From: a virus
Virus record (IMG/VR): IMGVR_UViG_3300005936_000001
Location: 62,001 to 126,000 of that record
DNA: 64,000 bases
Reading direction: 5' to 3' (one strand)
In this document: one piece after another, positions 1-64,000 of the stretch
How positions within the stretch are numbered: position 1 is the first letter of the stretch
How the letters are laid out: each line of letters opens with the position of its first letter
Notes under the pieces: model-generated
Databases searched by the model: none
What the model was told of the DNA's origin: nothing
Seen by the model: the letters and a program-made list of their open reading frames with translations, nothing else
Translations under genes and position numbers: made by a program

Positions 1-7
1 TTTTTTT

Positions 8-214
8 ATGGATAATCTAGATTTTTTTAATGATTTTTGTAATTGTAATTATAATACAAACCCTGCTTGGATTAGGGCAAAGAGAGATGTATTTTGCTGT
101 CCCGGTGTTTGTACAAAATGTGAGTGCACCGACTGCCTGGTATCTTCAATAAATAGAAAGGCATTTTTAGTGTGGATAAAATGGCAGTTGAATAAGGTTA
201 AGGCAGATGAGTAA
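8..214 (+). CDS. Small Cys-rich protein, FQG/WQ paralogue family (member 1)
   Basis: A 68-residue protein with a CC-x3-C-x2-C-x-C-x2-C cluster followed by the family's C-terminal WIKWQLNK segment. The same Cys spacing and Trp-Gln tail recur in at least eight other small genes in this window. The FQG N-terminus seen in most members is absent, so the true start could lie upstream of the window edge. The Cys cluster suggests a small zinc-binding fold, but no function is known to me. Its 3' end overlaps the start of the next paralogue, so the two are probably translationally coupled. Confidence 0.7.
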   Translation: MDNLDFFNDFCNCNYNTNPAWIRAKRDVFCCPGVCTKCECTDCLVSSINRKAFLVWIKWQLNKVKADE

Positions 215-461
215 AGAAGCATTCCAAGGGTTAACAATTCCTTCTGAAATGTATGATTTTGTAACTACATATTTTGACGAGCTAAATCGTCCGGATACAA
301 AAAGAGATTGGACAGATCTGGACGATAAAATAAATGAAGTAATTTGTCATAATTGTAGTCAGGGTGCATGTTCGGATTGTCTGGTAAGTGAAGATAATCA
401 ACAGCCTTTTGTTGTGTGGTTGAACTGGCAGGTAAATAAAAAGAAAGGAAAAATTACATAG
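207..461 (+). CDS. Small Cys-rich protein, FQG/WQ paralogue family (member 2)
   Basis: An 84-residue protein starting MSKEAFQGLTIP, the family signature, with C-x2-C-x4-C-x2-C in the middle and VWLNWQVNKKK at the end. The start overlaps the previous gene's stop and is preceded by an AAGG-type ribosome binding site. Probably a small zinc protein; function unknown. It sits two bases ahead of the radical SAM gene, so it may belong to that operon. Confidence 0.75.
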   Translation: MSKEAFQGLTIPSEMYDFVTTYFDELNRPDTKRDWTDLDDKINEVICHNCSQGACSDCLVSEDNQQPFVVWLNWQVNKKKGKIT

Positions 462-463
462 GT

Positions 464-1579
464 ATGAAATTTATAGAAACAGAGGATACAAAAGTTTTAT
501 CCTCAAAAAAGTATAATTATGTTTTTAATAAGATAAGCGGTGATTTTATGCGCTGGGGCGAGACAGAGGAAGAGGATCCGGATATGTCTGTATACGGTCC
601 GGAGATAGCTGATATTGAGATTACTGAAATATGTCATGGAGTGCGATGTGATCTTAACGATGAATCTTCCCGTAAGGTATGCCCCATGTGCTATAAGGGA
701 AATAATCCGTCTAATACTTCTAATATGTCTTTCGAGGTATTTAAACAATTATTTGATAAGCTATGTTCCAGAGTTATAGACGGGGAGATAAAGCCCTGGA
801 AGGTATTGACTCAGATAGCTTTCGGAGCAGATGCACAGGCTACAGCTAATCCCGACTTGTGGAGGATGATGTATTACTGCCGTAATAATCCCTATACAGA
901 AGTAATTCCTAATATAACCGTGGCTGATATATCGGACGAGACCGCGGATAAGTTAGTGGAGTATGTAGGGGCTGTGAGTGTATCCTATTACCCGACACAG
1001 AATAAGAACTGCTGTTATGAATCAGTGAAGAAGCTGACTGACAGGGGTCTGAAGCAGACAAATATACATGTCTGTATCTATGAAGAAAGTTTTGAAGATA
1101 CATTGACTTTGTTTAAAGATATACAGAGTGATGAACGTCTGAGTAAGATGGGGGCTGTTGTGATGCTGTCTTTAAAGAAGAAGGGAAGAGGAGTTAATTT
1201 TACACCTCTATCTGCTGAAAAGTTTAAAGTATTAGTGGATATAGCTTTGAAAGCCAAAATAGATTTCGGCTTCGACAGTTGTTCCGCGCCTAAGTTTCTG
1301 GATGCTGTGCGGGATAGTGATATGTATCCGGAATATTTTAAGATGAGCGAGTCCTGCGAAAGCTTCGGGCTGTTCTCAAGTTATTTTAACTGGGAAGGAA
1401 AATATTTTCCATGTTCCTTCGCAGAAGGGGAAGGAGGATGGGATAAAGGTATTGATGTAATTAATTGTAATGACTTTCTGGACGATGTATGGTTTTCTCC
1501 TCTAGTAAATAAATGGAGGAAGATAAGTCTGGGAACAATTCGTGATGGTGTTCGACACTGTCCTTTATTTAACATTTAA
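464..1579 (+). CDS. Radical SAM/SPASM-like protein with atypical cysteine spacing
   Basis: A 371-residue protein. The segment ITEIC (Cys57), Cys62, then CPMCYKGN (Cys73, Cys76) resembles a radical SAM 4Fe-4S site, but a roughly 15-residue insertion replaces the usual CxxxCxxC spacing. The C-terminal region, with a Cys near residue 298 followed by NWEGKYFPCSF and a last RHCPLF, looks like a SPASM-type auxiliary cluster domain. Such enzymes often modify ribosomally made peptides. Four proteins with an identical Ser-rich leader follow directly in the same operon, making them candidate substrates. That link is inference. The unusual Cys spacing leaves the radical SAM call short of certain. Confidence 0.7.
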   Translation: MKFIETEDTKVLSSKKYNYVFNKISGDFMRWGETEEEDPDMSVYGPEIADIEITEICHGVRCDLNDESSRKVCPMCYKGNNPSNTSNMSFEVFKQLFDKLCSRVIDGEIKPWKVLTQIAFGADAQATANPDLWRMMYYCRNNPYTEVIPNITVADISDETADKLVEYVGAVSVSYYPTQNKNCCYESVKKLTDRGLKQTNIHVCIYEESFEDTLTLFKDIQSDERLSKMGAVVMLSLKKKGRGVNFTPLSAEKFKVLVDIALKAKIDFGFDSCSAPKFLDAVRDSDMYPEYFKMSESCESFGLFSSYFNWEGKYFPCSFAEGEGGWDKGIDVINCNDFLDDVWFSPLVNKWRKISLGTIRDGVRHCPLFNI

Positions 1580-1590
1580 CAGGGAATATT

Positions 1591-1890
1591 ATGAAATATA
1601 GAAGAGGATTTGTAAGTAACAGTTCCAGCAGCAGTTTCTGTATTATGGGAATTGTATTAGAAGAATCGGTCTGGGAGAATATATCTATACAGGATTCTGC
1701 CTTAACGTATTGTCATGGAATAGATGAGTTTTATGAACAGGTTGTTGTAGGGATGCATGTTGAAAACATGAAAGACGATGAAACAGTCAACCTTTTTAGA
1801 GAAAGAATTATGGAAGAACTCACACGTGCTGGAATTGCCGTAGAGTATAAAGATATAGGTTGGTGTGTCGACGGAGGACGTGATGGATGA
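1591..1890 (+). CDS. SNSSSSSF-leader protein 1
   Basis: A 99-residue protein opening MKYRRGFVSNSSSSSF, a leader shared almost unchanged by the next three genes. The remaining 80 residues are acidic and unlike those of the other three, so the leader is the conserved unit. I recall similar N-termini on hypothetical phage and bacterial proteins, but know no function. It follows the radical SAM gene by 11 nt, with an AGGGAAT ribosome binding site, and overlaps the next gene by 4 nt. Confidence 0.85.
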   Translation: MKYRRGFVSNSSSSSFCIMGIVLEESVWENISIQDSALTYCHGIDEFYEQVVVGMHVENMKDDETVNLFRERIMEELTRAGIAVEYKDIGWCVDGGRDG

Positions 1891-2162
1891 AGAATCGAAG
1901 AGGATTTGTAAGTAACAGCTCGAGCAGTTCATTTATAATACAGAAAAAATATTTGAATAATGAGCAGTTAAATATGATTTATGATCATATCAATGTCGCC
2001 AAGGGAATCCTAAAGGAAGATATGGATTATGATATGCCCTGGGATATAAAGAATCATAAAGATCACATTCGAGGAAGTACAATGATGGATAATTTCGATA
2101 TGCATTACTTCCTTACCGAGATAGTCAAGGTTGATGAAGACCATATTGAATGGGATGACTAA
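1887..2162 (+). CDS. SNSSSSSF-leader protein 2
   Basis: A 91-residue protein opening MKNRRGFVSNSSSSSF followed by an unrelated acidic body. It starts in an ATGA overlap with the preceding gene, implying coupled translation. Membership in the four-gene set is clear from the leader. Function is unknown. Confidence 0.85.
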   Translation: MKNRRGFVSNSSSSSFIIQKKYLNNEQLNMIYDHINVAKGILKEDMDYDMPWDIKNHKDHIRGSTMMDNFDMHYFLTEIVKVDEDHIEWDD

Positions 2163-2164
2163 AC

Positions 2165-2632
2165 ATGAAGAATAGAATAAGATTTGTGAGCAACAGCTCC
2201 AGTAGCAGTTTTATAGTTATTGGGGATGAGCCTTCCAGATGTAATTCTGTACTGCTGGAAAAAGAACAGCGTAAAAAAGTATTGGGATATCTTAAGCTGG
2301 ATATCCCAGACGATGAAGTAGTGTACTTAACTGACTTCGTCTGTGAAGGTGATACAGAGGTTCTGAAAGTTCCGAGAGATAAGATACACTTTTATGCTGA
2401 TGGTGGACATGGACATCCTTATAGTGAAAAGGATTACTATGAGCTGGAGGATGCCGGTGTATGGATAATGAAGGAACACTTTAGTGCTGACGGAGAAGCT
2501 GAGAAAATAATCGAGTGGATTCGCAGAGAAGTTCTCGGGGCTGGATTTACTCTGGACCGACGAAATAACACAGTCTGTCTGGAACATCCAAGAAGCGGTG
2601 CAGGATGGGAAATCATAGAAGATGAAGAATAG
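2165..2632 (+). CDS. SNSSSSSF-leader protein 3
   Basis: A 155-residue protein opening MKNRIRFVSNSSSSSF, the longest of the four. The body contains an HGHPYS segment and an acidic C-terminus, with no domain I recognise. It is spaced 2 nt from the previous stop and overlaps the next gene by 11 nt. Confidence 0.85.
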   Translation: MKNRIRFVSNSSSSSFIVIGDEPSRCNSVLLEKEQRKKVLGYLKLDIPDDEVVYLTDFVCEGDTEVLKVPRDKIHFYADGGHGHPYSEKDYYELEDAGVWIMKEHFSADGEAEKIIEWIRREVLGAGFTLDRRNNTVCLEHPRSGAGWEIIEDEE

Positions 2633-2984
2633 AAAAGGATTCGTAAGTAATAGTTCGAGCAGTAGTTTTATACTCGCTATTAAAGAAGCTATCCCCTGCT
2701 CCCTTTGCGGGAGGAGTGATTTAACATATGATAATTTTATCCAGATGATAGAAGGATCTAACGACTCGGACACTGAATTTAGGGGTGAAGGTCTTAAAGA
2801 GGCGGAAGAGTGGTTAGAATCAGGTTATATGGAGGAAGATAAGCTAAATGAAATAAAGAAAAAGATTAGAAAGTTATCTAAGGATAATGAGATAGTACGG
2901 GTGGATGTATCGTACTGCGATGAGCATATTACTGAGATTATAAAAACATCTCCTAATATTCAGATAGTTTGGAGTAATGAATAA
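2622..2984 (+). CDS. SNSSSSSF-leader protein 4
   Basis: A 120-residue protein opening MKNRKGFVSNSSSSSF. After the leader comes a CSLCG pair and a later YCDEH segment, so it may bind a metal. It is the last gene of the cassette and is followed at once by a rho-independent terminator. Confidence 0.85.
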   Translation: MKNRKGFVSNSSSSSFILAIKEAIPCSLCGRSDLTYDNFIQMIEGSNDSDTEFRGEGLKEAEEWLESGYMEEDKLNEIKKKIRKLSKDNEIVRVDVSYCDEHITEIIKTSPNIQIVWSNE

Positions 2985-2986
2985 AA

Positions 2987-3009
2987 AGAGGGCTTAGGCC
3001 CTTTTTTTA
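2987..3009 (+). terminator. Rho-independent terminator closing the SNSSSSSF operon
   Basis: GGGC-TTAG-GCCC hairpin followed by a run of seven T, starting three bases after the stop codon of the last SNSSSSSF gene. Confidence 0.85.
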
Positions 3010-3013
3010 GCTA

Positions 3014-3043
3014 CTTAATTAATGTCATATTATTGGCATAATA
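3014..3043 (+). promoter_or_regulatory. Phage bipartite promoter P1
   Basis: CTTAATTA at 3014-3021, an 11-nt spacer and TTGGCATAATA at 3033-3043. The same two boxes at the same spacing recur at 34913, 40383, 50359 and 54591. It lies directly after a terminator and before a probable small RNA, so transcription likely starts near 3050. Confidence 0.7.
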
Positions 3044-3050
3044 TAATAGG

Positions 3051-3173
3051 CGGGGAGTTTACTTCTTAGACATTATTCACGCTCTTGGCACACCCTGTGA
3101 ATAGGGTACCACCCAGGAGGATGTTACGGAAGAGTTATGGGGTTCGTAAGAACCCATCCCCGTCTACTTTTTT
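3051..3173 (+). ncRNA. Probable structured small RNA (about 123 nt)
   Basis: Begins right after promoter P1. The ends can pair: CGGGGA at 3051-3056 with TCCCCG at 3157-3162, followed by a T6 run at 3168-3173. Internal hairpins include ACCCT/AGGGT (3092-3107) and GGGTTC-GTAA-GAACCC (3140-3155). No open frame of useful length is present. Promoter, closed structure and T-run together suggest a discrete noncoding transcript; the family is unknown. Confidence 0.55.
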
Positions 3174-3207
3174 ATAAATACACCAATTAACAGGAGGAGG
3201 AGGAGGA

Positions 3208-3372
3208 ATGTCCCAAGTTAGGAAGGACACCTGGTGGAAGGACGAGACAATCAGGGATGACTTTAACCAGACAGAGCTGGAACTGGTTCTAGTTAAAAAA
3301 GAGCTTAAAGAGGTTAAAGAGGAGAACACCCTACTCAGGGCTGAGCTCTGTAACCTAAAAACAAAGGAGTAA
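3208..3372 (+). CDS. Small coiled-coil protein
   Basis: A 54-residue frame starting at ATG after an exceptionally strong purine-rich site (AGGAGGAGGAGGAGG). The second half is a leucine/charged heptad-like helix (LELVLVKKELKEVKEEN). It stops one base before the next ATG. Function unknown; small coiled-coil proteins of this kind are often phage accessory or regulatory proteins. Confidence 0.65.
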   Translation: MSQVRKDTWWKDETIRDDFNQTELELVLVKKELKEVKEENTLLRAELCNLKTKE

Positions 3373-3373
3373 A

Positions 3374-3703
3374 ATGGAAACTTATATGTTATCCATACTG
3401 GATTCAGTCCAGGCAGTGCTAATAATATCAGTTATTTTTTGTGTTGTAATTACCATAATAACGGTAATCATGAGGTGCAGCGACGTACCTTTTGAAATTA
3501 ATCGCTGGGTATTAAGATGTTCGATACCTATTGGGATATTATGTTTAATATGTTTGGCTTTTATACCCTCCCAGCAGAGTCTCATTAAGGCTTACCTGAT
3601 GGTGGAGGGATCGAAGTTGGCAACCGCAGATAATGTGGAAAAGTTGTTCACAAAAGTAGATGAGAAGATAGACAAGGCTGTCGATCTTCTTAAAACTAAA
3701 TAG
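3374..3703 (+). CDS. Two-helix membrane protein
   Basis: A 109-residue protein with hydrophobic segments at about residues 14-34 and 48-63 separated by a short charged loop, then an amphipathic Lys-rich tail. It follows the coiled-coil gene with an AAAGGAG site. Two helices plus a charged tail fit a holin-like or other inner membrane phage protein, but nothing here proves lysis function. Confidence 0.65.
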   Translation: METYMLSILDSVQAVLIISVIFCVVITIITVIMRCSDVPFEINRWVLRCSIPIGILCLICLAFIPSQQSLIKAYLMVEGSKLATADNVEKLFTKVDEKIDKAVDLLKTK

Positions 3704-3720
3704 TCTACCATGGTAGACTA
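3701..3720. repeat. Perfect 20-bp palindrome with TCTACCATGGTAGA core (copy 1)
   Basis: TAGTCTACCA followed by its exact reverse complement, straddling the stop of the membrane protein gene. The 14-bp core TCTACCATGGTAGA occurs again at 15583, 42180 and 47530. Symmetry and recurrence suggest a dimeric DNA-binding protein site. Confidence 0.6.
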
Positions 3721-3733
3721 TTGGAGATAAAGA

Positions 3734-4039
3734 ATGAAGAGTAAACTACGTGAATTAAGAAAAAAACTTAATCTTGATATCAAAGAATTAAGAGAAAGTT
3801 GTTCCCATAAAGAAAAGTACATAACAATAAGAGAAGATCGAGGAGCTATAGGTGGTGGTAGTAGTCACCCCTCCATTCATGTTGTATGTACAAATTGTGG
3901 TACGCTGAGATTAATATTTGGTCTCGATAAAGAACAACGCGCCAAAGTAAAAAAAACAATGAAGGCCCAGTTCCCTGAAGAGGATGAACGTCTTAATTGT
4001 TTCACAATGTACGATTGGGAATTAGATGAAAAAGATTAA
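3734..4039 (+). CDS. Hypothetical protein with zinc-ribbon-like CTNCG motif
   Basis: A 101-residue protein with a basic, helical N-terminus, a Cys-Ser-His near residue 23, a Gly-Ser-rich turn and CTNCG near residue 54. This looks like a small zinc-stabilised fold. It overlaps the next gene by 14 nt. Function unknown. Confidence 0.65.
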   Translation: MKSKLRELRKKLNLDIKELRESCSHKEKYITIREDRGAIGGGSSHPSIHVVCTNCGTLRLIFGLDKEQRAKVKKTMKAQFPEEDERLNCFTMYDWELDEKD

Positions 4040-4304
4040 ATGCGGAGCAAAGGGCTGTGAGTTTGTAGAGCGGTGGAGTACACTCAAGCCCCGCGGTCCT
4101 CAATATGTAGAAGTCAGAGATGACTTCCCAGAAGAAGCAAAAGCTTTTTGTTCATTCGAATGTGCTGTGTATGCAGGATACATGACAATGAATAAGAAAA
4201 GCTTTAAGGAGAAAGGCGGAATAGAGGTAGGAGGCTCGTGGTGGGTAAAGGATCCATCCGGGGGGACCGATGAGCGGTTCAAGGAATTAAGGGGGAAAGA
4301 ATGA
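4026..4304 (+). CDS. Hypothetical protein with paired Cys motifs
   Basis: A 92-residue protein with CGAKGC near the N-terminus and CSFEC near residue 43, an arrangement resembling small treble-clef zinc fingers. It is followed by a WWVKDPSGG segment and overlaps the next start by 4 nt. No specific function is recognised. Confidence 0.65.
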   Translation: MKKIKCGAKGCEFVERWSTLKPRGPQYVEVRDDFPEEAKAFCSFECAVYAGYMTMNKKSFKEKGGIEVGGSWWVKDPSGGTDERFKELRGKE

Positions 4305-4549
4305 AAATGTTAATAGTAATAATTATATGGACCATAGGGATTATCCTTGGGCTGTATGTAGGAGTATGGGTATGTTTTATTGGAGGCATCATCGATGTTG
4401 TAGAAGCTGCCCGGGCAACTGTTCTTATACCTATGGATGTCGCATTAGGTGTAGCAAAGATTGTCTTTGCAGGTGTAGCGGGCTGGATAACCTTCTTTAT
4501 ATGCTTTATTATGGGTGGAGTAGTGGGGGAGATAAGGCCATGCCGGTAG
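4301..4549 (+). CDS. Small membrane protein
   Basis: An 82-residue, strongly hydrophobic protein with two or three membrane segments (about residues 3-30 and 45-75) and glycine-rich helices. It is embedded in a run of overlapping small genes. Function unknown. Confidence 0.6.
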   Translation: MKMLIVIIIWTIGIILGLYVGVWVCFIGGIIDVVEAARATVLIPMDVALGVAKIVFAGVAGWITFFICFIMGGVVGEIRPCR

Positions 4550-4671
4550 TAATTAAGAAAACAACCCTAAAGAAGGAATGCAGGAGATGCCGTAAAGAAC
4601 GACCTATCCTGCAGGCAACGATAGGCGAGGACGTACATCTTGTATGTTCTTTCTGCGGAGAGATTATATGA
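4540..4671 (+). CDS. Small zinc-ribbon protein
   Basis: A 43-residue frame with CRRC and CSFCG knuckles about 28 residues apart, the classic spacing of a zinc ribbon. The start overlaps the upstream stop by 10 nt and is preceded by AAGG. A longer frame reaches upstream through the membrane protein gene, but only this part looks like protein. Confidence 0.6.
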   Translation: MPVVIKKTTLKKECRRCRKERPILQATIGEDVHLVCSFCGEII

Positions 4672-4823
4672 AGACATTTATGTATTTAACAACAGCTAGT
4701 ATAATTTGTATACTGTCCGCAGTATATCTGGCTGTTAGTGATGTAGAAGGTTGGGGCTGGTTTCTGTTTGTGGCATTCTTTATATTCCCTTCCTATTCTT
4801 CAACAGAGGAGAAGAAAGAATGA
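4668..4823 (+). CDS. Small two-helix membrane protein
   Basis: A 51-residue protein with hydrophobic stretches at about residues 4-25 and 32-43 around a VEGWGW turn. It has ATGA overlaps with both neighbours, typical of coupled translation. Function unknown. Confidence 0.55.
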   Translation: MKTFMYLTTASIICILSAVYLAVSDVEGWGWFLFVAFFIFPSYSSTEEKKE

Positions 4824-5014
4824 GTGAAGATTCTGAAGAAGATAATATAGATTGTGGATGTGGGTGTGCTACTTTTATCATAGTTTGTATTGTTATAATG
4901 CTATTCGCCAAGTCATGTGACGATGATAAAAATAAACCCACACCGGGAGTGATAGAGTGGGGCGGAATTAAACCGGCTGTAGATTGGCTGTGGGACGGAG
5001 GAGTAACAAAATGA
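4820..5014 (+). CDS. Small single-pass membrane protein, acidic and Cys-rich
   Basis: A 64-residue protein with an acidic N-terminus, CGCGC, one hydrophobic segment (about residues 18-33) ending KSCDDD, and a short Trp-containing tail. I chose the ATG overlapping the previous stop rather than an upstream in-frame start inside the neighbour. The Cys after the helix does not make a good lipobox. Confidence 0.55.
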   Translation: MSEDSEEDNIDCGCGCATFIIVCIVIMLFAKSCDDDKNKPTPGVIEWGGIKPAVDWLWDGGVTK

Positions 5015-5670
5015 AAAAAAACAACTGGGAACTCGATTTAAAACTATCAAAAGAAGATATAAATCACATTAGAGGTTTAGAAGAAGGTCATTTGTATGTT
5101 CTAGAGGAAATGGCTGAAAAAGGCCTAAAAACTTTAGTTCCTGATTTGCTAGGACATTATATAGTACATTTTGTCCCTCGCAATTTCTATTTCCAGGATA
5201 TGTGCGTTTATGCCCGAGATCTAGCAGATAGATTTATAAAAATATGGATAGATCTAGAGCGAGAAGTACCGGAAACTTTTTCTGCGATATTAGAAAATGT
5301 AGAGCAGCACAGAAAAATATACAATACATCTATTGAAAAATTAAAACAAAATATTGATAAAGAACAAAATGAAATAAATGAAGGGCGTAAATATTTATTT
5401 GCTAAAACTAAAGGGTTCGAATATCTGAATGATTCTATAGTGTCAAATATAAAAGCGAACGGTTGTTTTAAAGAGCTTGAAAAAAAATGGCATATTATTT
5501 TAGACTGCTGTAGGTACACATATAAGGTGGTGGGATTTAATAAAAAAGAAGAGGTAGAAGATTATCTTAATAATTTTCTACCCTCCTTACATAATGTTGA
5601 GGTATACAATATTTATTGTAATAAAAAGATTGTACCAATGAAAACTCAGATTACACTAGGGGGAAGCTAA
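5011..5670 (+). CDS. Hypothetical protein with central coiled coil
   Basis: A 219-residue protein starting MKKNNWELDL in an ATGA overlap with the previous gene. Residues about 90-150 are charged and helical (LKQNIDKEQNEINEG), suggesting a coiled coil. It is AT-rich compared with the replication genes. No family recognised. Confidence 0.65.
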   Translation: MKKNNWELDLKLSKEDINHIRGLEEGHLYVLEEMAEKGLKTLVPDLLGHYIVHFVPRNFYFQDMCVYARDLADRFIKIWIDLEREVPETFSAILENVEQHRKIYNTSIEKLKQNIDKEQNEINEGRKYLFAKTKGFEYLNDSIVSNIKANGCFKELEKKWHIILDCCRYTYKVVGFNKKEEVEDYLNNFLPSLHNVEVYNIYCNKKIVPMKTQITLGGS

Positions 5671-5912
5671 TGAATAAAAAGACATTGTATGTGGTTAAAC
5701 ACACTCATAAATATGGATGTTGTTACGGTTATTTCAAATCGGACAAGAATCCTGAGTGGATTGATAATCATATTGATAAAATATGCGATGCTTTATTATT
5801 CGACTTTGAACCGGATAACGTGTTGGAAAATGGTTTAAATGAAACGGTCGAGATTAGAAACGCAGATGATTTGACGTGTGATCTCGAAGAAGAGTTAGCA
5901 AAAAATGAATAA
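5670..5912 (+). CDS. Hypothetical protein
   Basis: An 80-residue acidic protein (VVKHTHKYGCCYGYFKS at the N-terminus). It starts on the last base of the preceding stop and overlaps the next gene by 8 nt. I do not recognise it. Confidence 0.6.
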   Translation: MNKKTLYVVKHTHKYGCCYGYFKSDKNPEWIDNHIDKICDALLFDFEPDNVLENGLNETVEIRNADDLTCDLEEELAKNE

Positions 5913-6081
5913 TAAAATAAGAAAAGCTAATAAAATATATAAACGCAATGAATTTAAAGATATTAACCCAGACGTGAAATGTCCGGAGTGCAGTAGGGAT
6001 AAATTTAGAGTAGGATATGGAAGCTGCGAATGTGTCGGTATATGTGATTGTGGACACAGGTTTTCACTCTACTCAGGATAA
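5905..6081 (+). CDS. Small zinc-ribbon protein
   Basis: A 58-residue protein: a basic N-terminal helix, then CPEC, CEC and CDCGH, enough ligands for one or two zinc ions. It starts inside the end of the previous gene. Function unknown. Confidence 0.55.
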   Translation: MNNKIRKANKIYKRNEFKDINPDVKCPECSRDKFRVGYGSCECVGICDCGHRFSLYSG

Positions 6082-6087
6082 ATTGTG

Positions 6088-6231
6088 ATGGAAAATAAAC
6101 CAAAACCTCCTATTGTGTTTGATTTTAAAAAGGAGGCTGAGAAAAAAAGAAAGAAAGAATTATATAAGTATGCTAAAAAAGCTGTAGCACACTTATATAC
6201 AAGAGAAAATCCTAAAGAGGAGGAGAGATGA
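6088..6231 (+). CDS. Small basic helical protein
   Basis: A 47-residue, Lys/Glu-rich helical peptide (FDFKKEAEKKRKKEL) ending in an ATGA overlap with the next gene. The start follows a weak site 7 nt after the previous stop. Function unknown. Confidence 0.5.
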   Translation: MENKPKPPIVFDFKKEAEKKRKKELYKYAKKAVAHLYTRENPKEEER

Positions 6232-6476
6232 AATGGAATAAACATGATTGGGAATGTATCTATTTAGGTACACGAAACGACAGAGATTATTATCTCTATG
6301 TCAGTGATATAAAAGAACTCAGTATTATTTCAAGAGTAGGTAACGAACAACATGCCTATGGTACATGTTCTATTGATAGTATTAGAAATTTGGTAAAGGA
6401 ATCAAAAATAAACATCCATGATAACACAGAAGCTGGTGACATGGTATATTTCGCGGATTTATTAAGGATTCTATAA
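6228..6476 (+). CDS. Hypothetical protein
   Basis: An 82-residue protein preceded by a strong GAGGAGGAG site and starting MKWNKHDWEC. It is the last + strand gene before the convergent - strand block. No family recognised. Confidence 0.6.
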   Translation: MKWNKHDWECIYLGTRNDRDYYLYVSDIKELSIISRVGNEQHAYGTCSIDSIRNLVKESKINIHDNTEAGDMVYFADLLRIL

Positions 6477-6497
6477 AGATATTTAAAGAATCCTTAA
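6462..6497. terminator. Hairpin between convergent genes
   Basis: TTAAGGATTC pairs with GAATCCTTAA around a 16-nt AT-rich loop, spanning the ends of two convergent genes. It has no T-run, so it may act as a bidirectional transcript end or RNA-stabilising hairpin. Confidence 0.45.
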
Positions 6498-7483
6498 CAT
6501 TTGATAGTCGCTACACGTATTTCCGAACGGTGGTACGTGTACGCGACTTCTATATTCCCGTCCGGATTCTCTATGGCGAAAGGATACGACAGTTCTCTGC
6601 TGACAGCGTCCGGATAGAATGTATCTGAAGTATCGTCGTCTATAACAATACTTTCTTTTATATCCAGATCAGCCCGCATCTTCTTAAGAACTAATCCTTT
6701 TTTTAGTATAACAGTAAATTCCATCAGAGACAGAGGACACCGGTTTCTACTATCCGGATTACATACCAGATATGTTTTTCCGGAACTGTGGTGGACGACA
6801 TCGATAGAGCTGTTAGGATTCATTACATCTGTAGGAACAGCTTTATCCCAGTTATATAGATTACTGGAAGAGCTGTAATATATACATGGAAGATCCCGGG
6901 AACTCCGCATTAATGCATGGTACTTTTCATCAGCATACCATATAGCGGGCTGTAACAGCCCCTGAGAGGTGATTGGTCCAATTATAGGGTTAGAGCGCCT
7001 TCTACCCTTAAAGTCGTTGAAGGGCTCCTTATAAGCCTCTATATAGGATGTCCAGTTCATAGCAGTTTCCACGGACGATCCGCATACCATCATATTGCCT
7101 TTAAAAATAGGCTTCGTCTTGACACAGCCGTTGAATCCTGCGGGATACATTATATAATCTTTAGGGACAACTTTCCCGCCCTTTAACTCCAGCGTAAACA
7201 GAACTGTCTGCCAGCAGTCACAGAATCTTCCATCCTTCATAAACATATACAATTTATCGTTATGTGTGAATAGAACAGGGTTCCAGCAGGAGCTGCCTCT
7301 CGACGATGGATTGAAAGTTCTCTGTATAGGATTATTATCCACCTTTGTATAGATACAGCAGAGGTATCCTTCTCTCTCCCCGCCGAACCATGCTGTTATT
7401 TTCTTTCCCTCATAATATACAATAGATGCTGCATGACAGGCGTTTGTCGGAACATTTATTCTTTCTTCAGATATTATTTTCAT
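6494..7483 (-). CDS. BNR/sialidase-like protein (exo-alpha-sialidase fold)
   Basis: A 329-residue protein whose motifs follow the BNR_2 sialidase-like beta-propeller: CHAASIV near residue 16, AWFGGEREG near 31, GLLQPAIW near 175, NPNSSIDVV near 222, CPLSL near 250 and a final SYPFAIENPDG with YTYHRSEIR. In that family these blocks line the active site of glycosidases acting on sialic acid or related sugars. Next to terL, a tail-associated glycan-cleaving role is plausible but unproven. It is unusually Cys-rich. Its start overlaps the 3' end of the upstream small gene. Confidence 0.65.
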   Translation of the reverse strand: MKIISEERINVPTNACHAASIVYYEGKKITAWFGGEREGYLCCIYTKVDNNPIQRTFNPSSRGSSCWNPVLFTHNDKLYMFMKDGRFCDCWQTVLFTLELKGGKVVPKDYIMYPAGFNGCVKTKPIFKGNMMVCGSSVETAMNWTSYIEAYKEPFNDFKGRRRSNPIIGPITSQGLLQPAIWYADEKYHALMRSSRDLPCIYYSSSSNLYNWDKAVPTDVMNPNSSIDVVHHSSGKTYLVCNPDSRNRCPLSLMEFTVILKKGLVLKKMRADLDIKESIVIDDDTSDTFYPDAVSRELSYPFAIENPDGNIEVAYTYHRSEIRVATIKC

Positions 7484-7746
7484 TATAAATCTACCACCTT
7501 ATCTATTCCGAATTTATCTTCGACTTGTTTTAATACATCTTTATTCTTCCAGAATCTTTTATCAAATTCAATGACTATCATATTTTCGTAACCTTCCTCT
7601 GTATGTTCCTTCTTATAATAATCCTTACAGCGTGTCTGGAACCATATCTCATTATCCTTATTATCTTTACTGTATACGACAACTGTATCCAGAACATCAC
7701 CTATTACTAATTCTTCGTCCCCACACACTATCTTTACTTCACTCAT
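7483..7746 (-). CDS. Hypothetical protein between terL and the sialidase-like gene
   Basis: An 87-residue acidic protein (MSEVKIVCGDEELVIGDV) ending FGIDKVVDL. It sits 11 nt after the terL stop and ends on the first base of the next start. Predicted beta strands followed by a helix; no family recognised. Confidence 0.6.
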   Translation of the reverse strand: MSEVKIVCGDEELVIGDVLDTVVVYSKDNKDNEIWFQTRCKDYYKKEHTEEGYENMIVIEFDKRFWKNKDVLKQVEDKFGIDKVVDL

Positions 7747-7757
7747 ATTATTTTCCT

Positions 7758-10700
7758 TTATACATCCCAGTTAGCTAGATGCGGGTCAGCCAGTGCCATA
7801 TCCTCGTAGGAAGGACCCTGTACACTGGTAACCAGCGACGGATACCTGCCCCTAATATGCCAGATAGCGGAACAGGCTAGATTAAGAGAGAAAGCAAAGT
7901 CATCTGTTTTGTTAGGGACTTTAATCATAAGGGTATAATCCTTACCGCGGGGAGTTTCTCTCGTCTCCTGCATTATATTCAGCAGATCACTCAATACATC
8001 CTTAGTCTTCCCGTCGTTCTTTTCCCAGTCGGGAAGAGTTACCTGCTGTTTCTTAATCATTTCGAACAGAACCAGTAAAGAACGGGTCTTATCTATATTG
8101 TAACAACTTCTACCACCATTTGCGGGCTGGTAGAAGTTGATGATACTAGTGTTAACAGGGGCGTGGACGATTTGGAAGGGTACTATTTGCTCCACGGGGT
8201 ATCCCCGTTGGACTATTGTGGCTTCCCTTATCATTCCAGCCCCTGAAAAATCGTGTGCAAAATATGTTATCTCGAACTGGTAAGCATATTCAATAAGTTT
8301 CTTAGCTTCGTCTTCTGGTTTTATCCCTATTTTAAATCTCTCAGCATATATACAGTGTACCGTTTCGCTTCCGGGTATTATACCTATTACAGCTACTGTC
8401 GTTGTCGATATACTATCTGCACCGTATCCACTCCAGTCCACTCCCATAACTACAGCATCGTACTTCTTACGTTCTTTAACAGCCTTGGAGTAATCATTGA
8501 TAAGCCCGTTACTAGCCTGTTTAAGGTGCATTACTGTCAGAGGTTTAACATTTTCATCACACGGGACCCCTAATACCTCGTTATTAAATCTAGCTTCCGG
8601 ATAAGTAGACCTCTTATAAAGCATCTCACTCCATTTAAGAGGAAATTCAGCATGCAGAGGGTGTGTTATCTGCGATAAATGATATCCGGCGAACGAATGC
8701 TGTCTATCGGGGTACGCATGCACATATTCTCCTGTACTTATATCCAGAGGCTTACCGCATTTCTTATTAGCGCAGATACAGGTCTTCTTTCCTATCATCC
8801 GTAATAAATCATGGTCCAGACTAGGTATATTATGTTTACCGCACCCACATCTGATGATCCATTCCGCCTGAGAGCTGTCTGAAAACAGAACACCCAGCGT
8901 ATTATCGATAGTTTTAGGGGTTCCGGTAAACTGATAAAATCCATATTCGGTCTGGGCACTTAAAACCTCACCTATTGTACTAATAAAGTCGTATTGTATG
9001 TCAGAAATCTCGTCAAAGCAACAATTATGAGTTAAGATGTTGTTACTAAAGAAGTTAGGTTGTTTTTCCATTTGAATATCATACACATCTTTAATACCCA
9101 CATATTCAATAGAAATCACTTTCCCTTTTGAAGAGATTCTTTCCCCTTGTGATAATTTTCCCTCTTCCGAGCTAAAAATTCCTGTCTGTATTGAGGATCC
9201 TCCTCCATACGTTTCTTTAATTTCTTGTACTGATTCTGCTTTTGAATCTTTACTTTCTCTTTGTTTCGTTTTCTCCATTCCCTGGTATAATCCGTCTCGG
9301 AGGTATCCCCTTTGACTCGTTTTTCTCGACGCCAAGCATTGTGATGATCTATTCTTTTGTTGTATTTTTCTGGATCTTCTTTCAATCTTTGATAATAAAA
9401 TTTCCGTTCCTCTTTTAGTTTTTGTTCGTATACAGGGTCTCCCTTTTTTGAATGTCTCCATTTCCTTCGAGTAGCATTGTGGAGATCTCTTTTCTGAGGA
9501 TCCTTTAAATACTCCTGTATATATTGTCTCTTCTTTTCTTTCATTTCCGGATGAGAGGCATAATATTCCCTCTTTCTTTTGTTTATTCTCTTCTGGTTTT
9601 TCTGAGTATAAATAGCCGTCCTTTTTATATGATGGTCGGTAAAACATTTTTCGGAACATGTCTTGTTGTTGCTCTGTATCTCTGTCCCACATTCTACGCA
9701 GAGTAGTTTTCGATAATCTATCTTGTAATTCATACATTTCGGAGTAAATTCCCGAATTAAATCCACGCAGGTTCTGGTTCCTAGAACAGATAAACATAGA
9801 ATATAATAATATTTCCCTATATTTCTTCTTGATTTTATAGGAACAACATTGTTTTCTATATCGAATTTTTGATAGAGCCATTTTGAAAGGAGCTCTACCT
9901 CTTCTTTTTGAAATCCCTCGGTATGTATCTGTATAGATCGTCGATCTTTTGTTCGCAAACTCCCGTCGTCGCATATCCACCACATCAGCCCTTCGGGAGT
10001 TATCAAGTCTAACCATTCCTGAGATATCGTCTTCTTTTTCTTTCCAGGGAGGTGTATCAGTTCGTGTAAAAAGAACAAATCCGTATTGGTTGTCGTGCCC
10101 CATCGACTGGACCATTCCCCGAACCCCCTGTTCTCGACTTTCTGTGGTTCTCCCAGCCCCAATTGTCTCGGAGTTAAATAATTTTTCATTATTATGTATT
10201 TCTGGGTATTGTAGTCGTGTTGAATCCATCCGTGCGCTGATTGATAACGGCAAGTTTTCTTCTTTAAACTTCCTATTTGTAAATGTCCGTCCCCTAGAAG
10301 AGTTCCCAACAACATCTGTCTTTGTTTTTCTGAAAGCATGAGTCACCATTTCCTCTATAGTTATCCAACCTACATCGCTGAATAATTTATGATCTATTGT
10401 ACATGTTAAAGTATGTCCAGTATTTAAAGTTATACGAAAACAAGGTCTTACCCCTGTTTTTTCAACTCTCTGGACTTTATTATGTATAATATATCCTTCA
10501 TTAGTGACCGATTCAAGGATTCTCCCTATTTTTAAATCTTCTATAGGAGTCCCCTGTATCAAAGTACCTTTCGCTAAACATTTAGCTGCCGCAAATCCAC
10601 GACAACGCTCACAATCTAGGAAAGCATACGAGAAATACATGTTAGAACCGTTTCTAAAGCTCTTCTGCAGGATAGATTGCTCTCTGGTTGGGTCTTCGAA

Positions 10701-11060
10701 CACCCTACCGAGGTAACTTTCCTTGATAATAGGCCCTACATAGTTAGTGGAGAACCTTTTTATCTGATCATAACGGGGCTGAATGTATAAAGTATGGAAA
10801 TTAGGTATCATTGCACTGTCTAAAAGACCTCTGGAAGCAAGCGATATACTTTTTCCCAACTGCCGGGCCACCATAAACACTACCCTACGAGGCATTGTAA
10901 GTTTAAAGAAGGGTTCCAGTGGATAATGCAGATTAAGAGTCATAGGCTTACCGTCTAACTGCAGATATGGAAGCATTGGGAGGTAGGAATTGTATGCTCC
11001 GCTATGATATCCCTGTAAAGTTTGTTTAAATTGTGTGGATAATTCTGACATGTGAAACAA
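7758..11060 (-). CDS. terL: Terminase large subunit interrupted by an intein
   Basis: An 1100-residue precursor. The N-extein (1-160) has the ATPase Walker A motif ARQLGKS (65-71). The intein occupies residues 161-679. The C-extein opens CCFDEIS, the Walker B region, and carries the RNase H-like nuclease domain with GVDWSGYGADS, FAHDFSGAG and a late DDFAFSLNLA acidic motif. After splicing the protein would be 581 residues, normal for a packaging ATPase/nuclease that cuts concatemers and drives DNA into the capsid. Insertion beside Walker B is typical of inteins choosing conserved sites. An initiation codon two residues later (MSELST) is also possible. Confidence 0.9.
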   Translation of the reverse strand: MFHMSELSTQFKQTLQGYHSGAYNSYLPMLPYLQLDGKPMTLNLHYPLEPFFKLTMPRRVVFMVARQLGKSISLASRGLLDSAMIPNFHTLYIQPRYDQIKRFSTNYVGPIIKESYLGRVFEDPTREQSILQKSFRNGSNMYFSYAFLDCERCRGFAAAKCLAKGTLIQGTPIEDLKIGRILESVTNEGYIIHNKVQRVEKTGVRPCFRITLNTGHTLTCTIDHKLFSDVGWITIEEMVTHAFRKTKTDVVGNSSRGRTFTNRKFKEENLPLSISARMDSTRLQYPEIHNNEKLFNSETIGAGRTTESREQGVRGMVQSMGHDNQYGFVLFTRTDTPPWKEKEDDISGMVRLDNSRRADVVDMRRREFANKRSTIYTDTYRGISKRRGRAPFKMALSKIRYRKQCCSYKIKKKYREILLYSMFICSRNQNLRGFNSGIYSEMYELQDRLSKTTLRRMWDRDTEQQQDMFRKMFYRPSYKKDGYLYSEKPEENKQKKEGILCLSSGNERKEETIYTGVFKGSSEKRSPQCYSKEMETFKKGRPCIRTKTKRGTEILLSKIERRSRKIQQKNRSSQCLASRKTSQRGYLRDGLYQGMEKTKQRESKDSKAESVQEIKETYGGGSSIQTGIFSSEEGKLSQGERISSKGKVISIEYVGIKDVYDIQMEKQPNFFSNNILTHNCCFDEISDIQYDFISTIGEVLSAQTEYGFYQFTGTPKTIDNTLGVLFSDSSQAEWIIRCGCGKHNIPSLDHDLLRMIGKKTCICANKKCGKPLDISTGEYVHAYPDRQHSFAGYHLSQITHPLHAEFPLKWSEMLYKRSTYPEARFNNEVLGVPCDENVKPLTVMHLKQASNGLINDYSKAVKERKKYDAVVMGVDWSGYGADSISTTTVAVIGIIPGSETVHCIYAERFKIGIKPEDEAKKLIEYAYQFEITYFAHDFSGAGMIREATIVQRGYPVEQIVPFQIVHAPVNTSIINFYQPANGGRSCYNIDKTRSLLVLFEMIKKQQVTLPDWEKNDGKTKDVLSDLLNIMQETRETPRGKDYTLMIKVPNKTDDFAFSLNLACSAIWHIRGRYPSLVTSVQGPSYEDMALADPHLANWDV
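9024..10580 (-). mobile_element. Intein in TerL with out-of-frame nested endonuclease
   Basis: The splicing element runs from Cys161 (CLAKGTLIQ, block A) to Asn679 in NNILTHN, followed by Cys+1. Block B is seen as HTLTCTIDHKLF and block F as VYDIQMEKQPNFFSNN. Only about 80 N-terminal and 35 C-terminal residues look like a Hint domain. The roughly 400 residues between are a low-complexity basic translation of the LAGLIDADG gene lying in another frame. Precise splice residues are inferred from the conserved motifs. Confidence 0.85.
9116..10339 (-). CDS. LAGLIDADG homing endonuclease nested in the intein in an alternate frame
   Basis: A 407-residue protein with two LAGLIDADG-type helices, MLLGTLLGDGHLQIG at the N-terminus and LMWWICDDGSLR near residue 117, followed by a C-x2-C/C-x3-C zinc element (CVECG, CSEKC) and a long Lys/Arg-rich helical tail with YYxxxLKEDPEKY-type repeats that may bind DNA. 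Its frame is offset from terL, so it cannot be part of the intein polypeptide without a frameshift. A GAGG site lies 12 nt before the ATG. The stop falls just before intein block F. The host frame stays open over all 1.2 kb. Confidence 0.85.
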   Translation of the reverse strand: MLSEKQRQMLLGTLLGDGHLQIGSLKKKTCRYQSAHGWIQHDYNTQKYIIMKNYLTPRQLGLGEPQKVENRGFGEWSSRWGTTTNTDLFFLHELIHLPGKKKKTISQEWLDLITPEGLMWWICDDGSLRTKDRRSIQIHTEGFQKEEVELLSKWLYQKFDIENNVVPIKSRRNIGKYYYILCLSVLGTRTCVDLIREFTPKCMNYKIDYRKLLCVECGTEIQSNNKTCSEKCFTDHHIKRTAIYTQKNQKRINKRKREYYASHPEMKEKKRQYIQEYLKDPQKRDLHNATRRKWRHSKKGDPVYEQKLKEERKFYYQRLKEDPEKYNKRIDHHNAWRREKRVKGDTSETDYTREWRKRNKEKVKIQKQNQYKKLKKRMEEDPQYRQEFLARKRENYHKGKESLQKGK

Positions 11061-11093
11061 TATATCAGCCCTTCCGGGAAATACAAGCGCATG

Positions 11094-11123
11094 CTAAAAA
11101 AAAGCTGTTTTTTTGGCATAATA
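11094..11123 (+). promoter_or_regulatory. Phage promoter P2
   Basis: TTGGCATAATA at 11113-11123 preceded at 11 nt by CTAAAAAA, a weaker match to the CTTAATTA box. It lies in the gap between divergent terL and the small + strand genes. On the - strand the same A/T tract gives a run of T followed by AGCAT, so promoters may fire both ways. Confidence 0.55.
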
Positions 11124-11194
11124 AACTACCTGGCAGAGGTTTATCTGCTAAACTTTTTAGATTTAATGAAATTTTAGAATGAATTTTACTTTAT

Positions 11195-11258
11195 GATTGG
11201 ACACTATGGCAAGCAATCCGCGGAAAGATGCGGTATATTAACTTGTAACCAATCGGAG
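11195..11258 (+). promoter_or_regulatory. Structured leader next to a ribosome binding site
   Basis: Three nested stems can form: GATTGG/CCAATC (11195-11200 with 11249-11254), CAAG/CTTG and CCGC/GCGG. The outer stem ends one base before the GGAG ribosome binding site of the next gene, so folding could affect its translation. Confidence 0.45.
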
Positions 11259-11263
11259 TAACA

Positions 11264-11449
11264 ATGAGTACCAACAGTAGACAAGCAATGAGAAGGGAAG
11301 GGCTGGATTTCGCCTATCCTTCTGAAACGGACAGGTATAACCTGGAAGAATTGAAATCCACAAAGAGACCTTACACAGAACAGTTAGACGAGATCCTGCC
11401 ACGGGCTGCGGATCAACGTGGACTTACTGTTTCTACAGACGATGAGTAA
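11264..11449 (+). CDS. Hypothetical small protein
   Basis: A 61-residue charged protein (MSTNSRQAMRREGLDFAYPS) with a GGAG site. It is the first gene after promoter P2 and overlaps the next start by 8 nt. It resembles short phage structural or accessory peptides in composition only; no family recognised. Confidence 0.6.
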   Translation: MSTNSRQAMRREGLDFAYPSETDRYNLEELKSTKRPYTEQLDEILPRAADQRGLTVSTDDE

Positions 11450-11606
11450 CGAAAACTCATTTTCAAAGCTGTGTGAGCTGATAAAACAATTCCAAGGGGG
11501 TACACCTGTACCTACAGAGGATAAAACAGCTGATCTCGAAAAACCCGAAGCCCGTAAACAGACAATGCATAAAGAAGTTAACATAAGTATTGTCATCAAT
11601 CAGTAG
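11442..11606 (+). CDS. Hypothetical small protein
   Basis: A 54-residue protein starting MSNENSFSKLCELIKQFQ with a helical N-terminus and Pro/Glu-rich middle. I chose the ATG overlapping the upstream gene's last codons rather than an earlier in-frame start. A long hairpin and T-run follow it. Confidence 0.55.
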   Translation: MSNENSFSKLCELIKQFQGGTPVPTEDKTADLEKPEARKQTMHKEVNISIVINQ

Positions 11607-11614
11607 TACATTTT

Positions 11615-11703
11615 GCGAATCACCGGTATATCAGTCAATTTCTCCCTCTCTCCAGGCTGATCGGTATTGTTTCTAATAATACCTGCCGGTGGTTCGTTTT
11701 TTC
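11615..11703 (+). terminator. Long terminator-like structured RNA
   Basis: An 11-bp stem (11616-11626 with 11686-11696, one G-T pair) encloses a second hairpin, GGTATT/AATACC, and is followed by six T. The stem is far longer than a minimal terminator, so the roughly 90-nt tail could be a stable RNA released by processing. Confidence 0.6.
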
Positions 11704-11733
11704 TTTCCAATAAAAACCAAAAAGGAAACTATT

Positions 11734-11961
11734 ATGTTTGAACTATTATTAATATTAGGCCTTCTATGGTCTTTTCTAGGATTGTCTTTTTTTGCTAATT
11801 ACATTGATAAGTGGGAAGCAAGATATGAATATGTAATGGGAATATTTATATCAGGACCTATTATATGGGTGGGAGCTGTAGTGGTAGGTGTAATAAAGTT
11901 TTTTGACTTAGCGAGAGTATATCTTAATAAGTTTGTTAAAATATTCGGAAAAAAGAACTAA
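11734..11961 (+). CDS. Small membrane protein
   Basis: A 75-residue protein with hydrophobic segments at about residues 2-20 and 34-52 and a basic C-terminus (FVKIFGKKN). The ATG follows AAAGGAAA; an earlier in-frame start lacks a site. Function unknown. Confidence 0.6.
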   Translation: MFELLLILGLLWSFLGLSFFANYIDKWEARYEYVMGIFISGPIIWVGAVVVGVIKFFDLARVYLNKFVKIFGKKN

Positions 11962-11977
11962 AACAGACATGGCCGTA

Positions 11978-12066
11978 ACAGCCCTTCTAAGCTATTTAAT
12001 GGACAGACCCTATACTGTTATCAGGAACTGTGTTAAGTCTTCTCAGAGGGTGCTTAGAAGGGCTGT
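11978..12066. repeat. 15-bp perfect inverted repeat (structured RNA or DNA site)
   Basis: ACAGCCCTTCTAAGC at 11978-11992 is exactly complementary to 12052-12066, enclosing 59 nt in which ACCCT and AGGGT can pair. There is no T-run after it. The perfect long arm is unlikely by chance. Confidence 0.55.
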
Positions 12067-12176
12067 ATGAGAGATTGTGTAGTTTATTAATATATCTTTT
12101 TTAACAACAGGGATAATAATAGTATTTTACAAGATGTATTATTTCAAAAGAAAAAAGTAGCAAAAAAGAAATATTC

Positions 12177-12204
12177 GTATTTGGGGGACTACGTCCCCAA
12201 ATAC
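12177..12204. repeat. Hairpin GTATTTGGGG/CCCCAAATAC
   Basis: A ten-base perfect stem, extended by GAC/GTC with one bulged G, around a three-base loop. No T-run follows, so it is not a standard terminator. Confidence 0.5.
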
Positions 12205-12266
12205 TCATAAGGGTATTCTAAACTGTAGTATTAAAAATACGGCTATATATGTAATATATATAGACA

Positions 12267-12317
12267 TGATATTGTCGAGAATCTCCGCGCTTGGGGCGCT
12301 TCGATTCTCTCATATCA
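12267..12317. repeat. Triple nested stem TGATAT, GAGAATC, GCGC
   Basis: TGATAT/ATATCA, GAGAATC/GATTCTC and GCGC/GCGC are nested in order with short internal loops, giving a 51-nt interrupted hairpin. It lies about 80 nt before the first gene of the replication block and could be an RNA leader structure or a DNA element. Confidence 0.5.
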
Positions 12318-12396
12318 GCAGGGGGGAGAAGTTAAAAAGCACAGCCCTTTATATATATACTATATATAAACTTAACAAAAAAAGAGAGGAAGTAAT

Positions 12397-13302
12397 ATGA
12401 CAAGTATTGAGCGAAGAGTTAGAAAAATAAAAAGTAATGAATATATGTTAGAAGCAGACAGTGATACAAAGAAGGGTGATCTGTATTATTTATCAAAGTT
12501 TCATCATGACAATAAGCTGAGTAATACACAGTTAGATAATTCTCATAGGATAATTTTAGACAGAGCACATATATATACAAGTGTAGAAGCAAATGATAGA
12601 CAGCGTACTCAAAGAGCGGTACAAACTGTGTTTAACGGATTAGAGATGTTTAACGTATATTTAGCTAGAGGTAATCATACACAGTATAAATCCTGGGATT
12701 GTCTTAATAGTGTAAGAATTCCTCCTTTAAGACCTTTATATATTAGATACAATCATAAACCCAGAGAAAAGTACAGGGCTAGAGTTACATACGATTTAAC
12801 AGCCCATTATCCTTATCTGGTATCTAATACAGGCGAGATTAATTTTACCTGGGAAAAATGGACTGAATTTATAATGAATAATCGGGGGTTTTATAATACT
12901 ATATTACACGACTGTGCTCGAGGACAACACTCTTATATTAGAAATATTGCCAGTTCAAATATACAGTGTCTGATTAGAAGCAATCCGGGGGATTTAGTCG
13001 GATTTAAGATAACATGTCCTTTATGTGGGGTACCTGTGAAGTATCTGTTAAAATTAAGAACTTCCTTAGACAGGGGTCTATATATATCAAATACAGAGAA
13101 TGTTATTAAACTAAGTTCAGGCCACTATACATTTTATCGTTCTACAGGTTATCAGTATAACAATTATTTATACCGTAACGAAGAACTTACAGGAAACAGA
13201 AGTATTGTAAGAGGTGACGAACTGGCTTCTATTGTTTTCGGACCGGGTGCTATACGGTATGCTATTTCAAACAATATTCCAATAGAGGTTATTAACTCAT
13301 GA
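12397..13302 (+). CDS. Hypothetical protein heading the replication block
   Basis: A 301-residue, Tyr/Asn/Arg-rich protein starting MTSIERRVRKIKSNEYM after a GAGAGGAAG site. A CPLCG pair near residue 208 could be half of a zinc site. It overlaps the SbcD-like gene by 4 nt, so it is probably co-expressed with recombination functions. AT-rich codon use compared with its neighbours. No family recognised. Confidence 0.65.
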   Translation: MTSIERRVRKIKSNEYMLEADSDTKKGDLYYLSKFHHDNKLSNTQLDNSHRIILDRAHIYTSVEANDRQRTQRAVQTVFNGLEMFNVYLARGNHTQYKSWDCLNSVRIPPLRPLYIRYNHKPREKYRARVTYDLTAHYPYLVSNTGEINFTWEKWTEFIMNNRGFYNTILHDCARGQHSYIRNIASSNIQCLIRSNPGDLVGFKITCPLCGVPVKYLLKLRTSLDRGLYISNTENVIKLSSGHYTFYRSTGYQYNNYLYRNEELTGNRSIVRGDELASIVFGPGAIRYAISNNIPIEVINS

Positions 13303-14393
13303 TATGGTTTATCTCGGATGCACATCTATCCGGAGGAATGTATGTACATCGTCCGCTTATAAAGGGAGATTCATACAGGGCACTGGATAGTATAACGGCT
13401 GATATTTTATCTAAAGACCAGCCCGGATCTGTTATATTCTGTGGAGATAATTTCAATACACCGAAACCGTCTCCGGAAGATGTACAGCATATGACGGATG
13501 TTATCAATTGTTTCAGAGAAAAAGGTATTCCAGTATATGCGGTACAGGGGAATCACGATTTATGTTGCGGGCTGTCCTGGATGCATATCTGCGGAGCTCT
13601 GGACTTAACAGAGAAGGTATACGATATAGAAGGACGAAAGGTGTGCGGGCTGGACTACACTCCGGGCACAAAGATCATTGACGAGCTGAACCGTATTGAC
13701 GGTGAAATTGAGTGCGATATATTGGTAATACATCAGGCTTTCAGACATTTAAGTCCCTTCGACACATTCTCTTTAAGTATAGAGGATGTACCCGGGTCTG
13801 TTCTGGAAGCGGTAGTATCAGGACACATTCATGTTCCCGACAAGCGGGATAACAGCGCCGGTGTATCTATTGTGTCTCCCGGAGCCACACACCCCTGTAA
13901 TATAGCAGAGCCTCCCGGAACGTACATACAATACGACGGCACTGCTTTCATGCATATCAGTACTCCGGTATCCAGACCTATTAAAAAGCTGGTTATCGAA
14001 AAGGAAGAAGATATACAGGGGGTATTGGAATATCTGGAAAGTCTTAAATATCTGGAGGATAAATCTCCGGACGAATGGCCTCTGGTCAGGATAAGATATG
14101 CTTCGGAACTTATCGAGCTTATCAGAAAACTCTCCAAGTTTAAATCCAGATGCCACTTGTTTATAGAAGCTGTGACTGCAGAGGTTCCCGATGTTTCAGA
14201 GGTGGAAGTAAGTATAGCTGCATCTACGGAAGATATTCTTAAACAATGTATCGATGAACACAGTCTGGAGTATAAAACGATTCTGGGATTAACCGATGGA
14301 AATTATCAGGTTATTCTGGAGAATATAAATAAAGCGTTTATAGAACGTTTGGAAAGAATACAAGATGAAATTAAAAAAGCTGCGCCTGTTTAA
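13299..14393 (+). CDS. sbcD: SbcD/Mre11-like exonuclease subunit (T4 gp47 type)
   Basis: A 364-residue calcineurin-type phosphoesterase. The metal-binding motifs occur in order: SDAHLSG near residue 5, CGDN near 48, QGNHD near 84 and SGHIH near 174. With the SbcC-like ATPase encoded next (29-nt overlap) it should form the SbcCD/Mre11-Rad50 nuclease, which processes DNA ends for recombination-dependent replication in T4-like phages. The C-terminal third has the helical and acidic character of the Rad50-binding region. Confidence 0.85.
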   Translation: MIWFISDAHLSGGMYVHRPLIKGDSYRALDSITADILSKDQPGSVIFCGDNFNTPKPSPEDVQHMTDVINCFREKGIPVYAVQGNHDLCCGLSWMHICGALDLTEKVYDIEGRKVCGLDYTPGTKIIDELNRIDGEIECDILVIHQAFRHLSPFDTFSLSIEDVPGSVLEAVVSGHIHVPDKRDNSAGVSIVSPGATHPCNIAEPPGTYIQYDGTAFMHISTPVSRPIKKLVIEKEEDIQGVLEYLESLKYLEDKSPDEWPLVRIRYASELIELIRKLSKFKSRCHLFIEAVTAEVPDVSEVEVSIAASTEDILKQCIDEHSLEYKTILGLTDGNYQVILENINKAFIERLERIQDEIKKAAPV

Positions 14394-16383
14394 TTACTGC
14401 CAATACTCCGATAGAGAGATTACTTTCGAAAAGGGTCTGGCAGTATTAACGGGCTGTAACGGGGCTGGTAAATCGAATCTGCTGAACGCAATATTCTATT
14501 CGCTTACCGGAGAAAGCCTCACAGAAAAGAAGACACGTTCAGGCATGCTTAAGTGGGGTACTGAAAAAGGATTTATCGAATTACTATTCGAAGTGGACAC
14601 AGTTGAATATACTGTTAAGCGTAACATGCATAATGCTTCTGCTTCTATGTCCTGGAAAATAGACGATACTAAATTATCTGCTAATAAAGCTACGGATATC
14701 AATAAAAAGATATCAGAGCTGTTACAGGCGGATGCAGGACTATTGACGTTATCCAGTTTCATGTCTCAGACAGGGACTACGAAACTTATTTTCGGTAACA
14801 ACATGGAACGTCTTAAGGAATACAGCAGACTGTTCGGGTATCTTCGTTTCGAGAAGATCAGAGAGTTACTGCAGTCTTTAAGCGGACAGGTAGATACGTA
14901 TCAGGATTTCTCAGAAGAAGTACAGTCTATCGGGGAAAACATAGCTTTGTTTAAACTGGAGGCGAATCTTCTCAGAGGTACCTTACTTGGACACAGAGAT
15001 CAACTCGCTCAGTTCAAAGAGAGATACGAGAATCTTACACAGGTATCTGTATCCTATACAAAGAAGGAATGGGAAGATGCTGTAGAAGGTATAGAAGCTG
15101 ATATCCAAGGACTGGCTTCTAAGCATCAGCAGAAGGCGCTCGATCTAAAGGGGTGTGGAGATACGGTAATCGTAACAGAAGCCGAGAGGGCTGTGTACAG
15201 CACGTATACGAAGGCTATGGATGCCGGTAGAAGACTTCTCGGTATACAGGAAGAATTAGTAAAGGTAGGTTTCATTGAAAAGCCGGATGCTTTTTCCGAA
15301 GAAGGGCTGGAGGAAGCTGTTAAGAACGCTATACATTACAAACAGAAATACGAAGCGTTTTCAAGAGGTGTCTGTTCTACATGCGATCAGGAAGCAAGTC
15401 TTCCAGATGGGGAACTGGCTGTATTATGTGGTGAGATGGAAACTTCTGAGAGGTTTGTCTCTCATTTGAAAAGAGCTAAACAGGAAGCTTCCGGTGAGAT
15501 GGAAACTTATCTAAAGAATAGACAGATGTATGACTCCTTAACGGAGCAGAGTACAAGAGAAGAAAAAATATTTGTTGAATTATCTACCATGGTAGAAAAT
15601 TTCAATGAGAAGGAATATCTGGAAAAAGTAGGAGAAGCGGAAGCATTCTCCAATACAGAAGAGCTTAGAAAACAATTGGTTGAAGAAATACACCAATTAA
15701 AAATGATGATAGAAATAGATCAACGTAATCTGAAAGAACTTATAGATAAAGGACACACTGAAATAAGTGCCTCCGATATAAAATTCATTAAAGATTATGA
15801 AGAACTTAGAGATTCTCTTATAATGTCAGCAGCAAGTGAGCTGGCAGGTAAAGAGAAAGAAATTGAGATGCTTAATAAGCAGCTAATAGAGAAGGAAGGT
15901 TATATACAATTGAGAGGGCTGTGCGAAGAATATCGTGGCTTTCTCAGAAATGTGCGTGAAGTATTGCACGTTGATAACTTTCCCAGAAAGATGATATCGG
16001 CATATAGAGGTATACTGACCGGATTGGTCGGTAAATATCTTAATGTCTTTAAACAACCTTTCTGTATTAGTATCAATGAAGATCTCGCTGTCGTCTGCTC
16101 GTTCCCGGATAATCCCGAAGTTAGTATTTCGGACTTATCAGGTGGACAGCGGATGTTATTAACTATCGCTTTTCGTTTAGCTATATCAGAAATGCTTGCT
16201 TCTAAGATAAACATGATAATATTTGACGAACCTACTAATCATATGGATTCTGACTCTAAGGACTATCTGGCTGAGACATTCAGTCTTGTCAAGGAGTACT
16301 TGAAGATAAAGGATATTCAGATGATAGTGGCAACGCACGAAGAGAAGATAACAAATATTGCAGACTATGTAATTGAAGTTTAA
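14365..16383 (+). CDS. sbcC: SbcC/Rad50-like ATPase subunit (T4 gp46 type)
   Basis: A 672-residue SMC-like ATPase. Walker A is GCNGAGKS near residue 30. Two coiled-coil arms flank a zinc-hook CSTC (Cys337/Cys340). The ABC signature LSGGQR lies near residue 592 and Walker B with IIFDEPTNHMD near 620, followed by an H-loop ATHEE. It should pair with the SbcD-like nuclease. Oddity: the TCTACCATGGTAGA palindrome lies inside the coding sequence at 15583. Confidence 0.9.
   Translation: MKLKKLRLFNYCQYSDREITFEKGLAVLTGCNGAGKSNLLNAIFYSLTGESLTEKKTRSGMLKWGTEKGFIELLFEVDTVEYTVKRNMHNASASMSWKIDDTKLSANKATDINKKISELLQADAGLLTLSSFMSQTGTTKLIFGNNMERLKEYSRLFGYLRFEKIRELLQSLSGQVDTYQDFSEEVQSIGENIALFKLEANLLRGTLLGHRDQLAQFKERYENLTQVSVSYTKKEWEDAVEGIEADIQGLASKHQQKALDLKGCGDTVIVTEAERAVYSTYTKAMDAGRRLLGIQEELVKVGFIEKPDAFSEEGLEEAVKNAIHYKQKYEAFSRGVCSTCDQEASLPDGELAVLCGEMETSERFVSHLKRAKQEASGEMETYLKNRQMYDSLTEQSTREEKIFVELSTMVENFNEKEYLEKVGEAEAFSNTEELRKQLVEEIHQLKMMIEIDQRNLKELIDKGHTEISASDIKFIKDYEELRDSLIMSAASELAGKEKEIEMLNKQLIEKEGYIQLRGLCEEYRGFLRNVREVLHVDNFPRKMISAYRGILTGLVGKYLNVFKQPFCISINEDLAVVCSFPDNPEVSISDLSGGQRMLLTIAFRLAISEMLASKINMIIFDEPTNHMDSDSKDYLAETFSLVKEYLKIKDIQMIVATHEEKITNIADYVIEV
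15583..15596. repeat. TCTACCATGGTAGA palindrome (copy 2)
   Basis: Exact 14-bp copy of the core palindrome, here inside the SbcC-like coding sequence in the coiled-coil region, where it encodes STMVE. Confidence 0.5.
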
Positions 16384-16400
16384 AACAAAGGAGTAGTAAA

Positions 16401-17816
16401 ATGGAACTGAGTCTATCTGGAAACCTTCTGATGATAAGACCCTGGATGCCTGAGCTGGAGGGGGAGCTCTTTTTCTGGCGCAGGGAGTTCAGCCCTTCCG
16501 GAGGCAAGCCTAAGATGCGTAAGGAAACAATGTATTACACGCACGAGGTGGATGGCGAACAGGTAGGATATATTCCTGAGGGTCTTCTGGACAGAGTCAG
16601 GAACTATCTGAATAAGCGTAATATTGTATATACATTTAAAGATTATAGAGTATGGAGTACACTCCCGGTCCCTGACTTCTCGAAGGTGGATGTTCTTGAA
16701 CTGAGGGATGGGCAGGATGTGGCGCTTGTCAGAATAGCTGAGAACTACAATGGAGTCATAGAGGCTCCGACATCGTTTGGTAAATCCTATCTGATACAAC
16801 AGATCTGTAAGATGTATCCCTATCTGAAGATAGTAATATGTACTCCACGTAAGTCGGTAGTTAAATCTCTGTATGAACGTTTGATATCTGATATTGTGCT
16901 TAAGGAAAACGTGGGTATAATATCTTCGTGGAAGAACACAGGTTCTGACTGGAGGATAGTTGTATCGACAGTAAAGTCTCTTCTGAAGACAGACTATGAG
17001 AAGACTGATCTATTGATGTTCGATGAATGCCACGGTGTCGGGGCTGTTACAACTTCAGGAGCGCTGGCTAAGTTTTCCAGAGCCAGGAAGTTTGGTTTCA
17101 GCGCCTCCCCTGAAGGCAGATGTGATGGAGCGGATATGGCACTTGAATCTATGTTCGGACCGGTACGCTTTGATTATACATATATGGAAGCTGTTGACGC
17201 AGGTTCTGTAGTACCTATAGAAGTACATATGTATACAATGCGTGGAGACACTCTGGACACGTCAGGCAGAATAGCTATAAAAAGGTGGGGGCTGTGGAAG
17301 AACGTCAATCGTAATAAAAAGATTGCCGAGATAGTTAATAAGTACGGTCCCGACGAGCAGGTGTTGATAATGGTAGAGACACTTGAGCATGCTATGAATC
17401 TGAAGAAGGAACTCCCTGACTACACAGTTGTATATTCCAATTGCTCTGAGAAGAGATATGCGGGATTCGTCAAAAGAGGGCTGACTTCCGATAAACGTAT
17501 GTCAGACAGAGAGATGATGGAGTGTCAGAATAAGTTTGAGACGGCGGAATTGACTAAAGTGATTTCAACAAGTGTGTTCCGTGAGGGGGTAAATTTTGTT
17601 CATTTAAGAGCACTTGTGAGGGGAGATGGGCTGTCTGGAGCTATTCCTAACATTCAGATACCGGGACGTTTAAGCAGACTGGACAAAAACAAGGAAAAAG
17701 GAATTCTTATTGACTTTAAGGATACTTTTAACGAAACATTGGAAAGAAGTAGTGAAAGCCGTATAAAGCATTATCAAAAGGCAGGGTGGAAAGTGATATA
17801 TGATGATAAATTGTAA
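16401..17816 (+). CDS. uvsW: UvsW-like superfamily 2 helicase
   Basis: A 471-residue SF2 helicase. Motif I is APTSFGKSY near residue 127, motif II DECH near 210, motif III FSAS near 233 and motif VI QIPGRLSR near 428. The N-terminal 80 residues resemble the DNA-binding region of T4 UvsW, which unwinds branched DNA and R-loops and helps switch from origin to recombination-dependent replication. It lies directly after SbcCD. A DEAD-type helicase of another phage family is the alternative. Confidence 0.8.
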   Translation: MELSLSGNLLMIRPWMPELEGELFFWRREFSPSGGKPKMRKETMYYTHEVDGEQVGYIPEGLLDRVRNYLNKRNIVYTFKDYRVWSTLPVPDFSKVDVLELRDGQDVALVRIAENYNGVIEAPTSFGKSYLIQQICKMYPYLKIVICTPRKSVVKSLYERLISDIVLKENVGIISSWKNTGSDWRIVVSTVKSLLKTDYEKTDLLMFDECHGVGAVTTSGALAKFSRARKFGFSASPEGRCDGADMALESMFGPVRFDYTYMEAVDAGSVVPIEVHMYTMRGDTLDTSGRIAIKRWGLWKNVNRNKKIAEIVNKYGPDEQVLIMVETLEHAMNLKKELPDYTVVYSNCSEKRYAGFVKRGLTSDKRMSDREMMECQNKFETAELTKVISTSVFREGVNFVHLRALVRGDGLSGAIPNIQIPGRLSRLDKNKEKGILIDFKDTFNETLERSSESRIKHYQKAGWKVIYDDKL

Positions 17817-17845
17817 TTGACAACCTTCTTTATACAGTGTATTGT
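17817..17845 (+). promoter_or_regulatory. Sigma70-like promoter before the HNH gene
   Basis: TTGACA, a 17-nt spacer and TATTGT in the gap after the helicase gene. This differs from the phage bipartite promoter and may serve the HNH gene on its own, as expected for a mobile insertion. Confidence 0.45.
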
Positions 17846-17882
17846 ATCTTATAATTAATTTATTAATAAAAAGGATACAGAC

Positions 17883-18755
17883 ATGGATACAACAAATATT
17901 GATGCAGGTGTTGTAGAAGTTAGTAAAAAGAAGGAATATACTTATAAATTTGATAATACTAAGTTTGAATTGCTGGAAGAATTACCTATTAAAATGTATA
18001 ACTATACTGATAAATATGGTAAATTTAGTCCCGCTAAACAACATATGGTAAAACTTAAATGTAAGAAATGTGGGCATGAAAAAATAGTTTGTGATAAAAG
18101 TAAACTTAGTTGTAAAGAAGGTATTTGTAATATCAGGTTTGTTGATAGAACAGGTATAAAATATGGTAATTTAACTGCTCTAAAACCTGTTAAAACAGAT
18201 AATGCTATACACCCTTGGCAATGGTTGTGTAGATGCTCTTGTGGGGAAAAAGAATTAGTTGCCGCAGCTATTTTAGTGAGTGGTAAAGAGAGTTGTCGCA
18301 AATGTGGAAAAGAACATCGTATAGAACATAATTTATTAAAGGGAGATGCAGCTAAGTGGCATAGAATAATACGAACCTATAAAAAGAATGCATTAAAAAG
18401 AGGTAGATGTTTCGAATTATTAGAAGAAGAATGTATGTCTCTTTTTAAAGGCGATTGTTTTTATTGTAGTGAACCTCCCGCAGTAGATTCCGCTGGGCTA
18501 ATTAGAAGTGGAATAGATTGTAAAAATGCTCTAAAAGGATATACCACAGATAATACAGTTAGTTGTTGTCCCGTGTGTAATATTATGAAAGCGGCTCATT
18601 CAATACCTTCTTTTCTAAGCCATATTCTTAAAATAGTAAACAGTAGCAAGGATATGATAGAATTATTGGACGAAGATATTAAAAAAGAGGGGTCTCTGCA
18701 GTATAGTTTTCATAGGGACCGCTATGTGATGTTTGGTGAAAAAAGGAATAAATAA
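17883..18755 (+). CDS. HNH-type homing endonuclease (free-standing)
   Basis: A 290-residue protein with zinc pairs CKKCG near residue 60, CRCSCG and CRKCG near 118-140, and an HNH-like core: CFYCS near 197, a GIDCKN strand, then CCPVCNIMKAAHS near 222. The first catalytic position is less clear than in classical HNH enzymes. AT-rich codon use and a private promoter set it apart from the replication genes around it, which suggests later acquisition. Its stop overlaps the start of the next gene. Confidence 0.7.
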   Translation: MDTTNIDAGVVEVSKKKEYTYKFDNTKFELLEELPIKMYNYTDKYGKFSPAKQHMVKLKCKKCGHEKIVCDKSKLSCKEGICNIRFVDRTGIKYGNLTALKPVKTDNAIHPWQWLCRCSCGEKELVAAAILVSGKESCRKCGKEHRIEHNLLKGDAAKWHRIIRTYKKNALKRGRCFELLEEECMSLFKGDCFYCSEPPAVDSAGLIRSGIDCKNALKGYTTDNTVSCCPVCNIMKAAHSIPSFLSHILKIVNSSKDMIELLDEDIKKEGSLQYSFHRDRYVMFGEKRNK

Positions 18756-19258
18756 TGACATACAATGATATAAACAGAGAGGTACATGAATTCAATGTTC
18801 CGTACCGTCTTAAGGACAGTGAGAAGGTGAAAGAGCTTATTGTCAAACTGGAATCTACAGGTATATCCCCCTACGAGTATTGTCATTATGTATACAGGTA
18901 CTGGGGGCCTGATAAACTTGTGGAAGGTATAGTATGTTCTGATAAGGCATGGGAGGAATTCCAGGCATTCAGAAATATTCGTATCGGTGAAAATAGAATA
19001 AAGACAGAGCTGGAGAAGAAACGTCTCAGATATTTATTACAGTCAGGACAGTCTGTAAAAGAGATAATCAGCTCAAATCTGGAGACATTTTTCACCCTGT
19101 TCAAATACATCCTAGCCTCTATAGAAGGGCTGGAGGATAAAGAAAAATATAATGAGGGAGCTATCTATGAGCTGAGAAGTATGCCTGAGTTGAGGCAATA
19201 CTTTGATGAGTTTGGCGAGAGATATTTTCCGGAATACAAAGAGGTAGCGCATGAGTGA
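18755..19258 (+). CDS. Hypothetical protein upstream of the replicative helicase
   Basis: A 167-residue, mainly helical, charged protein. It overlaps the DnaB-like helicase gene by 8 nt, a position where phages often encode a helicase loader, but I see no AAA+ or T4 gp59 motif. Treat the loader idea as positional inference only. Confidence 0.6.
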   Translation: MTYNDINREVHEFNVPYRLKDSEKVKELIVKLESTGISPYEYCHYVYRYWGPDKLVEGIVCSDKAWEEFQAFRNIRIGENRIKTELEKKRLRYLLQSGQSVKEIISSNLETFFTLFKYILASIEGLEDKEKYNEGAIYELRSMPELRQYFDEFGERYFPEYKEVAHE

Positions 19259-20744
19259 TATTTTAAGTAAGTGCGATTATGATATACTTCTTCTACATAT
19301 TCTGAAAGACCCTAAGACATTTTTAAATTTTGTTGAGAAAACAGATGAGCCGGTTTTTGATCCGGTTAAGTATACAGCCCATGACTTTATAGCTAAGGTC
19401 ATCCGGGATATTTACTACCAGCACAATGAGTTTATGGCGGTAGGAAGTCTTAAATATAAAGTATATGAACGTCTGGAAGAATCAGGGTTTGACGACACTA
19501 TAAAAAATCTGGTAAAACAGACTTTTGAATACGCTTCCAAAATTGACACCGAAGAACTAAGTCCCTCTATAGCTAATAATATACTTGAAAAAGTTATTAA
19601 TAACCAGATAGCCAGGGATACTACGAAGAAGCTGGAAATGGTTCTTGAAAGAGGTACAACTACTGGAAGTATATTGAAGGAAATGTCTTCGGAGATCGAC
19701 AGTCGCAGGTTGGGGATGTCCGATCAGATGAGTATTATGAATCCTCTGGAAAACATGGGGGAGTACATGACGCACAGTGAAGTATTTCCTACTGGTGTTG
19801 AATTTGTAGATACAATGCTTCGAGGAGGCCCCTGGAGACACGATCTGCTGGGGTTGTTGGCACCCTCCGGCGGAGGTAAAACTACCTTTGCTATACAAGT
19901 TCTTATCTCATGGATACGACAGCATCCGGACAGACACTCTGTATTACTATCGTACGAACAGCCCCTGGAGGGTGATATATCTTCCAGACTGTGTTCGGCT
20001 GTAACAGGTCTTTCCACTGAATTATTCAGAGGGAAGACAATGGAGGAGCTGAAAGACGGTGTCCGTGAAAAGTATACGAAGTCTATTGAAGGAATAAAAG
20101 GTAGATTTCATATGGCGGATATGAGTAAGGGGATAGCGGGAACAAAGGGTCTGGAAGATATACAGTATATTCTAGACCAGTTTAATCTTCCCGAAGAAGG
20201 CCCCCCTACGTTGGTAGTAATAGATTGGCTGCTTCCTCTGGTACAGAGAGCTATGGTGGGAGAAGGAGTGACAAGTTTAACAAACGAGTCTTTCCGTCTC
20301 TATTCGACACAGTTTATGGATGCTCTGAAAGTTATGAAGAACAACCGTAATATAATAATAATAGTCAATCACCAGTTGACAGCTGACAAGGCAGGAGCTT
20401 CCTCTAACAGGAAACCTAACTGGACAGATGCGGCTGAATGGAAAGGATTCGCGTGGTATATGGATGTTTGTTTTGCGATAGGAGTATTGTCTGAGGAACA
20501 GATAGCATGGTTCTGTGCTTCTAAAGTAAGAGCTACAGCGTCTTCTGATATACTCGTAAAACTTAGAGGGGATTATATAAAGTTTGTGAAAGCGGATAAT
20601 GATTTTATGCTTACAAACGGAAAGATAGTTCCTAAAGTTAAAACAATGGACAACCGTGATAATTCCGGTAACCGCAGTAAAGCGGATGTCGGACATCTTA
20701 AAGGGCTGGACAGTGAGTCGGCGACGGCTCAGTTCGGTGAATAG
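19251..20744 (+). CDS. DnaB-like replicative DNA helicase
   Basis: A 497-residue protein with an N-terminal helical domain and a RecA-like ATPase: Walker A APSGGGKTT near residue 205, a YEQP motif near 231, Walker B LVVIDWL near 323 and a NHQL sensor near 375, the usual order in DnaB/T4 gp41 helicases. It unwinds DNA at the fork and partners with the primase encoded next. The C-terminal tail is charged and probably disordered. Confidence 0.8.
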   Translation: MSDILSKCDYDILLLHILKDPKTFLNFVEKTDEPVFDPVKYTAHDFIAKVIRDIYYQHNEFMAVGSLKYKVYERLEESGFDDTIKNLVKQTFEYASKIDTEELSPSIANNILEKVINNQIARDTTKKLEMVLERGTTTGSILKEMSSEIDSRRLGMSDQMSIMNPLENMGEYMTHSEVFPTGVEFVDTMLRGGPWRHDLLGLLAPSGGGKTTFAIQVLISWIRQHPDRHSVLLSYEQPLEGDISSRLCSAVTGLSTELFRGKTMEELKDGVREKYTKSIEGIKGRFHMADMSKGIAGTKGLEDIQYILDQFNLPEEGPPTLVVIDWLLPLVQRAMVGEGVTSLTNESFRLYSTQFMDALKVMKNNRNIIIIVNHQLTADKAGASSNRKPNWTDAAEWKGFAWYMDVCFAIGVLSEEQIAWFCASKVRATASSDILVKLRGDYIKFVKADNDFMLTNGKIVPKVKTMDNRDNSGNRSKADVGHLKGLDSESATAQFGE

Positions 20745-20752
20745 GAGTATTT

Positions 20753-21781
20753 ATGAATAAAGAAAATATAATGAACGTACCCCTGTTCAATGCGCTCTGC
20801 ACAATATTCGATGATGATGTGAGTGTGGTGAACATGGGAGGTGAAGGGGCCCTTGAGACGGTTAAGGATGGTAAGTCTCTAAGGGCTGTACGGTGTCAGG
20901 ACGGGGAAGAGTATAAGGTAAACTGCCCGTCCTGCGGTGATAGGAAACACAGACTGTTTATCAGCCACTGGGCATTTAAAAAGGTTCAGAGGGGTGATTT
21001 CAAAGTAAAGACCAACAGTCTGTTCTACTGTCATAATGAAAGATGTTCTAACTATGAACTTAAACAACAGATAGGAAAGGAAATAAATTTTGATGATTAT
21101 AAAGCAGAGATACTACCGGCAAATTATAAGAAGAAGAAAGTAGCCGCGTTTAAATTTCCGGATAATTGTATTCCGGTAAACTCTCCGGAAGCTCCGGGGC
21201 AGGTCAAAGAATACCTTACAGGTAGAAAGTTTGATCTGGATATTCTGTATAACAGCTGGGACGTACATTGCTGTGAGGTTCTGGAAGAGTATCCGTACAA
21301 CGGGCCTAAGATTATCTACCCTGTATATTATAACGGGGAAATGGCCTTTTGGCAGGCTCGTCTGTGTTGGGAGCCAACAAAGGATCAGCAGAGGCAGGGA
21401 GTTCGCAAGTATTACTTTCCCGAAGGGTCTCTTAAAAGTCAGGTTATATACAACAGAGACATGAATCGCAGGGAACTGTGGACAATCATAGTTGAAGGTA
21501 TAACCGATGTACACAGGATAGGAGCGAAGGCTATTAGCTGCCTGGGTAAATCTCCTTCCACCCGGCAGGCTCAGATTATTAAGCATTCTCTGGGAGGTAA
21601 TGCCGGAGTACTTTTGCTGGATGCAGATGCGGCGGAAGAGGCGTTGGAATTCTACGAGAAGTACAGGGAAGGGCTATTCGATAAAGGTTTCTATTTAGTA
21701 CAATTATCTAAAGGAGACCCCGCAGATTACACAGTTGATGAACTGTGGGAACTTATAATTGAGAAAGTTAAAGGTGGTTGA
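20753..21781 (+). CDS. DNA primase (DnaG-like, zinc finger plus Toprim)
   Basis: A 342-residue protein. The N-terminal zinc-binding region has CPSCGDRKH near residue 61 and CHNERC near 93. The Toprim core has VEGITD near 249 and LLLDADAAEEA near 288, matching the catalytic Glu and Asp-x-Asp positions. Shorter than bacterial DnaG, as is normal for phage primases. It sits 8 nt after the helicase gene. Confidence 0.8.
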   Translation: MNKENIMNVPLFNALCTIFDDDVSVVNMGGEGALETVKDGKSLRAVRCQDGEEYKVNCPSCGDRKHRLFISHWAFKKVQRGDFKVKTNSLFYCHNERCSNYELKQQIGKEINFDDYKAEILPANYKKKKVAAFKFPDNCIPVNSPEAPGQVKEYLTGRKFDLDILYNSWDVHCCEVLEEYPYNGPKIIYPVYYNGEMAFWQARLCWEPTKDQQRQGVRKYYFPEGSLKSQVIYNRDMNRRELWTIIVEGITDVHRIGAKAISCLGKSPSTRQAQIIKHSLGGNAGVLLLDADAAEEALEFYEKYREGLFDKGFYLVQLSKGDPADYTVDELWELIIEKVKGG

Positions 21782-21782
21782 A

Positions 21783-22001
21783 ATGACTGAATGTATATAT
21801 CAAGGAGGAGATTGTCATAATTTCGAACCTAGATATCATAGTATATGGCCTGATAATCTAGATTCAAAAGATATCAAGAACATAGTATGGGAGACTCCTA
21901 ATGAAATAGAACGCTCTCAAGATAAAATATATGTGCATGATGTATGTACACGATGTGGTGAAATAACAAAAGGAATAAACAATGGACAAGACAGTAAGTA
22001 G
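21783..22001 (+). CDS. Small zinc-ribbon-like protein
   Basis: A 72-residue protein with YQGGDCHNF near the N-terminus and CTRCGEI near the C-terminus, consistent with one zinc site. It starts two bases after the primase stop. Function unknown. Confidence 0.6.
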   Translation: MTECIYQGGDCHNFEPRYHSIWPDNLDSKDIKNIVWETPNEIERSQDKIYVHDVCTRCGEITKGINNGQDSK

Positions 22002-22134
22002 TATACAACAGTTGATAGACAGTGCAGCTGATCTATGTAAGAAGGGGTTTAACCTTCTGATGGATTACACGACTGGAAAAATTAAAGAAAAGATGGATTC
22101 AGATAAAAAGGAGGGGCGGGCTGAAGATGAATAG
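21982..22134 (+). CDS. Small hypothetical protein
   Basis: A 50-residue, helical, Lys-rich protein starting MDKTVSSIQQLID with an AGGAATAAAC site, overlapping both neighbours. No family recognised. Confidence 0.5.
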   Translation: MDKTVSSIQQLIDSAADLCKKGFNLLMDYTTGKIKEKMDSDKKEGRAEDE

Positions 22135-22303
22135 AGAAGAGTGTTCTGAATGTATATTCTGGTTTGAAAAAGAATATGCTAATATACAACTGAGATGGGG
22201 AAAGTGTAAAAGATACCCCCCTCCCATAGCGCAGAGTAATTTAATAGGTCTATGGCTTGAAACAGAGAGTACCGAATGGTGTGGAGAATTTAAAAAGGAG
22301 TAG
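22127..22303 (+). CDS. Small Cys/Trp-rich protein
   Basis: A 58-residue protein with CSEC, a later Cys-Lys and a C-terminal WCGEF, enough ligands for a zinc site. It overlaps the preceding gene by 8 nt and ends 3 nt before the DNA polymerase start. Function unknown. Confidence 0.55.
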   Translation: MNREECSECIFWFEKEYANIQLRWGKCKRYPPPIAQSNLIGLWLETESTEWCGEFKKE

Positions 22304-22306
22304 ATA

Positions 22307-24076
22307 ATGGCTAAATATGTATTGTGGTGCCCCGGAGAAAGTGTACATTGTGCTCCGGACATAGCCATAGATACCGAGACAGAACTTATCGTCGATCATA
22401 CAATCCCCAATGTAGTTCTGATGCAGGTATACGATGGGAATATAGTGCATCTGGTAGAGTGGCCTGATATCCCAGGATATCTGAATGAACTGAATACGTG
22501 GAATCCTAAAGGAAGATTCATATTTCATAACGCGGCATTTGATATGGCTGTGTTAGGATATCCCGAGTTTCTGATAAAAGCTGTGGATGAAGGAAGAATA
22601 GTCGACACGATGCTTAGATTTGTTCTGATGCAGATTGAACGACAAGGCTATCTGACAAAGCGATCTCTGAAATATGTATGTAAGCATGTTCTGAATAGAG
22701 AGATAGATAAGAATGAGGACATACGTCTTACATTCAGCAGGAGTGAAGACCCCAGCACAGCCCATCTTGAATACGCGGCTGATGATCCGGTACATACATA
22801 TGATATAGCTATGAAGCTTGAATATCAGGCTACAGAGGATGTACAGGTTAAAGGTGCTATCGCTCTTGACTATATAAGCCGATTGGGGCTGAGAGTTGAT
22901 GAGTCTGAACGAAGTCGTTTGGAAACAAAGTTTCAGACTGCACTATATGACTGTCTTCTTATAATGGAGGATAATGGCTTCATTCCGGGACAGAAGGGCA
23001 ATCAATTGGTTATGCAGCAGTATATGGAGGATTTGGAATTTAAGTATAATATTAAATTGCCCCGTACTGTTAAGACTAATAAAATAAAGACTGGTCAGGA
23101 AGTACTGGACGGGCTGGATATTACGGATCCCTTTCTGGATGCCTATTCAAAGCAGGCACATCTCAATAAGATGATTAAGACTTATCTTGGCGAAGATGTT
23201 ATTGGAAAGGACGGTAGGGTACATACACGGTTTAATAGCTGTGTTGTAACTGGTCGCACATCCAGCTCAAAGCCTAACTGCCAAAACCTTCCAAAGGCTG
23301 AAGGACTTAGAGGAATCTTTATTCCGACAGAGGGGCATTGGTTTAATGCTAGTGATTACTCTCAGGTAGAATTATGTGCTTTAGCACAGGATACTTTGAT
23401 TAAGCAGGGAAAGAGTGTATTGGCAGATAAAATAAATGAAGGTATAGATTGTCATAAATATCTAGGTTCATTTATATTCTCTAAAGATGAGGATAAAATA
23501 ACAAAATCAGAACGTCAGAAATCTAAGATTCCGAATTTTGGATTTCCAGGAGGCCTATCTGCTAAAACATTTGTTCAGTATGCTAAAGGATTTGGATTAA
23601 CTGTCTCGTATATGGAGGCGGAGCATATGAGGAATATGTGGTTGAAAGCGTTTCCGGAAATGAAAGAACATCTTTGTCCTGAACAACAGCTCGAGTATCC
23701 CGGTAAATATATTAGTAAAACACTAACCGGTAGAATTCGTGGAATGTGTTCATACACAGAGAGTTGTAATAATTCTTTCCAGAGTTTAGCCAGTGACGGA
23801 GCTAAAGAAGCACTGTGGTTAATGTTTAAAGAACGTATACGAACAGTTGCATTTATCCATGATGAGACAATCAACGAAATAAAAATAACCAACCCACAAC
23901 AAATGTCTGAAGAGGTAGGGCATGTAGAAGAGTTAATGATTAAAGGAATGACTAAGGTAATTCCGGACGTCGCGATAAGAACAGAATCGGTTTTGATGGA
24001 CCGTTGGTACAAAGAGGCGGAACCGATACATAATGAACAGGGATTTCTACTTAAGTGGGATCCCCCACAACAATAA
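22307..24076 (+). CDS. polA: Family A DNA polymerase with 3'-5' exonuclease
   Basis: A 589-residue PolA-type enzyme without a 5' nuclease domain. The exonuclease has IDTETE near residue 22, FHNAAFD near 72 and YAADDPVHTYD near 151. Polymerase motif A is DYSQVELCAL near 344, motif B carries R-x3-K with NFGFPGGLSAKTF near 400, and motif C is FIHDETINEI near 518. The fingers motif (FGFPGG) and the VELCALA ending of motif A depart from E. coli Pol I. It is the likely replicative polymerase. An aminoadenine-phage DpoZ is a family A enzyme too, which matters given the PurA/PurZ-type gene further on. Confidence 0.85.
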   Translation: MAKYVLWCPGESVHCAPDIAIDTETELIVDHTIPNVVLMQVYDGNIVHLVEWPDIPGYLNELNTWNPKGRFIFHNAAFDMAVLGYPEFLIKAVDEGRIVDTMLRFVLMQIERQGYLTKRSLKYVCKHVLNREIDKNEDIRLTFSRSEDPSTAHLEYAADDPVHTYDIAMKLEYQATEDVQVKGAIALDYISRLGLRVDESERSRLETKFQTALYDCLLIMEDNGFIPGQKGNQLVMQQYMEDLEFKYNIKLPRTVKTNKIKTGQEVLDGLDITDPFLDAYSKQAHLNKMIKTYLGEDVIGKDGRVHTRFNSCVVTGRTSSSKPNCQNLPKAEGLRGIFIPTEGHWFNASDYSQVELCALAQDTLIKQGKSVLADKINEGIDCHKYLGSFIFSKDEDKITKSERQKSKIPNFGFPGGLSAKTFVQYAKGFGLTVSYMEAEHMRNMWLKAFPEMKEHLCPEQQLEYPGKYISKTLTGRIRGMCSYTESCNNSFQSLASDGAKEALWLMFKERIRTVAFIHDETINEIKITNPQQMSEEVGHVEELMIKGMTKVIPDVAIRTESVLMDRWYKEAEPIHNEQGFLLKWDPPQQ

Positions 24077-24087
24077 GGAAACAAATA

Positions 24088-25314
24088 ATGAGTTATGCAA
24101 GAAAAGATGCAGGAGGAGGAAGAGAAGCCTTTGGTAATTTCACGGTGCTTTCACAGCACCCACACAGGGTCTATTCTCCTAAAAGTAGTACCGCTGGTAA
24201 ACTAACGGAAATAAAATTGTTCTGTGCTGTCGATACAGACGGGGAATTTATTCCGCAGGTAGTTCCGGTAGACGGTGATCCTATGGAAGGTATTTCAGAT
24301 GCATTCCACGCGGTTGAGTATGTAAGTTTTCTGGGATCCAGAAAATTTCAGTTTGTAACAGATACAACTGACTTCCCTGACAAAGACAGCCCTTCTAAAA
24401 TATTCTACAACAAGCTGGGTACTTTTGTAAAGGAAGAAGGAAGTAAAGCCAGGCCTGAGTGGGCTGAATGGCTAAAGTGGGGCGGTCAGGCAAGTTTACC
24501 GCTGTGTGTAATGATGGCGCAGGGTGTGCTTATTAAGCTGGACGGGGAAGCGTGTACAGATAAAAATACAGGGGCTGTTATTCAGATTGCTCCTATTATC
24601 ATGGCGTTTCAGAGATCTGCTACTATGGATATGGAAAATAAACTTATCCAGATATTAGATAAGTCACAGCCCTTATCAGCACTTAATTCAGAGATGGGTG
24701 ATATTACGACTCCTGAGACAGGAAGAACTGTTTTAGTGGATTCTTTCCTGAATGCTGAGAGCCGTAAGCGGTATACTGTAAGAGCAGGGGAACCTGTTAA
24801 ACTGGCAGATAAATATGTCAAAGAAACATTCGTACCGTGGGATAACCTGTTGAGAGTTGAATCAGCGGCATGGCAGATTGCCAGACTGTGTGAATCGTTT
24901 GACAGTGCTTCTGTGGATTATGCATTCAGGTCTGATCCTGAATATGCACAGTTCATTCCGGAACATGTAAAAGGAGCTTTTGATGGTAAACCTGCTACAG
25001 TTAATGTGCCTGGAACAACCGGACCTATTGCTGATAGTATAGGTTCTTCATCAGTTGCTGATGCGAAGCCTGTTGTAAAGCCTCCGGCACCTCCGGTAAC
25101 GCCTATTGCGACGCCTCAGGAACCTCTGGCTGTGCCGGTTGAAACACCTGCACTTAATATTATAAGTCCGTCAGAGATAGACGCTGCTCCGGTAGTTGTT
25201 AATGATGGTACCGCAAATAACGAGGATGTCAAGCCTACAGCGCTTGATGAAAATCCTATAATGAAATCTCTGATAGCCGAGAAGGAAGCGGCTCTCGCGA
25301 GAGCTAACGGTTAG
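24088..25314 (+). CDS. Candidate single-stranded DNA-binding protein (position-based)
   Basis: A 408-residue protein with a folded N-terminal part of about 300 residues and a Pro/Ala/Val-rich linker ending in an acidic tail. It lies between the DNA polymerase and the RecA/UvsX gene, where an SSB would fit, and the disordered acidic tail suits SSB-type proteins. I see no definite OB-fold motif, so the role is inference. I chose the ATG after AAGGAAAC, not the earlier frame inside the polymerase gene. Confidence 0.5.
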   Translation: MSYARKDAGGGREAFGNFTVLSQHPHRVYSPKSSTAGKLTEIKLFCAVDTDGEFIPQVVPVDGDPMEGISDAFHAVEYVSFLGSRKFQFVTDTTDFPDKDSPSKIFYNKLGTFVKEEGSKARPEWAEWLKWGGQASLPLCVMMAQGVLIKLDGEACTDKNTGAVIQIAPIIMAFQRSATMDMENKLIQILDKSQPLSALNSEMGDITTPETGRTVLVDSFLNAESRKRYTVRAGEPVKLADKYVKETFVPWDNLLRVESAAWQIARLCESFDSASVDYAFRSDPEYAQFIPEHVKGAFDGKPATVNVPGTTGPIADSIGSSSVADAKPVVKPPAPPVTPIATPQEPLAVPVETPALNIISPSEIDAAPVVVNDGTANNEDVKPTALDENPIMKSLIAEKEAALARANG

Positions 25315-25324
25315 GAGGTATATC

Positions 25325-26440
25325 ATGGTCGAAGTTAGTGCTTTTTTTCAAGGATTCCTTGATGAGGGACGCGCTAAATTCGGAGATGACAGAGTACTTG
25401 TGGGGACACAGGAGGAGGAGAACCAGGTAGGCCTGGAACTCCCCTCCTTCGCCCTGCAGTATTTGTTTCATTCGAATATAATGTCGTTAGGAAAAATAAT
25501 GGGTCTTGCGGGACCTCAGGCAAGTAGTAAAAGCGCATTCGGATTTTTTGCGATGCGTCTGGCTATAGAAGCCGGAGGAGTAGCCCACTTAATAGAAACG
25601 GAGAATAAACTTAATCTTCATTTTCTGAATTCTATTATAGGGTCTAAGAATAGAGACCGTATACGCATAGACACTGTTTCTACAGTCCAGGAAGCTCAAT
25701 TAGCAGTATCAGGAGCCTTGGCATATTATAAAAAGAATTGTCCTGAAAAGGATTTGCCTTTCGTAATATGTGTGGATAGTCTGGCAGGTAGTACTACGGA
25801 GGATATTCAGAACGATATCCGTAAAGCAGGATTTGCCGAAAGGAGTTTTCCTGAGGCGGCCCTCCTTTGGTCAAACTACTACAAGGCGTTATCCAGTGAG
25901 CTGATTAATCAGCCCATTATACTGGCGTTCACGAATCATCTTAAAGACAAGATAGATTCAACGGGTCCAGCTAAGGTTAAGACTAAGTCAGGTGGTTCAT
26001 CTCAGGACTTCCATGCGGCTCAGTATATCTATATGAATAAGATAAAGGCTATCGATCTGGTATCCAGAGAAGGTAACCTTATAGGTATGAAAGCTGAGAA
26101 GTGTGGGATGGGTCCGGCTAACAGGAAAATAAGTGTTCCTGTTCTGTGGGATTTCGATGAAGAGGACGAAGATGGAAATCCTATACAGAATACAGTATGG
26201 GACTGGCATGCGGCTACAGCCCGTCTATTGGTAGATAAACAAGTATCAGGTAGAGTGGCGAAAGCCAGTGATGTCACATGTAATGCTAATAAGTATTCTT
26301 CTCAGCGGTTAGGGAAAGTCCGGGTATCTGATACGGAACTGGGACAGACTCTGTTCGAAGACAAAGAATACATGCATGATCTGCAGAAGGCGGCAGGCTT
26401 CAGAACATGGAAGGTATTCGGCGATGGGACTCAAACCTGA
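25325..26440 (+). CDS. uvsX: RecA/UvsX-like recombinase
   Basis: A 371-residue RecA-fold ATPase. Walker A is GPQASSKS near residue 64, with an ETE motif near 92 and Walker B FVICVDSLAG near 141. A NHLKDK segment near 200 precedes a Gly/Ser-rich region where RecA has DNA-binding loop 2. It should carry out strand exchange in recombination-dependent replication with the SbcCD and UvsW-like proteins. Preceded by an AGGAGG site. Confidence 0.8.
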   Translation: MVEVSAFFQGFLDEGRAKFGDDRVLVGTQEEENQVGLELPSFALQYLFHSNIMSLGKIMGLAGPQASSKSAFGFFAMRLAIEAGGVAHLIETENKLNLHFLNSIIGSKNRDRIRIDTVSTVQEAQLAVSGALAYYKKNCPEKDLPFVICVDSLAGSTTEDIQNDIRKAGFAERSFPEAALLWSNYYKALSSELINQPIILAFTNHLKDKIDSTGPAKVKTKSGGSSQDFHAAQYIYMNKIKAIDLVSREGNLIGMKAEKCGMGPANRKISVPVLWDFDEEDEDGNPIQNTVWDWHAATARLLVDKQVSGRVAKASDVTCNANKYSSQRLGKVRVSDTELGQTLFEDKEYMHDLQKAAGFRTWKVFGDGTQT

Positions 26441-26918
26441 TAATTTCATGCAGGGGTTTGCTTCAGCTATGGAATCCAAAAAGAGTGTATCGGTCAGTGC
26501 ATATCGGAAAAAGATACTTGCTAAGTATTTCGGAAGTATACTTAAAGATGTTTCACTGATTGATATCTGGAAGGACGACAGGGTTGAAGACAAGCTGGAA
26601 GAAGTAAAGCATAGATCCGGGGATCCTTTTATTAATAAATTATTTATTAATAAGTATCCGAATCTGTATATTTATAATCTATATAAGGGAATATCTATTA
26701 CACCCTTGTGGAAGGAAATGATGTCTCTGTTAAAAACTAATGAGGAAGTAGGTATTATCTTTCCTCTTAAGTTTTGTGGGGATCATATTTTTCATAACTT
26801 CACAAGGGGCTGTGAGGAGATTCTGAAGAAACCTAGAATTATTTATCCAGGAAATTCAGGAAAAGATTTGTATATTTTGAATTTGGGTGTATTTGTAAAA
26901 GAGAACGAATTAAATTAA
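26424..26918 (+). CDS. Hypothetical protein downstream of the recombinase
   Basis: A 164-residue basic protein starting MGLKPDNFMQGFASAM, overlapping the recombinase gene by 17 nt. No recognised motif. Tight coupling suggests a recombination or replication accessory role, but there is no direct evidence. Confidence 0.6.
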   Translation: MGLKPDNFMQGFASAMESKKSVSVSAYRKKILAKYFGSILKDVSLIDIWKDDRVEDKLEEVKHRSGDPFINKLFINKYPNLYIYNLYKGISITPLWKEMMSLLKTNEEVGIIFPLKFCGDHIFHNFTRGCEEILKKPRIIYPGNSGKDLYILNLGVFVKENELN

Positions 26919-26928
26919 GGAAAGTAAT

Positions 26929-27684
26929 ATGTCAGAAGAAAAGAAACAAGAAGCTGCAGTAGTAGAGCCGGGCGATGATAAATCTAAAGGCTCATTTAAA
27001 GGCTGGGATGAAATGGTGGAGTACTTCAAAACTAATATTGAAGGTATTTCTAAATCGACTCTCAGAGTATGTTGGGAAATGGGATATGAAACTAATCTCA
27101 TTAAAGAAGCTGCAGTATACGGGGAAAAGACGATTGAAAATTTTGCTGAACAGCTGGAACTTCCGGATATGAATGTTAAACGTTTATACCGGTATGCACA
27201 GTTTGCTAAGGAATACAGTCGTAAGGAACTTGATTCTGCTATGGATAAGAAACATATCGGTTGGGGTATTATCAATAAACTTATCTCGGTTAAAGATAAA
27301 GAGGATCGTATTGATTTCGAAAATAAGATCGCCGAGGAAAGTATCAGACCTTCAGAACTGGAACAGGAACTCAGTGAGTATATGAATAGACTGAATCCTC
27401 CGGAAGATGGTGGTGGAAATACAGCCCCTACAGAAGGAACTGAAGAACATTCGGAAGCGAGACGCAGTTATACTAATAATTGTAAAAAGATAACCGCGAC
27501 CCTTGAAATTATTAAAAACACAATACCTCTGGCGGCTAAGGACATGACTGATTTAAATGAAATAGCTGGCAACGAGGAGAAATATTCGAAAGCTCTGGAT
27601 ATTGTGTTTAGTCTTAGGGAAGTATCGGAGGAAGTTCTTCCGTCTCTAAGGGCTCTGCATAAACAGGCTACCGGAATAGCTTAA
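26929..27684 (+). CDS. Putative DNA-associated protein resembling DUF1016/DUF3102 N-termini
   Basis: A 251-residue acidic protein. Residues about 45-130 (WEMGYETNLI, YGEKTIENFAEQL, VKRLYRYAQFAKEY) resemble the helical N-terminal module of DUF1016/DUF3102-type proteins, which often accompanies DNA-acting enzymes. The nuclease part of DUF1016 is absent. The C-terminus is helical. The likeness is by eye and only moderate. Confidence 0.5.
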   Translation: MSEEKKQEAAVVEPGDDKSKGSFKGWDEMVEYFKTNIEGISKSTLRVCWEMGYETNLIKEAAVYGEKTIENFAEQLELPDMNVKRLYRYAQFAKEYSRKELDSAMDKKHIGWGIINKLISVKDKEDRIDFENKIAEESIRPSELEQELSEYMNRLNPPEDGGGNTAPTEGTEEHSEARRSYTNNCKKITATLEIIKNTIPLAAKDMTDLNEIAGNEEKYSKALDIVFSLREVSEEVLPSLRALHKQATGIA

Positions 27685-27696
27685 AGGAATACGAAG

Positions 27697-28131
27697 ATGT
27701 CGCGAACCGCTCTGAGAAGGTGTTTATACAAAGATTGCGGAGAACTGTTTTCAAGCAGTTCTCCCGCAGAGCGGGTTTGTAGACTGTGTCGTAAAAAACA
27801 TAAAGCTAAACGTAAAGGGTCTGTGAATATGGATACAATAGCTGTTAATAACGATATGGAAAGACATATGACTTCTGTGGAGTTGTATGGGACTTCCGGA
27901 TATAAGGATCCTGTTTCGTTCGGAGATGATGTTTATAAATTTCTAGATGATGAAACATGTTCTGATTTTGATGATAGTGAGATATACAATGAGATAGATG
28001 GTCATAAGAAAGATTATGATTATAACAGTGTTCCTGATAAGAAGGAAGACGAGAAATATGTAGAAAAATTTGAAAAGAAAATTATAAAAAGGTTGACTGT
28101 AAAAATTAAAGACGATGCGTTTGAATTCTGA
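27697..28131 (+). CDS. Zinc-finger protein with acidic tail
   Basis: A 144-residue protein with CLYKDCG and CRLCRKKH near the N-terminus, a probable zinc finger followed by a basic patch (KKHKAKRKG), then a very acidic Asp/Tyr-rich tail. The basic finger could bind nucleic acid. It overlaps the next gene by 17 nt. Confidence 0.6.
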   Translation: MSRTALRRCLYKDCGELFSSSSPAERVCRLCRKKHKAKRKGSVNMDTIAVNNDMERHMTSVELYGTSGYKDPVSFGDDVYKFLDDETCSDFDDSEIYNEIDGHKKDYDYNSVPDKKEDEKYVEKFEKKIIKRLTVKIKDDAFEF

Positions 28132-29098
28132 TGAAAAGAATCTACATATATTTGACGAAGTAAGTTCCCCCCGCTTTCACCCGGAAAAAGGTACTATACC
28201 CTTATTGGTGGAAGCCCCCTCTTTTTCTCTTTCTAAGCTGTCTAAAATACGCTTAAGTGTATATTCAGACTTACTTATGAATAGGGATAAGTTTGATCGT
28301 ATAGTTACTCCAGGCACATGTGAGAAAATATCTAAGTGCATGTGCCACACTCTTAATTACCCTCTTAATAAATTCACAACGATATATAATTCTCTGTATA
28401 GATCTTTTCTGATGCGGGAAGTTAATCCGAAATCTTTATTTCAGATGGCTGTTCGTATATCAGGAAATATGGAATATATCAGGAGCGATAAGGTTATTCC
28501 AGTATGGATGGATACAAATATACCGGTGTGGGTACCTGTGGAGGTATTAGGAAGTACAGAATTCTATGGGATGTATAGAGGTAAGGAACTTACAGTTTTT
28601 GTAACGGCAGGTATACCTGCCGGAATGTCTGTAATACAGAAGATGTCTAACAAGTTTATAAAGTATATGCTTCGTGAGATAGGGTATCCTAAATATGCTC
28701 AGTTTGATGCAGGTGAAGCGTACAACACACGGTTCACATGTAATCTTGTGAAGAATAAGGGGGCTGCTAAAATGGTAGCCTTCAGTGTATCTAATTCTCA
28801 GAAGAAGCATAACAATACTTTATATCATATAAGACATGGGGATTGTAATATAGAATGTGTAGATTGTTTAAATGGGCTGGATGAGTGCCCCGGAGCTTTA
28901 CACAAGGTAACCTATATTCTAGGGAACTGTGCGGAAGGGCATCCTGGGGTTATGAAGCCGGGCAATGAAACATGTAATCAATGTATTGAAACAGATCGCT
29001 GGTTAGAAGCTAAGGATTTGTTTGAAAAAAGAAAGGTAGTAAATAATGGCGAAAAAGAAAAAGAAGTCGGAGACGTCGTACATGCGTGTACGTCCTAA
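28115..29098 (+). CDS. Hypothetical protein with C-terminal Cys cluster
   Basis: A 327-residue protein. The C-terminal region carries CNIECVDCLNGLDECPG near residue 245 and a further CNQC near 290, suggesting a metal-binding domain. The rest shows no motif I recognise. It overlaps both neighbours, including 53 nt with the next gene. Confidence 0.6.
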   Translation: MRLNSDEKNLHIFDEVSSPRFHPEKGTIPLLVEAPSFSLSKLSKIRLSVYSDLLMNRDKFDRIVTPGTCEKISKCMCHTLNYPLNKFTTIYNSLYRSFLMREVNPKSLFQMAVRISGNMEYIRSDKVIPVWMDTNIPVWVPVEVLGSTEFYGMYRGKELTVFVTAGIPAGMSVIQKMSNKFIKYMLREIGYPKYAQFDAGEAYNTRFTCNLVKNKGAAKMVAFSVSNSQKKHNNTLYHIRHGDCNIECVDCLNGLDECPGALHKVTYILGNCAEGHPGVMKPGNETCNQCIETDRWLEAKDLFEKRKVVNNGEKEKEVGDVVHACTS

Positions 29099-29606
29099 GG
29101 ACAAAGGTAATATAGCCTTCTATGCTCCTGCTGCAGATATAACACAAGGCATGCGGGGAGTTTTGAGTTCTGCGTTTAAAATATTCAAGGATATGAATGA
29201 GGGAGAAAATAAAGATCACGACGCAGCCCGACAGATGTCTAGAGATTTGGCGTATTTTATGAAATCAGCAGTGTTGTCGGATAAGACATGGGCAGATGAC
29301 GGACTTCCTCAACTGGAATTTCTGTTTAATAGAATGCACCCGATGGATGCTTCGGAATTTCTATATAAATTCTTTATATGTATGATGGATTTCTATTGGC
29401 ACAGTATGCGTCTGACGACGGATGCTCCGGAAATAAACCCTGCTAAGATGGAGGAAGCTGTTCAGCTATCTCTGGTACTAAGAACTATGCCTAAAGAATT
29501 AAGGGATGCGTACCTGGATCATCTTAACACATATAATATATTACCTCCGGTATTTAAAGAAGGTGCATTATTTAATTACGGAAAGGTGGATAAAGATGAT
29601 AATTAG
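29046..29606 (+). CDS. Hypothetical protein with Lys-rich N-terminus
   Basis: A 186-residue, mostly helical protein starting MAKKKKKSETSYM. The basic N-terminus suggests nucleic acid contact. It starts inside the previous gene and ends 11 nt into the next. No family recognised. Confidence 0.6.
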   Translation: MAKKKKKSETSYMRVRPKDKGNIAFYAPAADITQGMRGVLSSAFKIFKDMNEGENKDHDAARQMSRDLAYFMKSAVLSDKTWADDGLPQLEFLFNRMHPMDASEFLYKFFICMMDFYWHSMRLTTDAPEINPAKMEEAVQLSLVLRTMPKELRDAYLDHLNTYNILPPVFKEGALFNYGKVDKDDN

Positions 29607-29883
29607 CGATTGTGTATTTACACAGGTGCAGAAGAATGTACCGAGAGGTGTCATATGCGATATATGTCAAAAAGCATATATGCATAACGATATTGAGGAC
29701 AGTATGGAGCTACAGGACTTTCTGCATATAAATTTTATATGTGGTTGTAATTCTGTATTCGGAGACGGTCATAGAGTGGAAGCTGATATATGCCAACATT
29801 GCCTGAAGAAAAAAATGGGTGAGTATATGATAATAACTGATTATATGAAGACTGAGCTGAAGGAGACTATTGATGAAGACTGA
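29596..29883 (+). CDS. Zinc-binding protein with FGDGHRVEADICQHC motif
   Basis: A 95-residue protein. CDIC near residue 20, the phrase MELQDFLHINF, and a C-terminal DICQHCLKKKMGEY match a small zinc protein type that I recall from many proteobacterial and phage genomes, usually without a function. The ATG overlaps the upstream gene; a longer frame begins inside that gene and was not chosen. Confidence 0.65.
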   Translation: MIISDCVFTQVQKNVPRGVICDICQKAYMHNDIEDSMELQDFLHINFICGCNSVFGDGHRVEADICQHCLKKKMGEYMIITDYMKTELKETIDED

Positions 29884-30649
29884 GGATATTATAGGAAGTG
29901 TAGCGGAATATTTTGAGAACAACCCCGACTCATGTCTTATAACATGGAAAGGGGTAGCTCCTCTTAACGATAGCTTCTACAGACTGAACATGGTCTTCGT
30001 ATATGTGACGTTCTTATATAAAGGAACAGTGATGGCCCGTAAGATAGCCGGAACTACCCAGCGTATAGATAAGACTAAGAAGATTATATTCAGTACTGAC
30101 CTTCTGCGGGCTGTTAACAAACAGAACAGTAGAAAGAGAGTTGTTATGCCTGCTGATCTATATGTCGGTGAGGATGCTTATCCCGCGGGGCTTATAAAGA
30201 ACGTGGAGTATGGCAGTCTTCCTTATCAGCTGAGTGACGTAAGATCCGGAGATATAAACATCCTTCGTGTATTGAGACTGATGGTGGAGTCAGAGAATAA
30301 GATAGCGACAGATAGGGTAGTACCTCCGTCTTTTTACCTTTCAGCATACGAGAAAGAAGTATATTTTCCAAGACCTTCAGGAGATCTGATAAACATACTT
30401 AAATCCAGTTCCAATTTTAAACCGGAGGATTCACTCCAGAGAAACTTTGAGAACTGTTTTGAAGATTGTTTTACCAAGCTCGAAGATGATAGGTGGCTTG
30501 TGAACTTCAATTGGGTCACAGGTAAAGGAATCCCGTATATGGATCTGGACAGTCTGTTCGAGGTATACGAATATAAAGGAAGTGCGGAAAAACTGGATTA
30601 TGAGGATGATAATTTTATATTCCACATATCCGGATCTTTAAATCGATAG
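29873..30649 (+). CDS. Hypothetical protein
   Basis: A 258-residue protein starting MKTEDIIGSVAEYF after an AAGGAG site within the previous gene. Mixed alpha/beta composition with an acidic C-terminus. It ends the long replication-side operon. I do not recognise it. Confidence 0.6.
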   Translation: MKTEDIIGSVAEYFENNPDSCLITWKGVAPLNDSFYRLNMVFVYVTFLYKGTVMARKIAGTTQRIDKTKKIIFSTDLLRAVNKQNSRKRVVMPADLYVGEDAYPAGLIKNVEYGSLPYQLSDVRSGDINILRVLRLMVESENKIATDRVVPPSFYLSAYEKEVYFPRPSGDLINILKSSSNFKPEDSLQRNFENCFEDCFTKLEDDRWLVNFNWVTGKGIPYMDLDSLFEVYEYKGSAEKLDYEDDNFIFHISGSLNR

Positions 30650-30678
30650 TATATAATAAACATATAAGGTAACAAATA

Positions 30679-31335
30679 ATGAATATAAGACAGGCGAAAG
30701 AGATTACAGGGGGGCTGGGGAATCCTTCCAAGATGCCGGGTTATAGTTATAATCTACCCACATCACATTGCCCTACTGGAAAATATCTACGGAAAGTAAA
30801 AGAATCCGTATGTTATAGTTGTTATGCGTGTAAAGGCAGATATCGTTTTAAGAACGTTCAGAACGCCCTCTCGCGTCGATTAGCGGCAATCAGGTATCCT
30901 GAATGGGTGGATGCTATGTCGTTCCTTATAACGCACTACTGTGCTAAAGTACCCTATTTCAGATTTCATGATAGCGGGGACCTGCAGGACAAGGCACATC
31001 TGGAAAGGATTCTGGAGGTATGTAATAACTGTAAGGATATACATTTTTGGCTTCCTACACTGGAGCACAATACAGTGTACTTTACATTTGCGGATAAGGA
31101 AATACCTGACAATCTGAATATCAGGCTGAGTACTGCGATGGTGAATGATGCTCCTCTGGATAATGTGATGGAGTTTGTTACCAGAAAGGGTGCGTCTTCC
31201 TCTTCTGTGGCATCGGATATATCGATATATCCTAAGACAATAATATGTCCTGCTACAATGAATCATACTGACTGCGGAGCATGCCGAAGATGCTGGGATA
31301 GTGATTTCAAGCATGTGATATATATGAAACATTAA
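30679..31335 (+). CDS. GP88-like Cys-rich phage protein
   Basis: A 218-residue protein. SHCPTGKYL, CYSCYACKGRY near residue 48, RFHDSGDL near 95 and HFWLPT near 119 follow the pattern of the phage Gene product 88 family, and the C-terminus adds CGACRRCW. The family's biochemical role is not known to me; the Cys pattern suggests an iron-sulfur or zinc site. It starts a new block after a 29-nt gap. Confidence 0.65.
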   Translation: MNIRQAKEITGGLGNPSKMPGYSYNLPTSHCPTGKYLRKVKESVCYSCYACKGRYRFKNVQNALSRRLAAIRYPEWVDAMSFLITHYCAKVPYFRFHDSGDLQDKAHLERILEVCNNCKDIHFWLPTLEHNTVYFTFADKEIPDNLNIRLSTAMVNDAPLDNVMEFVTRKGASSSSVASDISIYPKTIICPATMNHTDCGACRRCWDSDFKHVIYMKH

Positions 31336-31354
31336 CAGGGATAGCGGGGCATTT

Positions 31355-31534
31355 ATGATACTTACAGCTGAAATAGATATAGACAGTACAGATGGAACAG
31401 CCGTATCGGAGTGGGAGGTGATGCGGGCTGTTGAAGAAGAAATAGATAAAGTTTTAGACAATGTAAAAATATATGATACCGAGCTCGGAAGAGATATTCC
31501 GATGTGTGGTAGCATAACTATAAAGGAAAATTAA
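31355..31534 (+). CDS. Small acidic hypothetical protein
   Basis: A 59-residue protein starting MILTAEIDIDSTDG, with an AGCGGGG-type site upstream, ending 1 nt before the next start. Predicted beta-alpha-beta. Function unknown. Confidence 0.55.
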   Translation: MILTAEIDIDSTDGTAVSEWEVMRAVEEEIDKVLDNVKIYDTELGRDIPMCGSITIKEN

Positions 31535-31535
31535 G

Positions 31536-32021
31536 ATGGGTTATACAACAGATTTCAGAGGAATGTTTAATCTGGATAAGAAATTAAGACCAGAGCATAA
31601 CGCTTATTTACATGCCTTCTCTGATATACGGCATATGAAAAGAGATGTCAAGCAACTTAGAAAGTTGAAGGACCCTCTCCGGACAGCTGTTAATTTGGGG
31701 CTGGGTGTGGATGGTGAGTTTTTTATAGGAACAGGTGGATTAGCTGGTGAGCAGCTTGAATCTGTTCTGGAGAATAATAACCCGGGAGGAACACAACCGG
31801 GGCTGTGGTGTAGCTGGGTGCCTACTGAGGAAGAAGATGGTATAGAATGGAACTATGCAGAAAAGTTCTATGATTATACAGAGTGGATGCAGTACATAAT
31901 TGATAAGTTTATAAAACGCTGGGGGTATGTGCTTAACGGAGAAGTTGAATGGCGCGGTGAAGAATGGGAAGATACCGGTACGATAATTGTTACAGATAAT
32001 GTGATGAATGTAAATTATTAA
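31536..32021 (+). CDS. Conserved phage hypothetical protein (MGYTTDF type)
   Basis: A 161-residue protein starting MGYTTDFRGMFNLDKKL. I recall this N-terminus and the LHAFSDIRHMKRD stretch from hypothetical proteins of many unrelated phages. Trp and acidic residues dominate the C-terminal half. Function unknown. Confidence 0.65.
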   Translation: MGYTTDFRGMFNLDKKLRPEHNAYLHAFSDIRHMKRDVKQLRKLKDPLRTAVNLGLGVDGEFFIGTGGLAGEQLESVLENNNPGGTQPGLWCSWVPTEEEDGIEWNYAEKFYDYTEWMQYIIDKFIKRWGYVLNGEVEWRGEEWEDTGTIIVTDNVMNVNY

Positions 32022-32037
32022 ATAAGAGATATATGAA

Positions 32038-32637
32038 ATGGGTAAGATATTGGTAGCATGTGAGGAAAGCCAAGTTGTTACACAAGCGTTTCGCAAGCTG
32101 GGGCATGAAGCATATTCATGCGATATAATAGAGTGTAGTGAAGGAGGAAATCCTGATTGGCATTTTCAACAGGATGTGACACCTTTACTTAAAGAGGAGT
32201 GGGATGTGATTCTCGCTTTTCCTCCCTGCACTCATCTAGCATGCAGCGGTGCGGCATGGTTTAAACAAAAGAGAGCGGATGGACGACAGCAACAAGGTAT
32301 AGATTTCTTTATGAAATTTACTAATGTCAACTGTCCCTTAACAGTTATTGAAAATCCTATTGGAATAATGTCTACACACTACCGTAAGCCGGATCAGATT
32401 ATCCAGCCATGGCAGTTCGGACATCCGGAAAGTAAGGCTACCTGTCTATGGTTGAAAGGTCTACCTAAACTGGTCCCTACTAATATAGTCAAAGAGGAGA
32501 TGGAGAAACTGCCTAAAAATAAACAGCAGAGACTGCATTACCTACCTCCGTCACCGGAAAGGGCTAAGCTGAGAAGCAAGACTTTTCAAGGTGTAGCGGA
32601 TGCGTTGGCTAACCAGTATGGAAAATTGATAACTTAA
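32038..32637 (+). CDS. DNA cytosine methyltransferase-like protein (compact)
   Basis: A 199-residue protein. An N-terminal VACEESQVVTQAF segment looks like the SAM-binding motif I region, and FPPCTHLACSGAAWF near residue 60 matches the catalytic PPC loop of C5-cytosine methyltransferases, with VIENPIG near 103 as the ENV-type motif. It is much shorter than classical enzymes and lacks a clear target recognition domain, so the substrate is uncertain. Confidence 0.65.
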   Translation: MGKILVACEESQVVTQAFRKLGHEAYSCDIIECSEGGNPDWHFQQDVTPLLKEEWDVILAFPPCTHLACSGAAWFKQKRADGRQQQGIDFFMKFTNVNCPLTVIENPIGIMSTHYRKPDQIIQPWQFGHPESKATCLWLKGLPKLVPTNIVKEEMEKLPKNKQQRLHYLPPSPERAKLRSKTFQGVADALANQYGKLIT

Positions 32638-32651
32638 ATAAGAGATATATA

Positions 32652-33269
32652 ATGATAAAAATATTGAATAATTATTCTGGAATTGGAGGAAATAGGAAGT
32701 TGTGGGGCGAAGGTGTTGAGGTGACAGCTGTAGAGATGAATGAAGACATAGCTGGTTTTTATCATACACAGTTTCCTGAGGACACAATAGTTATAGGGGA
32801 CGCACATGAGTATTTGAGACTGCATTATAAAGAATATGATTTCATATGGAGCAGTCCCCCGTGTCAGAGTCATTCGTCTTTCCGGCAGAATATATGTGTA
32901 CGGTATAGAGGTACGGAACCTAAATATCCAGATATGCAGTTATACGAGGAGATACTATTTCTGAAGTATAATGCTAATTGTCCGTGGGTTGTGGAGAATG
33001 TGAAACCTTATTATACTCCCCTGATCGAACCGGATAAGGTTCTGCAGAGACACCTGTTCTGGTGTAACTTTTCTATTGGGGATAAGTCTTTTGCTAAGGA
33101 TAATATAAGGAAAGCACAGATACCTGACCTACAGGATAAGTATGGTTTCGACCTATCGGAATATAAAATTAAGAATAAGAGGCAGGTACTGAGGAATTGT
33201 GTACTGCCTGAACTCGGTAAGTATATATACGATTGTATGGAAGCTGAGTTTTATAATAATAGAGGATAA
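32652..33269 (+). CDS. C5-cytosine DNA methyltransferase-like protein
   Basis: A 205-residue protein with YSGIGGNR near residue 8 (SAM binding), SSPPCQSHSSF near 67 (catalytic Cys in PPCQS) and VVENVKPYY near 112 (ENV motif). The order matches Dcm-type enzymes, though compact. A second methyltransferase-like gene precedes it, 14 nt away. Together they may protect phage DNA from restriction. A role in base hypermodification is an alternative. Confidence 0.75.
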   Translation: MIKILNNYSGIGGNRKLWGEGVEVTAVEMNEDIAGFYHTQFPEDTIVIGDAHEYLRLHYKEYDFIWSSPPCQSHSSFRQNICVRYRGTEPKYPDMQLYEEILFLKYNANCPWVVENVKPYYTPLIEPDKVLQRHLFWCNFSIGDKSFAKDNIRKAQIPDLQDKYGFDLSEYKIKNKRQVLRNCVLPELGKYIYDCMEAEFYNNRG

Positions 33270-33270
33270 T

Positions 33271-33819
33271 ATGAGTCGAAAATATATGAATGACAGATGG
33301 TGCGTAAGATGTTCCAGGGAAGATCCTACCCCCTATCTGGTGAAGAAGATCGATCTCCTAAAGAGAGGAGAAACCTGGGCGGAAGAGGTCGTGATGGATA
33401 TTGGATGCGGTAATGGACGCAACTCGAACTACCTGATGGAACAGGGGTTTCATAATATCTCCGGATACGATATGGCAGGGGATGTAGGGGAAAAACTTGT
33501 TCTGGGTAAGGAAGCATTCCCGACAGGTATGTCGACAGTGAACATAATACTTGCTAATTACGTCCTGATGTTTCTCGACACATGGGAGATAGCATATACC
33601 ATGGGGGAAATAGACCGGGTAGCCCGTGACGATTGTCTACTGATGGTGGAGCTGTATCCCGCGAAGGATAGCAATTATCCCGGAGCTGAGGAAATAGCAG
33701 GTCTGCAGAAGGAGCTTATAAGTTTGATGAAGCGTAAGGACTGGGGTGTCGAACACGAAGTGAAGGAACGGTTTATTATGCGTAAGGAGAGCTATGGGTA
33801 TTATCAGGGAGTTTCTTAA
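33271..33819 (+). CDS. Class I SAM-dependent methyltransferase
   Basis: A 182-residue protein with DIGCGNGRNSNYL near residue 43, the glycine-rich SAM-binding loop, and a later GYDM acidic strand end. The CVRCS pair at the N-terminus is extra. Substrate unknown; neighbours point to nucleic acid modification. The ATG after AGAGGATAAT was chosen over an earlier frame inside the previous gene. Confidence 0.65.
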   Translation: MSRKYMNDRWCVRCSREDPTPYLVKKIDLLKRGETWAEEVVMDIGCGNGRNSNYLMEQGFHNISGYDMAGDVGEKLVLGKEAFPTGMSTVNIILANYVLMFLDTWEIAYTMGEIDRVARDDCLLMVELYPAKDSNYPGAEEIAGLQKELISLMKRKDWGVEHEVKERFIMRKESYGYYQGVS

Positions 33820-34465
33820 AGAGAAGGCAGGGGTACAGGATCCTGATAATTATATAGTATTGAACATGGCGTCTGATTCAGTAAAAGCAGACGCCGCTAT
33901 TGTTCAGGTAGCTTATATGCTTAAAGGAGTTCTGTATAACGAATATGTTCTGGGAGGTAATGTAAGGGGCAACATGCAGTATACCGGAATATCTATCAAC
34001 AGTTATTATGCAGAGGCTGTCCTGCCCGAAGTAGTAGAAAATAAACTGGTCGGGCTTATGCAGGAGAATAACATATCCTACATAGTATACAATAATGACT
34101 GGTGGAACAGAAAGCTGATAGCCGGTAATAGTTGGGTCGGGCTGAAAGAGTACATGAACTACAAGCCCTGCCTGGCTATATCTGACTACGAATCTGTACG
34201 TAGATCTTTTGGAGAAACTCTAGCTAGTTTTAAAGGGCCTCTTAAGGACATATGCAAGCTTGTAAGTAAGAAAGCGTCTTCCGGATATCGGTGTCCTCTG
34301 AATACTAATTACGAAGACCGGCTGGGGGAAGAGTATGATTGTAAGATGGGTCCGTATACAGTGGCGGAACAGAATACGGTAATGATGGATGAAATACTAA
34401 AAAACATACTGGGAAGAACAAGTGATGAAGAGGTGTATATTCCCGGAAGAAAGGTAATGACATGA
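33794..34465 (+). CDS. Hypothetical protein
   Basis: A 223-residue protein overlapping the methyltransferase by 26 nt. The opening strand YIVLNMASDS and a YIVYNNDWWNRKL segment faintly recall a DnaQ-like exonuclease fold with catalytic acids replaced, but this is weak. It overlaps the RuvC-like gene by 4 nt. Confidence 0.55.
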   Translation: MGIIREFLKEKAGVQDPDNYIVLNMASDSVKADAAIVQVAYMLKGVLYNEYVLGGNVRGNMQYTGISINSYYAEAVLPEVVENKLVGLMQENNISYIVYNNDWWNRKLIAGNSWVGLKEYMNYKPCLAISDYESVRRSFGETLASFKGPLKDICKLVSKKASSGYRCPLNTNYEDRLGEEYDCKMGPYTVAEQNTVMMDEILKNILGRTSDEEVYIPGRKVMT

Positions 34466-34917
34466 TAATATTAGGAGTAGACCCCGGAACTACGGAATCT
34501 GGGTATGTTACGTATAATAATGAGACAGAGGAAATTTATGCATTCGGTAAAATAAGTAATGAGAGAATGCTGGGTATTGTAGAAGGTGGACAGGCTGATG
34601 TAATGGCGATAGAGACCATATGTTCGTATGGAGCCCGAGTCGGAAAAGAGACTTTTGAAACCTGTTTCTTTATAGGAAAATGTATGCAGGCTTTTAAAGG
34701 AACACACTACAGAATAAAGCGTGTCGACGAGAAAAAGTATATCTGCGGCACAGGAGCCGCTAAAGACTGTGGAATACGTCAGGAGCTACTCGATCGATTC
34801 GAACCTGACCTAATTCCGGGAAAACGACCTAAAGGTAAACTTAAAGGATTTAAGTCGGATATATATTCAGCCCTAGCTGTTGCGATAACTTGTGACGAGC
34901 AGTATCTTCGAACTTAA
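34462..34917 (+). CDS. ruvC: RuvC-like Holliday junction resolvase
   Basis: A 151-residue RNase H-fold protein. GVDPGTTESGY at the N-terminus supplies the first catalytic Asp (residue 6), MAIETICSY near residue 50 the Glu, and SDIYSALAVA near 132 the final acid. The length is typical for RuvC. It should resolve four-way junctions before packaging. Its stop overlaps the upstream box of promoter P3. Confidence 0.75.
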   Translation: MIILGVDPGTTESGYVTYNNETEEIYAFGKISNERMLGIVEGGQADVMAIETICSYGARVGKETFETCFFIGKCMQAFKGTHYRIKRVDEKKYICGTGAAKDCGIRQELLDRFEPDLIPGKRPKGKLKGFKSDIYSALAVAITCDEQYLRT

Positions 34918-34942
34918 TTTATCGCGTTTTTGTGGCATAATA
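34913..34942 (+). promoter_or_regulatory. Phage bipartite promoter P3
   Basis: CTTAATTT at 34913-34920, an 11-nt spacer ending in T5, and GTGGCATAATA at 34932-34942. It drives the ubiquitin-like conjugation operon. Confidence 0.65.
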
Positions 34943-34976
34943 GATTACTAAGATGATATAACTATCATTGTTTTTA

Positions 34977-35059
34977 GCGGATATGAGGCCGAGTATTTTT
35001 ATACAAAATGGTGGTCATGAAACAGGGTTTTGCCCAGACGGCCTGCCACCCTTATCTGC
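34977..35059 (+). ncRNA. Structured leader RNA of the ubiquitin-like operon
   Basis: GCGGATA (34977-34983) pairs with TATCTGC (35053-35059). Inside, GGTGG/CCACC encloses a GGG-TTTT-GCCC-type hairpin, and GGCC can pair with a downstream GGCC as an alternative. No reading frame is present. A leader, riboswitch or processed RNA is possible; the class is not recognised. Confidence 0.45.
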
Positions 35060-35104
35060 TTTATCTATATAAAACGAAATTAATTTTAACATAGAAAGGG
35101 ATAA

Positions 35105-36595
35105 ATGTATTTCGTAACACGAGAACAACTAGACAAACTAACTGAATTGGGCTGGGCTGGTAGCTCACCTACATTCAACATCAATGATGTGGACGGATTT
35201 CTGATACCTCGGGTAGAAGTACATCCGGTAATGGGACAGAATATAGAGTTTAATGATGAACGAACAATGTTTGAAGGTATTTCTTTTCTAAGAACAACTT
35301 TCCGGGAAAGAACCAATAATGATACTCCACAAGTAGAAGTAACGGCTGAAGAAGTAGTTCCTGATCCTCTGGAAGATATACCGCCCGTTGCACCTCCAGC
35401 CCCTAATGAGGCCGAGGTAGTAAGTGCGGGATCTGGAAGTATCACAGTACAATCATCTCCCGATAAGTGGGATGGACGTGGTCGTGAAGACTTCATAAAA
35501 GTTGTTGAAGAAGTGTTACAGGATGTATATACGAATGTATCTGTTACAGTTCCTAACGGGGATATTGAACTTCCTGAGGACTGTGAGCATGACCTGAATA
35601 TTAGAGTATGGTCTTCTCCTAAAGCAGATAGTCTGATAGGCGGAGCTGATGGTAAGTTAATTCCTCCATCAAGTCTATTCGGAAAGAAAGTAGGCTGTGA
35701 AGATCCTATGTTCCCTCTTACAGACAGTGGGGTGGGAATTAATGATCCTAAGACAGGTGTTGCAATAATGGAATATGTTAAACCGAATCATCTCTATTTT
35801 CTATGGGATGCGGTTCAGAAGCCTTCCATTTCAGCAATCACCATTTTCAGAAAATCTTTGGAGCTATTCAAAGAGCAACTGGGAACGGAGCAACTCAAGT
35901 CAGAAGTCGCTGATATCGCCAAGACCCGTGAGAAGAAAGATCGGGAAAGGCTGATAAAGTTTGTTGAGGATGTTCTTTCAGTCGAGTATAAAGGGCTGCA
36001 GGACACAATTGATAAACTTTCAAAAGAGATTGAAAAGCATCAGGGACATTTGACGCTTAAATTAAGAGATCGTACTGCAAAGATGCAGATGGTTGAAGCA
36101 GGTACATCGAATAATTTTGATGAAAGAGCTAACAAAATGATTCGTGACCTGTATTCCCAGAAGCATGTCAGAGGAGTACGGATTGTTAAGGACGGGGTAC
36201 ATATAATAACAGATACAGTATATGTTATTGACCCACGTACGAAACTTAACCACGAGGTCGGAGCTTTTCGTATTGAAGTTCCTACAGATGTTAATAAAGA
36301 AATACTAATGTTAAATACTACTCAGCAGATTACGGGATATAACTCCAGAGGGATGCATGCTCCGCATGTATTTCCTGATGGTAAACCCTGTCTGGGAGAT
36401 CTGGTGGAATCGCTCCCTCAGATCAGAGCAGCTCATAACTACAGTGCCATAGCAGCTCTGTGTATACTCTACCTCGAAAACGTTAATGTTGACGATGCCG
36501 CTGGTAAGTATGTAAACAGATGGCCTTTGGTCAAAGAGGACGGAACGGTTGTTGCTTGGAAAGACCGTGACGATAAAGATAAGGACATAATGTAA
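35105..36595 (+). CDS. E2-like ubiquitin-conjugating protein with N-terminal phage module
   Basis: A 496-residue protein. Residues 1-50 (MYFVTREQLDKLTELGW, DVDGFLIPR) are a module shared with two small genes downstream. A Pro/acidic linker leads to a middle domain and a coiled coil at about 255-330. The C-terminal domain has FRIEVPTDVN, then HAPHVFPDGKPCLGDL, matching the E2 pattern of a His-Pro-type turn before the catalytic Cys in G-x-CLG; the candidate nucleophile is Cys429. E2 proteins carry an activated ubiquitin-like protein as a thioester. Neighbouring JAB, E1 and Ubl genes make the call firm. Confidence 0.8.
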   Translation: MYFVTREQLDKLTELGWAGSSPTFNINDVDGFLIPRVEVHPVMGQNIEFNDERTMFEGISFLRTTFRERTNNDTPQVEVTAEEVVPDPLEDIPPVAPPAPNEAEVVSAGSGSITVQSSPDKWDGRGREDFIKVVEEVLQDVYTNVSVTVPNGDIELPEDCEHDLNIRVWSSPKADSLIGGADGKLIPPSSLFGKKVGCEDPMFPLTDSGVGINDPKTGVAIMEYVKPNHLYFLWDAVQKPSISAITIFRKSLELFKEQLGTEQLKSEVADIAKTREKKDRERLIKFVEDVLSVEYKGLQDTIDKLSKEIEKHQGHLTLKLRDRTAKMQMVEAGTSNNFDERANKMIRDLYSQKHVRGVRIVKDGVHIITDTVYVIDPRTKLNHEVGAFRIEVPTDVNKEILMLNTTQQITGYNSRGMHAPHVFPDGKPCLGDLVESLPQIRAAHNYSAIAALCILYLENVNVDDAAGKYVNRWPLVKEDGTVVAWKDRDDKDKDIM

Positions 36596-37741
36596 TGCCT
36601 ACAGTCGAATGGTTAAATGAAGGAATGCCCTCGGTAGTATTACTACCTGAGGTCAAAAAAGACATGGACATTATAATTAATAACTGCGATGATGAAATAG
36701 GATGGTTAGGTCTTGTACGTAAAGAAGAGGATAATGTATTTTTAGTTTATAATATATTACCTCTTCCCCAACAGGATGTTAACGGTGGAACAACCGAAAT
36801 AACTCCTGATGGACTGGCTGAATTAATGGGGGAACTTATAACTTCCGGAGATATGACAACCGATGAAGCTAATAATATTCGCCTTTGGGGGCATAAAATA
36901 TGTGACGCTGCGTAAGCAGTAGGTGAGTGCCCCGTGACTGGTAACAGTCACTAGAAAAATCTTCTCTGATTGAGGGGGAAGCCCTAACGGTAAAGCCGAG
37001 GGTAATCCTGCCGAACCTTTAAGATATTTAAAGGACGGTCAACGACTAAGCGAGAAGAACCCTACAGGTAATGCTGAGGGCCGAGCGATAGTCTGATCTC
37101 TATGGAGACATAGAGAGGTATCAGGAAACTGGATACCCGCCTACATTAGTAGGTTATTAAGTAACAGAATGTCACACATAAGCGGCGGAGTTGGTCCGTC
37201 CGGCCAGGATAACACACAGATGGAAGTATTTTCTGATAATCTTAAGGGTTCCGAAGGAGCTCTAAACAGATTCTTTATAAGATGTATCGGAAACAATAAA
37301 GGCGAATATGGGTTCGCTATTTTTCAGTATGATATAGGGCTTGCTCTCAAGGATGCCCCATGGAGTATTCAGGTAAATGAAGATGATGATCCTAAGGTAG
37401 AATACTGGAAAGGACAGATCGAGGAAAAGGTTACCAAGATGGTGTATGGTGGCCTAAAAAACGCCGCTGGGTATCACCAGGGTATGAACCAGAGTGGGAT
37501 TGGTTTTCAAGGACATGGTTCCGAGCATGGATATGGTGGTTCACCTAATGGCTATGGAAATAATGGCTATCAGGGAAGACCTGTAGGAGGAAACAATGTT
37601 CATAAGACATACCCATTGGATAATGTGGACGATGGAGTTGAAGGAGCTACTCCTTTAAAAAAAGTAGGTAAAAAGAGAAAACCAGGTCGTCCTCCTAAAA
37701 ATAAGAAGGTCGGTAAGTATTCCTTTCAGGAAATTGACTGA
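36595..37741 (+). CDS. JAB/JAMM metalloprotease gene split by a group I intron
   Basis: Exon 1 is 36595-36894 and exon 2 is 37172-37741. Joining them gives 289 residues and rebuilds a perfect JAMM site: Glu34, then His100-Ser-His102, seven residues, Ser110, two residues, Asp113. Without splicing, exon 1 ends after six missense residues at a stop. JAB proteases cleave ubiquitin-like precursors or conjugates. The C-terminal part is Gly/Tyr-rich, then Lys-rich (KKRKPGRPPKNKK), like an AT-hook. The start overlaps the E2 stop and the end overlaps the E1 start. Confidence 0.88.
36895..37171 (+). ncRNA. Group I intron (277 nt, no endonuclease gene)
   Basis: The 5' exon end GGGGCAT pairs with GTGCCCC at 36927-36933, giving the canonical U-G pair at the splice site (P1). 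The 3' end is the terminal G at 37171. GGTCAACGACTAAGCG near 37037 matches the conserved R region, and GACTA there pairs with TAGTC near 37090 to form P7. The size is typical of a minimal group I ribozyme. It contains no reading frame, so any homing endonuclease must be supplied elsewhere. Confidence 0.9.
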
Positions 37742-38430
37742 TGGGTATACCTGCCAGTATCTCCTATAATAGACAGCTATCTGTTTTTAAACCTAATTTG
37801 TTTACAAAGAAGGTTGACATAATAGGGGCTGGAGCAACAGGTTCACACGTAGCTTATTTACTCGCTAAGATGGGAGTGAAAAAGATACGTGTGTTCGATT
37901 ATGATAAGGTGGAAGAACACAATATTCCTAATCAAATGTTCCGACTGTCTGATGTAGGGAAGTACAAAGTTGACGCTCTTAAAGAGCTCATAAAACAATT
38001 GACGGAAATTGAAATAGAAGCTGTCAATGAAAAAGTGGAGACGGGTTGCGGATATGTCCCGGGGAATATTGTATTTCTCCTGACAGATACAATGTCTTCA
38101 CGTAAGGAAATTTTCACTGAATTTCTAAAGATGAAGTTCGGTGTTAATTTAATAGTAGAAACAAGAATGGGGGATGATAACGGAAGAATTTATTCTTTCG
38201 TTCCGACAATGCTTAATCAGGCAGAGAAGTGGGAGGCTACTCTATATGATGATGATACGGCGGAAGAATCTCTCTGTGGCTCTTCTGTTTCAGTAATTGC
38301 TACAGCAGTTAATATATCCACAATAGCTGTTTGGCAGATGCTGAAGCATAATAATGGAGACCCAATCGAGAACGAAATCATATACGGCATGCGGCCATAT
38401 ATGTCTATAACACAAACCTTTAAGTTATAA
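37741..38430 (+). CDS. E1-like ubiquitin-activating protein (ThiF/MoeB family)
   Basis: A 229-residue Rossmann protein. IIGAGATGSHVAYLL (residues 27-41) is the nucleotide-binding loop, DYDKVEEHNIPNQMF (53-67) the conserved acidic and Asn/Arg region, and LLTDTMSSRK follows strand 6. Cys179 in SLCGSS is a candidate for thioester formation. E1 enzymes adenylate the C-terminal Gly of a Ubl, which this operon also encodes. The compact size resembles bacterial ThiF-type E1s, not eukaryotic ones. Confidence 0.85.
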   Translation: MGIPASISYNRQLSVFKPNLFTKKVDIIGAGATGSHVAYLLAKMGVKKIRVFDYDKVEEHNIPNQMFRLSDVGKYKVDALKELIKQLTEIEIEAVNEKVETGCGYVPGNIVFLLTDTMSSRKEIFTEFLKMKFGVNLIVETRMGDDNGRIYSFVPTMLNQAEKWEATLYDDDTAEESLCGSSVSVIATAVNISTIAVWQMLKHNNGDPIENEIIYGMRPYMSITQTFKL

Positions 38431-38444
38431 CAAAGGAATAAGTA

Positions 38445-38858
38445 ATGAAACAAATCACAGTAGGAAAAGTACCAGGAACACTTTCAGAAGTAGCCGTCGA
38501 AAATGGCGCTACAGTTGCAGATGCCCTGGCAGCAGGAAACCTCGATGCAGAGGGTTTCGAAATTAAAGTCAACGGCAGTACCGCATCTTTGACAGACGAT
38601 GCTCCTGACGGCGCAAATATTTTCCTGGTCAAGCAGATCAAAGGAAATCAATGCGTAGTAACAGTTGGTAAAGTTCCTGGAACACTCTCGGAATTAGCTG
38701 TTGAATCTGGCACGACCATTGAGGCCGTACTGGAACTTGCAGATCTCGACGCCGAAGGCTTTGAGATTAAGATGAATGGTAGTACCGTATCCGAAGACAC
38801 AGCAGTTGTTGACGGTGCAAATATTTTCTTGGTCAAACAGATCAAGGGAAACAACTAG
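38445..38858 (+). CDS. Tandem ubiquitin-like protein (two beta-grasp repeats)
   Basis: A 137-residue protein made of two near-identical halves, each starting ITVGKVPGTLSE or VTVGKVPGTLSE and ending NIFLVKQIKGN. The VNGS turn and the DGANIFLV strand match ThiS/MoaD-type beta-grasp proteins. The first half runs to about residue 68, and the second ends KGNN. A C-terminal Gly followed by Asn-Asn implies trimming before activation, a job for the operon's JAB protease, which could also cut between the repeats. Preceded by an AAAGGAATAAG site and followed by a terminator. Confidence 0.85.
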   Translation: MKQITVGKVPGTLSEVAVENGATVADALAAGNLDAEGFEIKVNGSTASLTDDAPDGANIFLVKQIKGNQCVVTVGKVPGTLSELAVESGTTIEAVLELADLDAEGFEIKMNGSTVSEDTAVVDGANIFLVKQIKGNN

Positions 38859-38864
38859 TATAAC

Positions 38865-38901
38865 TGGATCCCTCTCCTCCCTTTAGAGGGATCCATTTTT
38901 T
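38865..38901 (+). terminator. Rho-independent terminator of the ubiquitin-like operon
   Basis: TGGATCCCTCT pairs with AGAGGGATCCA across a nine-base loop, followed by six T. Confidence 0.9.
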
Positions 38902-38906
38902 CTATT

Positions 38907-39221
38907 ATGACAGGAGAATTGTTTAATCTTAATTGTATACTTGAATGTCTGGAAGATACAATGGTGGAGAGGCTGAGAGAACTGGGGATTGATGTTGATA
39001 ATATGGATCCTGAAGTGGCTCCTGAAGCATTGGTAAATATAGACAGTTCCCTCGAATCCAACATATGGCTGGCAGATATGTACGAGTGTATAAGAAGAAT
39101 TATAACAGAAGAATTAGAAGCATCATCCGACGAGGAAACAATAGAGGATGAAACACCCGGACATGCTATGGATTCTGATTCCAGTACTGCAGCTTACTTA
39201 GCAAAAGAGGGTGAAGTTTAA
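38907..39221 (+). CDS. Acidic hypothetical protein
   Basis: A 104-residue, strongly acidic protein starting MTGELFNLNCILECLEDTMV with a GGAG site just after the terminator. The C-terminal third is Asp/Ser/Glu-rich and likely disordered. No family recognised. Confidence 0.6.
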   Translation: MTGELFNLNCILECLEDTMVERLRELGIDVDNMDPEVAPEALVNIDSSLESNIWLADMYECIRRIITEELEASSDEETIEDETPGHAMDSDSSTAAYLAKEGEV

Positions 39222-39241
39222 CTTAAAACCCAGGAGGGTTT

Positions 39242-39610
39242 ATGGACGAAGCATTTTTTGTTTCGAATAGTATTTACGAAGAATTAAAAAAGATGGGACT
39301 TAAAAAAGAAAAAGATATTGTCCCTTTCAAAATAGAAACAGTAGACGGGGTATTAGTACCTCGGAAAAAGATCGAAGAATTAATTAAGAGAGAAGGAATA
39401 ATATTATCCAAGGCTACAACTGTGTACGAAGATATTTATGCAGTAGCCGGATACACAATCCCTAAAAGCGGGGGTATTTCGGAAGCGGTAGTTACACCTC
39501 CTGTGGAAGTATTTGATGAGGGGCAGAGGACTGATCCTTCGTTAGTGGAAAAAATGAATGATGCGATACAAGCGCTAAGTGCTGTAAGAGATTGTTTAGC
39601 AGGCGCATAA
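39242..39610 (+). CDS. Protein sharing the VDGxLVPR N-terminal module
   Basis: A 122-residue protein. Its first 50 residues (FFVSNSIYEELKKMGL, TVDGVLVPRKKIEEL) align by eye with the N-terminus of the E2-like protein, including spacing to the VDGFLIPR element. The remainder has a short linker and a C-terminal helix. It may interact with the same partner as the E2-like protein. AGGAGG-type site upstream. Confidence 0.65.
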   Translation: MDEAFFVSNSIYEELKKMGLKKEKDIVPFKIETVDGVLVPRKKIEELIKREGIILSKATTVYEDIYAVAGYTIPKSGGISEAVVTPPVEVFDEGQRTDPSLVEKMNDAIQALSAVRDCLAGA

Positions 39611-39671
39611 AATAAGAATTAATCTAGGGGAGTATGCTGCTGGAGCTTGAGCTGACTCCTTCCTTTCAGGC

Positions 39672-39715
39672 GGGTCCGGAAGAATTTCGATGGTGGTTCT
39701 TCCGGACCCTTTTTA
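39672..39715 (+). terminator. Rho-independent terminator
   Basis: GGGTCCGGAAGAA pairs perfectly with TTCTTCCGGACCC, followed by TTTTT. Confidence 0.9.
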
Positions 39716-39734
39716 CATTTAAAGGAGAGATGGA

Positions 39735-39848
39735 ATGAAAAAATTATTAAATAAGATATTCAGAAAAAAGAGTCGATATGGAACACTCCCTGTTATACGT
39801 AAGAAGAACAGGAAAAGTCCATACACACGTCATGAATCGAGAGGATAA
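39735..39848 (+). CDS. Small, highly basic peptide
   Basis: A 37-residue protein with 14 Lys/Arg (MKKLLNKIFRKKSRYG). AAAGGAGA site upstream, and it ends 2 nt before the next gene. Could bind nucleic acid or membrane; function unknown. Confidence 0.5.
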   Translation: MKKLLNKIFRKKSRYGTLPVIRKKNRKSPYTRHESRG

Positions 39849-39850
39849 AT

Positions 39851-40198
39851 ATGGTTTTTATTTCAAATGATGATTATGAGAACATACTGAAGGACAGACA
39901 GTTTCATCAACAGGTTCTTAAAAGATATAGTTTAGATGGAGTTGACGGGTTTTTTATTTCTGATAAATCCTTCGGGTTGTACGCAGCTCTGCATTTAAGA
40001 AGTGATGAATTCAGTATATCTTATTATTCAACTGATAAGGTATTAAATATGGTTAGCAGTACAGTTAATAAGCCATCTCGATACCGTCGGCTGGAAGCCC
40101 TTATTAAGATGGCTGCGGAAAAAATAGATAACTGTCCTGATTTTATGCTGGACGAATATCTTACGGAACACCACATAGTGGACTTGCTTACGTTTTAA
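39851..40198 (+). CDS. Protein with a VDGFFIS variant of the E2 N-terminal module
   Basis: A 115-residue protein opening MVFISNDDYENIL and reaching YSLDGVDGFFISDKS near residue 38, a third copy of the module seen in the E2-like protein and the gene at 39242. The C-terminal helix is amphipathic. Function unknown. Confidence 0.6.
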   Translation: MVFISNDDYENILKDRQFHQQVLKRYSLDGVDGFFISDKSFGLYAALHLRSDEFSISYYSTDKVLNMVSSTVNKPSRYRRLEALIKMAAEKIDNCPDFMLDEYLTEHHIVDLLTF

Positions 40199-40224
40199 AA
40201 AAAATCCATTTTTTTGGCATAATA
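40195..40224 (+). promoter_or_regulatory. Phage promoter P4
   Basis: TTGGCATAATA at 40214-40224 preceded by a T-run. The upstream box is a weaker TTAAAAAA at the usual spacing. A 38-residue gene follows with an AGGAGG site 25 nt downstream. Confidence 0.55.
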
Positions 40225-40248
40225 TATTAACCCGCAAAGGAGGTTAAT

Positions 40249-40365
40249 ATGTTGGATTTCCTGATTATAATAGCGGCATCTTCGTCGGTAGTGATACCGA
40301 TAGTATGCATTAAAATCTTTGCTGAGGCCGTTTGTTGGCTCGGCAGAGTTAAAAGGAAGCCTTAG
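40249..40365 (+). CDS. Single-pass membrane peptide
   Basis: A 38-residue protein with a hydrophobic helix (LIIIAASSSVVIPIVCIKIF) and a basic C-terminus (GRVKRKP). Strong AGGAGG site right after promoter P4. Small phage membrane peptides of this shape are common; function unknown. Confidence 0.6.
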   Translation: MLDFLIIIAASSSVVIPIVCIKIFAEAVCWLGRVKRKP

Positions 40366-40382
40366 GGTTTCTTTTTTAGGTG

Positions 40383-40412
40383 CTTAATTAGTGCTGTTTT
40401 TTTGGCATTATA
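40383..40412 (+). promoter_or_regulatory. Phage bipartite promoter P5
   Basis: CTTAATTA at 40383-40390, an 11-nt spacer (GTGCTGTTTTT) and TTGGCATTATA at 40402-40412. It lies shortly after a weak hairpin with T6 that ends the previous peptide gene. Confidence 0.65.
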
Positions 40413-40449
40413 TATTAATGGATATTAATTCGAGGGGACTTTGTATAAC

Positions 40450-40554
40450 ATGGTGAATCTCCTAAAGTTAATAATGTTTATCGCGTCCGGCGTGGTAGGC
40501 ATTATAATTATAATAATGGGAATCCTGGTCGCTCTGGATTTCCGTAAAAAGTGA
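40450..40554 (+). CDS. Single-pass membrane peptide
   Basis: A 34-residue peptide, almost wholly one hydrophobic helix (IASGVVGIIIIIMGILVAL) with a basic DFRKK end. A GAGGGGAC site precedes it. It parallels the 38-residue membrane peptide just upstream. Confidence 0.55.
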   Translation: MVNLLKLIMFIASGVVGIIIIIMGILVALDFRKK

Positions 40555-40565
40555 AAGGAAATTAT

Positions 40566-40892
40566 ATGACACAAGAGGAAAAAGCGGATCTAGTATCTGC
40601 AGCAGAAGAATTGATGGGGAAGACATTCCCCAGTCAGAAGTACCTGGCCTGGAGAGACCGTTTCTCCGAGGCAGAAGCTGTCGTTGTACAAGACGACGGG
40701 ACATATCTGTATGCCTGTGGGCATGCAGAAGCACCTTCTCATCGTGAGGCAGTAAAAATGTCTCTCGCAGGGTTTAGACAACCCTGCTGCTCTGTTTGTA
40801 GAGTAGCCTCTTTTGAGAAAATTCAGAAGCGCGCTGCTTCTAAAGAGCGCGCAAAAAATACGTTAGGCCTTCATTGGCCTAGTGTAGACTAA
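40566..40892 (+). CDS. Hypothetical protein with C-terminal CCSVC motif
   Basis: A 108-residue protein with YACGH near residue 50 and CCSVC near 75, possibly a zinc site, then a basic Lys/Arg/Ala helix. The ATG after AAAGGAAATT was preferred to an upstream GTG lacking a site. Confidence 0.65.
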   Translation: MTQEEKADLVSAAEELMGKTFPSQKYLAWRDRFSEAEAVVVQDDGTYLYACGHAEAPSHREAVKMSLAGFRQPCCSVCRVASFEKIQKRAASKERAKNTLGLHWPSVD

Positions 40893-40899
40893 CAATGTA

Positions 40900-40928
40900 A
40901 ACCCCGGAGCGACACGGGGTTTTTTTAA
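40900..40928 (+). terminator. Rho-independent terminator
   Basis: AACCCCG pairs with CGGGGTT around a short loop, followed by T-rich sequence. Confidence 0.85.
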
Positions 40929-40965
40929 TACTCTATAGAGGAACAAACTAAAAGAAAGGAAGAAC

Positions 40966-41415
40966 TTGAAGTATAAAAAGTATTATCTAAAAGAGGATGA
41001 TTTCAGACTATTTGTAGAGGAGTGCGAAAAGGTTCTGAGTTTATTGGGGATAAGAAATGCTCCTATAACATTCGCTTTTGAAAAACCGCCGGATCTGGAT
41101 AGTACACATCTGGCGGGAAGTATTATCTACGAGGACAGTCAGAAAATTTTAATCTATCTGTCTCCGGAATGGCCTAGAGAAATATCAGATACACGAATAA
41201 GATATGAAGCAGTCCACGAAGCTGTGGAAATACATTTAATAAACAAGTTTTATACGTTCTGTGAAGAGTGTGTAAAAGAAGGTAAAGTGGATAATAGTAA
41301 GTGGGAGAAGGTTGTTCACGAAGCATTGAATAGTCTTGTTATGCTGTACGACGAAACACTGCTAAAAGAAGTTACTACCTTTCCAATATTTGAAAGTGTG
41401 ATAAGAAAGAAGTAA
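40966..41415 (+). CDS. Hypothetical protein with a VHEAVE (zincin-like) motif
   Basis: A 149-residue protein. The helix YEAVHEAVEIHLI near residue 85 resembles the HExxE/HExxH helix of small metallopeptidases, with a further VHEALN near 124. Catalysis is unproven. The start is a TTG codon eight bases after AAAGGA; no ATG fits. Confidence 0.55.
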   Translation: MKYKKYYLKEDDFRLFVEECEKVLSLLGIRNAPITFAFEKPPDLDSTHLAGSIIYEDSQKILIYLSPEWPREISDTRIRYEAVHEAVEIHLINKFYTFCEECVKEGKVDNSKWEKVVHEALNSLVMLYDETLLKEVTTFPIFESVIRKK

Positions 41416-41483
41416 ATTATTTTTATAATGGGGACTAATTAGAGTCTCCACCATTTAACAATAACTTAACTAGGAGTACGCTT

Positions 41484-41609
41484 ATGAATACAGGACGAAA
41501 ATATGTTAAGAAAAATGGGTATTATAATAGTATTACAGTCAAATCAATAAAAACAACTTCTTTTACTGAGCTTTTCCCGAAAAGGGAAAACGCTTGTTTT
41601 AGCTGGTAA
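41484..41609 (+). CDS. Small basic peptide
   Basis: A 41-residue protein starting MNTGRKYVKKNGYYNS with a TAGGAG site. No family recognised, and coding status rests on the ribosome binding site alone. Confidence 0.4.
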   Translation: MNTGRKYVKKNGYYNSITVKSIKTTSFTELFPKRENACFSW

Positions 41610-41639
41610 CAGAAGTTATTTACATTAAAGGGATTTAAA

Positions 41640-41852
41640 ATGAATGGCGTTCATCAAGCGTTGGTAGATGCATCCCCTATAGATCCGGAGAATATAACTC
41701 TGGATAGAAATCTGGATGCTCTGAAAATATCGGATGAAGATTGGTTAGCAATATTTAAAGATGTAGCCAGAATGTCTGGTAATGAATATGGTTTTCATGA
41801 TCTTGCGGATATGCAGACAGTTGGAGATCTAATGGAATACTTTGGAGAATAA
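41640..41852 (+). CDS. Acyl-carrier-protein-like fold without the phosphopantetheine serine
   Basis: A 70-residue acidic protein. ENITLDRNLDALKISDEDW followed later by MQTVGDLMEYF has the helix pattern and ending of acyl carrier proteins. At the place of the DSL motif it reads SDED, so the usual modified Ser appears lost or shifted. A binding or regulatory role is more likely than acyl transfer. The likeness is by eye. Confidence 0.45.
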   Translation: MNGVHQALVDASPIDPENITLDRNLDALKISDEDWLAIFKDVARMSGNEYGFHDLADMQTVGDLMEYFGE

Positions 41853-41854
41853 TA

Positions 41855-41992
41855 ATGAGTTGTAAAGATGTAAAAAGAGACGAACGAACAGTAGGAAGTT
41901 CTACTAAACCTAAAGGAAGTCGGGATGGTATGCGTGGTTCAGGACGTCCTGCTGGTAAAGAATATGAAGAATCAAAAAAGACTGTTCGGTAA
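41855..41992 (+). CDS. Small Gly/Lys/Arg-rich peptide
   Basis: A 45-residue, disordered, basic peptide (GSRDGMRGSGRPAGKE) starting 2 nt after the previous stop. The GRPAGK segment resembles an AT-hook. Overlaps the next gene by 29 nt. Confidence 0.45.
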   Translation: MSCKDVKRDERTVGSSTKPKGSRDGMRGSGRPAGKEYEESKKTVR

Positions 41993-42212
41993 TCTGGGGG
42001 ATATTACAGATCCCGGACCGGACATAGTATTGGAGACAGAGCATTTTATAGATCCTCTGCTCGAAAAATACAGTTCAGTAGACAGTATTGATATGGAGCA
42101 TCTTATTAAATCAGTTATTTCACTGAGAATGTCCCGGGATAGAGTACAAAGATCTATCCAGATACTGGAAACTGAAAAGTCTACCATGGTAGAAAATGTA
42201 GTAGATAATTAA
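41964..42212 (+). CDS. Hypothetical acidic protein
   Basis: An 82-residue protein starting MKNQKRLFGNLGDITDPG with a C-terminal helix. Its last codons contain the TCTACCATGGTAGA palindrome (encoding STMVE). No family recognised. Confidence 0.5.
   Translation: MKNQKRLFGNLGDITDPGPDIVLETEHFIDPLLEKYSSVDSIDMEHLIKSVISLRMSRDRVQRSIQILETEKSTMVENVVDN
42180..42193. repeat. TCTACCATGGTAGA palindrome (copy 3)
   Basis: Exact 14-bp copy near the 3' end of the acidic protein gene. As in the SbcC-like gene, it is read as STMVE. Confidence 0.5.
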
Positions 42213-42235
42213 ATATGTGGAGCGCATAGCGTAAC

Positions 42236-42463
42236 ATGGCTGATACAAAAACAGAGATAGTTATATCAGGTCCCTGCTGTAAGCAATGCGGCAGGGAGGG
42301 GTATTCAAGAATAGCTGTAACCAATAAGCTGTCTGAATATGAAAATGCGGTAAAGACAAAGAAGGGGGAACTTTACTGCGAGGAATGTTTCATGGAGAAA
42401 TTAACCGGGTTGTCCATGGGCACTATACAGAAGGCCGGTCTTTCATCCTCTTCGGGGGAATAA
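42236..42463 (+). CDS. Zinc-ribbon protein
   Basis: A 75-residue protein with CCKQCG near residue 14 and CEECF near 48, a standard two-knuckle zinc ribbon, and a Ser-rich tail. Function unknown. Confidence 0.6.
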   Translation: MADTKTEIVISGPCCKQCGREGYSRIAVTNKLSEYENAVKTKKGELYCEECFMEKLTGLSMGTIQKAGLSSSSGE

Positions 42464-42490
42464 AAAAACAACTTACAAAGGAAATCGAGT

Positions 42491-43435
42491 ATGAAGTACA
42501 AAGTCAGGAAATGTAAAATTTTTGGAATGTCCGTGTATACATTCACGTACAAAAAAGTTAAATACATAATATCAGAAGAGTTAAACAGAGATGTGGGATC
42601 GCCTTATTTTGCTCCCAGTGTTATGAAGAGAAGACTTAGGCGGGATGTTGTATCTGTGTCTGTCTTTGTTAGATATGAAGGTGGAAAAGAATGTGTAAGA
42701 ACAGGTATCCTGCCTTTGGATATTATTGAAATGATATGGACAAGAGTTATGAATAATCGTAAGGACAGACTGCGATCAGTATGGTTGGATGAGGCTGATA
42801 GAGTATTACTGAAACGGTTCACTCATTACAGTAGTAAATTAGGTATGCTGGTGGATACGGATATTGCCGACGCCGCTAAAGAGGAAAGTAAAGAAATGAT
42901 CCAGCCCCAACTGGACTTCCAGGACAATGTAGTAGCTCCGGAACCTTCAGTACCTTCTGAAACTGTTAAAGCTAATAAAACTGCTGTAGAGCATATTGAG
43001 GAACTACAGGGTTTGATACTGGGGTTTGTAAAAGCTGTTCTTAAGGAGAATGAAGACCTGATGGCTATAAATACAGGGCTGGAAGAACAACGGGTACTTT
43101 TCAGTATGAGTCCTCCTCTGAAAGCAAGAGTGAAGATGCACAGGACTAAGTCTGAAATACATTCTATGATAGTGAAGCATAGTGCGGCATATGCCCGTGC
43201 CTTAGGTATCAAAGAAATGGACGGATCGCTTATATGGAACGCTATGTATGACAGGTTCAATGTTGTTACCGGATTAAATCCGCACCAGCTTAAAGTCGAT
43301 CACGACTGTAACTGCTGTATTGAAGCGGTAAAACGGGAAGGTAGGTTGGGTGACCTGAATGATTGTATGATGTACGTGCTGAATAATGAATATCGTATTC
43401 CGCATGCAGGGCAGGCCACTGTAAATACAGGCTGA
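42491..43435 (+). CDS. Antirepressor-like protein (ORF6C-type C-terminus)
   Basis: A 314-residue protein with a basic N-terminal part, a Pro/Val linker and a coiled-coil middle. The C-terminal segment HSMIVKHSAAYARALG then SLIWNAMYDRFNVVTGLNP resembles the ORF6C domain found at the end of phage antirepressors. There is no clear Rha or Bro domain, so the call is tentative. Preceded by AAAGGAAATC and followed by a terminator. Confidence 0.45.
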   Translation: MKYKVRKCKIFGMSVYTFTYKKVKYIISEELNRDVGSPYFAPSVMKRRLRRDVVSVSVFVRYEGGKECVRTGILPLDIIEMIWTRVMNNRKDRLRSVWLDEADRVLLKRFTHYSSKLGMLVDTDIADAAKEESKEMIQPQLDFQDNVVAPEPSVPSETVKANKTAVEHIEELQGLILGFVKAVLKENEDLMAINTGLEEQRVLFSMSPPLKARVKMHRTKSEIHSMIVKHSAAYARALGIKEMDGSLIWNAMYDRFNVVTGLNPHQLKVDHDCNCCIEAVKREGRLGDLNDCMMYVLNNEYRIPHAGQATVNTG

Positions 43436-43448
43436 TAGTATTTGTTTA

Positions 43449-43482
43449 AACCCCCGGAAGCTATTAACTCCGGGGGTTTTGT
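43449..43482 (+). terminator. Rho-independent terminator
   Basis: AACCCCCGGA pairs with TCCGGGGGTT, followed by TTT-G-T-rich sequence. Confidence 0.85.
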
Positions 43483-43516
43483 ATTTTATAGATATAACTA
43501 TTAAAAGGAAGGTTGA

Positions 43517-43663
43517 ATGAAAAAATTAAAAGTAATATGGGAAGAAATTACGTTCACCTTTAAAGAGCTGACAAAATCTGAATTATGGAAAGAAATTACG
43601 TTTGCTATTAAAGAGCTGACAAAGGTGGCCTGGGTGGTAGTTAGATTATTGAGATATTTATGA
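43517..43663 (+). CDS. Small helical peptide with internal duplication
   Basis: A 48-residue peptide in which WEEITFTFKELTKSE is followed by WKEITFAIKELTKVA, a direct repeat of about 16 residues, then a hydrophobic end. AAGGAAGG site upstream; it ends in an ATGA overlap with the next gene. Confidence 0.55.
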   Translation: MKKLKVIWEEITFTFKELTKSELWKEITFAIKELTKVAWVVVRLLRYL

Positions 43664-44070
43664 ATTACTTATACATGTCTTATTATAATGTTTCCGGAGG
43701 AGTGATGATCCGTGTGGATGAGAAATCCCCCAGAATGTTTCCTAATTCCACAACTAATACTCATTTCTATTATGCATGCGGCGATTGGAATATAAAACTG
43801 TATGAGGCTGATAGACATTTTCGTGTAAAGTACAGTATGGTTAGTAATAGGTATCTTATACAGGTACCTCGGCGTTTAGATAGGGGTTTTGGTAATTCAG
43901 TTTTGGTATCTAAAGTATGTTTTCCATTTGTTAAGAATGTGGTGACAGCATATAATAATAAACATTCTAATAATAAGGTACTAAATGAGGATGTCTGGAA
44001 TAACGATAATAAGCTAGAGAATGTATTTAAACACTACAATTTTACAGTACAGCCCGAGGAGACAACATGA
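43660..44070 (+). CDS. MNYLYMSY-family protein (paralogue 1)
   Basis: A 136-residue protein starting MNYLYMSYYNVSGGVMIRVDE. The next gene has a matching N-terminus, and both end in a YNNKHSNNK...DVWNND-type motif also seen at the end of the protein at 45575. Basic, beta-rich appearance. Function unknown. Confidence 0.6.
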   Translation: MNYLYMSYYNVSGGVMIRVDEKSPRMFPNSTTNTHFYYACGDWNIKLYEADRHFRVKYSMVSNRYLIQVPRRLDRGFGNSVLVSKVCFPFVKNVVTAYNNKHSNNKVLNEDVWNNDNKLENVFKHYNFTVQPEETT

Positions 44071-44435
44071 ATTACATATACATGTCTTATAAAAAGATAC
44101 CTGACGGAGTTATAGTGCGTCTGGACGAACGGACATATCCACTTAATTCACCGTTGCATCCCAATCCTTTTATATGGGAGATATGTGGGAAGACTATAAT
44201 CATAATGGGATCGGTAGAGAGTAAATTACATATTAGAAAGGCCCCTAATGAATATAAATTAGTTATTCCTATGTTAGCAGACGAGCAATTAACAAGGGGT
44301 GATAAACTTATGATAATAAAAGAGAAAGATTTTAAATATATAAAGAAAGTTGTATTCGAGTTTAATAATTATTATTCTAATAATAAATTAAAAATGACTG
44401 ATGTCTGGGACAATGATTTTTCATTAAGGCGGTAA
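44067..44435 (+). CDS. MNYLYMSY-family protein (paralogue 2)
   Basis: A 122-residue protein starting MNYIYMSYKKIPDGVIVRLDE and ending FNNYYSNNKLKMTDVWDND. Clearly a diverged duplicate of the preceding gene, which it overlaps by 4 nt. Confidence 0.6.
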   Translation: MNYIYMSYKKIPDGVIVRLDERTYPLNSPLHPNPFIWEICGKTIIIMGSVESKLHIRKAPNEYKLVIPMLADEQLTRGDKLMIIKEKDFKYIKKVVFEFNNYYSNNKLKMTDVWDNDFSLRR

Positions 44436-44468
44436 CCAGACAAACATAAGAAAAGGGGGTGATGCCAT

Positions 44469-45241
44469 ATGTCCGATATCTATTTTACGTCGGACACGTA
44501 ACGCATTTCTCACATCCAAGTATACTTATCCACTGTCATAGACCATGGCTGCAGGAAGGCGATGTAGACGGGAAGGGCTGGTGGGCAAGTGATGAGATTA
44601 AAGAAAGGCGTACAAACGAGATGGACGCAGCATTGGTAGATAATTGGAATGATGTTGTAGGTAGGAAAGATATGGTATATATTCTGGGCGATTTTGCCTG
44701 GAAGAATCATTCCCGTTTTATACAGGCTGTGAATGGTAAGAAGATTCTTATTCTGGGTAACCATGATAAGATGTCTCAGGATGTGTATAGCTCATTTACA
44801 GAGGTATATGCCGGTATAAAGGACATCAATGTAAAAGGACAGGGAGTAGCATTGTGTCATTACCCCATGTATAGCTGGCGCGGTAGTAACAGAGGTGGCT
44901 GGCATTTCCATGGACATACACACAACAGCCCGTTTAGACACCCCGGGATGGCTCTGAACGTCGGAACAGATGTTCACGGGTACAGACCAGTGTCCTGGGA
45001 AGAACTCGCTGAGGAGTGTGTTACTAAGAAGATAGAGCAGTTATCGGATAAAGACGCGGATAATTATCGTACTCCGGTAAAGGTAGCTTATCAACAGATA
45101 GTATCAGCCACGACTAAAGCGTGGTATATCGAGACTGGATTCTGCGGGAAGAAATGGTTCCCTAAGTCTCCCTGTGTTCTCGACGAAGAAAATAAAATAA
45201 TCAAAATACCTAAATGGTTAAAGGAGCGAATGGAATTATGA
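44469..45241 (+). CDS. Calcineurin-like metallophosphatase requiring a 5-nt hop or frameshifted
   Basis: An AAGGGGGTGAT ribosome binding site points to the ATG at 44469, which encodes MSDIYFTSDT and then TAA at 44499. Skipping five bases (44499-44503) continues HFSHPS and rebuilds the conserved D-x-H motif SDTHFSH. The remaining 240 codons are intact, with GDFAW near residue 75, LGNHD near 100, HYPMYSW and HFHGHTH near 155. The bases around the stop read ACG-TA-ACG, so take-off and landing codons are identical. Either translational bypassing or a recent 5-nt insertion explains it. An ATG at 44462 in the main frame exists but has only a 1-2 nt spacing to the site and gives a nonsense N-terminus. 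Confidence 0.75.
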
Positions 45242-45522
45242 CAGATGAACAAAAGAAAATATTAACAAAGCAGATATTGGACTCCATGGAATATAAACAG
45301 TGGGGATATGGTGGGAACAGAGCTTCCTGTGGAAAAGTTACTATTAAGATTATCGGAGGAAATTGGAATAGTCATTTAAGTATACACTGTAAAGGACATT
45401 CCACCCTTGAACTTAGAGGGAATCTTGCTTCTCAGATAAAAGATGTTATGAATATCAAACATCAGGCACTTATTTTAAAGGAAGAAGAAGAGGCTCTGGT
45501 TACTATTATGCAGGAGTTGTAA
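45238..45522 (+). CDS. Hypothetical protein
   Basis: A 94-residue protein starting MTDEQKKILTKQILDSM, overlapping the phosphatase stop. GYGGNRASCGKVTIKIIGG suggests beta strands, then a C-terminal helix. No family recognised. Confidence 0.6.
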   Translation: MTDEQKKILTKQILDSMEYKQWGYGGNRASCGKVTIKIIGGNWNSHLSIHCKGHSTLELRGNLASQIKDVMNIKHQALILKEEEEALVTIMQEL

Positions 45523-45553
45523 AAGGAAGGGGGGATAAATTCCCCCTTCCTTT
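45522..45553 (+). terminator. Terminator-like hairpin
   Basis: AAAGGAAGGGGG pairs with CCCCCTTCCTTT around a seven-base loop, directly after the stop codon. The T-run is short. Confidence 0.7.
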
Positions 45554-45574
45554 AATTATGAGGAGAAAAACTGA

Positions 45575-45994
45575 GTGAAGCTTAAAAACTACTATCATAT
45601 ATCTTTTGAGAAGTGGAGTAAGAATAACTGTACAATATATACTTCCAGACAGAACAGGTTTAGAGATTTCCCGCGTAGACGTATAGATATAGGGACACGG
45701 ACTGTTAATTTTGTATGGGAACATGATCCGGATGAATATATATCGTATGATGATTACAATTGTATGACAATATACGTAGCTAAGAGTGAGAGTGAACTTG
45801 AGCATAAATATGGATTTATTATAAATCCCTCTGATTGTTTTATACTTATGAAAGCTGTTTTGATATACAATCAGGAGTTCAATAATAATAAACTTGACAT
45901 AACGGATGTGGTGGATGATTGTCCTAACTATGTTATGGAGGACTATCTTAAGCAGGACAGACATTTTAACGATAACGATATAGCTGTTACATAA
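45575..45994 (+). CDS. MNYLYMSY-related protein (paralogue 3)
   Basis: A 139-residue protein with a GTG start after GAGGAG. Its middle and end (LIYNQEFNNNKLDITDVVDD) match the end of the proteins at 43660 and 44067, so it belongs to the same family despite a diverged N-terminus. Function unknown. Confidence 0.55.
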   Translation: MKLKNYYHISFEKWSKNNCTIYTSRQNRFRDFPRRRIDIGTRTVNFVWEHDPDEYISYDDYNCMTIYVAKSESELEHKYGFIINPSDCFILMKAVLIYNQEFNNNKLDITDVVDDCPNYVMEDYLKQDRHFNDNDIAVT

Positions 45995-46002
45995 GGAGAA
46001 AT

Positions 46003-46149
46003 ATGAGTGAGCGGGAAATAATAGATCGTATTATTGAGTCTGAGATGCGTGATCAGCGGATGCTGATGAATGCGTTGAGAAGGGCTGAGAAAAGTGTTGA
46101 AGAGGGGGACTTGACGGCGGAGATTCCGAAAGAGTTATTAGAGAAATAA
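46003..46149 (+). CDS. Small helical peptide
   Basis: A 48-residue charged helix (MSEREIIDRIIESEMRDQRM) with an AAGGAGAA site. Followed by a strong bidirectional terminator. Function unknown. Confidence 0.55.
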   Translation: MSEREIIDRIIESEMRDQRMLMNALRRAEKSVEEGDLTAEIPKELLEK

Positions 46150-46178
46150 AAAAAGAGGGGGACATGCCCCCTCTTTTA
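46150..46178. terminator. Bidirectional rho-independent terminator
   Basis: AAAAGAGGGGG and CCCCCTCTTTT form a hairpin with A-run and T-run on either side, separating convergent genes. Confidence 0.9.
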
Positions 46179-46183
46179 AACTA

Positions 46184-46711
46184 CTAGGCAGTTACTATTT
46201 CTTTAGGAATAAAGTCAAGAGGTTTAACGTCTACGACAGATATAAAACCTGTAAGTAATTTAACTATACGGGCGTGTTCGTCATCTTCAATAACTAGTAT
46301 GGCACTTTCTTTCTTCTTATGCAGATCCTGTACCCATATTCTAGCAGGTACATCACTGTAAGACCCGTTAAGCTCCTGTATTCTGGATGCGCGGATAGTA
46401 AAGGAAGCGTAGCCTTTAGGATGTACTATGATAAAAGGGTCTTCCGCATATGCATACGAAGGCACATCATATTTATCAGCCATCTCTTTCTCTGAGCATA
46501 TCAGATCCTGAATAGCTTTTGTCTGTTCTTCTGAAGGCTGTACAGGCTCGGAAGAGGCACTGTCCTTGGCGAAGTCCTTAAGAAATTCTATAATTTCTTC
46601 GGGGGTGGGTTCGGAATCATTGATTCGTAATTCCTCGCTCTCGTTAACGGTTAACTTTGTTCCGTTCTTCATTGTCAGTACCAGAGGTACCAGTCCTATG
46701 GGTGTGTCCAT
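46184..46711 (-). CDS. Hypothetical protein on the minus strand
   Basis: A 175-residue acidic protein starting MDTPIGLVPLVLTMKNG with an AAAGGAGAAC site on the - strand. Its second half resembles a small beta-barrel (SFTIRASRIQELNGSY, ARIWVQDLHKK). One of only a few - strand genes, with a TATATTAT element upstream, so it may be expressed separately, perhaps as a regulator or superinfection gene. No family recognised. Confidence 0.6.
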   Translation of the reverse strand: MDTPIGLVPLVLTMKNGTKLTVNESEELRINDSEPTPEEIIEFLKDFAKDSASSEPVQPSEEQTKAIQDLICSEKEMADKYDVPSYAYAEDPFIIVHPKGYASFTIRASRIQELNGSYSDVPARIWVQDLHKKKESAILVIEDDEHARIVKLLTGFISVVDVKPLDFIPKEIVTA

Positions 46712-46793
46712 AGTGTTCTCCTTTTGTTGTTTGTATAATATATATCCGTACGTAAGAAAAGCAAGCTAATATAATTTTATTTTAAGGAGTTAA

Positions 46794-47018
46794 ATGAATA
46801 AATTAAAAGAGGAAAAGTTTCAGGGGCTGGTTATACCTGTCTGGGATAAAGAATTATTCGGGGGTACCGGATATTGTACTGGAGAACCTAACAGCACTCT
46901 CTGCTCTGTATCTGTGGTTATTGTTAATTGTGATAATTGTTTATATTCAAAACATAATACAAAAATGTATAAAAAATGGAAGGGCTGGCAGGAAAGGATG
47001 AATAATGAAGAAGGTTAA
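46794..47018 (+). CDS. Small Cys-rich protein, FQG/WQ paralogue family (member 3)
   Basis: A 74-residue protein with KFQGLVIPVWD near the N-terminus, then C-x2-C-LYS and a KGWQERM end. AAGGAG site upstream. It overlaps the next gene by 14 nt. Confidence 0.65.
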   Translation: MNKLKEEKFQGLVIPVWDKELFGGTGYCTGEPNSTLCSVSVVIVNCDNCLYSKHNTKMYKKWKGWQERMNNEEG

Positions 47019-47238
47019 GGTAATTAAGTATGGTAAAAAAGAATTAGTAAAATGGTTAAGGGAACACAGATATTATAAAGAAGGTAACTGGTTGGAAAAT
47101 TATGAGACTGGTCTTTTAAAAACTAAGATGGTTTTCTTATCTAGTTTTCTTCAGAATTATTTTATGTGGGATACGTCTCCTCAGGGAGATAAAGTCTGGT
47201 ATGATATATATAAGGAAATTATGAAGGATGAAAGATAA
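47005..47238 (+). CDS. Hypothetical basic protein between two FQG paralogues
   Basis: A 77-residue Lys/Trp/Tyr-rich protein starting MKKVKVIKYGKKELVKWL. No Cys, so not itself a member of the neighbouring family. Function unknown. Confidence 0.5.
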   Translation: MKKVKVIKYGKKELVKWLREHRYYKEGNWLENYETGLLKTKMVFLSSFLQNYFMWDTSPQGDKVWYDIYKEIMKDER

Positions 47239-47453
47239 TGGATACATTCCAGGATTTATATATCCCCTTTCTAAGAGATGATTATATTCGTAGGGGATAT
47301 ATAAATAGATGTAATGAAATACGCAATGTATATGAATCACTTAAATGCAATTCAATGGAATGTTGTGAGTGTCTTTACTCTTCCCATAATTTTAAAATGT
47401 ATAATATATGGATGGATTGGAGAAAAAGAAAAGAATCTAAATCTATTAAATAA
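47238..47453 (+). CDS. Small Cys-rich protein, FQG/WQ paralogue family (member 4)
   Basis: A 71-residue protein with MDTFQDLYIP replacing the FQG start, then CNSMECCECLYS and a WMDWRKRK ending. A diverged member closest to member 3 (both have CLYS followed by H-N-x-KMY). Confidence 0.6.
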   Translation: MDTFQDLYIPFLRDDYIRRGYINRCNEIRNVYESLKCNSMECCECLYSSHNFKMYNIWMDWRKRKESKSIK

Positions 47454-47492
47454 AAACAGCTCTTTCCTTTATTGTATTTAGCTGTTTTTTTA
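47452..47492 (+). terminator. Terminator-like hairpin, possibly merged with a promoter
   Basis: AAAACAGCT and AGCTGTTTT pair around a 18-nt loop and a T-run follows. The downstream TTAGCTATATT resembles a degenerate version of the phage promoter's second box. Confidence 0.55.
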
Positions 47493-47529
47493 GCTATATT
47501 AAAGTATATAGAATTTTTCTACCACACTT

Positions 47530-47543
47530 TCTACCATGGTAGA
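47530..47543. repeat. TCTACCATGGTAGA palindrome (copy 4)
   Basis: Exact copy in the noncoding gap about 30 nt before the next start, the best placed of the four to act as an operator. Confidence 0.55.
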
Positions 47544-47573
47544 CTTTTTAAATAATAAACAATGGAGTTAAAA

Positions 47574-48122
47574 ATGAGTACTAAAGCATTAAAAGAAGCA
47601 ATTTTATGGCGTATGGAAAAACGAGCTAGAAGTTTTGATGAGGAAATATCAGAGCGTGGAGATGCTTATAGGCAAATTGCTTCAGACATAGGTTCTGTAG
47701 GTTCTACAGCGGCAGGAGTTATTGGGTCAGCTGGAAAAGCTGCTGGTAATACTGCTGGAAGTGCAGCTTATGGTGCGAGTAGATTAGTAGATCCTGGACT
47801 TTTATATAGGTCTTTAAGAGGAGGAGTTACAGAAGGAGCTAAAGGAGCAGGTATAGGCGCATTAGCAGGGGGCGGATTAGGCTTCGGGCATGGCGCTAAA
47901 CAGGGCTGGGACTACGAAGCTTTAACTAACCAAGATTTAAAAACTAAGCTCATTGCTGCTTTATTAAGTGGGGCTTTACATGGTGGTGTTGGCGCAGTAG
48001 CTGGTGGAGTGGCAGGAGGAACAGCTGGTTCTTTATATGGAGCTTTGAGAGATAATCCTCTGACACATAAAGATAATAAGGATAAAATTTTGAAACTTTT
48101 AGCTGATAAACAAGTGGCCTAG
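47574..48122 (+). CDS. Gly/Ala-rich probable virion or membrane-active protein
   Basis: A 182-residue protein. After a charged N-terminus (ALKEAILWRMEKRA) come two Gly/Ala-rich stretches with glycine-zipper spacing (about residues 45-65 and 95-155), typical of proteins that insert into membranes or form channels. Together with the next two genes it may be a virion protein delivered with DNA. GGAG site upstream. Confidence 0.5.
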   Translation: MSTKALKEAILWRMEKRARSFDEEISERGDAYRQIASDIGSVGSTAAGVIGSAGKAAGNTAGSAAYGASRLVDPGLLYRSLRGGVTEGAKGAGIGALAGGGLGFGHGAKQGWDYEALTNQDLKTKLIAALLSGALHGGVGAVAGGVAGGTAGSLYGALRDNPLTHKDNKDKILKLLADKQVA

Positions 48123-48133
48123 ATATATTCAGA

Positions 48134-49159
48134 ATGCCTACTCAAAAAACATATTTATATACTACTCTTTCCGAAGGTATAGATAAAGAAGCCTCTATAG
48201 ATAAAGAAGCTATAATAGCTTCAGCGACAGCTGCCGCATTTACCGCAATGATGCTCTGGAGTGCGTACGACGCATATAAAAGTGGTAAGTCAGCTATTCG
48301 TAATTTCTCTCAGGGTAATAGTAAACAAGCTTGGAGAGATGTGGGCTGGACGGCTATAGATCTAGTAGGTACAGCCACTGGGTCGGGCTGGGCACTTAAG
48401 TCTCTGGGTAAAGCTACTAAATTAGCAGCACATGCTTCCAGATTACTAAAGGCAGGTAAAGTCGCACAGGCAGTGCCTATTCTTAGAAGGGCAACTAAGT
48501 TGAGAAAAGGTATCCTGGCAGCTAGAATACCCAAGCTTAAGGAGATGGCAGTTATTGCTAAGAAGTCTGGTAAGATGGATGACTATGCTAAATACATGAC
48601 GGATTTAGCAGGTCTTCAGAAGGGTAACGAAGCTGTTATAGCAGCAGGGGAAGCTATTAAGTTTACTACCGGTAAAAGTAATAGAGTAGCTAAATCTTTA
48701 TTAAAGACAATAGAAAGCAGTAACAAGGCCCATACAGCACAGTTAGCTAGGCAAAGTAGGCCCCTATATAAAAACACAATAGGTAAGGTAGCTCCGATTT
48801 ACAAAAATGTTAAGGGAGGTCTGGATGCCACAGTAGGTGAGACTGGTAGAAAAGCGGCTGATCTTTTTAATACTGTAAATATGGCCCCGGCTATGGGAGC
48901 AGCCTGGGTGGCTCCGGGTAAATCTTTAGCTAAAGTTAATAAAATTGTACAGAAGGGTATAAAAAGCAAATATGGAAAAACAGTTACTGAAATGGATAAA
49001 TTGAAATATGTAGCCCCTATAATAGCCCTTGAATTTGGAGTAGCAGGTAAAACATTAGGGAAAAGATATTCCGATAGAGTACAGGATATTGATTTTAATA
49101 GTCAGAATAAATATAAACAAGCACTTTGGTCCGCTAGAAAAGCTAGTAGAGTTATATAG
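48134..49159 (+). CDS. Probable virion protein, basic and Ala/Lys-rich
   Basis: A 341-residue protein with LSEGIDKEASIDKEA at the N-terminus, a hydrophobic helix at about residues 30-45, then Lys/Ala-rich helices. The IDKEA/MEKRA/LEKTA-like motifs at the start of the three neighbouring proteins could mark a shared capsid-targeting or protease-processed leader. No enzyme motif visible. Confidence 0.5.
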   Translation: MPTQKTYLYTTLSEGIDKEASIDKEAIIASATAAAFTAMMLWSAYDAYKSGKSAIRNFSQGNSKQAWRDVGWTAIDLVGTATGSGWALKSLGKATKLAAHASRLLKAGKVAQAVPILRRATKLRKGILAARIPKLKEMAVIAKKSGKMDDYAKYMTDLAGLQKGNEAVIAAGEAIKFTTGKSNRVAKSLLKTIESSNKAHTAQLARQSRPLYKNTIGKVAPIYKNVKGGLDATVGETGRKAADLFNTVNMAPAMGAAWVAPGKSLAKVNKIVQKGIKSKYGKTVTEMDKLKYVAPIIALEFGVAGKTLGKRYSDRVQDIDFNSQNKYKQALWSARKASRVI

Positions 49160-49167
49160 GAGATAAA

Positions 49168-50271
49168 ATGAGTTATTTATTAAAATATTTAGAAAAGACA
49201 GCTTTGGGTAAATCTTTAAGTAGTTTTAACAGCGGAGCAAGAACAACAAAAAGAGTTAAGCCCTCTAGAAGTAATATATCCAGACACCTTAGAGGAAGTA
49301 GATACAGTCGTCCGGGTATACAGACGGAAGGTAGACGTACTACTTCTACAGGAGGCACCCCTTCATCTAAACACAATGTTCAGTCTTTTGTAGGTGATAA
49401 ACCTGAAAGATATAGCCCTCGTACAGATCCTGTTAAAGATACAAGCCCTAATCCTGTAACTGTAAATAAACGTAAAAAACCACCTAAGGACCCATCCAAA
49501 GCCGCATACGGGCTGGTTAATCCTTGGCAGAAAGACACTCCCGGTCTGGGTTCTATGGATCAATCTCATTCTGGCTTAAGAGATAAACAGGAGTCTCCCA
49601 CTGCTCCTGAATATAGTAGTAATGAATCTAAAATAAAAGAAGATATCGCAAAAATGCGTCCTACTAATGACGCAGGTATAGGCACAGGGATGGGACAGGC
49701 GCAGCTCGATAAGACCCAACTTAAACAAACACAGGAGCAGGATAAATATAAACAGATGCAGGATGCCTGGGCAAAGCAGAGACAACTAATAGCTAAAGGA
49801 CATGTCCGTAATTATGCTATGAATCAGTCTAATCCTACACGGGCAAATAGAATGTACCCGAGACCTGAAGACAGAGCTTATGCAGGGTATATGCATAATA
49901 GGAGTGAGGCTTTAGATAAAGCTTCTCCTGCGATGTCCTCTTCTCAGCTATATGGGGCACTACAGGGGCACGGTGACTGGCAGACACCTACAGCTTCCAG
50001 CTTCGGTATGGGTGGAATGATGAATAGACCTAATCCGATGTTCCCTCAGGCATCCACAAATAATATTTTCATACCTCCTAAGCCTCCTTTCCAGCCCCAA
50101 GGTTCCATGACAGGGATAGGCCCACGTATGTCTAATGTAGATCAAACACAGGGAGGATGGGGTAACGCTTCGTGGCCTACAGGTGTACAGAATCTGATAC
50201 CTAAAGATCAAATACAGTTTACAGACCCGAACAGACTTCCATATAGTCAGAGGTTTGCTAATGCACAGTAA
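49168..50271 (+). CDS. Probable virion protein, Pro/Gln/Ser-rich and disordered
   Basis: A 367-residue low-complexity protein. It starts MSYLLKYLEKTALGKSL, then is rich in Pro, Gln, Ser, Arg and Met-Gly turns with almost no hydrophobic core. That composition suits an internal virion or scaffold-like protein. It closes the three-gene operon. Confidence 0.5.
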   Translation: MSYLLKYLEKTALGKSLSSFNSGARTTKRVKPSRSNISRHLRGSRYSRPGIQTEGRRTTSTGGTPSSKHNVQSFVGDKPERYSPRTDPVKDTSPNPVTVNKRKKPPKDPSKAAYGLVNPWQKDTPGLGSMDQSHSGLRDKQESPTAPEYSSNESKIKEDIAKMRPTNDAGIGTGMGQAQLDKTQLKQTQEQDKYKQMQDAWAKQRQLIAKGHVRNYAMNQSNPTRANRMYPRPEDRAYAGYMHNRSEALDKASPAMSSSQLYGALQGHGDWQTPTASSFGMGGMMNRPNPMFPQASTNNIFIPPKPPFQPQGSMTGIGPRMSNVDQTQGGWGNASWPTGVQNLIPKDQIQFTDPNRLPYSQRFANAQ

Positions 50272-50322
50272 CACATTATGATAAGAACGAGGTAACTTAA
50301 TTGTTACTTTCCTTTGTTGTTT

Positions 50323-50357
50323 CTCTCTCCTTGTCCTCCAGGGAGAGAGTTTTTTTT
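50323..50357 (+). terminator. Rho-independent terminator
   Basis: CTCTCTCC pairs with GGGAGAGAG around a ten-base loop, followed by eight T. Confidence 0.9.
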
Positions 50358-50358
50358 G

Positions 50359-50388
50359 CTTAATTTTTGCCCTTTTTTTGTCACTATA
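50359..50388 (+). promoter_or_regulatory. Phage bipartite promoter P7 (diverged)
   Basis: CTTAATTT at 50359-50366, an 11-nt spacer ending in a T-run and TTGTCACTATA at 50378-50388. The spacing matches the other copies although the second box has three changes. Confidence 0.5.
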
Positions 50389-50468
50389 TATTAGAGATAA
50401 AGTATATCTCGTGTGTTCTTTTTCATCCGGAAAAGGAATATGTGAAATATACGAACAGGGGAAGTACT

Positions 50469-50600
50469 ATGATGAAGACAAAAGCTATACTCGAAGTGGT
50501 AATTTTGAGCGTCTACGCCCTCGTAGGGGTTGTTTTCTGTGTATTCAGTGGTGTCGGGATTGTAAAATCTTGGTTTTCTAAACCTGCAGAACAGGCCTAA
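50469..50600 (+). CDS. Single-pass membrane peptide
   Basis: A 43-residue protein with one hydrophobic helix (VVILSVYALVGVVFCVFSGV) followed by KSWFSKPAEQA. GGGGAAG site upstream. Like the peptides at 40249 and 40450, it is the first gene after a phage promoter. Confidence 0.6.
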   Translation: MMKTKAILEVVILSVYALVGVVFCVFSGVGIVKSWFSKPAEQA

Positions 50601-50610
50601 CAGTAAAATC

Positions 50611-50671
50611 AGCCTCTTAATCTAATTAGAGGCTTATACAACATTAAAGAGGAGTTTACTCCTCTTTTTTT
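50611..50671 (+). terminator. Double hairpin terminator
   Basis: AGCCTCT/AGAGGCT forms a first hairpin, and AAAGAGGAG-TTTA-CTCCTCTTT with a T-run a second, stronger one. Confidence 0.85.
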
Positions 50672-50693
50672 AATTTAACTATAAAGGAATATT

Positions 50694-51734
50694 ATGAGGA
50701 CACTAGCTAGTATTGTACAGGTCGAAGAAGTAAAGCCTATCGCGGGGGCTGATTTTATTGAAATGGCTACGCTTAAGGGTAAAGCATGGCAGTGTGTTAT
50801 TAAGAAGGGAGATCTTAAAGCTTCTGAATATGGAGTGTTTATGGAAATTGATTCTTTTTTGCCTGAAGAGCCCCGATATGAATTTTTAAGGAAGGGCTGT
50901 TACAGAGAAATGAATGGGGTAGGTGGGTTCAGACTAAGAACCATAGCTCTCCGTAAACAAATCTCACAGGGGTTATTACTTCCTCTGGAGGATTTTGAGG
51001 AATTGCGTGGATATGGTGTGGGATTTGATGCGACGGAACTTCTAGGGGTTAAGTTATATGAGCCACCTTTATCAGCACAGTTATCCGGAGAAGTAAAAGG
51101 AAGTTTTCCGAGCTGGTTACATAACTCTGAGCAACCTCGTATTCAGAATTTTTTGGAGTATTTTGATACTATGAAAGGAGTGGGCTGGGAGCGCACACTA
51201 AAGATGGACGGGTCGAGTCTTTCTCTATATTGCAGGGATGGTGAGTTCGGAGTATGTTCCCGTACTCGTGAGCTTAAAGAAACAGAAGGTAACACATTCT
51301 GGGAAGTAGCACGTAGACTGGATATGGAAGAACGGATGTGTAAGCTTAACAGGAACCTTATGGTACAGGCGGAACTCTGCGGAGAAGGAATACAGAGTAA
51401 CCGATGTAAACTTAAGGGACATAATATGTTTGTATATGATATCTTTGACATAGACAAGTATGCTTATCTATGTAAGCAGGAGCGTCTGGAGATAATGGAT
51501 AAACTTAATCAGATGCCTGGTGAAGAGATACAGCATGTACCTATAATAGATGATGAGTATGTATTTGATCGTTTCGAAGCGTTTGATGAACTGCATGCAT
51601 GGGTGACATCTGTTAAAGGATACAATGGGACGTCTCCCGAAGGAGTTGTATTCAAAGCATTGCTTCCGGTAGACGGACATATTATTTCTTTTAAAGTTAT
51701 CAATAACAAATATCTGCTGAAACATAATGAGTGA
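50694..51734 (+). CDS. RNA ligase, DRB0094/Rnl5-like family
   Basis: A 346-residue nucleotidyltransferase. An N-terminal OB-like domain (residues about 1-120) precedes the ligase core, with KMDGSS (nucleophile Lys170), an RTREL segment near 193, a QAELCG motif near 224 and EGVVFK near 310, plus a final FKVINNKYLL. The N-terminal OB domain ahead of the adenylyltransferase is the layout of the DRB0094-type family. It probably repairs host-cleaved tRNA or other nicked RNA. Confidence 0.75.
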   Translation: MRTLASIVQVEEVKPIAGADFIEMATLKGKAWQCVIKKGDLKASEYGVFMEIDSFLPEEPRYEFLRKGCYREMNGVGGFRLRTIALRKQISQGLLLPLEDFEELRGYGVGFDATELLGVKLYEPPLSAQLSGEVKGSFPSWLHNSEQPRIQNFLEYFDTMKGVGWERTLKMDGSSLSLYCRDGEFGVCSRTRELKETEGNTFWEVARRLDMEERMCKLNRNLMVQAELCGEGIQSNRCKLKGHNMFVYDIFDIDKYAYLCKQERLEIMDKLNQMPGEEIQHVPIIDDEYVFDRFEAFDELHAWVTSVKGYNGTSPEGVVFKALLPVDGHIISFKVINNKYLLKHNE

Positions 51735-51969
51735 GTTTCAGGGACTAATAATATCTAAAGGAGCTTATGAAGATGTAAGCTCCTATTTATCAGAACATAT
51801 GAATCACGCTTCAAAGGACACATTCATTTCAGCTACATTATCAAGGATGGGCTGTACACTACCAAATTGCCCAGGTTGTCCCTGTTCTGAATGTCTATTT
51901 TTTGTAAGTAATGATTCCGCTTTAAAAAAATGGATAGCGTGGCAGATAAGGAGGATAAAGAATGAGTGA
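51727..51969 (+). CDS. Small Cys-rich protein, FQG/WQ tandem cluster copy A
   Basis: An 80-residue protein: MSEFQGLIISKGAYEDV at the start, CTLPNCPGCPCSECLFF in the middle and WQIRRIKNE at the end. First of five tandem copies. The final Arg-Arg-Ile codons (AGG AGG ATA) double as the ribosome binding site of the next copy, which starts 8 nt before this one stops. Confidence 0.8.
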   Translation: MSEFQGLIISKGAYEDVSSYLSEHMNHASKDTFISATLSRMGCTLPNCPGCPCSECLFFVSNDSALKKWIAWQIRRIKNE

Positions 51970-52201
51970 GTTTCAGGGACTAATAATAAGTGAATGTAGT
52001 TTTAAGAGAATATTGGAAGCAATTAATCATAGAGATATTAGTAATATATCAGAAGAAGCTCTTGAATATTTTAGGGGGGTAGGATGTATCCAGAATTCGT
52101 GTATCGCTAGTAATTGTAAAGGTTGTTTACTCGATACATATCATATACATATATTTAAGAAGTGGATTCAATGGCAGATGAGGAGGATAAAGAATGAATG
52201 A
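51962..52201 (+). CDS. Small Cys-rich protein, FQG/WQ tandem cluster copy B
   Basis: A 79-residue paralogue with identical first nine residues to copy A, a C-x4-C-x4-C-x2-C cluster and the WQMRRIKNE end. The central region differs strongly from copy A, so only the ends and Cys are held constant. Confidence 0.8.
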   Translation: MSEFQGLIISECSFKRILEAINHRDISNISEEALEYFRGVGCIQNSCIASNCKGCLLDTYHIHIFKKWIQWQMRRIKNE

Positions 52202-52436
52202 GTTTCAGGGATTAAAAATATCTAAAGGAGCTTATAAGGATGTACGCTCCTATTTATTAAGAAGTATAAATAACATTTCACAGTATGATTACTTTTTTGT
52301 TAACATAACAAATAAGGGCTGTACATCATCAAATTGTCCGGGCTGTGCCTGTTCGAAATGTCTATTTTTTACACCCAATAAATCTGTTCTAAAAAAATAC
52401 ATACAGTGGCAATTAAGGAGGATAAGGTATGAATGA
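52194..52436 (+). CDS. Small Cys-rich protein, FQG/WQ tandem cluster copy C
   Basis: An 80-residue paralogue closest to copy A (shared ISKGAYKDV and CPGCACSKCLFF), ending WQLRRIRYE. Translationally coupled to both neighbours. Confidence 0.8.
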   Translation: MNEFQGLKISKGAYKDVRSYLLRSINNISQYDYFFVNITNKGCTSSNCPGCACSKCLFFTPNKSVLKKYIQWQLRRIRYE

Positions 52437-52671
52437 GTTTCAGGGATGTGCGATATCTGAACCAGCTTATAAGCAGGCTATCCTTAGTTTATCAGAGGGT
52501 CGTATCCAAGGGGTAATGTCCTTAGTTCATACGGTCTGTACAATAAGGAACTGTCCCAACTGCATTCCATGCGCAGACTGTTTATTTAATGTACGAAATA
52601 GACGTAAGTTAACAAAGTGGATGCTCTGGCAGAAAAGGAGGATATACTATGAACGAGTTCCAAGGGTGTAA
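52429..52671 (+). CDS. Small Cys-rich protein, FQG/WQ tandem cluster copy D
   Basis: An 80-residue paralogue with CTIRNCPNCIPCADCLF. It reads through the usual RRIxYE end and adds five residues, overlapping the next copy by 23 nt. Confidence 0.75.
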   Translation: MNEFQGCAISEPAYKQAILSLSEGRIQGVMSLVHTVCTIRNCPNCIPCADCLFNVRNRRKLTKWMLWQKRRIYYERVPRV

Positions 52672-52918
52672 AATTACAGATGGATCCCTCCGTGATATAC
52701 ATAATTTTCTACTAGAGGTTTTTGAAGATACAGATGTAGGAGATATAATTTACAGGGCTCGTGATATAGGGTGTACCATTAAATATTGTGGTACCGGGGT
52801 CGAATGTAATGAGTGTCTATTATCTAATTTTAACAGACGTATATATGTAAAATACATACAGTGGCAGTTAAGGAGGATAAGGTATGAAAGAACTGGAAGT
52901 ACAGAAGTACCTTCGTAG
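52649..52918 (+). CDS. Small Cys-rich protein, FQG/WQ tandem cluster copy E
   Basis: An 89-residue paralogue (MNEFQGCKITDGSL, CTIKYCGTGVECNECLLS, WQLRRIRYE) with a nine-residue extension that overlaps the following RNA ligase gene by 35 nt. The ligase uses this copy's C-terminal AGGAGG as its ribosome binding site, as the paralogues use each other's. Confidence 0.75.
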   Translation: MNEFQGCKITDGSLRDIHNFLLEVFEDTDVGDIIYRARDIGCTIKYCGTGVECNECLLSNFNRRIYVKYIQWQLRRIRYERTGSTEVPS

Positions 52919-54062
52919 CGGTAAAACGCCGGAGGAGTTAAAAGAGGAGTTGGGGATTAAGTTCGGTCTCTATGAAGATATGATAATATTAAATTATTCT
53001 CAAATAAATTCCGTTAAATCAAATACTATAGTACAGGAGTGCCGGTCTCTGATACTGGAACAGGATACATGGGATCTGGTGTCTATGGCATTCCGGAGAT
53101 TCTTTAATAAGGGTGAGATGCTGGAGATAACAGACAGCTTTAATTTTAACGGGGCTGTAGCTCAGGAGAAGATAGATGGGTCTATAATATCGTTATTCCA
53201 TAGACATGACAGATGGTATATGTCGACTCGTTCCAGCATTGAAGGCAGAGGACAGGTGATGTTTAATGATATAACCTTTAAGAGCCTGTTTGAAAGAACT
53301 CTGAGGGATACAAAGTATTACGATAGATTTAACAAAGAATACATCTATATATTCGAACTGGTTTCTCTGGACAACAAAGTAGTTCGGGTGTACGAAGAAG
53401 ACACACTATATCTATTAGGCATGCGGGATGCATCTTCTTTCGAGGAGTCTGAATACAGGGAAATACAGTCAGAATATGGTAGACTTAATATACCGACTGT
53501 CAAGCTTCCCAAGTTATACAACTTCGATAACATTGAAGAGTTACTGCAGATGCATAAAGATATGGAAGCTACAGAGGAAGGTTTTGTAGTCGTCAATTAC
53601 AACAAGAGAGAGCAGGGTAATTTCGCCCGGCTTAAAGTCAAGAATCCAGCACATGTGGCAATAGCCCATATGAAAGACCATGGGGGAGCCAGTATGAGAT
53701 GTATCCTGCAGTTGATTATTCTAGGGGAGGAACAGGAATTTCTTTCTTATTTTCCTGAGTTCATGCCCTTGTTTAATCCTCTTAAGAAAGTGTACGACGA
53801 GTACTTGTTAAGGATAAATAATGACACGTTGTACATACAGGAAGATCTTAATAATAAGCTGGGGCGTAAAGAATACGCTATGATAGTTAAAAGCATGACA
53901 TGTCCTGCTCTGATGTTTGAGATGTATGACGGAAGGGCTTCATCGTTCAGAGATTATGTAGATAATTATACAGCTCTGAAAGGTCTGAAGATATTCGCTA
54001 AGAATCTGTTAAAGATTCTTAAGTTTAAAGACAAAGAACTTAGTACTAGTCAGGAGGGGTAG
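52884..54062 (+). CDS. rnlA: T4 RNA ligase 1-like enzyme
   Basis: A 392-residue ATP-dependent RNA ligase. ECRSLILEQ near residue 52 and FFNKGE near 73 match Rnl1 motifs, and EKIDGSIIS carries the nucleophile Lys96, close to Lys99 of T4 Rnl1. Later motifs are FELVS near 157, GFVVVNY near 231 and LKVKNP near 249. The C-terminal helical region fits the tRNA-binding domain of T4 Rnl1. In T4 this enzyme reseals host tRNA cut in the anticodon loop. A second ligase of another family lies in the same operon. Confidence 0.8.
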   Translation: MKELEVQKYLRSGKTPEELKEELGIKFGLYEDMIILNYSQINSVKSNTIVQECRSLILEQDTWDLVSMAFRRFFNKGEMLEITDSFNFNGAVAQEKIDGSIISLFHRHDRWYMSTRSSIEGRGQVMFNDITFKSLFERTLRDTKYYDRFNKEYIYIFELVSLDNKVVRVYEEDTLYLLGMRDASSFEESEYREIQSEYGRLNIPTVKLPKLYNFDNIEELLQMHKDMEATEEGFVVVNYNKREQGNFARLKVKNPAHVAIAHMKDHGGASMRCILQLIILGEEQEFLSYFPEFMPLFNPLKKVYDEYLLRINNDTLYIQEDLNNKLGRKEYAMIVKSMTCPALMFEMYDGRASSFRDYVDNYTALKGLKIFAKNLLKILKFKDKELSTSQEG

Positions 54063-54072
54063 TGAAACAAGT

Positions 54073-54234
54073 ATGAATAGTTTAAAAGCAATGCCGGTAG
54101 CGGAACTTATGGGATTGAGAGTTAAGTATTCCGCAGATGTTATCGAAAAAAGTAAAGAGCGTCTTTATCTTATAGATAAGGAGCTGGAGCATAGACGGGC
54201 TGTTGATGAGCCTGAAATTACAGAAACCCCTTAA
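54073..54234 (+). CDS. Small helical peptide
   Basis: A 53-residue protein starting MNSLKAMPVAELMGLRV, with a charged helix and acidic end. The upstream site is weak (GAAACAAGT). Function unknown. Confidence 0.5.
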   Translation: MNSLKAMPVAELMGLRVKYSADVIEKSKERLYLIDKELEHRRAVDEPEITETP

Positions 54235-54246
54235 CCAAGGAGACTT

Positions 54247-54456
54247 ATGCCAGGTAGTAGTGGTGGTTCCTCACGTAAGATAGGGAGAGAGAAGCGCAAG
54301 GCTTCTCACATGGGATATAATTCCCGCAACCAACGAGTGAAGAATAAATTACGTAAAGTCCGTAAGCTTGTTCGGAGATTTCCGAACTACTGGGCTATCG
54401 TAAATGTCGGGACCAGAAGTGTTCCCGATATGAAGAAGATTCAGAAAACAGCCTAG
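54247..54456 (+). CDS. Small, very basic protein
   Basis: A 69-residue protein with about 22 Lys/Arg (SSGGSSRKIGREKRK, RVKNKLRKVRKLVRR). CAAGGAGA site upstream. Could be a nucleic-acid-binding or virion-packaged protein; no family recognised. Confidence 0.6.
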   Translation: MPGSSGGSSRKIGREKRKASHMGYNSRNQRVKNKLRKVRKLVRRFPNYWAIVNVGTRSVPDMKKIQKTA

Positions 54457-54478
54457 GTTGTTTTCTAGGTTAGGTTCC

Positions 54479-54588
54479 TTTCCGCTGGGAATACTAGCCG
54501 TATGTGAGAACAGCGGAAAAGTTGAATTGTTAGTGTTTAGGGCCTTCGAACGGGGGTCCGGAAAGAGAGACCTCTCGTCTCTCTTTTT
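54479..54588 (+). terminator. Structured 3' region ending in a rho-independent terminator
   Basis: TTTCCGCTG/CAGCGGAAA (54479-54519) forms a first hairpin. The terminator is AAAGAGAGAC-CTCTC-GTCTCTCTTT (54562-54586) plus T. About 40 nt between them show no gene. Confidence 0.75.
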
Positions 54589-54590
54589 AG

Positions 54591-54620
54591 CTTAATTAAA
54601 GGCTGTTTATTGGCATAATA
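54591..54620 (+). promoter_or_regulatory. Phage bipartite promoter P6
   Basis: CTTAATTA at 54591-54598, an 11-nt spacer and TTGGCATAATA at 54610-54620, directly after a terminator. Confidence 0.7.
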
Positions 54621-54626
54621 ACTAAC

Positions 54627-54866
54627 GTAGGGTTTTAACCTCCTAAGCCTCTCAACGATGCTTAAATCGGGATGTCGCGAAAGGTCGACTAAGTAGCGTC
54701 ACGGAGTTTTCGGTCTCTGGGTAAAGCCGTTCAATCTTTAAATACCGGATCTATTCAGTTATGGCGCTATAGGAACCCACTGAATATGAAGGTCGTGCAG
54801 TCCAAATGCGTCTGGGAATCCAGCGGTATTTATTTTACTTTAATCTTTAAAAAGGAGGGGGGGGGT
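54627..54866 (+). promoter_or_regulatory. Long structured 5' leader
   Basis: About 240 nt between promoter P6 and the chosen start. GATGC/GCGTC encloses GTCG/CGAC near 54657-54704, and ATTCAGT (54753-54759) pairs perfectly with ACTGAAT (54779-54785). The leader ends in an unusually rich AAAAAGGAGGGGGGGGT site. It may be a cis-regulatory RNA for the zinc protein and radical SAM genes; no known riboswitch class recognised. Confidence 0.45.
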
Positions 54867-55256
54867 ATGAAAATAGGGGTAATGAAACCACCAAAAATTG
54901 AATGGAGAATATTAGATGAATCTGACCACACGTATTATATGACCTGTAATAAGTGTGGTCAAACAGGGGACATAGCATACAGCTGGGAAGCAAGCGATAA
55001 GCCATTTGATTGGATAAATAACAAGGGGTCATGGATACAGACAGAGGAATATACTTGCCGTACCTGTCTAGATAAGTTCATGGAGCAGTTTATTAATAAT
55101 AATTGCTCCAATGTTAATAGTGATATTTGTGATACTTGTATATTGACAAACTGTCGTTCAAATAGAACACCAAAAGTTATGCAACTAAAAGCAAATCGAT
55201 TAAGAGATAAATTATTAATATTTGAATATTATTTAAATCAAAAAGGAGAAGTATGA
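54867..55256 (+). CDS. Cys-rich zinc protein upstream of a radical SAM gene
   Basis: A 129-residue protein with CNKCGQ near residue 29, CRTCLDK near 67 and C-x2-C/C pairs (DICDTCILTNC) near 90. The last part (C-x2-C-x4-C, then a basic helix) loosely resembles the FQG/WQ proteins. I chose the ATG after the AAGGAGG run; an in-frame ATG at 54786 lies just after a hairpin and lacks a site. Overlaps the radical SAM start by 4 nt. Confidence 0.6.
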   Translation: MKIGVMKPPKIEWRILDESDHTYYMTCNKCGQTGDIAYSWEASDKPFDWINNKGSWIQTEEYTCRTCLDKFMEQFINNNCSNVNSDICDTCILTNCRSNRTPKVMQLKANRLRDKLLIFEYYLNQKGEV

Positions 55257-56251
55257 AACTGGAGGAGATTGGGTTTTATACTCTGGAGGATAGAAGGGCT
55301 GCAAATGTTTCTTTAGACAGCCCGCTCTGGAGATGTGAGCTTTTGTTAACGGACAAATGTAATTTCTCCTGTCCGTACTGTAGGGGATCAAATGGATACA
55401 CCAAGGGAGAATTGACTGATGAGGAAGCCAAGCATGTTGTTGACTTATGGTCTTCTCACCGACTTAAGAATATTCGTTTCTCCGGTGGAGAACCTACTAT
55501 GGTTGAGTATCTTCCTAAGCTTGTAAGACACACTCGGGCTAGAGGAGTGGGGAGGATAGCAATCTCAACGAACGGTTCTGCAGAAACAGCCCTATATGAA
55601 GAGCTGCTGAATGCCGGAGTCAATGATTTCTCTATATCCCTGGATGCATGCTGTGCTTCTACGGGGGATATGATGTCCGGAGGTGTACAAGGCTCGTGGG
55701 ATATCGTAAAGGAGAATATCAAATTCCTGTCGGAGCATACCTATGTAACAGTAGGGGTGGTAATGACAGAGGATAATCTAGGAGAGCTTCTTGATATTAT
55801 CAAGTTCGCGGCTTCTCTGGGAGTTAAGGATATAAGAATAGTATCCTCAGCACAGTGGAATTCTAAAGAAGATATAAAAAATCTTCTATTAGACACTGGA
55901 GTTAATATTACAGACTACCCTATCCTCAAGTATAGGGTAGAAAATTATTGTAATAATAACAATGTCAGGGGAATAAAGGATACTGATTGTGACAGATGCT
56001 GGTTAGCTCTGGACGATATGGCGATTGCCGGTAACTATCACTTCCCATGCATTATTGCTATGCGGGAAGGGGCTGAACCCATAGGCACTGTTCAGGGTAA
56101 GACAATGACCCAGATACGCAGGGAGCGTCTGGAATGGGTTAAAGCAAACAGAACAATTGAGAATCGTATATGTCGGGAAAGCTGCCTCGATGTGTGTATT
56201 TTCTACTCAAATAAAGTGGAGGAACTTAATAGTGGAGTGCGAAGTTTGTAA
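55253..56251 (+). CDS. Radical SAM protein (MoaA/SPASM-like)
   Basis: A 332-residue enzyme. CNFSCPYC (Cys36, Cys40, Cys43) is the canonical 4Fe-4S site, followed by FSGGEPT near 75 (SAM binding), ISTNGSA near 101 and SISLDA near 126. A C-terminal CDRCW...FPC and RICRESCLDVC region fits auxiliary clusters. It resembles peptide- or nucleotide-modifying radical SAM enzymes, with no sign of QueE specifics. The substrate is unknown; its zinc-protein neighbour is a candidate partner. Confidence 0.75.
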   Translation: MKLEEIGFYTLEDRRAANVSLDSPLWRCELLLTDKCNFSCPYCRGSNGYTKGELTDEEAKHVVDLWSSHRLKNIRFSGGEPTMVEYLPKLVRHTRARGVGRIAISTNGSAETALYEELLNAGVNDFSISLDACCASTGDMMSGGVQGSWDIVKENIKFLSEHTYVTVGVVMTEDNLGELLDIIKFAASLGVKDIRIVSSAQWNSKEDIKNLLLDTGVNITDYPILKYRVENYCNNNNVRGIKDTDCDRCWLALDDMAIAGNYHFPCIIAMREGAEPIGTVQGKTMTQIRRERLEWVKANRTIENRICRESCLDVCIFYSNKVEELNSGVRSL

Positions 56252-56654
56252 GGATCTTATAGATAATCTATGTCAGGACAAAGCCTTCGGAATCCTTACC
56301 CGGAACGGGTTTGAATATAAACTAGCCGAAGGGGGAGACTTCTTTGGCTATCAACTCATTTTAATGGATTTCTTCGATGTATCTATCCTTAATACAACTT
56401 GGGGATATCTTAACGTCAATGAAAAATTCAGGGATTTGTTCAGTCCCTTTATCGAGACAAATATAATAGGCAGGTGTTTCTCAGGGGATGAAATAATTAT
56501 CCTGACAAAAAAGCCTTCTATTGTGGATGACCTCTTTAAGAGGGGTAACGATATTGGTTTAAATTTCAGATACTGCAGGTTGATATACAGCGGTAATCTA
56601 AATCAAGATTTGGAAGTGATGTATGACAGAATCGCTAAGCTTGATACCTGCTGA
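56232..56654 (+). CDS. Hypothetical protein
   Basis: A 140-residue protein with a GTG start after AGGAAC inside the radical SAM gene's end, opening with a CEVC pair. The middle is Phe/Leu-rich and may form a compact alpha/beta fold. Overlaps the next gene by 32 nt. No family recognised. Confidence 0.5.
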   Translation: MECEVCKDLIDNLCQDKAFGILTRNGFEYKLAEGGDFFGYQLILMDFFDVSILNTTWGYLNVNEKFRDLFSPFIETNIIGRCFSGDEIIILTKKPSIVDDLFKRGNDIGLNFRYCRLIYSGNLNQDLEVMYDRIAKLDTC

Positions 56655-56919
56655 TAGTTTTCACTGGCTTCGTTGGAGACGGTGCGATGTCCGGGCTATG
56701 TTCGGATGTGTCTGCAGGGAAAGTAACTTAATAAACAAAAAGCATACTTTAAGAAAGTATGCTATCGGATATCATCCTTCAGAACGATTAGCATGTAGAC
56801 CCAAGAAGGGCTGTGTTGCTGTTATGTTTCTGAAGGATGATATATTCAGTTGGTTCCACCTGACTAACAGAGAGTTTTCATTAATATTTATCACAGAAGT
56901 TAAAAATCAAATTAATTAA
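56623..56919 (+). CDS. Hypothetical basic protein
   Basis: A 98-residue protein starting MTESLSLIPADSFHWLRWRR, with several Cys and an FSLIF end. No motif recognised. Confidence 0.5.
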   Translation: MTESLSLIPADSFHWLRWRRCDVRAMFGCVCRESNLINKKHTLRKYAIGYHPSERLACRPKKGCVAVMFLKDDIFSWFHLTNREFSLIFITEVKNQIN

Positions 56920-56931
56920 GAGGAGAAGATT

Positions 56932-57096
56932 ATGGAATGGGCGACACAATTGATGGTGAGTCCGGAAGAAGCAAAGTTACGCAGAGAGGACGAAAGAGGT
57001 CCTTTACAGATAATACCTGAGGTCTGTTGTGAAAGCAAAATAGAGAGATTAGTACTCAACGGGCGGTTAGATGAAGAATATTTCGCCTGTAACTGA
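56932..57096 (+). CDS. Small acidic protein
   Basis: A 54-residue protein starting MEWATQLMVSPEEAKLRRED after a strong GAGGAGAAG site. It overlaps the next start by 26 nt. Function unknown. Confidence 0.55.
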   Translation: MEWATQLMVSPEEAKLRREDERGPLQIIPEVCCESKIERLVLNGRLDEEYFACN

Positions 57097-57406
57097 GCTG
57101 GAAATTCCAGGGGAGGTGTATTGTGGGGAATGTAATAAACACATCCCAAATTATCTTAAGTACAAATATACGGGCAGACTCTGTATGGAGTGCTTAAAGA
57201 AAAACAAATCCTTCCAGAAGACATATGATATGGAAACCCCTGTTTCATATTGCTGGAAACACGGTGGAATACCTTCCGCAGATCCTCCGGGAAAAATGGG
57301 GAGTTGGGGAATAAGATTGTCACAGGGGCACCGGATGATATCGGAAAACGATCCTGAAACTGCTTCTAAAAGAGATCGTTTTCGATATTTAATGGATTCT
57401 AGATAA
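57071..57406 (+). CDS. Zinc-ribbon protein
   Basis: A 111-residue protein with CGECNKHI near residue 18 and CMECLKKN near 38, a good zinc-binding pair, then a CWKHGG turn and a charged C-terminus. Function unknown. Confidence 0.6.
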   Translation: MKNISPVTELEIPGEVYCGECNKHIPNYLKYKYTGRLCMECLKKNKSFQKTYDMETPVSYCWKHGGIPSADPPGKMGSWGIRLSQGHRMISENDPETASKRDRFRYLMDSR

Positions 57407-57439
57407 AACATTAACCTTAACAAACAAGGAGAAAGTAAC

Positions 57440-57811
57440 ATGCCAGAAGAAATAATCGTAGTACCTGATACAGGAGCAGCACTGACAGAGGGAGCTTTCA
57501 TACAGTCCTTAAAAAGGAATAATAAACAAATAAGGGCAGATCGGGCTGAGAGTATTAGCGAAGATACTCAGACAATCTACAAGAGAACTATTGAAGATCT
57601 CGAAATAAACATACGAAAAATGAAAAGGGAGCGGGAGAACATGATGGATCTGTCTCCTACAACAGCTCAGAGTCTTGTGCTTGCCAGTGACTTTGATTCT
57701 TCAGAGTTTTGCGCTAAAGATATAGAGTTAGGCGTAAAAATCAGAAATGATGAGATCAAACTCGGAATTGCTCAGGATAGATATAATAGTCTGTTTGGAG
57801 GGAGTCAGTAA
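57440..57811 (+). CDS. Coiled-coil partner of the vWA protein
   Basis: A 123-residue protein, mainly two long charged helices (residues about 25-72 and 90-118). CAAGGAGAAAG site, and it ends on the first base of the vWA gene's start codon, so the two are surely co-translated. A shared complex is a reasonable inference. Confidence 0.6.
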   Translation: MPEEIIVVPDTGAALTEGAFIQSLKRNNKQIRADRAESISEDTQTIYKRTIEDLEINIRKMKRERENMMDLSPTTAQSLVLASDFDSSEFCAKDIELGVKIRNDEIKLGIAQDRYNSLFGGSQ

Positions 57812-58671
57812 TGGGTGGCGGAGGTTATTCTACAAGAAATAGGATGACTCGCTCAGCTTCTCTGGGATACACAACAAAGTCTTCCCAGGAGTTATTTCAG
57901 AGCAGGTCTATTAACAATGCAATGGACCCAGGCGGAATAAAACTGAGAGAGTCTCGGGATTCACAAGAACATCCAAACAGCGTACCCATTATACTGGCTC
58001 TGGATGTAACAGGGTCTATGGGATCTATCCCGCACGCTCTGGTAAAGCAAGGCTTACCTGATATCATGGATAGTATCATAAAGTCCGGTATCGAGGATCC
58101 TCAACTACTCTTTCTGGGTATTGGAGATCACGAGTGCGACCAAGCGCCTCTGCAAGTCGGTCAATTTGAATCGAGTGATGAACTGCTCGACAAATGGCTG
58201 ACAACTATCTACCTCGAAGGCGGAGGTGGTGGTAACGATGGGGAGAGTTATATGCTCGCTTGGTATTTCGCTGCGAAGCATACTGCTCTTGACTGTTTCG
58301 AGAAACGCCAGAAGAAGGGGTTTCTATTTACAATCGGGGATGAACATGTCTTAGACAATATCCCTAGCCGAAGTATCAAGACCATAATGGGGCTGAAGCA
58401 GTGTGAAAGCTTCACAAGTCTTGAATTGTTGGATGAAGCACGTAAAACATATAACGTGTATCATCTGCATATCAAGGAAACAACCTCCGGTGCGAGACAA
58501 ATTGTTATAGACCGCTGGAAACAGCTGATGCAGGATAATCTAATAATAGTGGAGAATAAGGATGATGTCTCTTCTATTATAAGTGGTATTGTCAGTAAAG
58601 GGGCTGTTGCTGAAGAAGTTCTTTCAGCGCCTGTAGCAGCACCTACTGCAGAACCTGAAATTATCCTGTGA
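57811..58671 (+). CDS. von Willebrand factor A domain protein
   Basis: A 286-residue protein. After a Gly/Ser/Arg-rich N-terminus, PIILALDVTGSMGSIP (about residues 59-74) is the MIDAS metal site D-x-T-G-S, with a later GIGDHECD and a Gly-rich loop (LEGGGGGNDGESYM) supplying further ligands. vWA domains mediate protein contacts, often with ATPases. It is flanked by a coiled-coil gene and the PurA/PurZ-like gene. Confidence 0.75.
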   Translation: MGGGGYSTRNRMTRSASLGYTTKSSQELFQSRSINNAMDPGGIKLRESRDSQEHPNSVPIILALDVTGSMGSIPHALVKQGLPDIMDSIIKSGIEDPQLLFLGIGDHECDQAPLQVGQFESSDELLDKWLTTIYLEGGGGGNDGESYMLAWYFAAKHTALDCFEKRQKKGFLFTIGDEHVLDNIPSRSIKTIMGLKQCESFTSLELLDEARKTYNVYHLHIKETTSGARQIVIDRWKQLMQDNLIIVENKDDVSSIISGIVSKGAVAEEVLSAPVAAPTAEPEIIL

Positions 58672-59789
58672 TCAGTAGCCTCGTCGTGGGGCTGGGAGCA
58701 GGGGATGAAGCTAAGGGTCTGGTGACAGACTACTTAGCTCATTCCTGGTTTTCCACTAAAGCCCTCAACATTAGGTTTTCAGGGGGTCACCAAGCTGGGC
58801 ATACTGTTGTATCCGGGGATTTTAGACATGTATTCTCTAATTTCGGTTCGGGTACTTTCAGGGGATTACCTACATACTGGTCTAAGTATTGTACAGTGGA
58901 GCCTGTAGGTTTGATGGTAGAATATGAATTACTTAAGAGTAAAGGTTTGAAGCCTGTAATTTATATAGATGCCAAGTGTCCTGTGACTACTCCTAATGAT
59001 ATAGGAAGTAACAGAGAAACAGAAGAGGTCAATAAGCATGGTTCGTGTGGTGTTGGAGTAGGGCAGACTTTCCAGAGAGAAGAGGATCATTATTCCTTAA
59101 CTTTCATGGATTTGTTCTATCCGGAGATTCTAAAAAAAAGAATTCGTCTCATCGCACATTATTACATGACTAAGAAAAGAGATACATATTCTCTCACTGC
59201 ATTCTATGAAAGCTGTGAGAAGATAGCAAGATGTGATGATATAAAACTGGTCCACGAGATGCCTGAGTATTCTTCTACTATTTACGAGGGGTCACAGGGA
59301 TTACTACTGGATCAGAACTTTGGGTTTTTCCCGAATGTCACACGTTCAAACACGGGAAGTAAGAATGCTGTCGCTATACAAGGTTCATCCGACTTTCATA
59401 TATATCTGGTAACCAGAGCCTATCAGACCAGGCACGGTAACGGATTTATGTCTAAGGAAGATATCAAACATAATATATTGACAGACCCCCTGGAAACAAA
59501 CCAAACAGGTAAGTATCAGGGGGAGTTTCGAAGAGCTATACTCGATGTGTCTATGCTCGAGTATGCTATTAATAAAGATGATGTTATTCGTAACGCAGGT
59601 TCCCGGACATTGGTAGTAACATGTCTCGACCATCTGTCGGAGTATTGTCTTTATTATAAAGGTTGTTTCCTACGATGTAATAATGAGTCAGACTTCATTA
59701 CATTTATTTCCAGTACATTGGGAATAGATAACGTACTCATAAGTAGGAGTAATGACTCAAAAAACATAGAGGAGTTTAACAGTTCATAA
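58668..59789 (+). CDS. Adenylosuccinate synthetase-like enzyme (PurA/PurZ type)
   Basis: A 373-residue protein with a GTG start overlapping the vWA stop. Family motifs: LGAGDEAKGL near residue 9 with the catalytic Asp kept, SGGHQAGHTV near 40, EGSQGLLLDQNFG near 206 with SNT, TRAYQTRHGNGF near 246 and NQTGKYQGEFRRAILD near 276. The length fits the short archaeal and phage PurZ branch, not bacterial PurA at about 430 residues. PurZ enzymes make the precursor of 2-aminoadenine in some phage genomes. Retention of the Asp leaves a plain PurA-like activity possible. Confidence 0.75.
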   Translation: MISSLVVGLGAGDEAKGLVTDYLAHSWFSTKALNIRFSGGHQAGHTVVSGDFRHVFSNFGSGTFRGLPTYWSKYCTVEPVGLMVEYELLKSKGLKPVIYIDAKCPVTTPNDIGSNRETEEVNKHGSCGVGVGQTFQREEDHYSLTFMDLFYPEILKKRIRLIAHYYMTKKRDTYSLTAFYESCEKIARCDDIKLVHEMPEYSSTIYEGSQGLLLDQNFGFFPNVTRSNTGSKNAVAIQGSSDFHIYLVTRAYQTRHGNGFMSKEDIKHNILTDPLETNQTGKYQGEFRRAILDVSMLEYAINKDDVIRNAGSRTLVVTCLDHLSEYCLYYKGCFLRCNNESDFITFISSTLGIDNVLISRSNDSKNIEEFNSS

Positions 59790-59891
59790 CTTTTTGGATG
59801 GGTGGTCTCTAAAAACGTTAAACTAACGGAAAAGATATAAGTAAGTGCTGCCCATCCATCTTAACCATTAACCAGAAAGGATATATGATAT

Positions 59892-60128
59892 ATGATATAT
59901 GTAGTTAGTACTTCAGAAGGAGATACATTTGTTAAGGAAGTAACCGAACAAGAGTTAGTGAAAAATCTAGATGAAGGTCGGTATGGTGAACCGGAGTTTG
60001 TGAAAGATGTAAAAGGAAGAGACGGCGACACTGAGAACTGGGAAGATAAACTTCTTATTATTAAGGGCGAAATAATTACCCCCAAGCCAAGAGCAAAGGT
60101 AGTAAACTGGGAAATACCTGAGAAATAG
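59892..60128 (+). CDS. Hypothetical protein
   Basis: A 78-residue acidic protein starting MIYVVSTSEGDTFVKEVTEQE, with an AAAGGA site in an ATAT-rich leader. Upstream (59798-59860), GGATGGG and CCCATCC can pair. Function unknown. Confidence 0.55.
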   Translation: MIYVVSTSEGDTFVKEVTEQELVKNLDEGRYGEPEFVKDVKGRDGDTENWEDKLLIIKGEIITPKPRAKVVNWEIPEK

Positions 60129-60189
60129 ATTTTGGACAGGTAGAGCAGTAACCATTTATAAGAAAAGGAAAATAACAAAGGAGTACAGA

Positions 60190-60546
60190 GTGGCAAATTT
60201 TCTACGAGTAGTTGGTCTATGTGTAGCCGCTATATTAATTATTGCGGTTATGGTCGGTACGTTCTTCGGAGCACTGTATCTCAAGAGGTATGTGTATTCT
60301 CTGGAACGCGAAGCAGTTAAAGAATCGTTGCCTTACAAGGAGGGTAAGACAGCCCAGATGATGCAGTTGGCGTCTGAATATAACAGACTTGAAATTGAGA
60401 TAGCCAAAACTGATTCTGAAAAACTAATAGAAGCACTAAAATCACAACAAGTATGTATCATCGAAAAACTAAAGATCGAACGAGAAAAGATGCATGGAAA
60501 AGACATTCCGTCAGAAGTTCAAAAAATAATTAACTATCACGAATAA
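60190..60546 (+). CDS. Membrane-anchored coiled-coil protein (inner spanin-like shape)
   Basis: A 118-residue protein with a GTG start after AAAGGAG, one N-terminal membrane helix (about residues 8-30) and a long charged coiled coil. That is the architecture of inner membrane spanin subunits, and the next gene encodes a lipoprotein, as an outer spanin would. The lipoprotein is larger than usual, so the spanin idea stays tentative. Confidence 0.5.
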   Translation: MANFLRVVGLCVAAILIIAVMVGTFFGALYLKRYVYSLEREAVKESLPYKEGKTAQMMQLASEYNRLEIEIAKTDSEKLIEALKSQQVCIIEKLKIEREKMHGKDIPSEVQKIINYHE

Positions 60547-60558
60547 GGGAGTAAAGTT

Positions 60559-61119
60559 ATGAAACGTTTTATAGCGTTAATACTCATCATCCAGGTTATC
60601 TTTCTAACTGGGTGTGACGACAAAAGCAGTGATGCTAAAGATCAGGAGCTGGTTAACAAGCAGCAGGGGCAGTATGGAAAGGTGCACCCGTTGCCGTTCT
60701 TCGACCACAGTATTCCACGGGATGTCTATACCCAGATTTACGAGGTAGTGACAACCAAGGCGTATACAACCTACACCATCATCGAATCGATCACAGGCAT
60801 GACTAAGTTTCATGGCGTATCGATTGGATATGGGATACCGGTTGATACAAGCCTGACAAATCCGCTTCAAAAATATAGTGGAAGACACCTTGCCGATGCT
60901 GTGATAGAACAGGCGGAGCCGAATGGCTTATTCTCCTCTAAGAATACAGATGGAACCTGGGTACTCTTTGTACAGAGTGACGGGAGTGTTACTCCGATAT
61001 ATACGGAACATAAAGTAACCACCTTCCCATTCCCTGTAGTCCCTGATGGTTCAGGGGGCTGGTGTAGGCCGGATAATACCCCATCGAAATTCAAGGTTAA
61101 AATAAAATCGAGGAAGTAG
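60559..61119 (+). CDS. Lipoprotein
   Basis: A 186-residue protein with a signal peptide (MKRFIALILIIQVIF) ending in the lipobox LTGC (Cys19), then a polar mature domain containing IESITGMTKFHGVSIGYG and a Trp/Pro-rich end. I recall similar lipoproteins on plasmids and phages without known function. Its GC content and codon use look higher than those of its neighbours, a possible sign of transfer. Confidence 0.65.
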   Translation: MKRFIALILIIQVIFLTGCDDKSSDAKDQELVNKQQGQYGKVHPLPFFDHSIPRDVYTQIYEVVTTKAYTTYTIIESITGMTKFHGVSIGYGIPVDTSLTNPLQKYSGRHLADAVIEQAEPNGLFSSKNTDGTWVLFVQSDGSVTPIYTEHKVTTFPFPVVPDGSGGWCRPDNTPSKFKVKIKSRK

Positions 61120-61129
61120 TATAGTTTTT

Positions 61130-61217
61130 GGACGGTCTGGCTGATAATAGCACCGGTCCTCTAAACCGGAGAATGCAGGTGAGTCCAGGTTCTAACGGAC
61201 AAGTCCTGCACCGTCCA
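61130..61217 (+). tRNA. tRNA-like gene, anticodon TCT (Arg), with abnormal arms
   Basis: GGACGGT pairs with ACCGTCC as a 7-bp acceptor. The anticodon arm CCGGT-CCTCTAA-ACCGG is perfect and puts TCT in the anticodon position. The D-arm is short (GCT/AGC) and lacks the GG pair. The T-stem GCAGG/CCTGC encloses 25 nt instead of 7, including a GTCC/GGAC hairpin. It may be a degenerate or interrupted tRNA. Confidence 0.55.
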
Positions 61218-61223
61218 TTTTAT

Positions 61224-61332
61224 GAGTAGTGTATGCAAGAAAGGCTCCTCTTGAGAAGGAGGGAAGGTGTCTGCTGATGGTTGACAACAGAGGCACTGAA
61301 TCGCGGGTAATAAATCCCGCCACTACTCGCCA
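61224..61332 (+). tRNA. tRNA-like gene, anticodon TGA (Ser), with abnormal D-arm
   Basis: GAGTAGTG pairs with CACTACTC, followed by an encoded G-CCA end. The anticodon arm CTCCT-CTTGAGA-AGGAG is perfect with TGA. A long variable arm (GTGTCTG/CAGAGGCAC with a bulge) is expected for tRNA-Ser. The T-stem GCGGG/CCCGC has a TAATAAAT loop without TTC, and no D-stem is visible. Only 6 nt from the previous tRNA-like gene. Confidence 0.55.
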
Positions 61333-61363
61333 TTTTTTGTTTGTAATAGGCAGGAGGCGAAAG

Positions 61364-61519
61364 ATGTTACCGATGGTACTGTTCTGGGTACTTGCAGTTG
61401 GAAGATGGTCAAAAGAGATTATAGTACAGAGGATTGATATGTTTCCTGATATCATGAGAAAAATAATCAGATCACTGACCAAGACGCTATGGGTGAAAAA
61501 AGCTTCCAACCAAAGCTAA
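61364..61519 (+). CDS. Small hydrophobic/basic protein
   Basis: A 51-residue protein starting MLPMVLFWVLAVGRWSKE after a strong AGGAGG site, with a basic helical C-terminus. The N-terminus could insert into a membrane. Function unknown. Confidence 0.5.
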   Translation: MLPMVLFWVLAVGRWSKEIIVQRIDMFPDIMRKIIRSLTKTLWVKKASNQS

Positions 61520-61572
61520 CAATAACCATTACTATTATAAACATATTTTATTTAACAGAAAGGAATTACAGT

Positions 61573-62106
61573 ATGAAGTGGGATCATCTTTTTATTAATA
61601 TGTGTGATTGTATCGCACAGAAGTCGAAAGACTTAAGTACCAAAGTTGGGGCTGTTATTGTCAGTCAGGACAACAAGGTCCGAAGTGTCGGCTTCAATGG
61701 TTTTCCTCGCGGAGCTATTGATAAGGTTGACAACGATGCCTACATACAGCTCTGTAAGCTACATAAAAAAAAGAATGGTTCTGTCGATACAGTTGCAGTA
61801 AAGCAACATTTGGCAGATATAATGTCGAAGAGGTATGAGCGTCCATTGAAGTATAAGTGGACTGAGCATGCTGAGCGTAATGCTATTTATAATGCAGAGA
61901 TGACACTAAAAGGGTGTAAGATTTACATCAATAGTCTACCACCGTGCTGTGATTGTGCCAGAGCTATTATTCAGGCTGGAATCGTTGAAGTTATTACGGT
62001 TGAAAATGAAATACCGGAGCGTTGGAAAGAGGATTGTACTATTGCTCTGGAAATGCTCAGAGAATGTAATGTATATATAAGAGAGGGAAATGAAAACAAT
62101 ATCTGA
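61573..62106 (+). CDS. Deoxycytidylate deaminase
   Basis: A 177-residue zinc-dependent deaminase. TEHAERNAIY near residue 98 gives the zinc His and proton-shuttling Glu, and LPPCCDCARAI near 125 the two zinc Cys. The extra N-terminal Cys/His residues recall the structural zinc site of T4 dCMP deaminase. It converts dCMP to dUMP for dTMP synthesis. The ATG after AAAGGAATTACAGT was chosen over an upstream frame. Confidence 0.8.
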   Translation: MKWDHLFINMCDCIAQKSKDLSTKVGAVIVSQDNKVRSVGFNGFPRGAIDKVDNDAYIQLCKLHKKKNGSVDTVAVKQHLADIMSKRYERPLKYKWTEHAERNAIYNAEMTLKGCKIYINSLPPCCDCARAIIQAGIVEVITVENEIPERWKEDCTIALEMLRECNVYIREGNENNI

Positions 62107-62275
62107 TTTACTTGATTCATTTAAGAAGGAACTCGGCACTCAGTCATATATCAATAAGGTACAGATGATGATGGCTATTGAAGTGATTCGTGATAGATTA
62201 TGTGGAGAAGATTCTGAAGAGGACTACAATAAAGCCACAGAGATTAGAGAAACGTTACACGGTGAAAAGAAATGA
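62090..62275 (+). CDS. Small helical protein
   Basis: A 61-residue, charged helical protein starting MKTISDLLDSFKKELG inside the deaminase gene's end. Overlaps the next gene by 4 nt. No family recognised. Confidence 0.55.
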   Translation: MKTISDLLDSFKKELGTQSYINKVQMMMAIEVIRDRLCGEDSEEDYNKATEIRETLHGEKK

Positions 62276-62493
62276 AAACACAAAAACAAGCCTCTGAAAA
62301 AATAGAGAACTTAAAGAATGGGGAGCATTGCTACTTTAACACTTTTCAAGATGGAGGTGCGGTTTGTTATAGGTGTAACGATATGTATTTACTATTTGAA
62401 GTCCCGAATTACGGCGGTGATGAAAGGTATGTGGGTACTTATTTTGAAAATCAACTCAACGATATGATTGGTAAAGCGTTTAGCTGGACTTAA
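62272..62493 (+). CDS. Small hypothetical protein
   Basis: A 73-residue protein with GEHCYFNTFQDGGAVCYRCND, a possible metal site, and a Tyr/Gly-rich second half. Coupled to the previous gene by an ATGA overlap. Function unknown. Confidence 0.55.
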   Translation: MKTQKQASEKIENLKNGEHCYFNTFQDGGAVCYRCNDMYLLFEVPNYGGDERYVGTYFENQLNDMIGKAFSWT

Positions 62494-62506
62494 CAATGGA
62501 GAATTA

Positions 62507-63415
62507 ATGAAAACAAAAGTAAACGTAGGAGTAATAGTCGGTAGGTTTCAGGTAGCCGAACTGCACGAGGGACACAAGCAGTTAATTCAAAGTGTCCGGA
62601 ACGAGCACAATAAGGTTATTATATTTCTAGGGCTGTCTGTATGTGTCGGGACAAAGAACAACCCTCTAGATTACGAAGCCCGTAAGCAGATGATACTCCA
62701 GACATTTCCGGAGATCATTGTAGGGTATATACAGGACATGCGTAACGACGAAGTATGGTCTACAACCCTGGACAGAGAGATCAACAAACTCAAGAGTCCC
62801 GCGGAAAACGTAACCCTGTATGGAGGCAGAGATGCTTTCATTAAGCATTATTCAGGTTATTTCCCTGTAGTAGAGCTGGAGCCTGAGATATATATCTCCG
62901 GTTCTCAGGAGCGGGAGAAGGTAAGTTCTAAGGTAGTTTCTTCTCAGGAATTCAGAATGGGTGTCATATGGAGAGCATACCATCAATACCCCAGATGTAT
63001 TCCTACAGTGGATATCGCTATAATCAGGGATAATGAGGTACTTCTTGCACAGAAGCCCGGAGAGGACACGTGGCGCTTCGTAGGGGGTTTCGCGGACGGT
63101 AAGACGTCTTTTGACGTAGATGCCCGCAGAGAGGTGTTGGAGGAGACAGGATTGGAAGTTGGAGATATGGAATATATCTGCAGCTTGCCTATCGATGATT
63201 GGAGATATAAGGGTGAACAGGACAATATCGTAACGACATTCTTTAAAGCCAAGTATGTATTCGGCTCTCCTAAACCGATGGATGATATATGCGGGCTGAA
63301 GTGGTTTGATATGACACATATCAAAGTAGAGGAAATCAATGAGGTACACCGTCCGCTAATGGAAAAACTATTGGGGATGGGATTATTAATAATGGAGGGA
63401 GATTCTATAGTATAG
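62507..63415 (+). CDS. Bifunctional NMN adenylyltransferase/Nudix hydrolase
   Basis: A 302-residue two-domain protein. The N-terminal nucleotidyltransferase has GRFQVAELHEGH near residue 11 (HxGH-type site) and an SGSQEREKVS-like ISGSQ turn near 130. The C-terminal Nudix domain has a GFADGKTSFDVDARREVLEETGLE box near 190. Such fusions make NAD from NMN and hydrolyse ADP-ribose. In phages they help restore NAD+ after host NAD-depleting defence. GGAG site before the chosen ATG. Confidence 0.85.
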   Translation: MKTKVNVGVIVGRFQVAELHEGHKQLIQSVRNEHNKVIIFLGLSVCVGTKNNPLDYEARKQMILQTFPEIIVGYIQDMRNDEVWSTTLDREINKLKSPAENVTLYGGRDAFIKHYSGYFPVVELEPEIYISGSQEREKVSSKVVSSQEFRMGVIWRAYHQYPRCIPTVDIAIIRDNEVLLAQKPGEDTWRFVGGFADGKTSFDVDARREVLEETGLEVGDMEYICSLPIDDWRYKGEQDNIVTTFFKAKYVFGSPKPMDDICGLKWFDMTHIKVEEINEVHRPLMEKLLGMGLLIMEGDSIV

Positions 63416-63432
63416 TTGTAATTGTATCTTTT

Positions 63433-63465
63433 GTGTGTTAGCTTATATGATATAAGCTAACACAC
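63433..63465. repeat. 15-bp perfect hairpin before the HNH gene
   Basis: GTGTGTTAGCTTATA and its exact complement separated by TGA. It ends one base before the GGAGG ribosome binding site. There is no T-run, so it may insulate or regulate translation of the endonuclease, or mark the insertion boundary. Confidence 0.6.
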
Positions 63466-63476
63466 GGAGGTACTAA

Positions 63477-64000
63477 GTGAACAACGTAGGACTATACAAC
63501 AATTTAATTTCTAAAGCACAGCAGTCTAACAGAAGTATAGATGATGATATCTATTATGAGCGTCATCATATTATACCTAAATGTATGAATGGAACCAATG
63601 ATATAAATAATCTGGTTCTACTCACAGCAAGAGAACATTTTCTAGCCCATTGGATATTAGTTAAAATACATAGGGGAAATTTTAAACTGATATATGCTTT
63701 TAATAGCTTTTGCATGTCTTTAGGGGATAGACCAAACTCACATATATATAAATACGCTCGAGACAGGTATATAAAAATGCTTAAGGAGAATGATGAGTGG
63801 AAATTAAAAATTTCTGAGACAAACAAAAAAAAGATATGGGTAAAGAGAGGGGATACTTGTAGGCGTATTGTTCAAGAAGAAATGGATAAATATGTCGAGA
63901 AGGGCTGGGTTAAAGGTAGAATTATTTTACATAGGAAAACCCATAGCCAAATTACCAGAGATAAAATAGGGCTTGGAAATAAAGGACATATTCATGGACT
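63477..64000 (+). CDS. HNH homing endonuclease (partial, runs off the window)
   Basis: At least 174 residues with a GTG start after CGGAGG. YYERHHIIPKCMNGTND followed by NLVLLTAREHFLAHWIL is the HNH motif of phage homing endonucleases. The remaining visible part is basic with NUMOD-like repeats (RGDTCRRIVQEEMDKYV). AT-rich. The 3' end lies beyond the window. Confidence 0.8.
   Translation, partial: MNNVGLYNNLISKAQQSNRSIDDDIYYERHHIIPKCMNGTNDINNLVLLTAREHFLAHWILVKIHRGNFKLIYAFNSFCMSLGDRPNSHIYKYARDRYIKMLKENDEWKLKISETNKKKIWVKRGDTCRRIVQEEMDKYVEKGWVKGRIILHRKTHSQITRDKIGLGNKGHIHG

Follow-up and report, generated by a model that had tools for sequence, protein, structure and literature searches.

What joins a virus-encoded radical SAM enzyme to the four genes that follow it, whose products agree in their first residues and differ beyond them? 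The question is raised by a locus near the start of the window analyzed here, by which we mean the whole stretch of 64,000 nucleotides that makes up positions 62001-126000 of a 185,256-base virus record.

The window locus

The gene layout is as an original prediction, made from the sequence alone, had described it: four consecutive genes with a common leader that diverge after it, and a radical SAM gene right before them in the same operon (Table 1). The four leader proteins begin with MKYRRGFVSNSSSSSFC, MKNRRGFVSNSSSSSFI, MKNRIRFVSNSSSSSFI and MKNRKGFVSNSSSSSFI, respectively, and fit the pattern MK[YN]R[RIK][GR]FVSNSSSSSF, beyond which their sequences differ. The four bodies represent four different families, every one of which has homologs in other phages. 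The codon pattern for FVSNSSSSSF occurs four times in the window versus zero times expected from 100 shuffles, which rules out a chance origin of the repeats, and the whole 185 kb record holds no further copy. The enzyme gene ends 11 bp upstream of the first leader gene, on the same strand. Because the leader genes abut or overlap, and because an inverted repeat with a T-run lies just past the final stop codon, the enzyme and leader genes look like one transcription unit, of which the repeat is a candidate terminator. The inverted-repeat scan reported this repeat for the minus strand only, and the plus strand was read in the sequence.

Table 1. Features of the leader locus, in window coordinates
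Feature	Position	Strand	Basis and remarks
Radical SAM/SPASM-type enzyme, 371 aa, phrog_7293	464..1579	+	ORF, phrog profile, alignment, model
Leader protein 1, 99 aa	1591..1890	+	Leader residues 1-16 at 1591-1638; body family n = 23
Leader protein 2, 91 aa	1887..2162	+	Leader residues 1-16 at 1887-1934; body family n = 17, MDNFDMxxFL motif
Leader protein 3, 155 aa	2165..2632	+	Leader residues 1-16 at 2165-2212; body family n = 4
Leader protein 4, 120 aa	2622..2984	+	Leader residues 1-16 at 2622-2669; body family n = 10, CxxCGR knuckle
Inverted repeat AGGGC-TTAG-GCCCT, then T-run	2985..3010	+	Read in sequence, just 3' of last leader gene

Two short paralogous CxxC proteins (8-214 and 207-461; CxDCLVSxxNxxxFxVWxxWQxNK) are encoded directly upstream of the radical SAM gene. 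They were not found beside the enzyme in other phages, and neither gave a PqqD match in Pfam.

The leader is conserved as a protein tag

A codon-restricted DNA pattern search of viral contigs matched 86 stretches, which together with the follow-up loci yielded 307 distinct leader proteins with the leader at the N-terminus. Such leader counts are undercounts, since the scans fixed some of the Ser codons to AGY. The proteins are 40-300 residues long (10th-90th percentile 99-198) with a median of about 135 aa; without the leaders, their bodies form at least 82 unrelated clusters, of which 49 have a single member.

The leader is conserved more strongly than any body. Outside the seed DNA pattern, 186 leaders have the consensus M-K-[IVT]-R-x-G-F-V-S-N-S-S-[ST]-[SAT]-S-[FY]-[IV]-[IV], in which N10, S11 and S12 are conserved in 100% of sequences, R4 and F/Y16 in 99%, S15 in 98%, S9 in 97%, F7 in 96% and V8 in 95%, while positions 13 and 14 are looser. 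These percentages are upper estimates because only leaders with at least 8 of 10 matches to the target entered the set. At each Ser position, both AGY and TCN codons occur among perfect leaders outside the seed pattern, indicating that selection acts on the protein, and the same observation excludes a DNA- or RNA-level element. A low-complexity artefact can also be ruled out: the positions are fixed from the start codon, and the body families align independently.

For these bodies the leader appears close to obligatory, since profiles of the 12 largest body families matched, in the loci examined, 217 proteins with a leader and only one without. Residues 3, 5 and 6 of the leader are common to unrelated bodies of one genome to a degree that none of 500 shuffles reached, as would be expected if the leaders of each genome adapt to one trans-acting recognizer; gene conversion, duplication or codon bias could contribute to this sharing.

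The AF2 model of leader protein 1 shows disorder over residues 1-12 (mean pLDDT 42 for the first ten) and has its first strand from residue 16 onward. The leader is predicted from this model, of the sole leader protein modelled, to be a flexible tail on a folded domain. A fold search with leader protein 1 produced no confident match (the best was PII-like, E = 0.24), and the bodies of leader proteins 1 and 2 had no match among isolated phages. A short-peptide tblastn search of the leader against phages returned nothing, probably because the Ser run was masked as low complexity. A match of one leader family to phrog_132, "head-tail adaptor", over residues 64-147 was not accepted as a function.

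The enzyme family

The window enzyme matches phrog_7293 (E = 7e-87), a family to which no function is assigned. Among isolated phages, 172 have relatives; most of these phages are T4-like pseudotevenviruses, and Vibrio phage D479 is also included. Pairwise identity within the family spans 27-99%. The window enzyme itself has no Pfam or NCBIfam match. Its assignment to the SPASM type in the original prediction is nonetheless borne out by its homologs, 22 of 35 of which match PF13186 (SPASM) and 20 of 35 PF04055 (Radical_SAM). In NCBIfam, TIGR04317 is matched by 25 of the 35 (E to 1.6e-10) and TIGR03962 by 13. The best NCBIfam relatives are peptide-modifying SPASM maturases; the matches are weak and do not establish orthology.

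The spacing of the cysteines is as unusual as had been claimed. The classical radical SAM [4Fe-4S] motif is CX3CX2C; here the motif is C-x(variable)-C-x2-C, which takes the form CX15CX2C in the window and CX7CX2C in many relatives. Across 39 homologs C57, C73 and C76 of the core cluster are invariant, C273, C298, C317 and C366 are invariant or nearly so, as is Y77-K78-x-N80, and the CX2C-Y-K part is kept. Judged from this alignment, the conserved cysteines would provide for the core cluster and for enough ligands for one auxiliary cluster.

The AF2 model of the enzyme has a mean pLDDT of 95.6. In structure comparisons its nearest matches were SuiB (Z 24.6), SkfB (22.3) and anSME (19.5; 4k38), with the sactisynthase entries 5why and 5wgg (19.4 and 18.4), ChlB with leader peptide (18.8), TigE (18.4) and PqqE (17.9) among the further matches and CteB also close. 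Almost all of these top matches to the predicted model are peptide- or protein-modifying enzymes, and a common fold is no proof of function. A sequence search against solved structures returned chance PPR-repeat matches first, with BtrN and SkfB matching weakly. The N-terminus of the model consists of four strands, with no helix of at least 4 residues before residue 90, and no RRE-like peptide-binding domain was seen in the model. Some RiPP maturases have no RRE.

The record encodes other radical SAM proteins. One, at 55253-56251 of the window, has the canonical CNFSCPYC motif (PF04055, E = 6.5e-21) and is unrelated to the leader-linked family; two more lie elsewhere in the record (C1:24923 and C1:132678).

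Enzyme and leader occur together

The original prediction proposed that one processing system involving the radical SAM enzyme reads the leader, and a leader found widely without a radical SAM gene would have refuted it. This was not observed. The leader alone identified 69 distinct viral records, and phrog_7293 is encoded in 48 of these. The enzyme is present in 23 of the 25 records of at least 100 kb and in 25 of the 44 shorter ones, so most of the absences look like fragment effects. In the converse search, an enzyme-only DNA motif derived from FGFDSCSA found 22 viral records; 13 were already known leader carriers, one being the window's phage, and 8 of the 9 new records carry leaders. Leaders are therefore found in 20 of the 21 records identified by the enzyme motif alone, the window's own phage excluded. 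Among 37 random viral records of at least 15 kb, none had leaders and none had the enzyme. Fisher tests gave p = 7.5e-14 for 48/69 versus 0/37 and p = 3.4e-8 for a further comparison of pairing with random records, with the caveats that the records are not all independent and that the random controls were shorter on average.

All 187 leaders near an enzyme gene lie on the same strand as the enzyme, and the median nearest gap is 219 bp. Genes within a phage block tend to point the same way, which makes the agreement in strand weaker evidence than it looks. Apart from the leader families themselves, the enzyme is the only family that recurs beside leaders (71 loci, versus at most 9 for any other family), a count inflated by the 48 loci that were fetched through the enzyme. 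No recurrent protease, exporter or other gene was found beside the enzyme-leader pair among the loci compared.

The leader is almost confined to viruses: 84,980 prokaryote genomes contained three real matches, all on MAG contigs, and at two of these loci the enzyme is encoded as well. A 6.3 kb contig from a MAG labelled Heimdallarchaeota (L153) encodes five tandem leader proteins of one body family beside the enzyme, and is probably a mis-binned or archaeal virus contig. The pair thus recurs across many distant phages, and its near-complete reciprocity supports the idea of a common processing system, while the modification itself remains undemonstrated.

The pairing has exceptions. Even by the enzyme profile (A1), 21 of the 69 leader records lack the enzyme, among them two of 161-162 kb (G007 and G032). 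A 321 kb genome (G072; L162, L274) has a divergent enzyme and no leader by the pattern used; this enzyme may use another tag. In the pseudotevenviruses RB16 and GAP161 the leader genes and the enzyme are about 20 kb apart. The RB16 enzyme is RB16p156; the leader proteins of this phage, RB16p106 and RB16p111, have no annotation beyond "conserved hypothetical protein", and their genes belong to a series of similarly annotated genes that lies beside the baseplate genes and on the opposite strand to them. At L051:3025-3459 an SNSSSSSF leader is fused in frame to the C-terminal SPASM half of a leader-linked enzyme, which suggests a deletion between neighbouring genes and probably marks a decayed locus.

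A proposed modification system and its alternatives

In the absence of biochemistry or mass data, we think it likely that these phages encode a system for post-translational modification whose target is an N-terminal tag of many phage proteins. This reading rests on the observed tag and its protein-level conservation, on the co-occurrence, co-orientation and proximity of the tag with one enzyme family, and on the fold of that enzyme. The bodies being unrelated, only the tag can be the substrate common to these proteins. Action of the enzyme on the tag is inferred, as are its site and the retention of the product. The radical SAM/SPASM enzyme would recognize the disordered N-terminal tag MKxRxGFVSN, in which the near-invariant R4 and F7-V8-S9 look like recognition residues. 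A radical reaction within the tag would follow; its most likely site is the invariant N10-S11-S12, and the conserved aromatic F/Y16 is a possible partner. The expected product would be a side-chain oxidation or an intramolecular cross-link within SNSSxxSF, and the modified tag would stay on the mature, otherwise unrelated small phage proteins, where it might conceivably bear on the stability, the assembly or the targeting of takeover proteins. Some leaders have Leu or Met in place of F7, which speaks against a cross-link that must use an aromatic residue at that position, and the absence of Cys from the consensus makes thioether chemistry unlikely. The enzyme-free leader records (21/69), the G072 genome, leaderless by the pattern used, the spacing of about 20 kb in pseudotevenviruses and the lack of an RRE-like domain in the model count against the modification reading.

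Alternatively, some phage structure might read the leader as a targeting or packaging signal, comparable to the capsid-targeting sequences that T4 internal proteins carry or to an import signal, with the enzyme modifying something else and merely occupying the same gene block. The tag is N-terminal, short, disordered and positively charged at its start, and it is common to unrelated proteins, all of which would suit such a signal, as would the two records of 161-162 kb that have leaders and no enzyme. We nevertheless consider this explanation unlikely: leader and enzyme each accompany the other across very divergent phages, whose enzymes are as little as 27% and as much as 99% identical, and no other family behaves in this way; pseudotevenviruses keep both enzyme and leaders although they are 20 kb apart; and Asn-Ser-Ser is rarely fixed at 100% in signals of this kind. 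The two explanations are also compatible, in that the signal could consist of the modified tag.

A RiPP-like pathway seems very improbable; in it, the leader would guide the enzyme to modify the body and would later be removed to give secreted or acting products. The classic RiPP pattern, a leader followed by diverse sequences with a SPASM maturase gene alongside, is indeed present, and the nearest folds of the enzyme are RiPP maturases. However, the bodies are large and unrelated and have no common core motif, the one that was modelled is folded, no recurrent protease or transporter is found nearby and no RRE was seen; moreover, conservation is highest in the leader, which continues without a break into the first strand of the model. 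Least credible of all, and close to dismissible, is the notion that the leaders have no shared biochemical role and are a duplication relic or a selfish coding segment spread by recombination. It would account for the four tandem copies in the window, for the multiple copies per genome in many records and for the leader residues held in common within genomes, but not for at least 82 body clusters, many of them common to distant phages, nor for a motif held at the protein level through both Ser codon families and tightly coupled to one enzyme family.

The modification system that we favor could be broader in meaning: a virus-specific, proteome-scale modification code, in which the same new chemical group on the N-termini of many unrelated phage proteins would serve as a viral identity or stability tag, in phages as different as T4-like viruses of E. 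coli and very large phages. We offer this extension tentatively, as a serious possibility that stops short of being probable.

Other features of the window

A phage locus of the ubiquitin-like conjugation type occupies 35105-38858. It encodes a protein of 496 aa (35105-36595), a JAB-like protein recognized by eye (36595-36915), a ThiF/E1-like protein (37741-38430; PF00899, E = 2e-20) and a tandem ThiS/SAMP-like beta-grasp protein (38445-38858). The same phage encodes a family A DNA polymerase (22307-24076) and an adenylosuccinate synthetase homolog (58668-59789; PF00709, E = 1e-41), together a possible lead to 2-aminoadenine (PurZ-type) DNA. On the minus strand, 7758-11060 is a very long ORF with an intein splicing domain (PF14890) and a nested ORF inside; by eye it looks like the gene for a terminase large subunit, interrupted by an intein that carries a homing endonuclease.

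Comparison with known systems

The locus meets one feature of a classical RiPP system, an enzyme gene beside genes with a leader, and lacks two others, a short precursor with a small core and a recurrent peptidase or exporter. Without a recurrent protease or exporter, and with tagged proteins of 40-300 residues, it is not a classical RiPP pathway, and the judgment that no known RiPP class fits still holds.

The closest structural relatives of the enzyme are the RiPP radical SAM/SPASM maturases SuiB and SkfB. SuiB, with its substrate SuiA, makes the Lys-Trp C-C cross-link of streptide, and SkfB makes a thioether. The fold is the same over the whole model, comprising the radical SAM core and the C-terminal auxiliary-cluster region, and in these systems, too, the enzyme gene is adjacent to genes with a common leader. 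In contrast to SuiB and SkfB, the phage family has only four conserved Cys behind the core and no RRE-like N-terminus in the model, and its tag contains no Cys or Trp, is carried by proteins of ~90-200 aa, of which the one modelled is folded, and is accompanied by no recurrent exporter or protease. The anSME enzymes oxidize Ser or Cys in proteins that remain proteins. They have the radical SAM/SPASM fold in common with the phage enzyme, and the Ser-rich target of the phage tag is compatible with such chemistry. The phage system differs from them in that the leader consensus, MKxRxGFVSNSSxxSF, lacks C/S-x-P/A-x-R, the bodies are not sulfatases, and one phage enzyme appears to serve many families. 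At the sequence level the best curated relatives are MftC (mycofactocin), PqqE and the tungsten-cofactor oxidoreductase radical SAM maturase (TIGR04317).

PHROG lists the enzyme (phrog_7293) and one leader family (phrog_7397) as of unknown function; its entries do not link the two, nor do they recognize the first ~20 positions of phrog_7397 as a tag of dozens of families. Our literature search found no paper with SNSSSSSF or VSNSSSSS and none on the enzyme in pseudotevenviruses, which is weak evidence, as most subscription papers were outside the search. As far as the literature searched shows, neither the common leader and its occurrence in dozens of families nor its pairing with the enzyme has been described.

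Most of what is known about radical SAM maturases comes from RiPP pathways and from enzymes dedicated to a single protein substrate. The viral enzyme described here appears to serve many unrelated proteins via a common N-terminal tag. If this is true, it adds a layer of virus-encoded protein modification, offers a common handle on dozens of functionally uncharacterized phage protein families, and provides a short peptide tag that is transplantable, along with its enzyme, a pair possibly useful for protein engineering.

Follow-up and report, generated by a model that had tools for sequence, protein, structure and literature searches.

A viral terminase intein with a homing endonuclease gene apparently nested in a second reading frame

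Introduction

Can the endonuclease of a mobile intein be encoded out of frame with the protein that the intein interrupts? Intein homing endonucleases are usually described as domains of the spliced protein. The question is raised by a terminase gene in a stretch of viral DNA of 64,000 bases (the window; it spans 62001-126000 in a virus record 185,256 bases long), in which an endonuclease gene lies between the two halves of an intein but in another frame. Our analysis of this locus and its relatives suggests that, in a family of bacterial viruses, more than 1,000 contiguous bases are read in two different frames.

A nested endonuclease in the terL intein

The gene for the terminase large subunit (terL; PHROG 675, E 3.4e-41) occupies positions 7758-11051 on the minus strand, and homologues without an insert are found among the sequences L029-L103. 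Its frame is free of stops from the ATG at 11051 (an alternative TTG at 11060 is possible) down to 7758, and comprises an N-extein (10581-11051), an intein of 519 codons (9024-10580) and a C-extein (7758-9023). The intein is located in the Walker-B region of this essential phage packaging gene. It starts with CLAKG, the Cys being residue 1, and finishes with FFSNNILTHN|C, i.e. a terminal His-Asn followed by Cys+1. The amino-terminal part of the Hint domain, with blocks A and B and the T-I-D-H residues, lies at 10335-10580, whereas the carboxy-terminal part, with blocks F and G, lies at 9024-9146 (both in the TerL frame, minus strand). Between them a LAGLIDADG_2 homing endonuclease gene of 407 codons (PF03161, E 8.5e-24) runs on the same strand from ATG to TGA (10339-9116), offset by +1 to the TerL frame (712 mod 3 = 1). 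Its first codons overlap the last residues of Hint-N, and its last codons and stop overlap the first residues of Hint-C. In the endonuclease frame a TGA stands two codons ahead of the ATG. The TerL-frame reading of the endonuclease gene (9147-10334, minus strand), here called the shadow, amounts to about 396 residues without a single stop.

An earlier note on this DNA had placed the intein at 9024-10580, which is exact from Cys1 to the C-terminal Asn. It had also described a TerL frame that stays open through the intein with Hint blocks at both ends, and a 407-codon LAGLIDADG endonuclease in an offset frame with its own ATG; both observations hold. Its view of the ribosome binding site as weak, on the other hand, was wrong: the Shine-Dalgarno-like sequence UAUAGAGGAAAUGGUGA ahead of the endonuclease ATG (10343-10359, minus strand) pairs with the anti-Shine-Dalgarno sequence at -7.5 kcal/mol, which ranks this ATG in the top 5% for the locus.

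The intein matches the Pfam family Intein_splicing (PF14890) with E 3.7e-12 and 46.8 bits vs a cut-off of 35.8. In the AlphaFold model of its TerL-frame translation, Hint strands are predicted with confidence at residues 1-82 and 479-519, and the top Foldseek matches are the RecA and DnaB mini-inteins. Cys1, TIDH in block B, THN|C and a precise in-frame insertion are all present, as expected of a class 1 Hint-type intein, and TerL homologues without the insert align across the intein region. The roughly 396 residues between the Hint halves mostly have pLDDT values of about 23-57 and are predicted to be disordered.

When modelled alone (AF2), the endonuclease has a mean pLDDT of 83.5, with about 81-98 over residues 1-210. 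An I-SceI-like core occupies residues ~1-210; beyond it come a short CxxC...C...C segment and then a C-terminus that is basic and helical. Foldseek matches the model to I-SceI (E 3.7e-12) and also to I-WcaI, and phmmer gives E 4.5e-6 and 6.2e-7, respectively, for the same two enzymes. Across 17 relatives, neither LAGLIDADG motif shows any variation in its acidic residue. From the family match, the modelled fold and the two acidic motif residues, the nested product is predicted to be a PF03161 LAGLIDADG homing endonuclease of the I-SceI type.

Elsewhere the window holds a group of recombination and replication genes at 13299-24076 (a metallophosphoesterase at 13299, an SbcC-like ATPase at 14365 and a family A DNA polymerase at 22307) and an adenylosuccinate synthetase-like gene at 58668-59789. 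ARAGORN found no tRNA genes in window positions 1-64000.

Recurrence in other terminases and in a helicase

Profile searches with the endonuclease and the terminase yielded six further TerL genes with the nested arrangement (L003, L008, L084, L091, L109 and L131). Together with the window, seven of seven show the +1 offset. Where compared, their endonucleases are 24-33% identical to the window enzyme, and the GC content of these loci ranges from 33 to 56% (L003, 0.56; L008, 0.52; L084, 0.45, taken from the second contig; L109, 0.34; L131, 0.33). Contig L108 shows the L084 case again; over 7.8 kb the two have three mismatches, all of them outside the intein. L091 has one indel towards the end of the endonuclease (about 5690-5900) that shifts the terminase and endonuclease frames together, so that this copy is either broken or mis-sequenced. 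L131 carries a terminase (236-3874) with two inteins a few residues apart, of which the first is small and without an endonuclease, while the second (1283-2674) holds the nested gene. A scan of the genomes of 84,980 species with two short patterns confirmed no relative.

Most of the 80 TerL relatives listed are without an insert, and the nearest such TerL among those found is 46% identical to the window protein. From this sporadic distribution we infer that the window intein is mobile.

An additional case comes from a cultured isolate with a complete genome, Xanthomonas phage FoX3. Its helicase gp40 contains an intein (DE|CIVGD...LVHN|CHH) with a nested endonuclease of 252 codons at offset +2, which is unannotated in the record. 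The annotation had led to a reading as an ordinary in-frame intein; the frame check overturned it. It is important to note that the helicases of FoX1, FoX2, FoX5, Murka and M29 are 97-99% identical to that of FoX3 and lack the 942-bp insert. A base-by-base comparison with FoX1, FoX2 and Murka places the insert exactly between Glu and Cys of DECHH. Presence and absence at the exact site are thus observed, and the direction and mechanism would be those of an insertion by homing: cleavage of an intein-less allele is suggested indirectly by this difference between FoX3 and FoX1/FoX2/Murka. With its near-identical intein-free siblings, FoX3 makes the idea testable in culture.

The insertion point is DE|C in L003, L008, L091 and L109 and DE|CHH in FoX3, and lies a few codons further upstream in the window and in L084. 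By sequence, the host-gene sites cluster at the Walker-B/DExx motif.

Not all of these inteins appear equally fit for splicing. The window, L109, L131 and FoX3 have the full set of Hint catalytic residues (C1, TxxH, HN and C/S+1), and splicing is best supported by sequence for these four. L084 and L091 have Glu in place of the block-B His. In L003 and L008 the intein begins with Ser, the block-B His is missing and block G is degenerate, with ends that read PQ|C and AN|C; since their Hint domains are, moreover, barely detected by Pfam, their splicing is uncertain.

Regarding the start site, we ranked the pairing of the nested ATG with the anti-Shine-Dalgarno sequence against ATGs in the locus for the window, L003, L008, L084, L091 and L109. 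In four of the six (window, L003, L008 and L091) it was among the best 5%; a strong Shine-Dalgarno sequence was not found at the nested ATG of L084 or L109. As in the window, stops in the endonuclease frame lie immediately upstream of the open reading frame in L003 and L008. A promoter of the endonuclease's own was not apparent, promoter-like sites being no commoner than in shuffled sequences.

Two open frames

The number of stops expected by chance was estimated by keeping the endonuclease protein fixed, shuffling synonymous codons in 4000 trials and counting stops in the TerL frame. Across the window endonuclease no stop is observed, compared with 27.5 +/- 3.3 expected (minimum 17 in the 4000 trials), and the third frame over the same stretch has 31. 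The host frame is likewise free of stops in every intact case, where 12.5 (L003), 15.4 (L008), 16.7 (L084), 14.6 (L109) and 20.7 (L131) would be expected. For FoX3 the contrast is smaller (0 vs 3.3 expected, P 0.006), and because so few stops are expected, the family matches carry as much weight in its assignment as stop avoidance does.

In place of an analysis of synonymous-site constraint, for which the window copies are too alike (identical) and the relatives too divergent, we compared the identity of TerL-frame residues between phages with the identity forced by the endonuclease frame. Shadow identity is near the forced level, with z < 2 for most pairs and marginal values of 2.1 and 2.4 for two. 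The close pair L003/L008 reaches z 6.4, a value that shared ancestry would suffice to explain. We considered purifying selection on the shadow residues and rejected it, since identity hardly exceeds what the endonuclease imposes, apart from the two marginal pairs and the L003/L008 excess, for which common descent could account.

These results bear on the reading proposed in the earlier note, according to which both frames avoid stops, the locus is dual coding and the intein loop is merely the shadow of a nested gene. Stop avoidance is borne out by the counts in the TerL frame. The loop behaves as a shadow should, its residues being mostly unconserved beyond the forced level. Dual coding gains support from the recurrence in divergent phages, the stop-free TerL frame, and the predicted disorder of the shadow as opposed to a folding Hint domain and endonuclease.

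Origins and related inteins

In the tree, which left out L131, the window groups with L003 and L008 (87/86), and the other terminase cases are not resolved. FoX3 falls apart from the terminase cases, albeit with weak support. A single origin was discarded as a firm reading, since the tree does not resolve the point. Because of the separate position of FoX3 and its other offset, the nested architecture likely arose at least twice, judging from these sequences, and a single origin is the less probable scenario.

In-frame relatives exist as well, namely the terminase intein L009 and the RNA polymerase intein L007 of the same virus. L007 (G000:C1 about 163059-163316, outside the window) belongs to an open reading frame in which Rpb2 domain 6 is joined to Rpb1 domain 1 (a beta-beta' fusion). 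Its LAGLIDADG_2 intein is of the conventional in-frame kind, so that the two architectures coexist in one genome. LAGLIDADG_2-type endonucleases were also seen recurrently fused, within a single long open reading frame, with a DNA methyltransferase-like part, assigned by eye from an SPPYW motif, and with zinc-finger-like segments (L016, L018, L020-L024 and L124).

In the helicase of Pectobacterium phage Abuela, Hint-N, an out-of-frame LAGLIDADG endonuclease and Hint-C are found in separate overlapping open reading frames. By annotation, Amona, Ymer, Koroua and Sabo are like Abuela (L118 and L119 being Abuela and Amona). By sequence this locus looks like a split intein, and it could represent what a nested intein becomes once stops enter the shadow.

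A model and its alternatives

Taken together, we consider it very probable that the terL insert is a mini-intein that splices, and that its loop arises by translation, in the TerL frame, of a nested homing endonuclease gene with an initiation site of its own. Splicing, internal initiation and translation of the endonuclease, cutting and homing are the steps that we infer. Ribosomes on terL would traverse the insert from end to end, producing Hint-N and Hint-C joined by about 396 unstructured residues. The two parts of the Hint domain would then fold together, leading to a spliced terminase from which Hint and shadow are removed. Other ribosomes would start at the internal Shine-Dalgarno sequence and ATG of the same mRNA and produce the I-SceI-like endonuclease with its basic helical tail. 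This enzyme would cut intein-less terL alleles, and repair would copy in the whole insert. Selection would keep the endonuclease frame for homing and the TerL frame stop-free for packaging, while the shadow residues would be largely free otherwise.

Several other explanations have to be weighed against this model. Homing endonucleases are established to cycle through invasion and loss (PMC3229294), and the arrangement might therefore be real but decaying, with an endonuclease that is no longer expressed and both frames only transiently open after a recent event. The broken or mis-sequenced L091 and the Pectobacterium phages, with stops in the shadow and a split-intein-like layout, would fit such a course. 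However, catalytic motifs and open frames persist in loci whose enzymes share only 24-33% identity with that of the window, which argues for a long-lived nested state. Codon usage in the overlap speaks in the same direction: its fit to the endonuclease frame is slightly better than to the other frames, and neither this frame nor the terminase frame fits as well there as the Hint or extein parts do. We therefore regard decay as improbable. Even less credence is given to programmed +1 frameshifting from terL, perhaps with a shift back, into a conventional fused intein-endonuclease. Such conserved recoding would require the +1 offset that is indeed common to all seven TerL cases, but entry into the endonuclease frame is unlikely because stops lie just upstream of the nested open reading frame in three phages (window, L003 and L008), leaving little room for a shift. 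A start codon with a Shine-Dalgarno sequence in four cases, the other offset in FoX3 and the need for a second shift to regain the TerL frame are further points against it.

Removal of the insert as RNA, i.e. as an intron with an open reading frame and unused Hint-like ends, might be considered as LAGLIDADG_2 enzymes such as I-SceI are known from introns. Yet no Rfam intron match was obtained at E 1 in window 8800-10800, nor in L091, and the insert has a PF14890 match and a Hint fold, with Cys1, His-Asn and Cys+1 all in place, a length that is a multiple of 3 and a stop-free host frame. This explanation thus appears very improbable. Finally, a conventional in-frame intein could have been disguised by paired indels from sequencing or assembly, and the frame-shifting indel of L091 indicates that errors or decay occur in the TerL-intein family. 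Contigs from two other metagenomes (3300023297 and 3300022884) are, however, 100% identical to the window over 9.0 and 11.2 kb, and a third (3300023435) contains the C-extein. Since the identical contigs may stem from one virus population with the window, recurrence in divergent phages, including the complete genome of the isolate FoX3, is the stronger argument. It removes the paired sequencing error that the earlier note had named as fatal to its reading, and the absence of stops from the TerL frame, where some 27 are expected, leaves error with hardly any plausibility.

We lean, with some reserve, towards the broader view that these loci form a class of mobile inteins of their own, which has evolved repeatedly and is long-lived, and in which splicing and homing are two overlapping genes and not two domains. 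A nested endonuclease would do the job of a domain in at least eight phages, in two host genes and in both alternative frames, which suggests that a standalone endonuclease gene is able to settle in an intein out of frame and to stay there. If so, the splicing and homing parts would each be freed from the other's folding, the level of the endonuclease could be set separately, and split inteins could emerge by way of stops that appear in the shadow. The loci would also be natural long same-strand overlaps in which one product serves only as a spacer. Such enzymes would tend to escape gene callers, and also surveys that look for inteins in frame, and so be hidden from standard annotation; that of FoX3 is one unannotated instance.

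Comparison with known systems

Word searches of 5.39 million open-access papers did not turn up any intein whose endonuclease is out of frame. Non-canonical actinobacteriophage inteins are the subject of a 2025 preprint (10.1101/2025.01.02.630785), which PMC11855218 cites beside a remark on overlapping frames and which may overlap with the present finding.

Canonical LAGLIDADG inteins, such as PI-SceI, the L009 terminase intein and L007, likewise have the endonuclease between the Hint halves. In these, however, it is an in-frame domain of the spliced intein, whereas the window enzyme is out of frame at offset +1 and has its own start and stop. Dassa et al. reportedly described in 2009 fractured genes, in which a free-standing endonuclease gene separates the two parts of a split intein. 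These resemble the present loci in that the endonuclease is encoded separately between Hint-N and Hint-C, but their host frame is interrupted and the intein acts in trans; the window terL frame is continuous and gives one polypeptide, while the host frame of the Pectobacterium phage L118 is interrupted. I-SceI and I-WcaI are the nearest solved relatives in sequence and fold, and they are also independent open reading frames in a self-removing element. There the carrier is an intron; here it is an intein, and Rfam covariance models detect no group I intron at 8800-10800.

The nearest published thing is the out-of-frame HNH insertion of the ShiLan type. According to PMC11855218, this is an HNH enzyme of 195 aa with no detectable splicing domain, thought to stay in the host protein; PMC12613952 adds Applejack. 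Both systems combine a homing-type endonuclease in an alternative frame with a host frame that is kept open, are sporadic in phages and are inserted precisely in a conserved stretch of a gene. In contrast to the ShiLan-type insertions, which have no detectable splicing domain, the present loci enclose a LAGLIDADG enzyme between the two parts of a Hint domain, and the host is a terminase or a helicase.

Follow-up and report, generated by a model that had tools for sequence, protein, structure and literature searches.

The window, a 64,000-nucleotide stretch of a 185-kb bacterial virus genome, carries a four-component ubiquitin-like (Ubl) set at 35105-38858. The genes lie on the + strand in the order E2-like protein, split JAB/JAMM protease, stand-alone E1 and two-repeat Ubl (Table 1). 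The start of the JAB gene overlaps the E2 stop codon (TAATG), and the E1 start overlaps the JAB stop. A terminator-like hairpin (TCCC-TTTAGA-GGGA, then the T-run TCCATTTTTT) was found 3' of the Ubl gene. The earlier note had placed the four genes under one phage promoter; however, a search of 34918-35104 gave no sigma70-type promoter and no excess of matches over shuffled sequences.

Table 1. Features at the locus, in window coordinates.
Feature	Position	Strand	Evidence
RuvC-like Holliday junction resolvase (upstream neighbour, outside module)	34462..34917	+	PHROG 1770, E 4.6e-11
E2-like protein, 496 aa	35105..36595	+	Conserved core, hhalign to canonical E2s, AF2 core model
JAB/JAMM exon 1, codons 1-100, ends ...LWGH100	36595..36894	+	ORF and exon joining
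Predicted group I intron, 277 nt	36895..37171	+	Rfam RF00028, splice-site pairings
Internal guide sequence GUGCCCC	36927..36933	+	P1 pairing with 5' exon GGGGCAU
JAB/JAMM exon 2, begins S101-H102-ISGGVGP-S110-GQD113	37172..37741	+	Invariant residues, RPN11 profile match
E1, ThiF-type adenylation domain, 229 aa	37741..38430	+	Pfam ThiF, PDB profile matches
di-Ubl, 137 aa	38445..38858	+	Pfam ThiS, SAMP2; repeat comparison
Candidate intrinsic terminator	38875..38898	+	Consensus match only

The E2-like ORF that had been proposed from its candidate catalytic Cys429 in HAPHVFPDGKPCLGD was confirmed, with the cysteine in place in the C-terminal core (context HAPHVFPDGKPCLG). The protein consists of an N-terminal domain, a long coiled coil (residues about 261-334) and a C-terminal E2-type core (about 350-480). 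Single-sequence scans against Pfam, NCBIfam, PHROG and PADLOC gave no match for this protein or for the spliced JAB, and alignments of relatives were therefore needed; as a single sequence the window E2 also matched no E2 model. The core was conserved among 24 viral homologues, with P-C-G invariant. When the family was compared by hhalign with five canonical E2s, whose sequences were entered by hand, it aligned with a probability of 88.7 (P 2.6e-6) and with HPH/HPN and Cys in register, while the JAB, E1 and Ubl controls gave about 0.1. The HPH-type motif upstream of Cys429 provides the classical upstream His. A PDB profile search with the family returned 19 matches, all of them E2s, at a best E-value of only 0.21. 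The AF2 model of the core (pLDDT 94) has four strands, a Cys loop and then helices; the full-length model was poor except for the C-terminal domain. The fold search that the earlier note had named as a possible refutation went partly against the E2 assignment, since Foldseek found no E2/UBC match in the PDB with either the confident core or the full-length model, whereas the profile-profile comparison aligned the domain with canonical E2s through the active site. Against viral models, Foldseek detected two phage proteins without assigned function (prob 1.00, TM about 0.6, E 0.01-0.02).

The JAMM protein was present as the earlier note had stated, but it was not encoded by one ORF, and the intervening group I intron had been missed. 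The gene comprises two ORFs, 36595-36915 (ending ...LWGH-KICDAA and a stop codon) and 37169-37741 (starting MSHISGGVGPSGQD), with the intron in phase 0 at the His100/Ser101 codon boundary, within the catalytic HxH. RF00028 matched the intron at 58.9 bits (gathering score 50) over the full model, 1-253 (E 2.2e-12), and this match was unique within the genome. The last base of the 5' exon is U and that of the intron is G, P1 (GGGGCAU/GUGCCCC) pairs perfectly with a U.G, and UCAC of the 3' exon pairs perfectly with GUGA just 5' of the internal guide sequence to form P10. A GACUA/UAGUC element was also present, and the folding z of the intron RNA was -6.0. Phage group I introns share the self-splicing type, the insertion in a catalytic motif and the P1/P10 pairing; this one differs in having a JAMM protease as its host gene, in being very short and in having no homing endonuclease ORF. 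Exon joining restores H-S-H-x7-S-x2-D, which with the Glu makes up the JAB/JAMM signature, and yields a 289-aa protein with a Gly-rich and basic tail. In the joined protein E34, H100, H102, S110 and D113 were invariant (16 homologues), and the family profile matched RPN11 (E 7.5e-7). We infer that the predicted intron self-splices and thereby rebuilds the JAMM motif. Since it sits exactly between two metal-binding His codons, JAB production is predicted to depend on splicing, in a testable manner.

Given a complete group I anatomy at the gap, we discounted translational bypassing or a frameshift, and in-frame stops in the intervening sequence led us to discount an intein. No group I intron was detected in 23 related loci, and JAB homologues are uninterrupted; other phage sequences gave short core-motif matches only, and plasmids gave none. 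Just one assembled virus has the split JAB, and its splicing is a prediction from sequence, which would also fit a gene inactivated by frameshift or decay, or an artefact of sequencing. We consider this very improbable given the full-length RF00028 match with exact P1 and P10, the phase-0 joint that re-forms the invariant H-S-H, and the retention of every catalytic residue by the two exons.

The assignment of a ThiF-type E1 with a GAGATG loop was borne out, adenylation site included (Pfam ThiF E 2.2e-20; loop from residue 29). Just two cysteines, C103 and C179, occur in the protein, and Cys179 was invariant across seven phage E1s. The adenylation domain, GxGxxG motif and conserved Cys are those of the ThiF/UBA superfamily, and the family profile matched MccB, UBA5, UBA1, MoeB, Cap2 and BubCD in the PDB. 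The two CxxC zinc motifs of the MoeB/ThiF sulfur-carrier E1s were absent from the window E1. The Ubl is composed of two 68-aa beta-grasp repeats (residues 1-68 and 69-136, 45/68 identical), each ending in KQIKGN. The two repeats had been recognized correctly, but the ORF terminates in KGNN and not in KGN, with one extra N after the second repeat. Pfam matches were to ThiS (3.4e-6, above the Pfam cut-off) and SAMP2 (7.9e-6). Homologues are mono-, di- or tri-Ubl proteins sharing KGN joints, and the di- and tri-Ubl precursors resemble polyubiquitin genes. The tails of 42 viral Ubl repeats were mostly GG (27), GN (11) or GA (3), endings whose Gly, together with the beta-grasp match, identifies them as Ubls. 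Twelve tails lay exactly at the stop codon and the others were extended or tandem; such extensions are something that JAB could remove.

We searched IMG/VR for relatives of the module and found 123, of which 80 were kept and 49 long loci with E1 were counted. JAB was present in 46/49, usually adjoining E1, E2 in 39/49 and Ubl in 36/49, and the commonest order was Ubl-E2-JAB-E1. The set turns up again and again, in dozens of viral contigs, which is far beyond chance. Catalytic residues of JAB, E1 and E2 were conserved across divergent phages, in line with the full conjugation set claimed earlier. On sequence grounds the module represents a gene family of viruses, and the window phage carries a complete and apparently catalytically intact E1-E2-JAB-Ubl set, which is probably a ubiquitin-like conjugation system. 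In the Steigviridae (crAss001 family) and the Flavobacterium Fpv phages, a ThiF E1 homologous to the window E1 adjoins a JAMM protein, and next to the pair lie a CLG/CIG-motif protein (candidate E2) and a candidate Ubl. Neither candidate had a significant profile link to the window proteins, and tblastn with the window E2 and Ubl found nothing in named phages. Profile comparison did not tie the window Ubl to the possible Ubls found in crAss, Xanthomonas and L009 phages (P 0.003-0.025), so these remain candidates; strongly diverged relatives may differ in function. The Steigviridae and Flavobacterium genes have been annotated singly, as thiamine biosynthesis or metalloprotease. Among openly accessible papers, neither Yutin 2021 nor the crAss001 paper, nor the reviews of Crassvirales and (2021) of jumbo phages, mention ThiF, JAB or a phage Ubl system. 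The culturable crAss001 (host Bacteroides intestinalis) has part of the module and would offer a direct route to substrates.

The window module had been assigned to a late-type region, but its neighbours are replication and repair genes (SbcCD, helicase, DnaB, primase, polymerase, UvsX, DNA methyltransferases and the RuvC-like resolvase). Among the relatives, the order in locus L022 was RuvC-SbcD-Ubl-E2-JAB-E1-SbcC-clamp, and the module lay near SbcC and a helicase in L012, a helicase and an exonuclease in L016, ThyX in L011, and polymerase in L017. About 40 loci had a primase-helicase near the module and others had Sak4 or ERF; in L013 and L014 long opposite-strand genes adjoin it. The neighbours were primase and uracil-DNA glycosylase (UDG) in several Steigviridae genera, toprim and UDG in Flavobacterium phages, and ligase and topoisomerase in a Xanthomonas phage. 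Replication and repair genes, and not late genes, surround the module in the window and in several unrelated phages, which points to replication/repair or early takeover rather than to virion modification. This argument is weak in itself because phage early regions are rich in replication genes, and the long opposite-strand genes beside the module in L013 and L014 also count against it. Judged from the conserved neighbourhood by itself, we regard it as possible rather than probable that the module acts alongside the phage replication and recombination machinery.

In the mechanism that we propose, the JAB protease would cut the di-Ubl at its KGN joints to give two modifiers, E1 would adenylate the Ubl C-terminus and form a thioester on Cys179, and E2 would accept the Ubl on Cys429 and attach it to target lysines. 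JAB would also strip the Ubl from targets, recycling the tags, and the module would be expressed together with the replication genes. SUMO and ubiquitin regulate eukaryotic PCNA, and the module might regulate replication or repair proteins likewise; alternatively, it might tag nucleases or defence factors of the host by which phage DNA is attacked as it replicates. We tentatively suggest, short of calling it probable, that several unrelated tailed-phage groups, including the crAss001-type, run Ubl conjugation within their replication programme and tag replication, repair or host nuclease proteins, one clade having a polyubiquitin-like Gly-Asn precursor and the JAB here being splicing-dependent. 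Bacterial ubiquitin-like conjugation is familiar mainly as anti-phage defence; if our reading is true, phages themselves use protein tagging, with a full set in a core position by the replication genes.

The module could instead be a phage-carried Bil-like defence that, like host Bil, tags competitor tail or capsid proteins and so serves superinfection exclusion. Bil (BilABCD, ISG15-like) has the same four components in one operon, including a two-domain Ubl that its JAB matures (PMC11354881), as we propose for the window JAB, and the commonest viral gene order also agrees with this reading. However, the Bil E1 has an inactive and an active adenylation domain plus an 80-aa Cys domain, and the Bil E2 a CEHH motif (PMC11354881), whereas the window E1 consists of just one adenylation domain (229 aa) and the window E2 has an HPH-type motif, with E at +6, no His at +8/+13 and no conservation of these positions in relatives. 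The window set is also phage-borne and beside replication genes, with KGN joints in its Ubl, and PADLOC gave generic E1-E2 matches and no further model. In several Steigviridae genera the module keeps its place next to primase and UDG, which makes it look like a core gene and not mobile cargo. The likeness to Bil drawn in the earlier note thus holds for composition only, failing at the E1 architecture and the E2 active site, and a Bil-like defence appears unlikely. Modification of the phage's own virion or structural precursors would account for a stable core module, and lambda tail genes do pair JAB with Ubl (Iyer 2006, PMC1779556); yet in the window and in most relatives examined the module is placed among the replication genes, away from identified structural genes, and we find such self-modification quite unlikely. 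It is improbable that the Ubl is thiocarboxylated as a sulfur carrier for base or cofactor modification, without protein conjugation. E1 and Ubl do score to ThiF, ThiS and SAMP2, and some sulfur-carrier operons include JAB (PMC1779556), but most loci have an E2-like protein with an invariant Cys, no rhodanese or sulfurtransferase was found in the operon, the E1 is without the CxxC zinc site and the Ubl is tandem.

Among other known systems, operon type 6d comprises Ubl, JAB, E1, E2 and a helical protein, and type 6e has a polyUbl, inactive E2s and E1s that are mostly JAB fusions (Iyer et al. 2006, PMC1779556). The window set resembles types 6d/6e and the PRTRC cassettes in its separate Ubl, JAB, E1 and E2 genes, and 6e in its tandem Ubl; its E1 scores to PRTRC_ThiF (51.8 bits), yet below the curated 144.75-bit cut-off. 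It differs from 6d in that no helical protein was identified, and from all three in the classical upstream His of its E2. With no nucleotidyl cyclase seen, unfused E1 and E2 and its own Ubl, it is distinct from type II CBASS Cap2/Cap3 and Bub; what it has in common with them is the Rossmann domain of its E1, a relative of Cap2 and BubCD.

We established the gene set of the four-component module, its conserved active sites and the anatomy of an intron interrupting its protease gene. The window covers bases 62001-126000 of an IMG/VR virus record of 185,256 bases. TAATG overlaps were found at both the E2/JAB and JAB/E1 junctions, the Ubl gene is separated from the preceding gene by 14 nt, and is followed by a hairpin and T-run resembling a terminator. 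The earlier note had placed the module under a single phage promoter, yet no site stood out in a promoter search upstream of it. The genes before the module encode SbcCD, helicases, primase, polymerase, UvsX, methyltransferases and a RuvC-like resolvase, and in the related locus L022 the order is RuvC-SbcD-(Ubl-E2-JAB-E1)-SbcC-sliding clamp. Elsewhere the neighbors were primase and UDG (Steigviridae), toprim and UDG (Flavobacterium phage), ligase and topoisomerase (Xanthomonas phage), or SbcC, helicases, exonuclease, ThyX, polymerase, primase-helicase, Sak4 and ERF (other groups). Since these are replication and repair genes, the proposed late-gene location was contradicted; the neighbors suggest that the module may act during DNA replication.

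Coordinates of the module and nearby genes in the window
Feature	Position	Strand	Remark
Module (E2-like, JAB in two pieces, E1, tandem Ubl)	35105-38858	+	
JAB ORF, 5' piece	36595-36915	+	reads ...RLWGH, then KICDAA-stop
JAB ORF, 3' piece	37169-37741	+	begins MSHISGGVGPSGQD
Tandem Ubl	38445-38858	+	
Small downstream gene	39242-39610		
Small downstream gene	39851-40198		

The JAMM protease reported in the earlier note is present, but not as one ORF, because a group I intron splits the gene in two. The Rfam group I model fits full length between the pieces at 58.9 bits (gathering 50; E 2.2e-12), and the splice sites conform to group I rules: the 5' exon end, GGGGGCAU, pairs with the internal guide GUGCCCC, splice-site U.G included, the last intron nucleotide is G, and the 3' exon UCAC forms P10 with GUGA immediately before the guide. 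The intron contains a GACUA/UAGUC element, and with its flanks folds 6 s.d. more stably than shuffles. Exon 1 is exactly 100 codons, and joining the exons gives a 289-aa JAB with E34, H100-S101-H102, S110 and D113; residues E34, H100, H102, S110 and D113 were invariant or almost so among 16 aligned proteins. The JAB family profile matched RPN11 (7.5e-7), JAMM1, CSN5 and BRCC36. The intron was the only group I match in the whole genome; 23 related loci yielded no such match, and 15 of 15 aligned JAB homologues were uninterrupted.

The ThiF-type E1 was confirmed (Pfam ThiF, 2.2e-20), with Cys179 kept in all seven divergent phage E1s; besides MccB, its profile matched UBA5, UBA1, MoeB, Cap2 and BubCD. 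The E2-like protein gave no match as a single sequence; an iterative search found its C-terminal domain in about 50 ORFs. P-C-G was invariant in an alignment of 24 members, HPH or a variant preceding the Cys in most. Against five canonical E2s, hhalign returned a probability of 88.7 (P 2.6e-6) with HPN and the Cys in register, while the JAB, E1 and Ubl controls gave about 0.1. All 19 PDB chains matched by the profile were E2s, at E 0.21 or worse, and Pfam UQ_con was matched by 2 of the 24 members (best 1.7e-4). The AlphaFold core was confident (pLDDT 94.1), with four strands, Cys loop and helices in E2 order. Foldseek of the model against PDB, however, found no E2, and we regard the protein as a likely E2. 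In L011, L013 and L014, relatives of the module, a second E2-like gene adjoins the first; in that of L011 (3757-5118) the motif reads GYPVAG, with the catalytic Cys replaced, as in an inactive E2 partner.

The tandem beta-grasp Ubl was likewise confirmed: two 68-aa repeats share 45 identical positions and match ThiS and SAMP2. Relatives encode a mono- (L011), di- (L013, L014) or tri-Ubl (L012), with KGN joints. Among 42 repeats, tails were GG in 27, GN in 11 and GA in 3; 12 finished exactly at the stop codon and others carried short extensions. Gly-Asn instead of Gly-Gly is conserved in the window Ubl and in L011-L020. Because several GN Ubls terminate precisely at Asn, the mature Ubls of this clade could end in either G or N. 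MccB, an enzyme activating a C-terminal Asn, gave the E1 profile its best match in PDB.

A three-sequence E1 profile found 123 relatives in IMG/VR, of which 80 were kept. Of the 49 loci that were 9 kb or longer, 46 had a JAMM protein, 39 the E2 domain, 36 the Ubl and 26 all components, counts that depend on our own HMMs and thresholds; the genes were most commonly ordered Ubl-E2-JAB-E1. E1 matches in named phages fell in Flavobacterium Fpv phages, Steigviridae including crAss001, and large Xanthomonas and Erwinia phages. In the Steigviridae and Fpv loci that were inspected, a candidate Ubl is followed by a CLG/CIG-motif protein, a JAMM protein and ThiF, in that order. In Xanthomonas phage PhiXhv-12 (L004) a small candidate Ubl ends SGG, directly at GG, and no JAMM gene was found in the 14.5 kb read. 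Further, E2-like and E1 genes lie on 24 bacterial or archaeal MAG contigs (L091-L114; prophage or host), and JAB accompanies them on nearly all; the contigs are mostly from Clostridia, with E2-JAB-E1.

We propose that the JAB intron would splice, that JAB would cut the di-Ubl to mature modifiers, and that E1 and E2 would carry these as thioesters for conjugation to Lys, with subsequent recycling; the targets might perhaps be replication/repair proteins or host nucleases. A rival reading is sulfur transfer; the Ubl matches ThiS, but the CxxC zinc motifs of MoeB/ThiF were absent from the window E1. Virion modification is another, against which the replication and repair neighbors speak.

Alternatively, the module could be a phage-carried, Bil-like weapon. 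Operons of this makeup (Ubl, JAB, E1 and E2), some with polyUbl, were described in bacteria by Iyer et al. 2006 (PMC1779556), and the Bil comparison drawn earlier holds for composition, but the two-domain E1 plus Cys domain and the CEHH E2 of Bil (PMC11354881) are both lacking in the window module. Among open-licence papers, we found none describing a phage-encoded E1-E2-JAB-Ubl set.

Versions of the module that lack JAB occur in L004, L023 and L025, where the E2-like proteins are very long, fused or of a Cys-cluster type. A reverse-transcriptase gene family (Pfam RVT_1, 1.7e-15 in L082) is common to eight viral loci with the module (L009, L027, L029, L032, L044, L052, L062 and L082). In the window, the N-terminal domain of the E2 (F-V-[ST]...VDG-F/V) is weakly matched by that of each of the two small genes downstream (BLASTP E 4e-4 and 1e-4); it is perhaps an adaptor domain.
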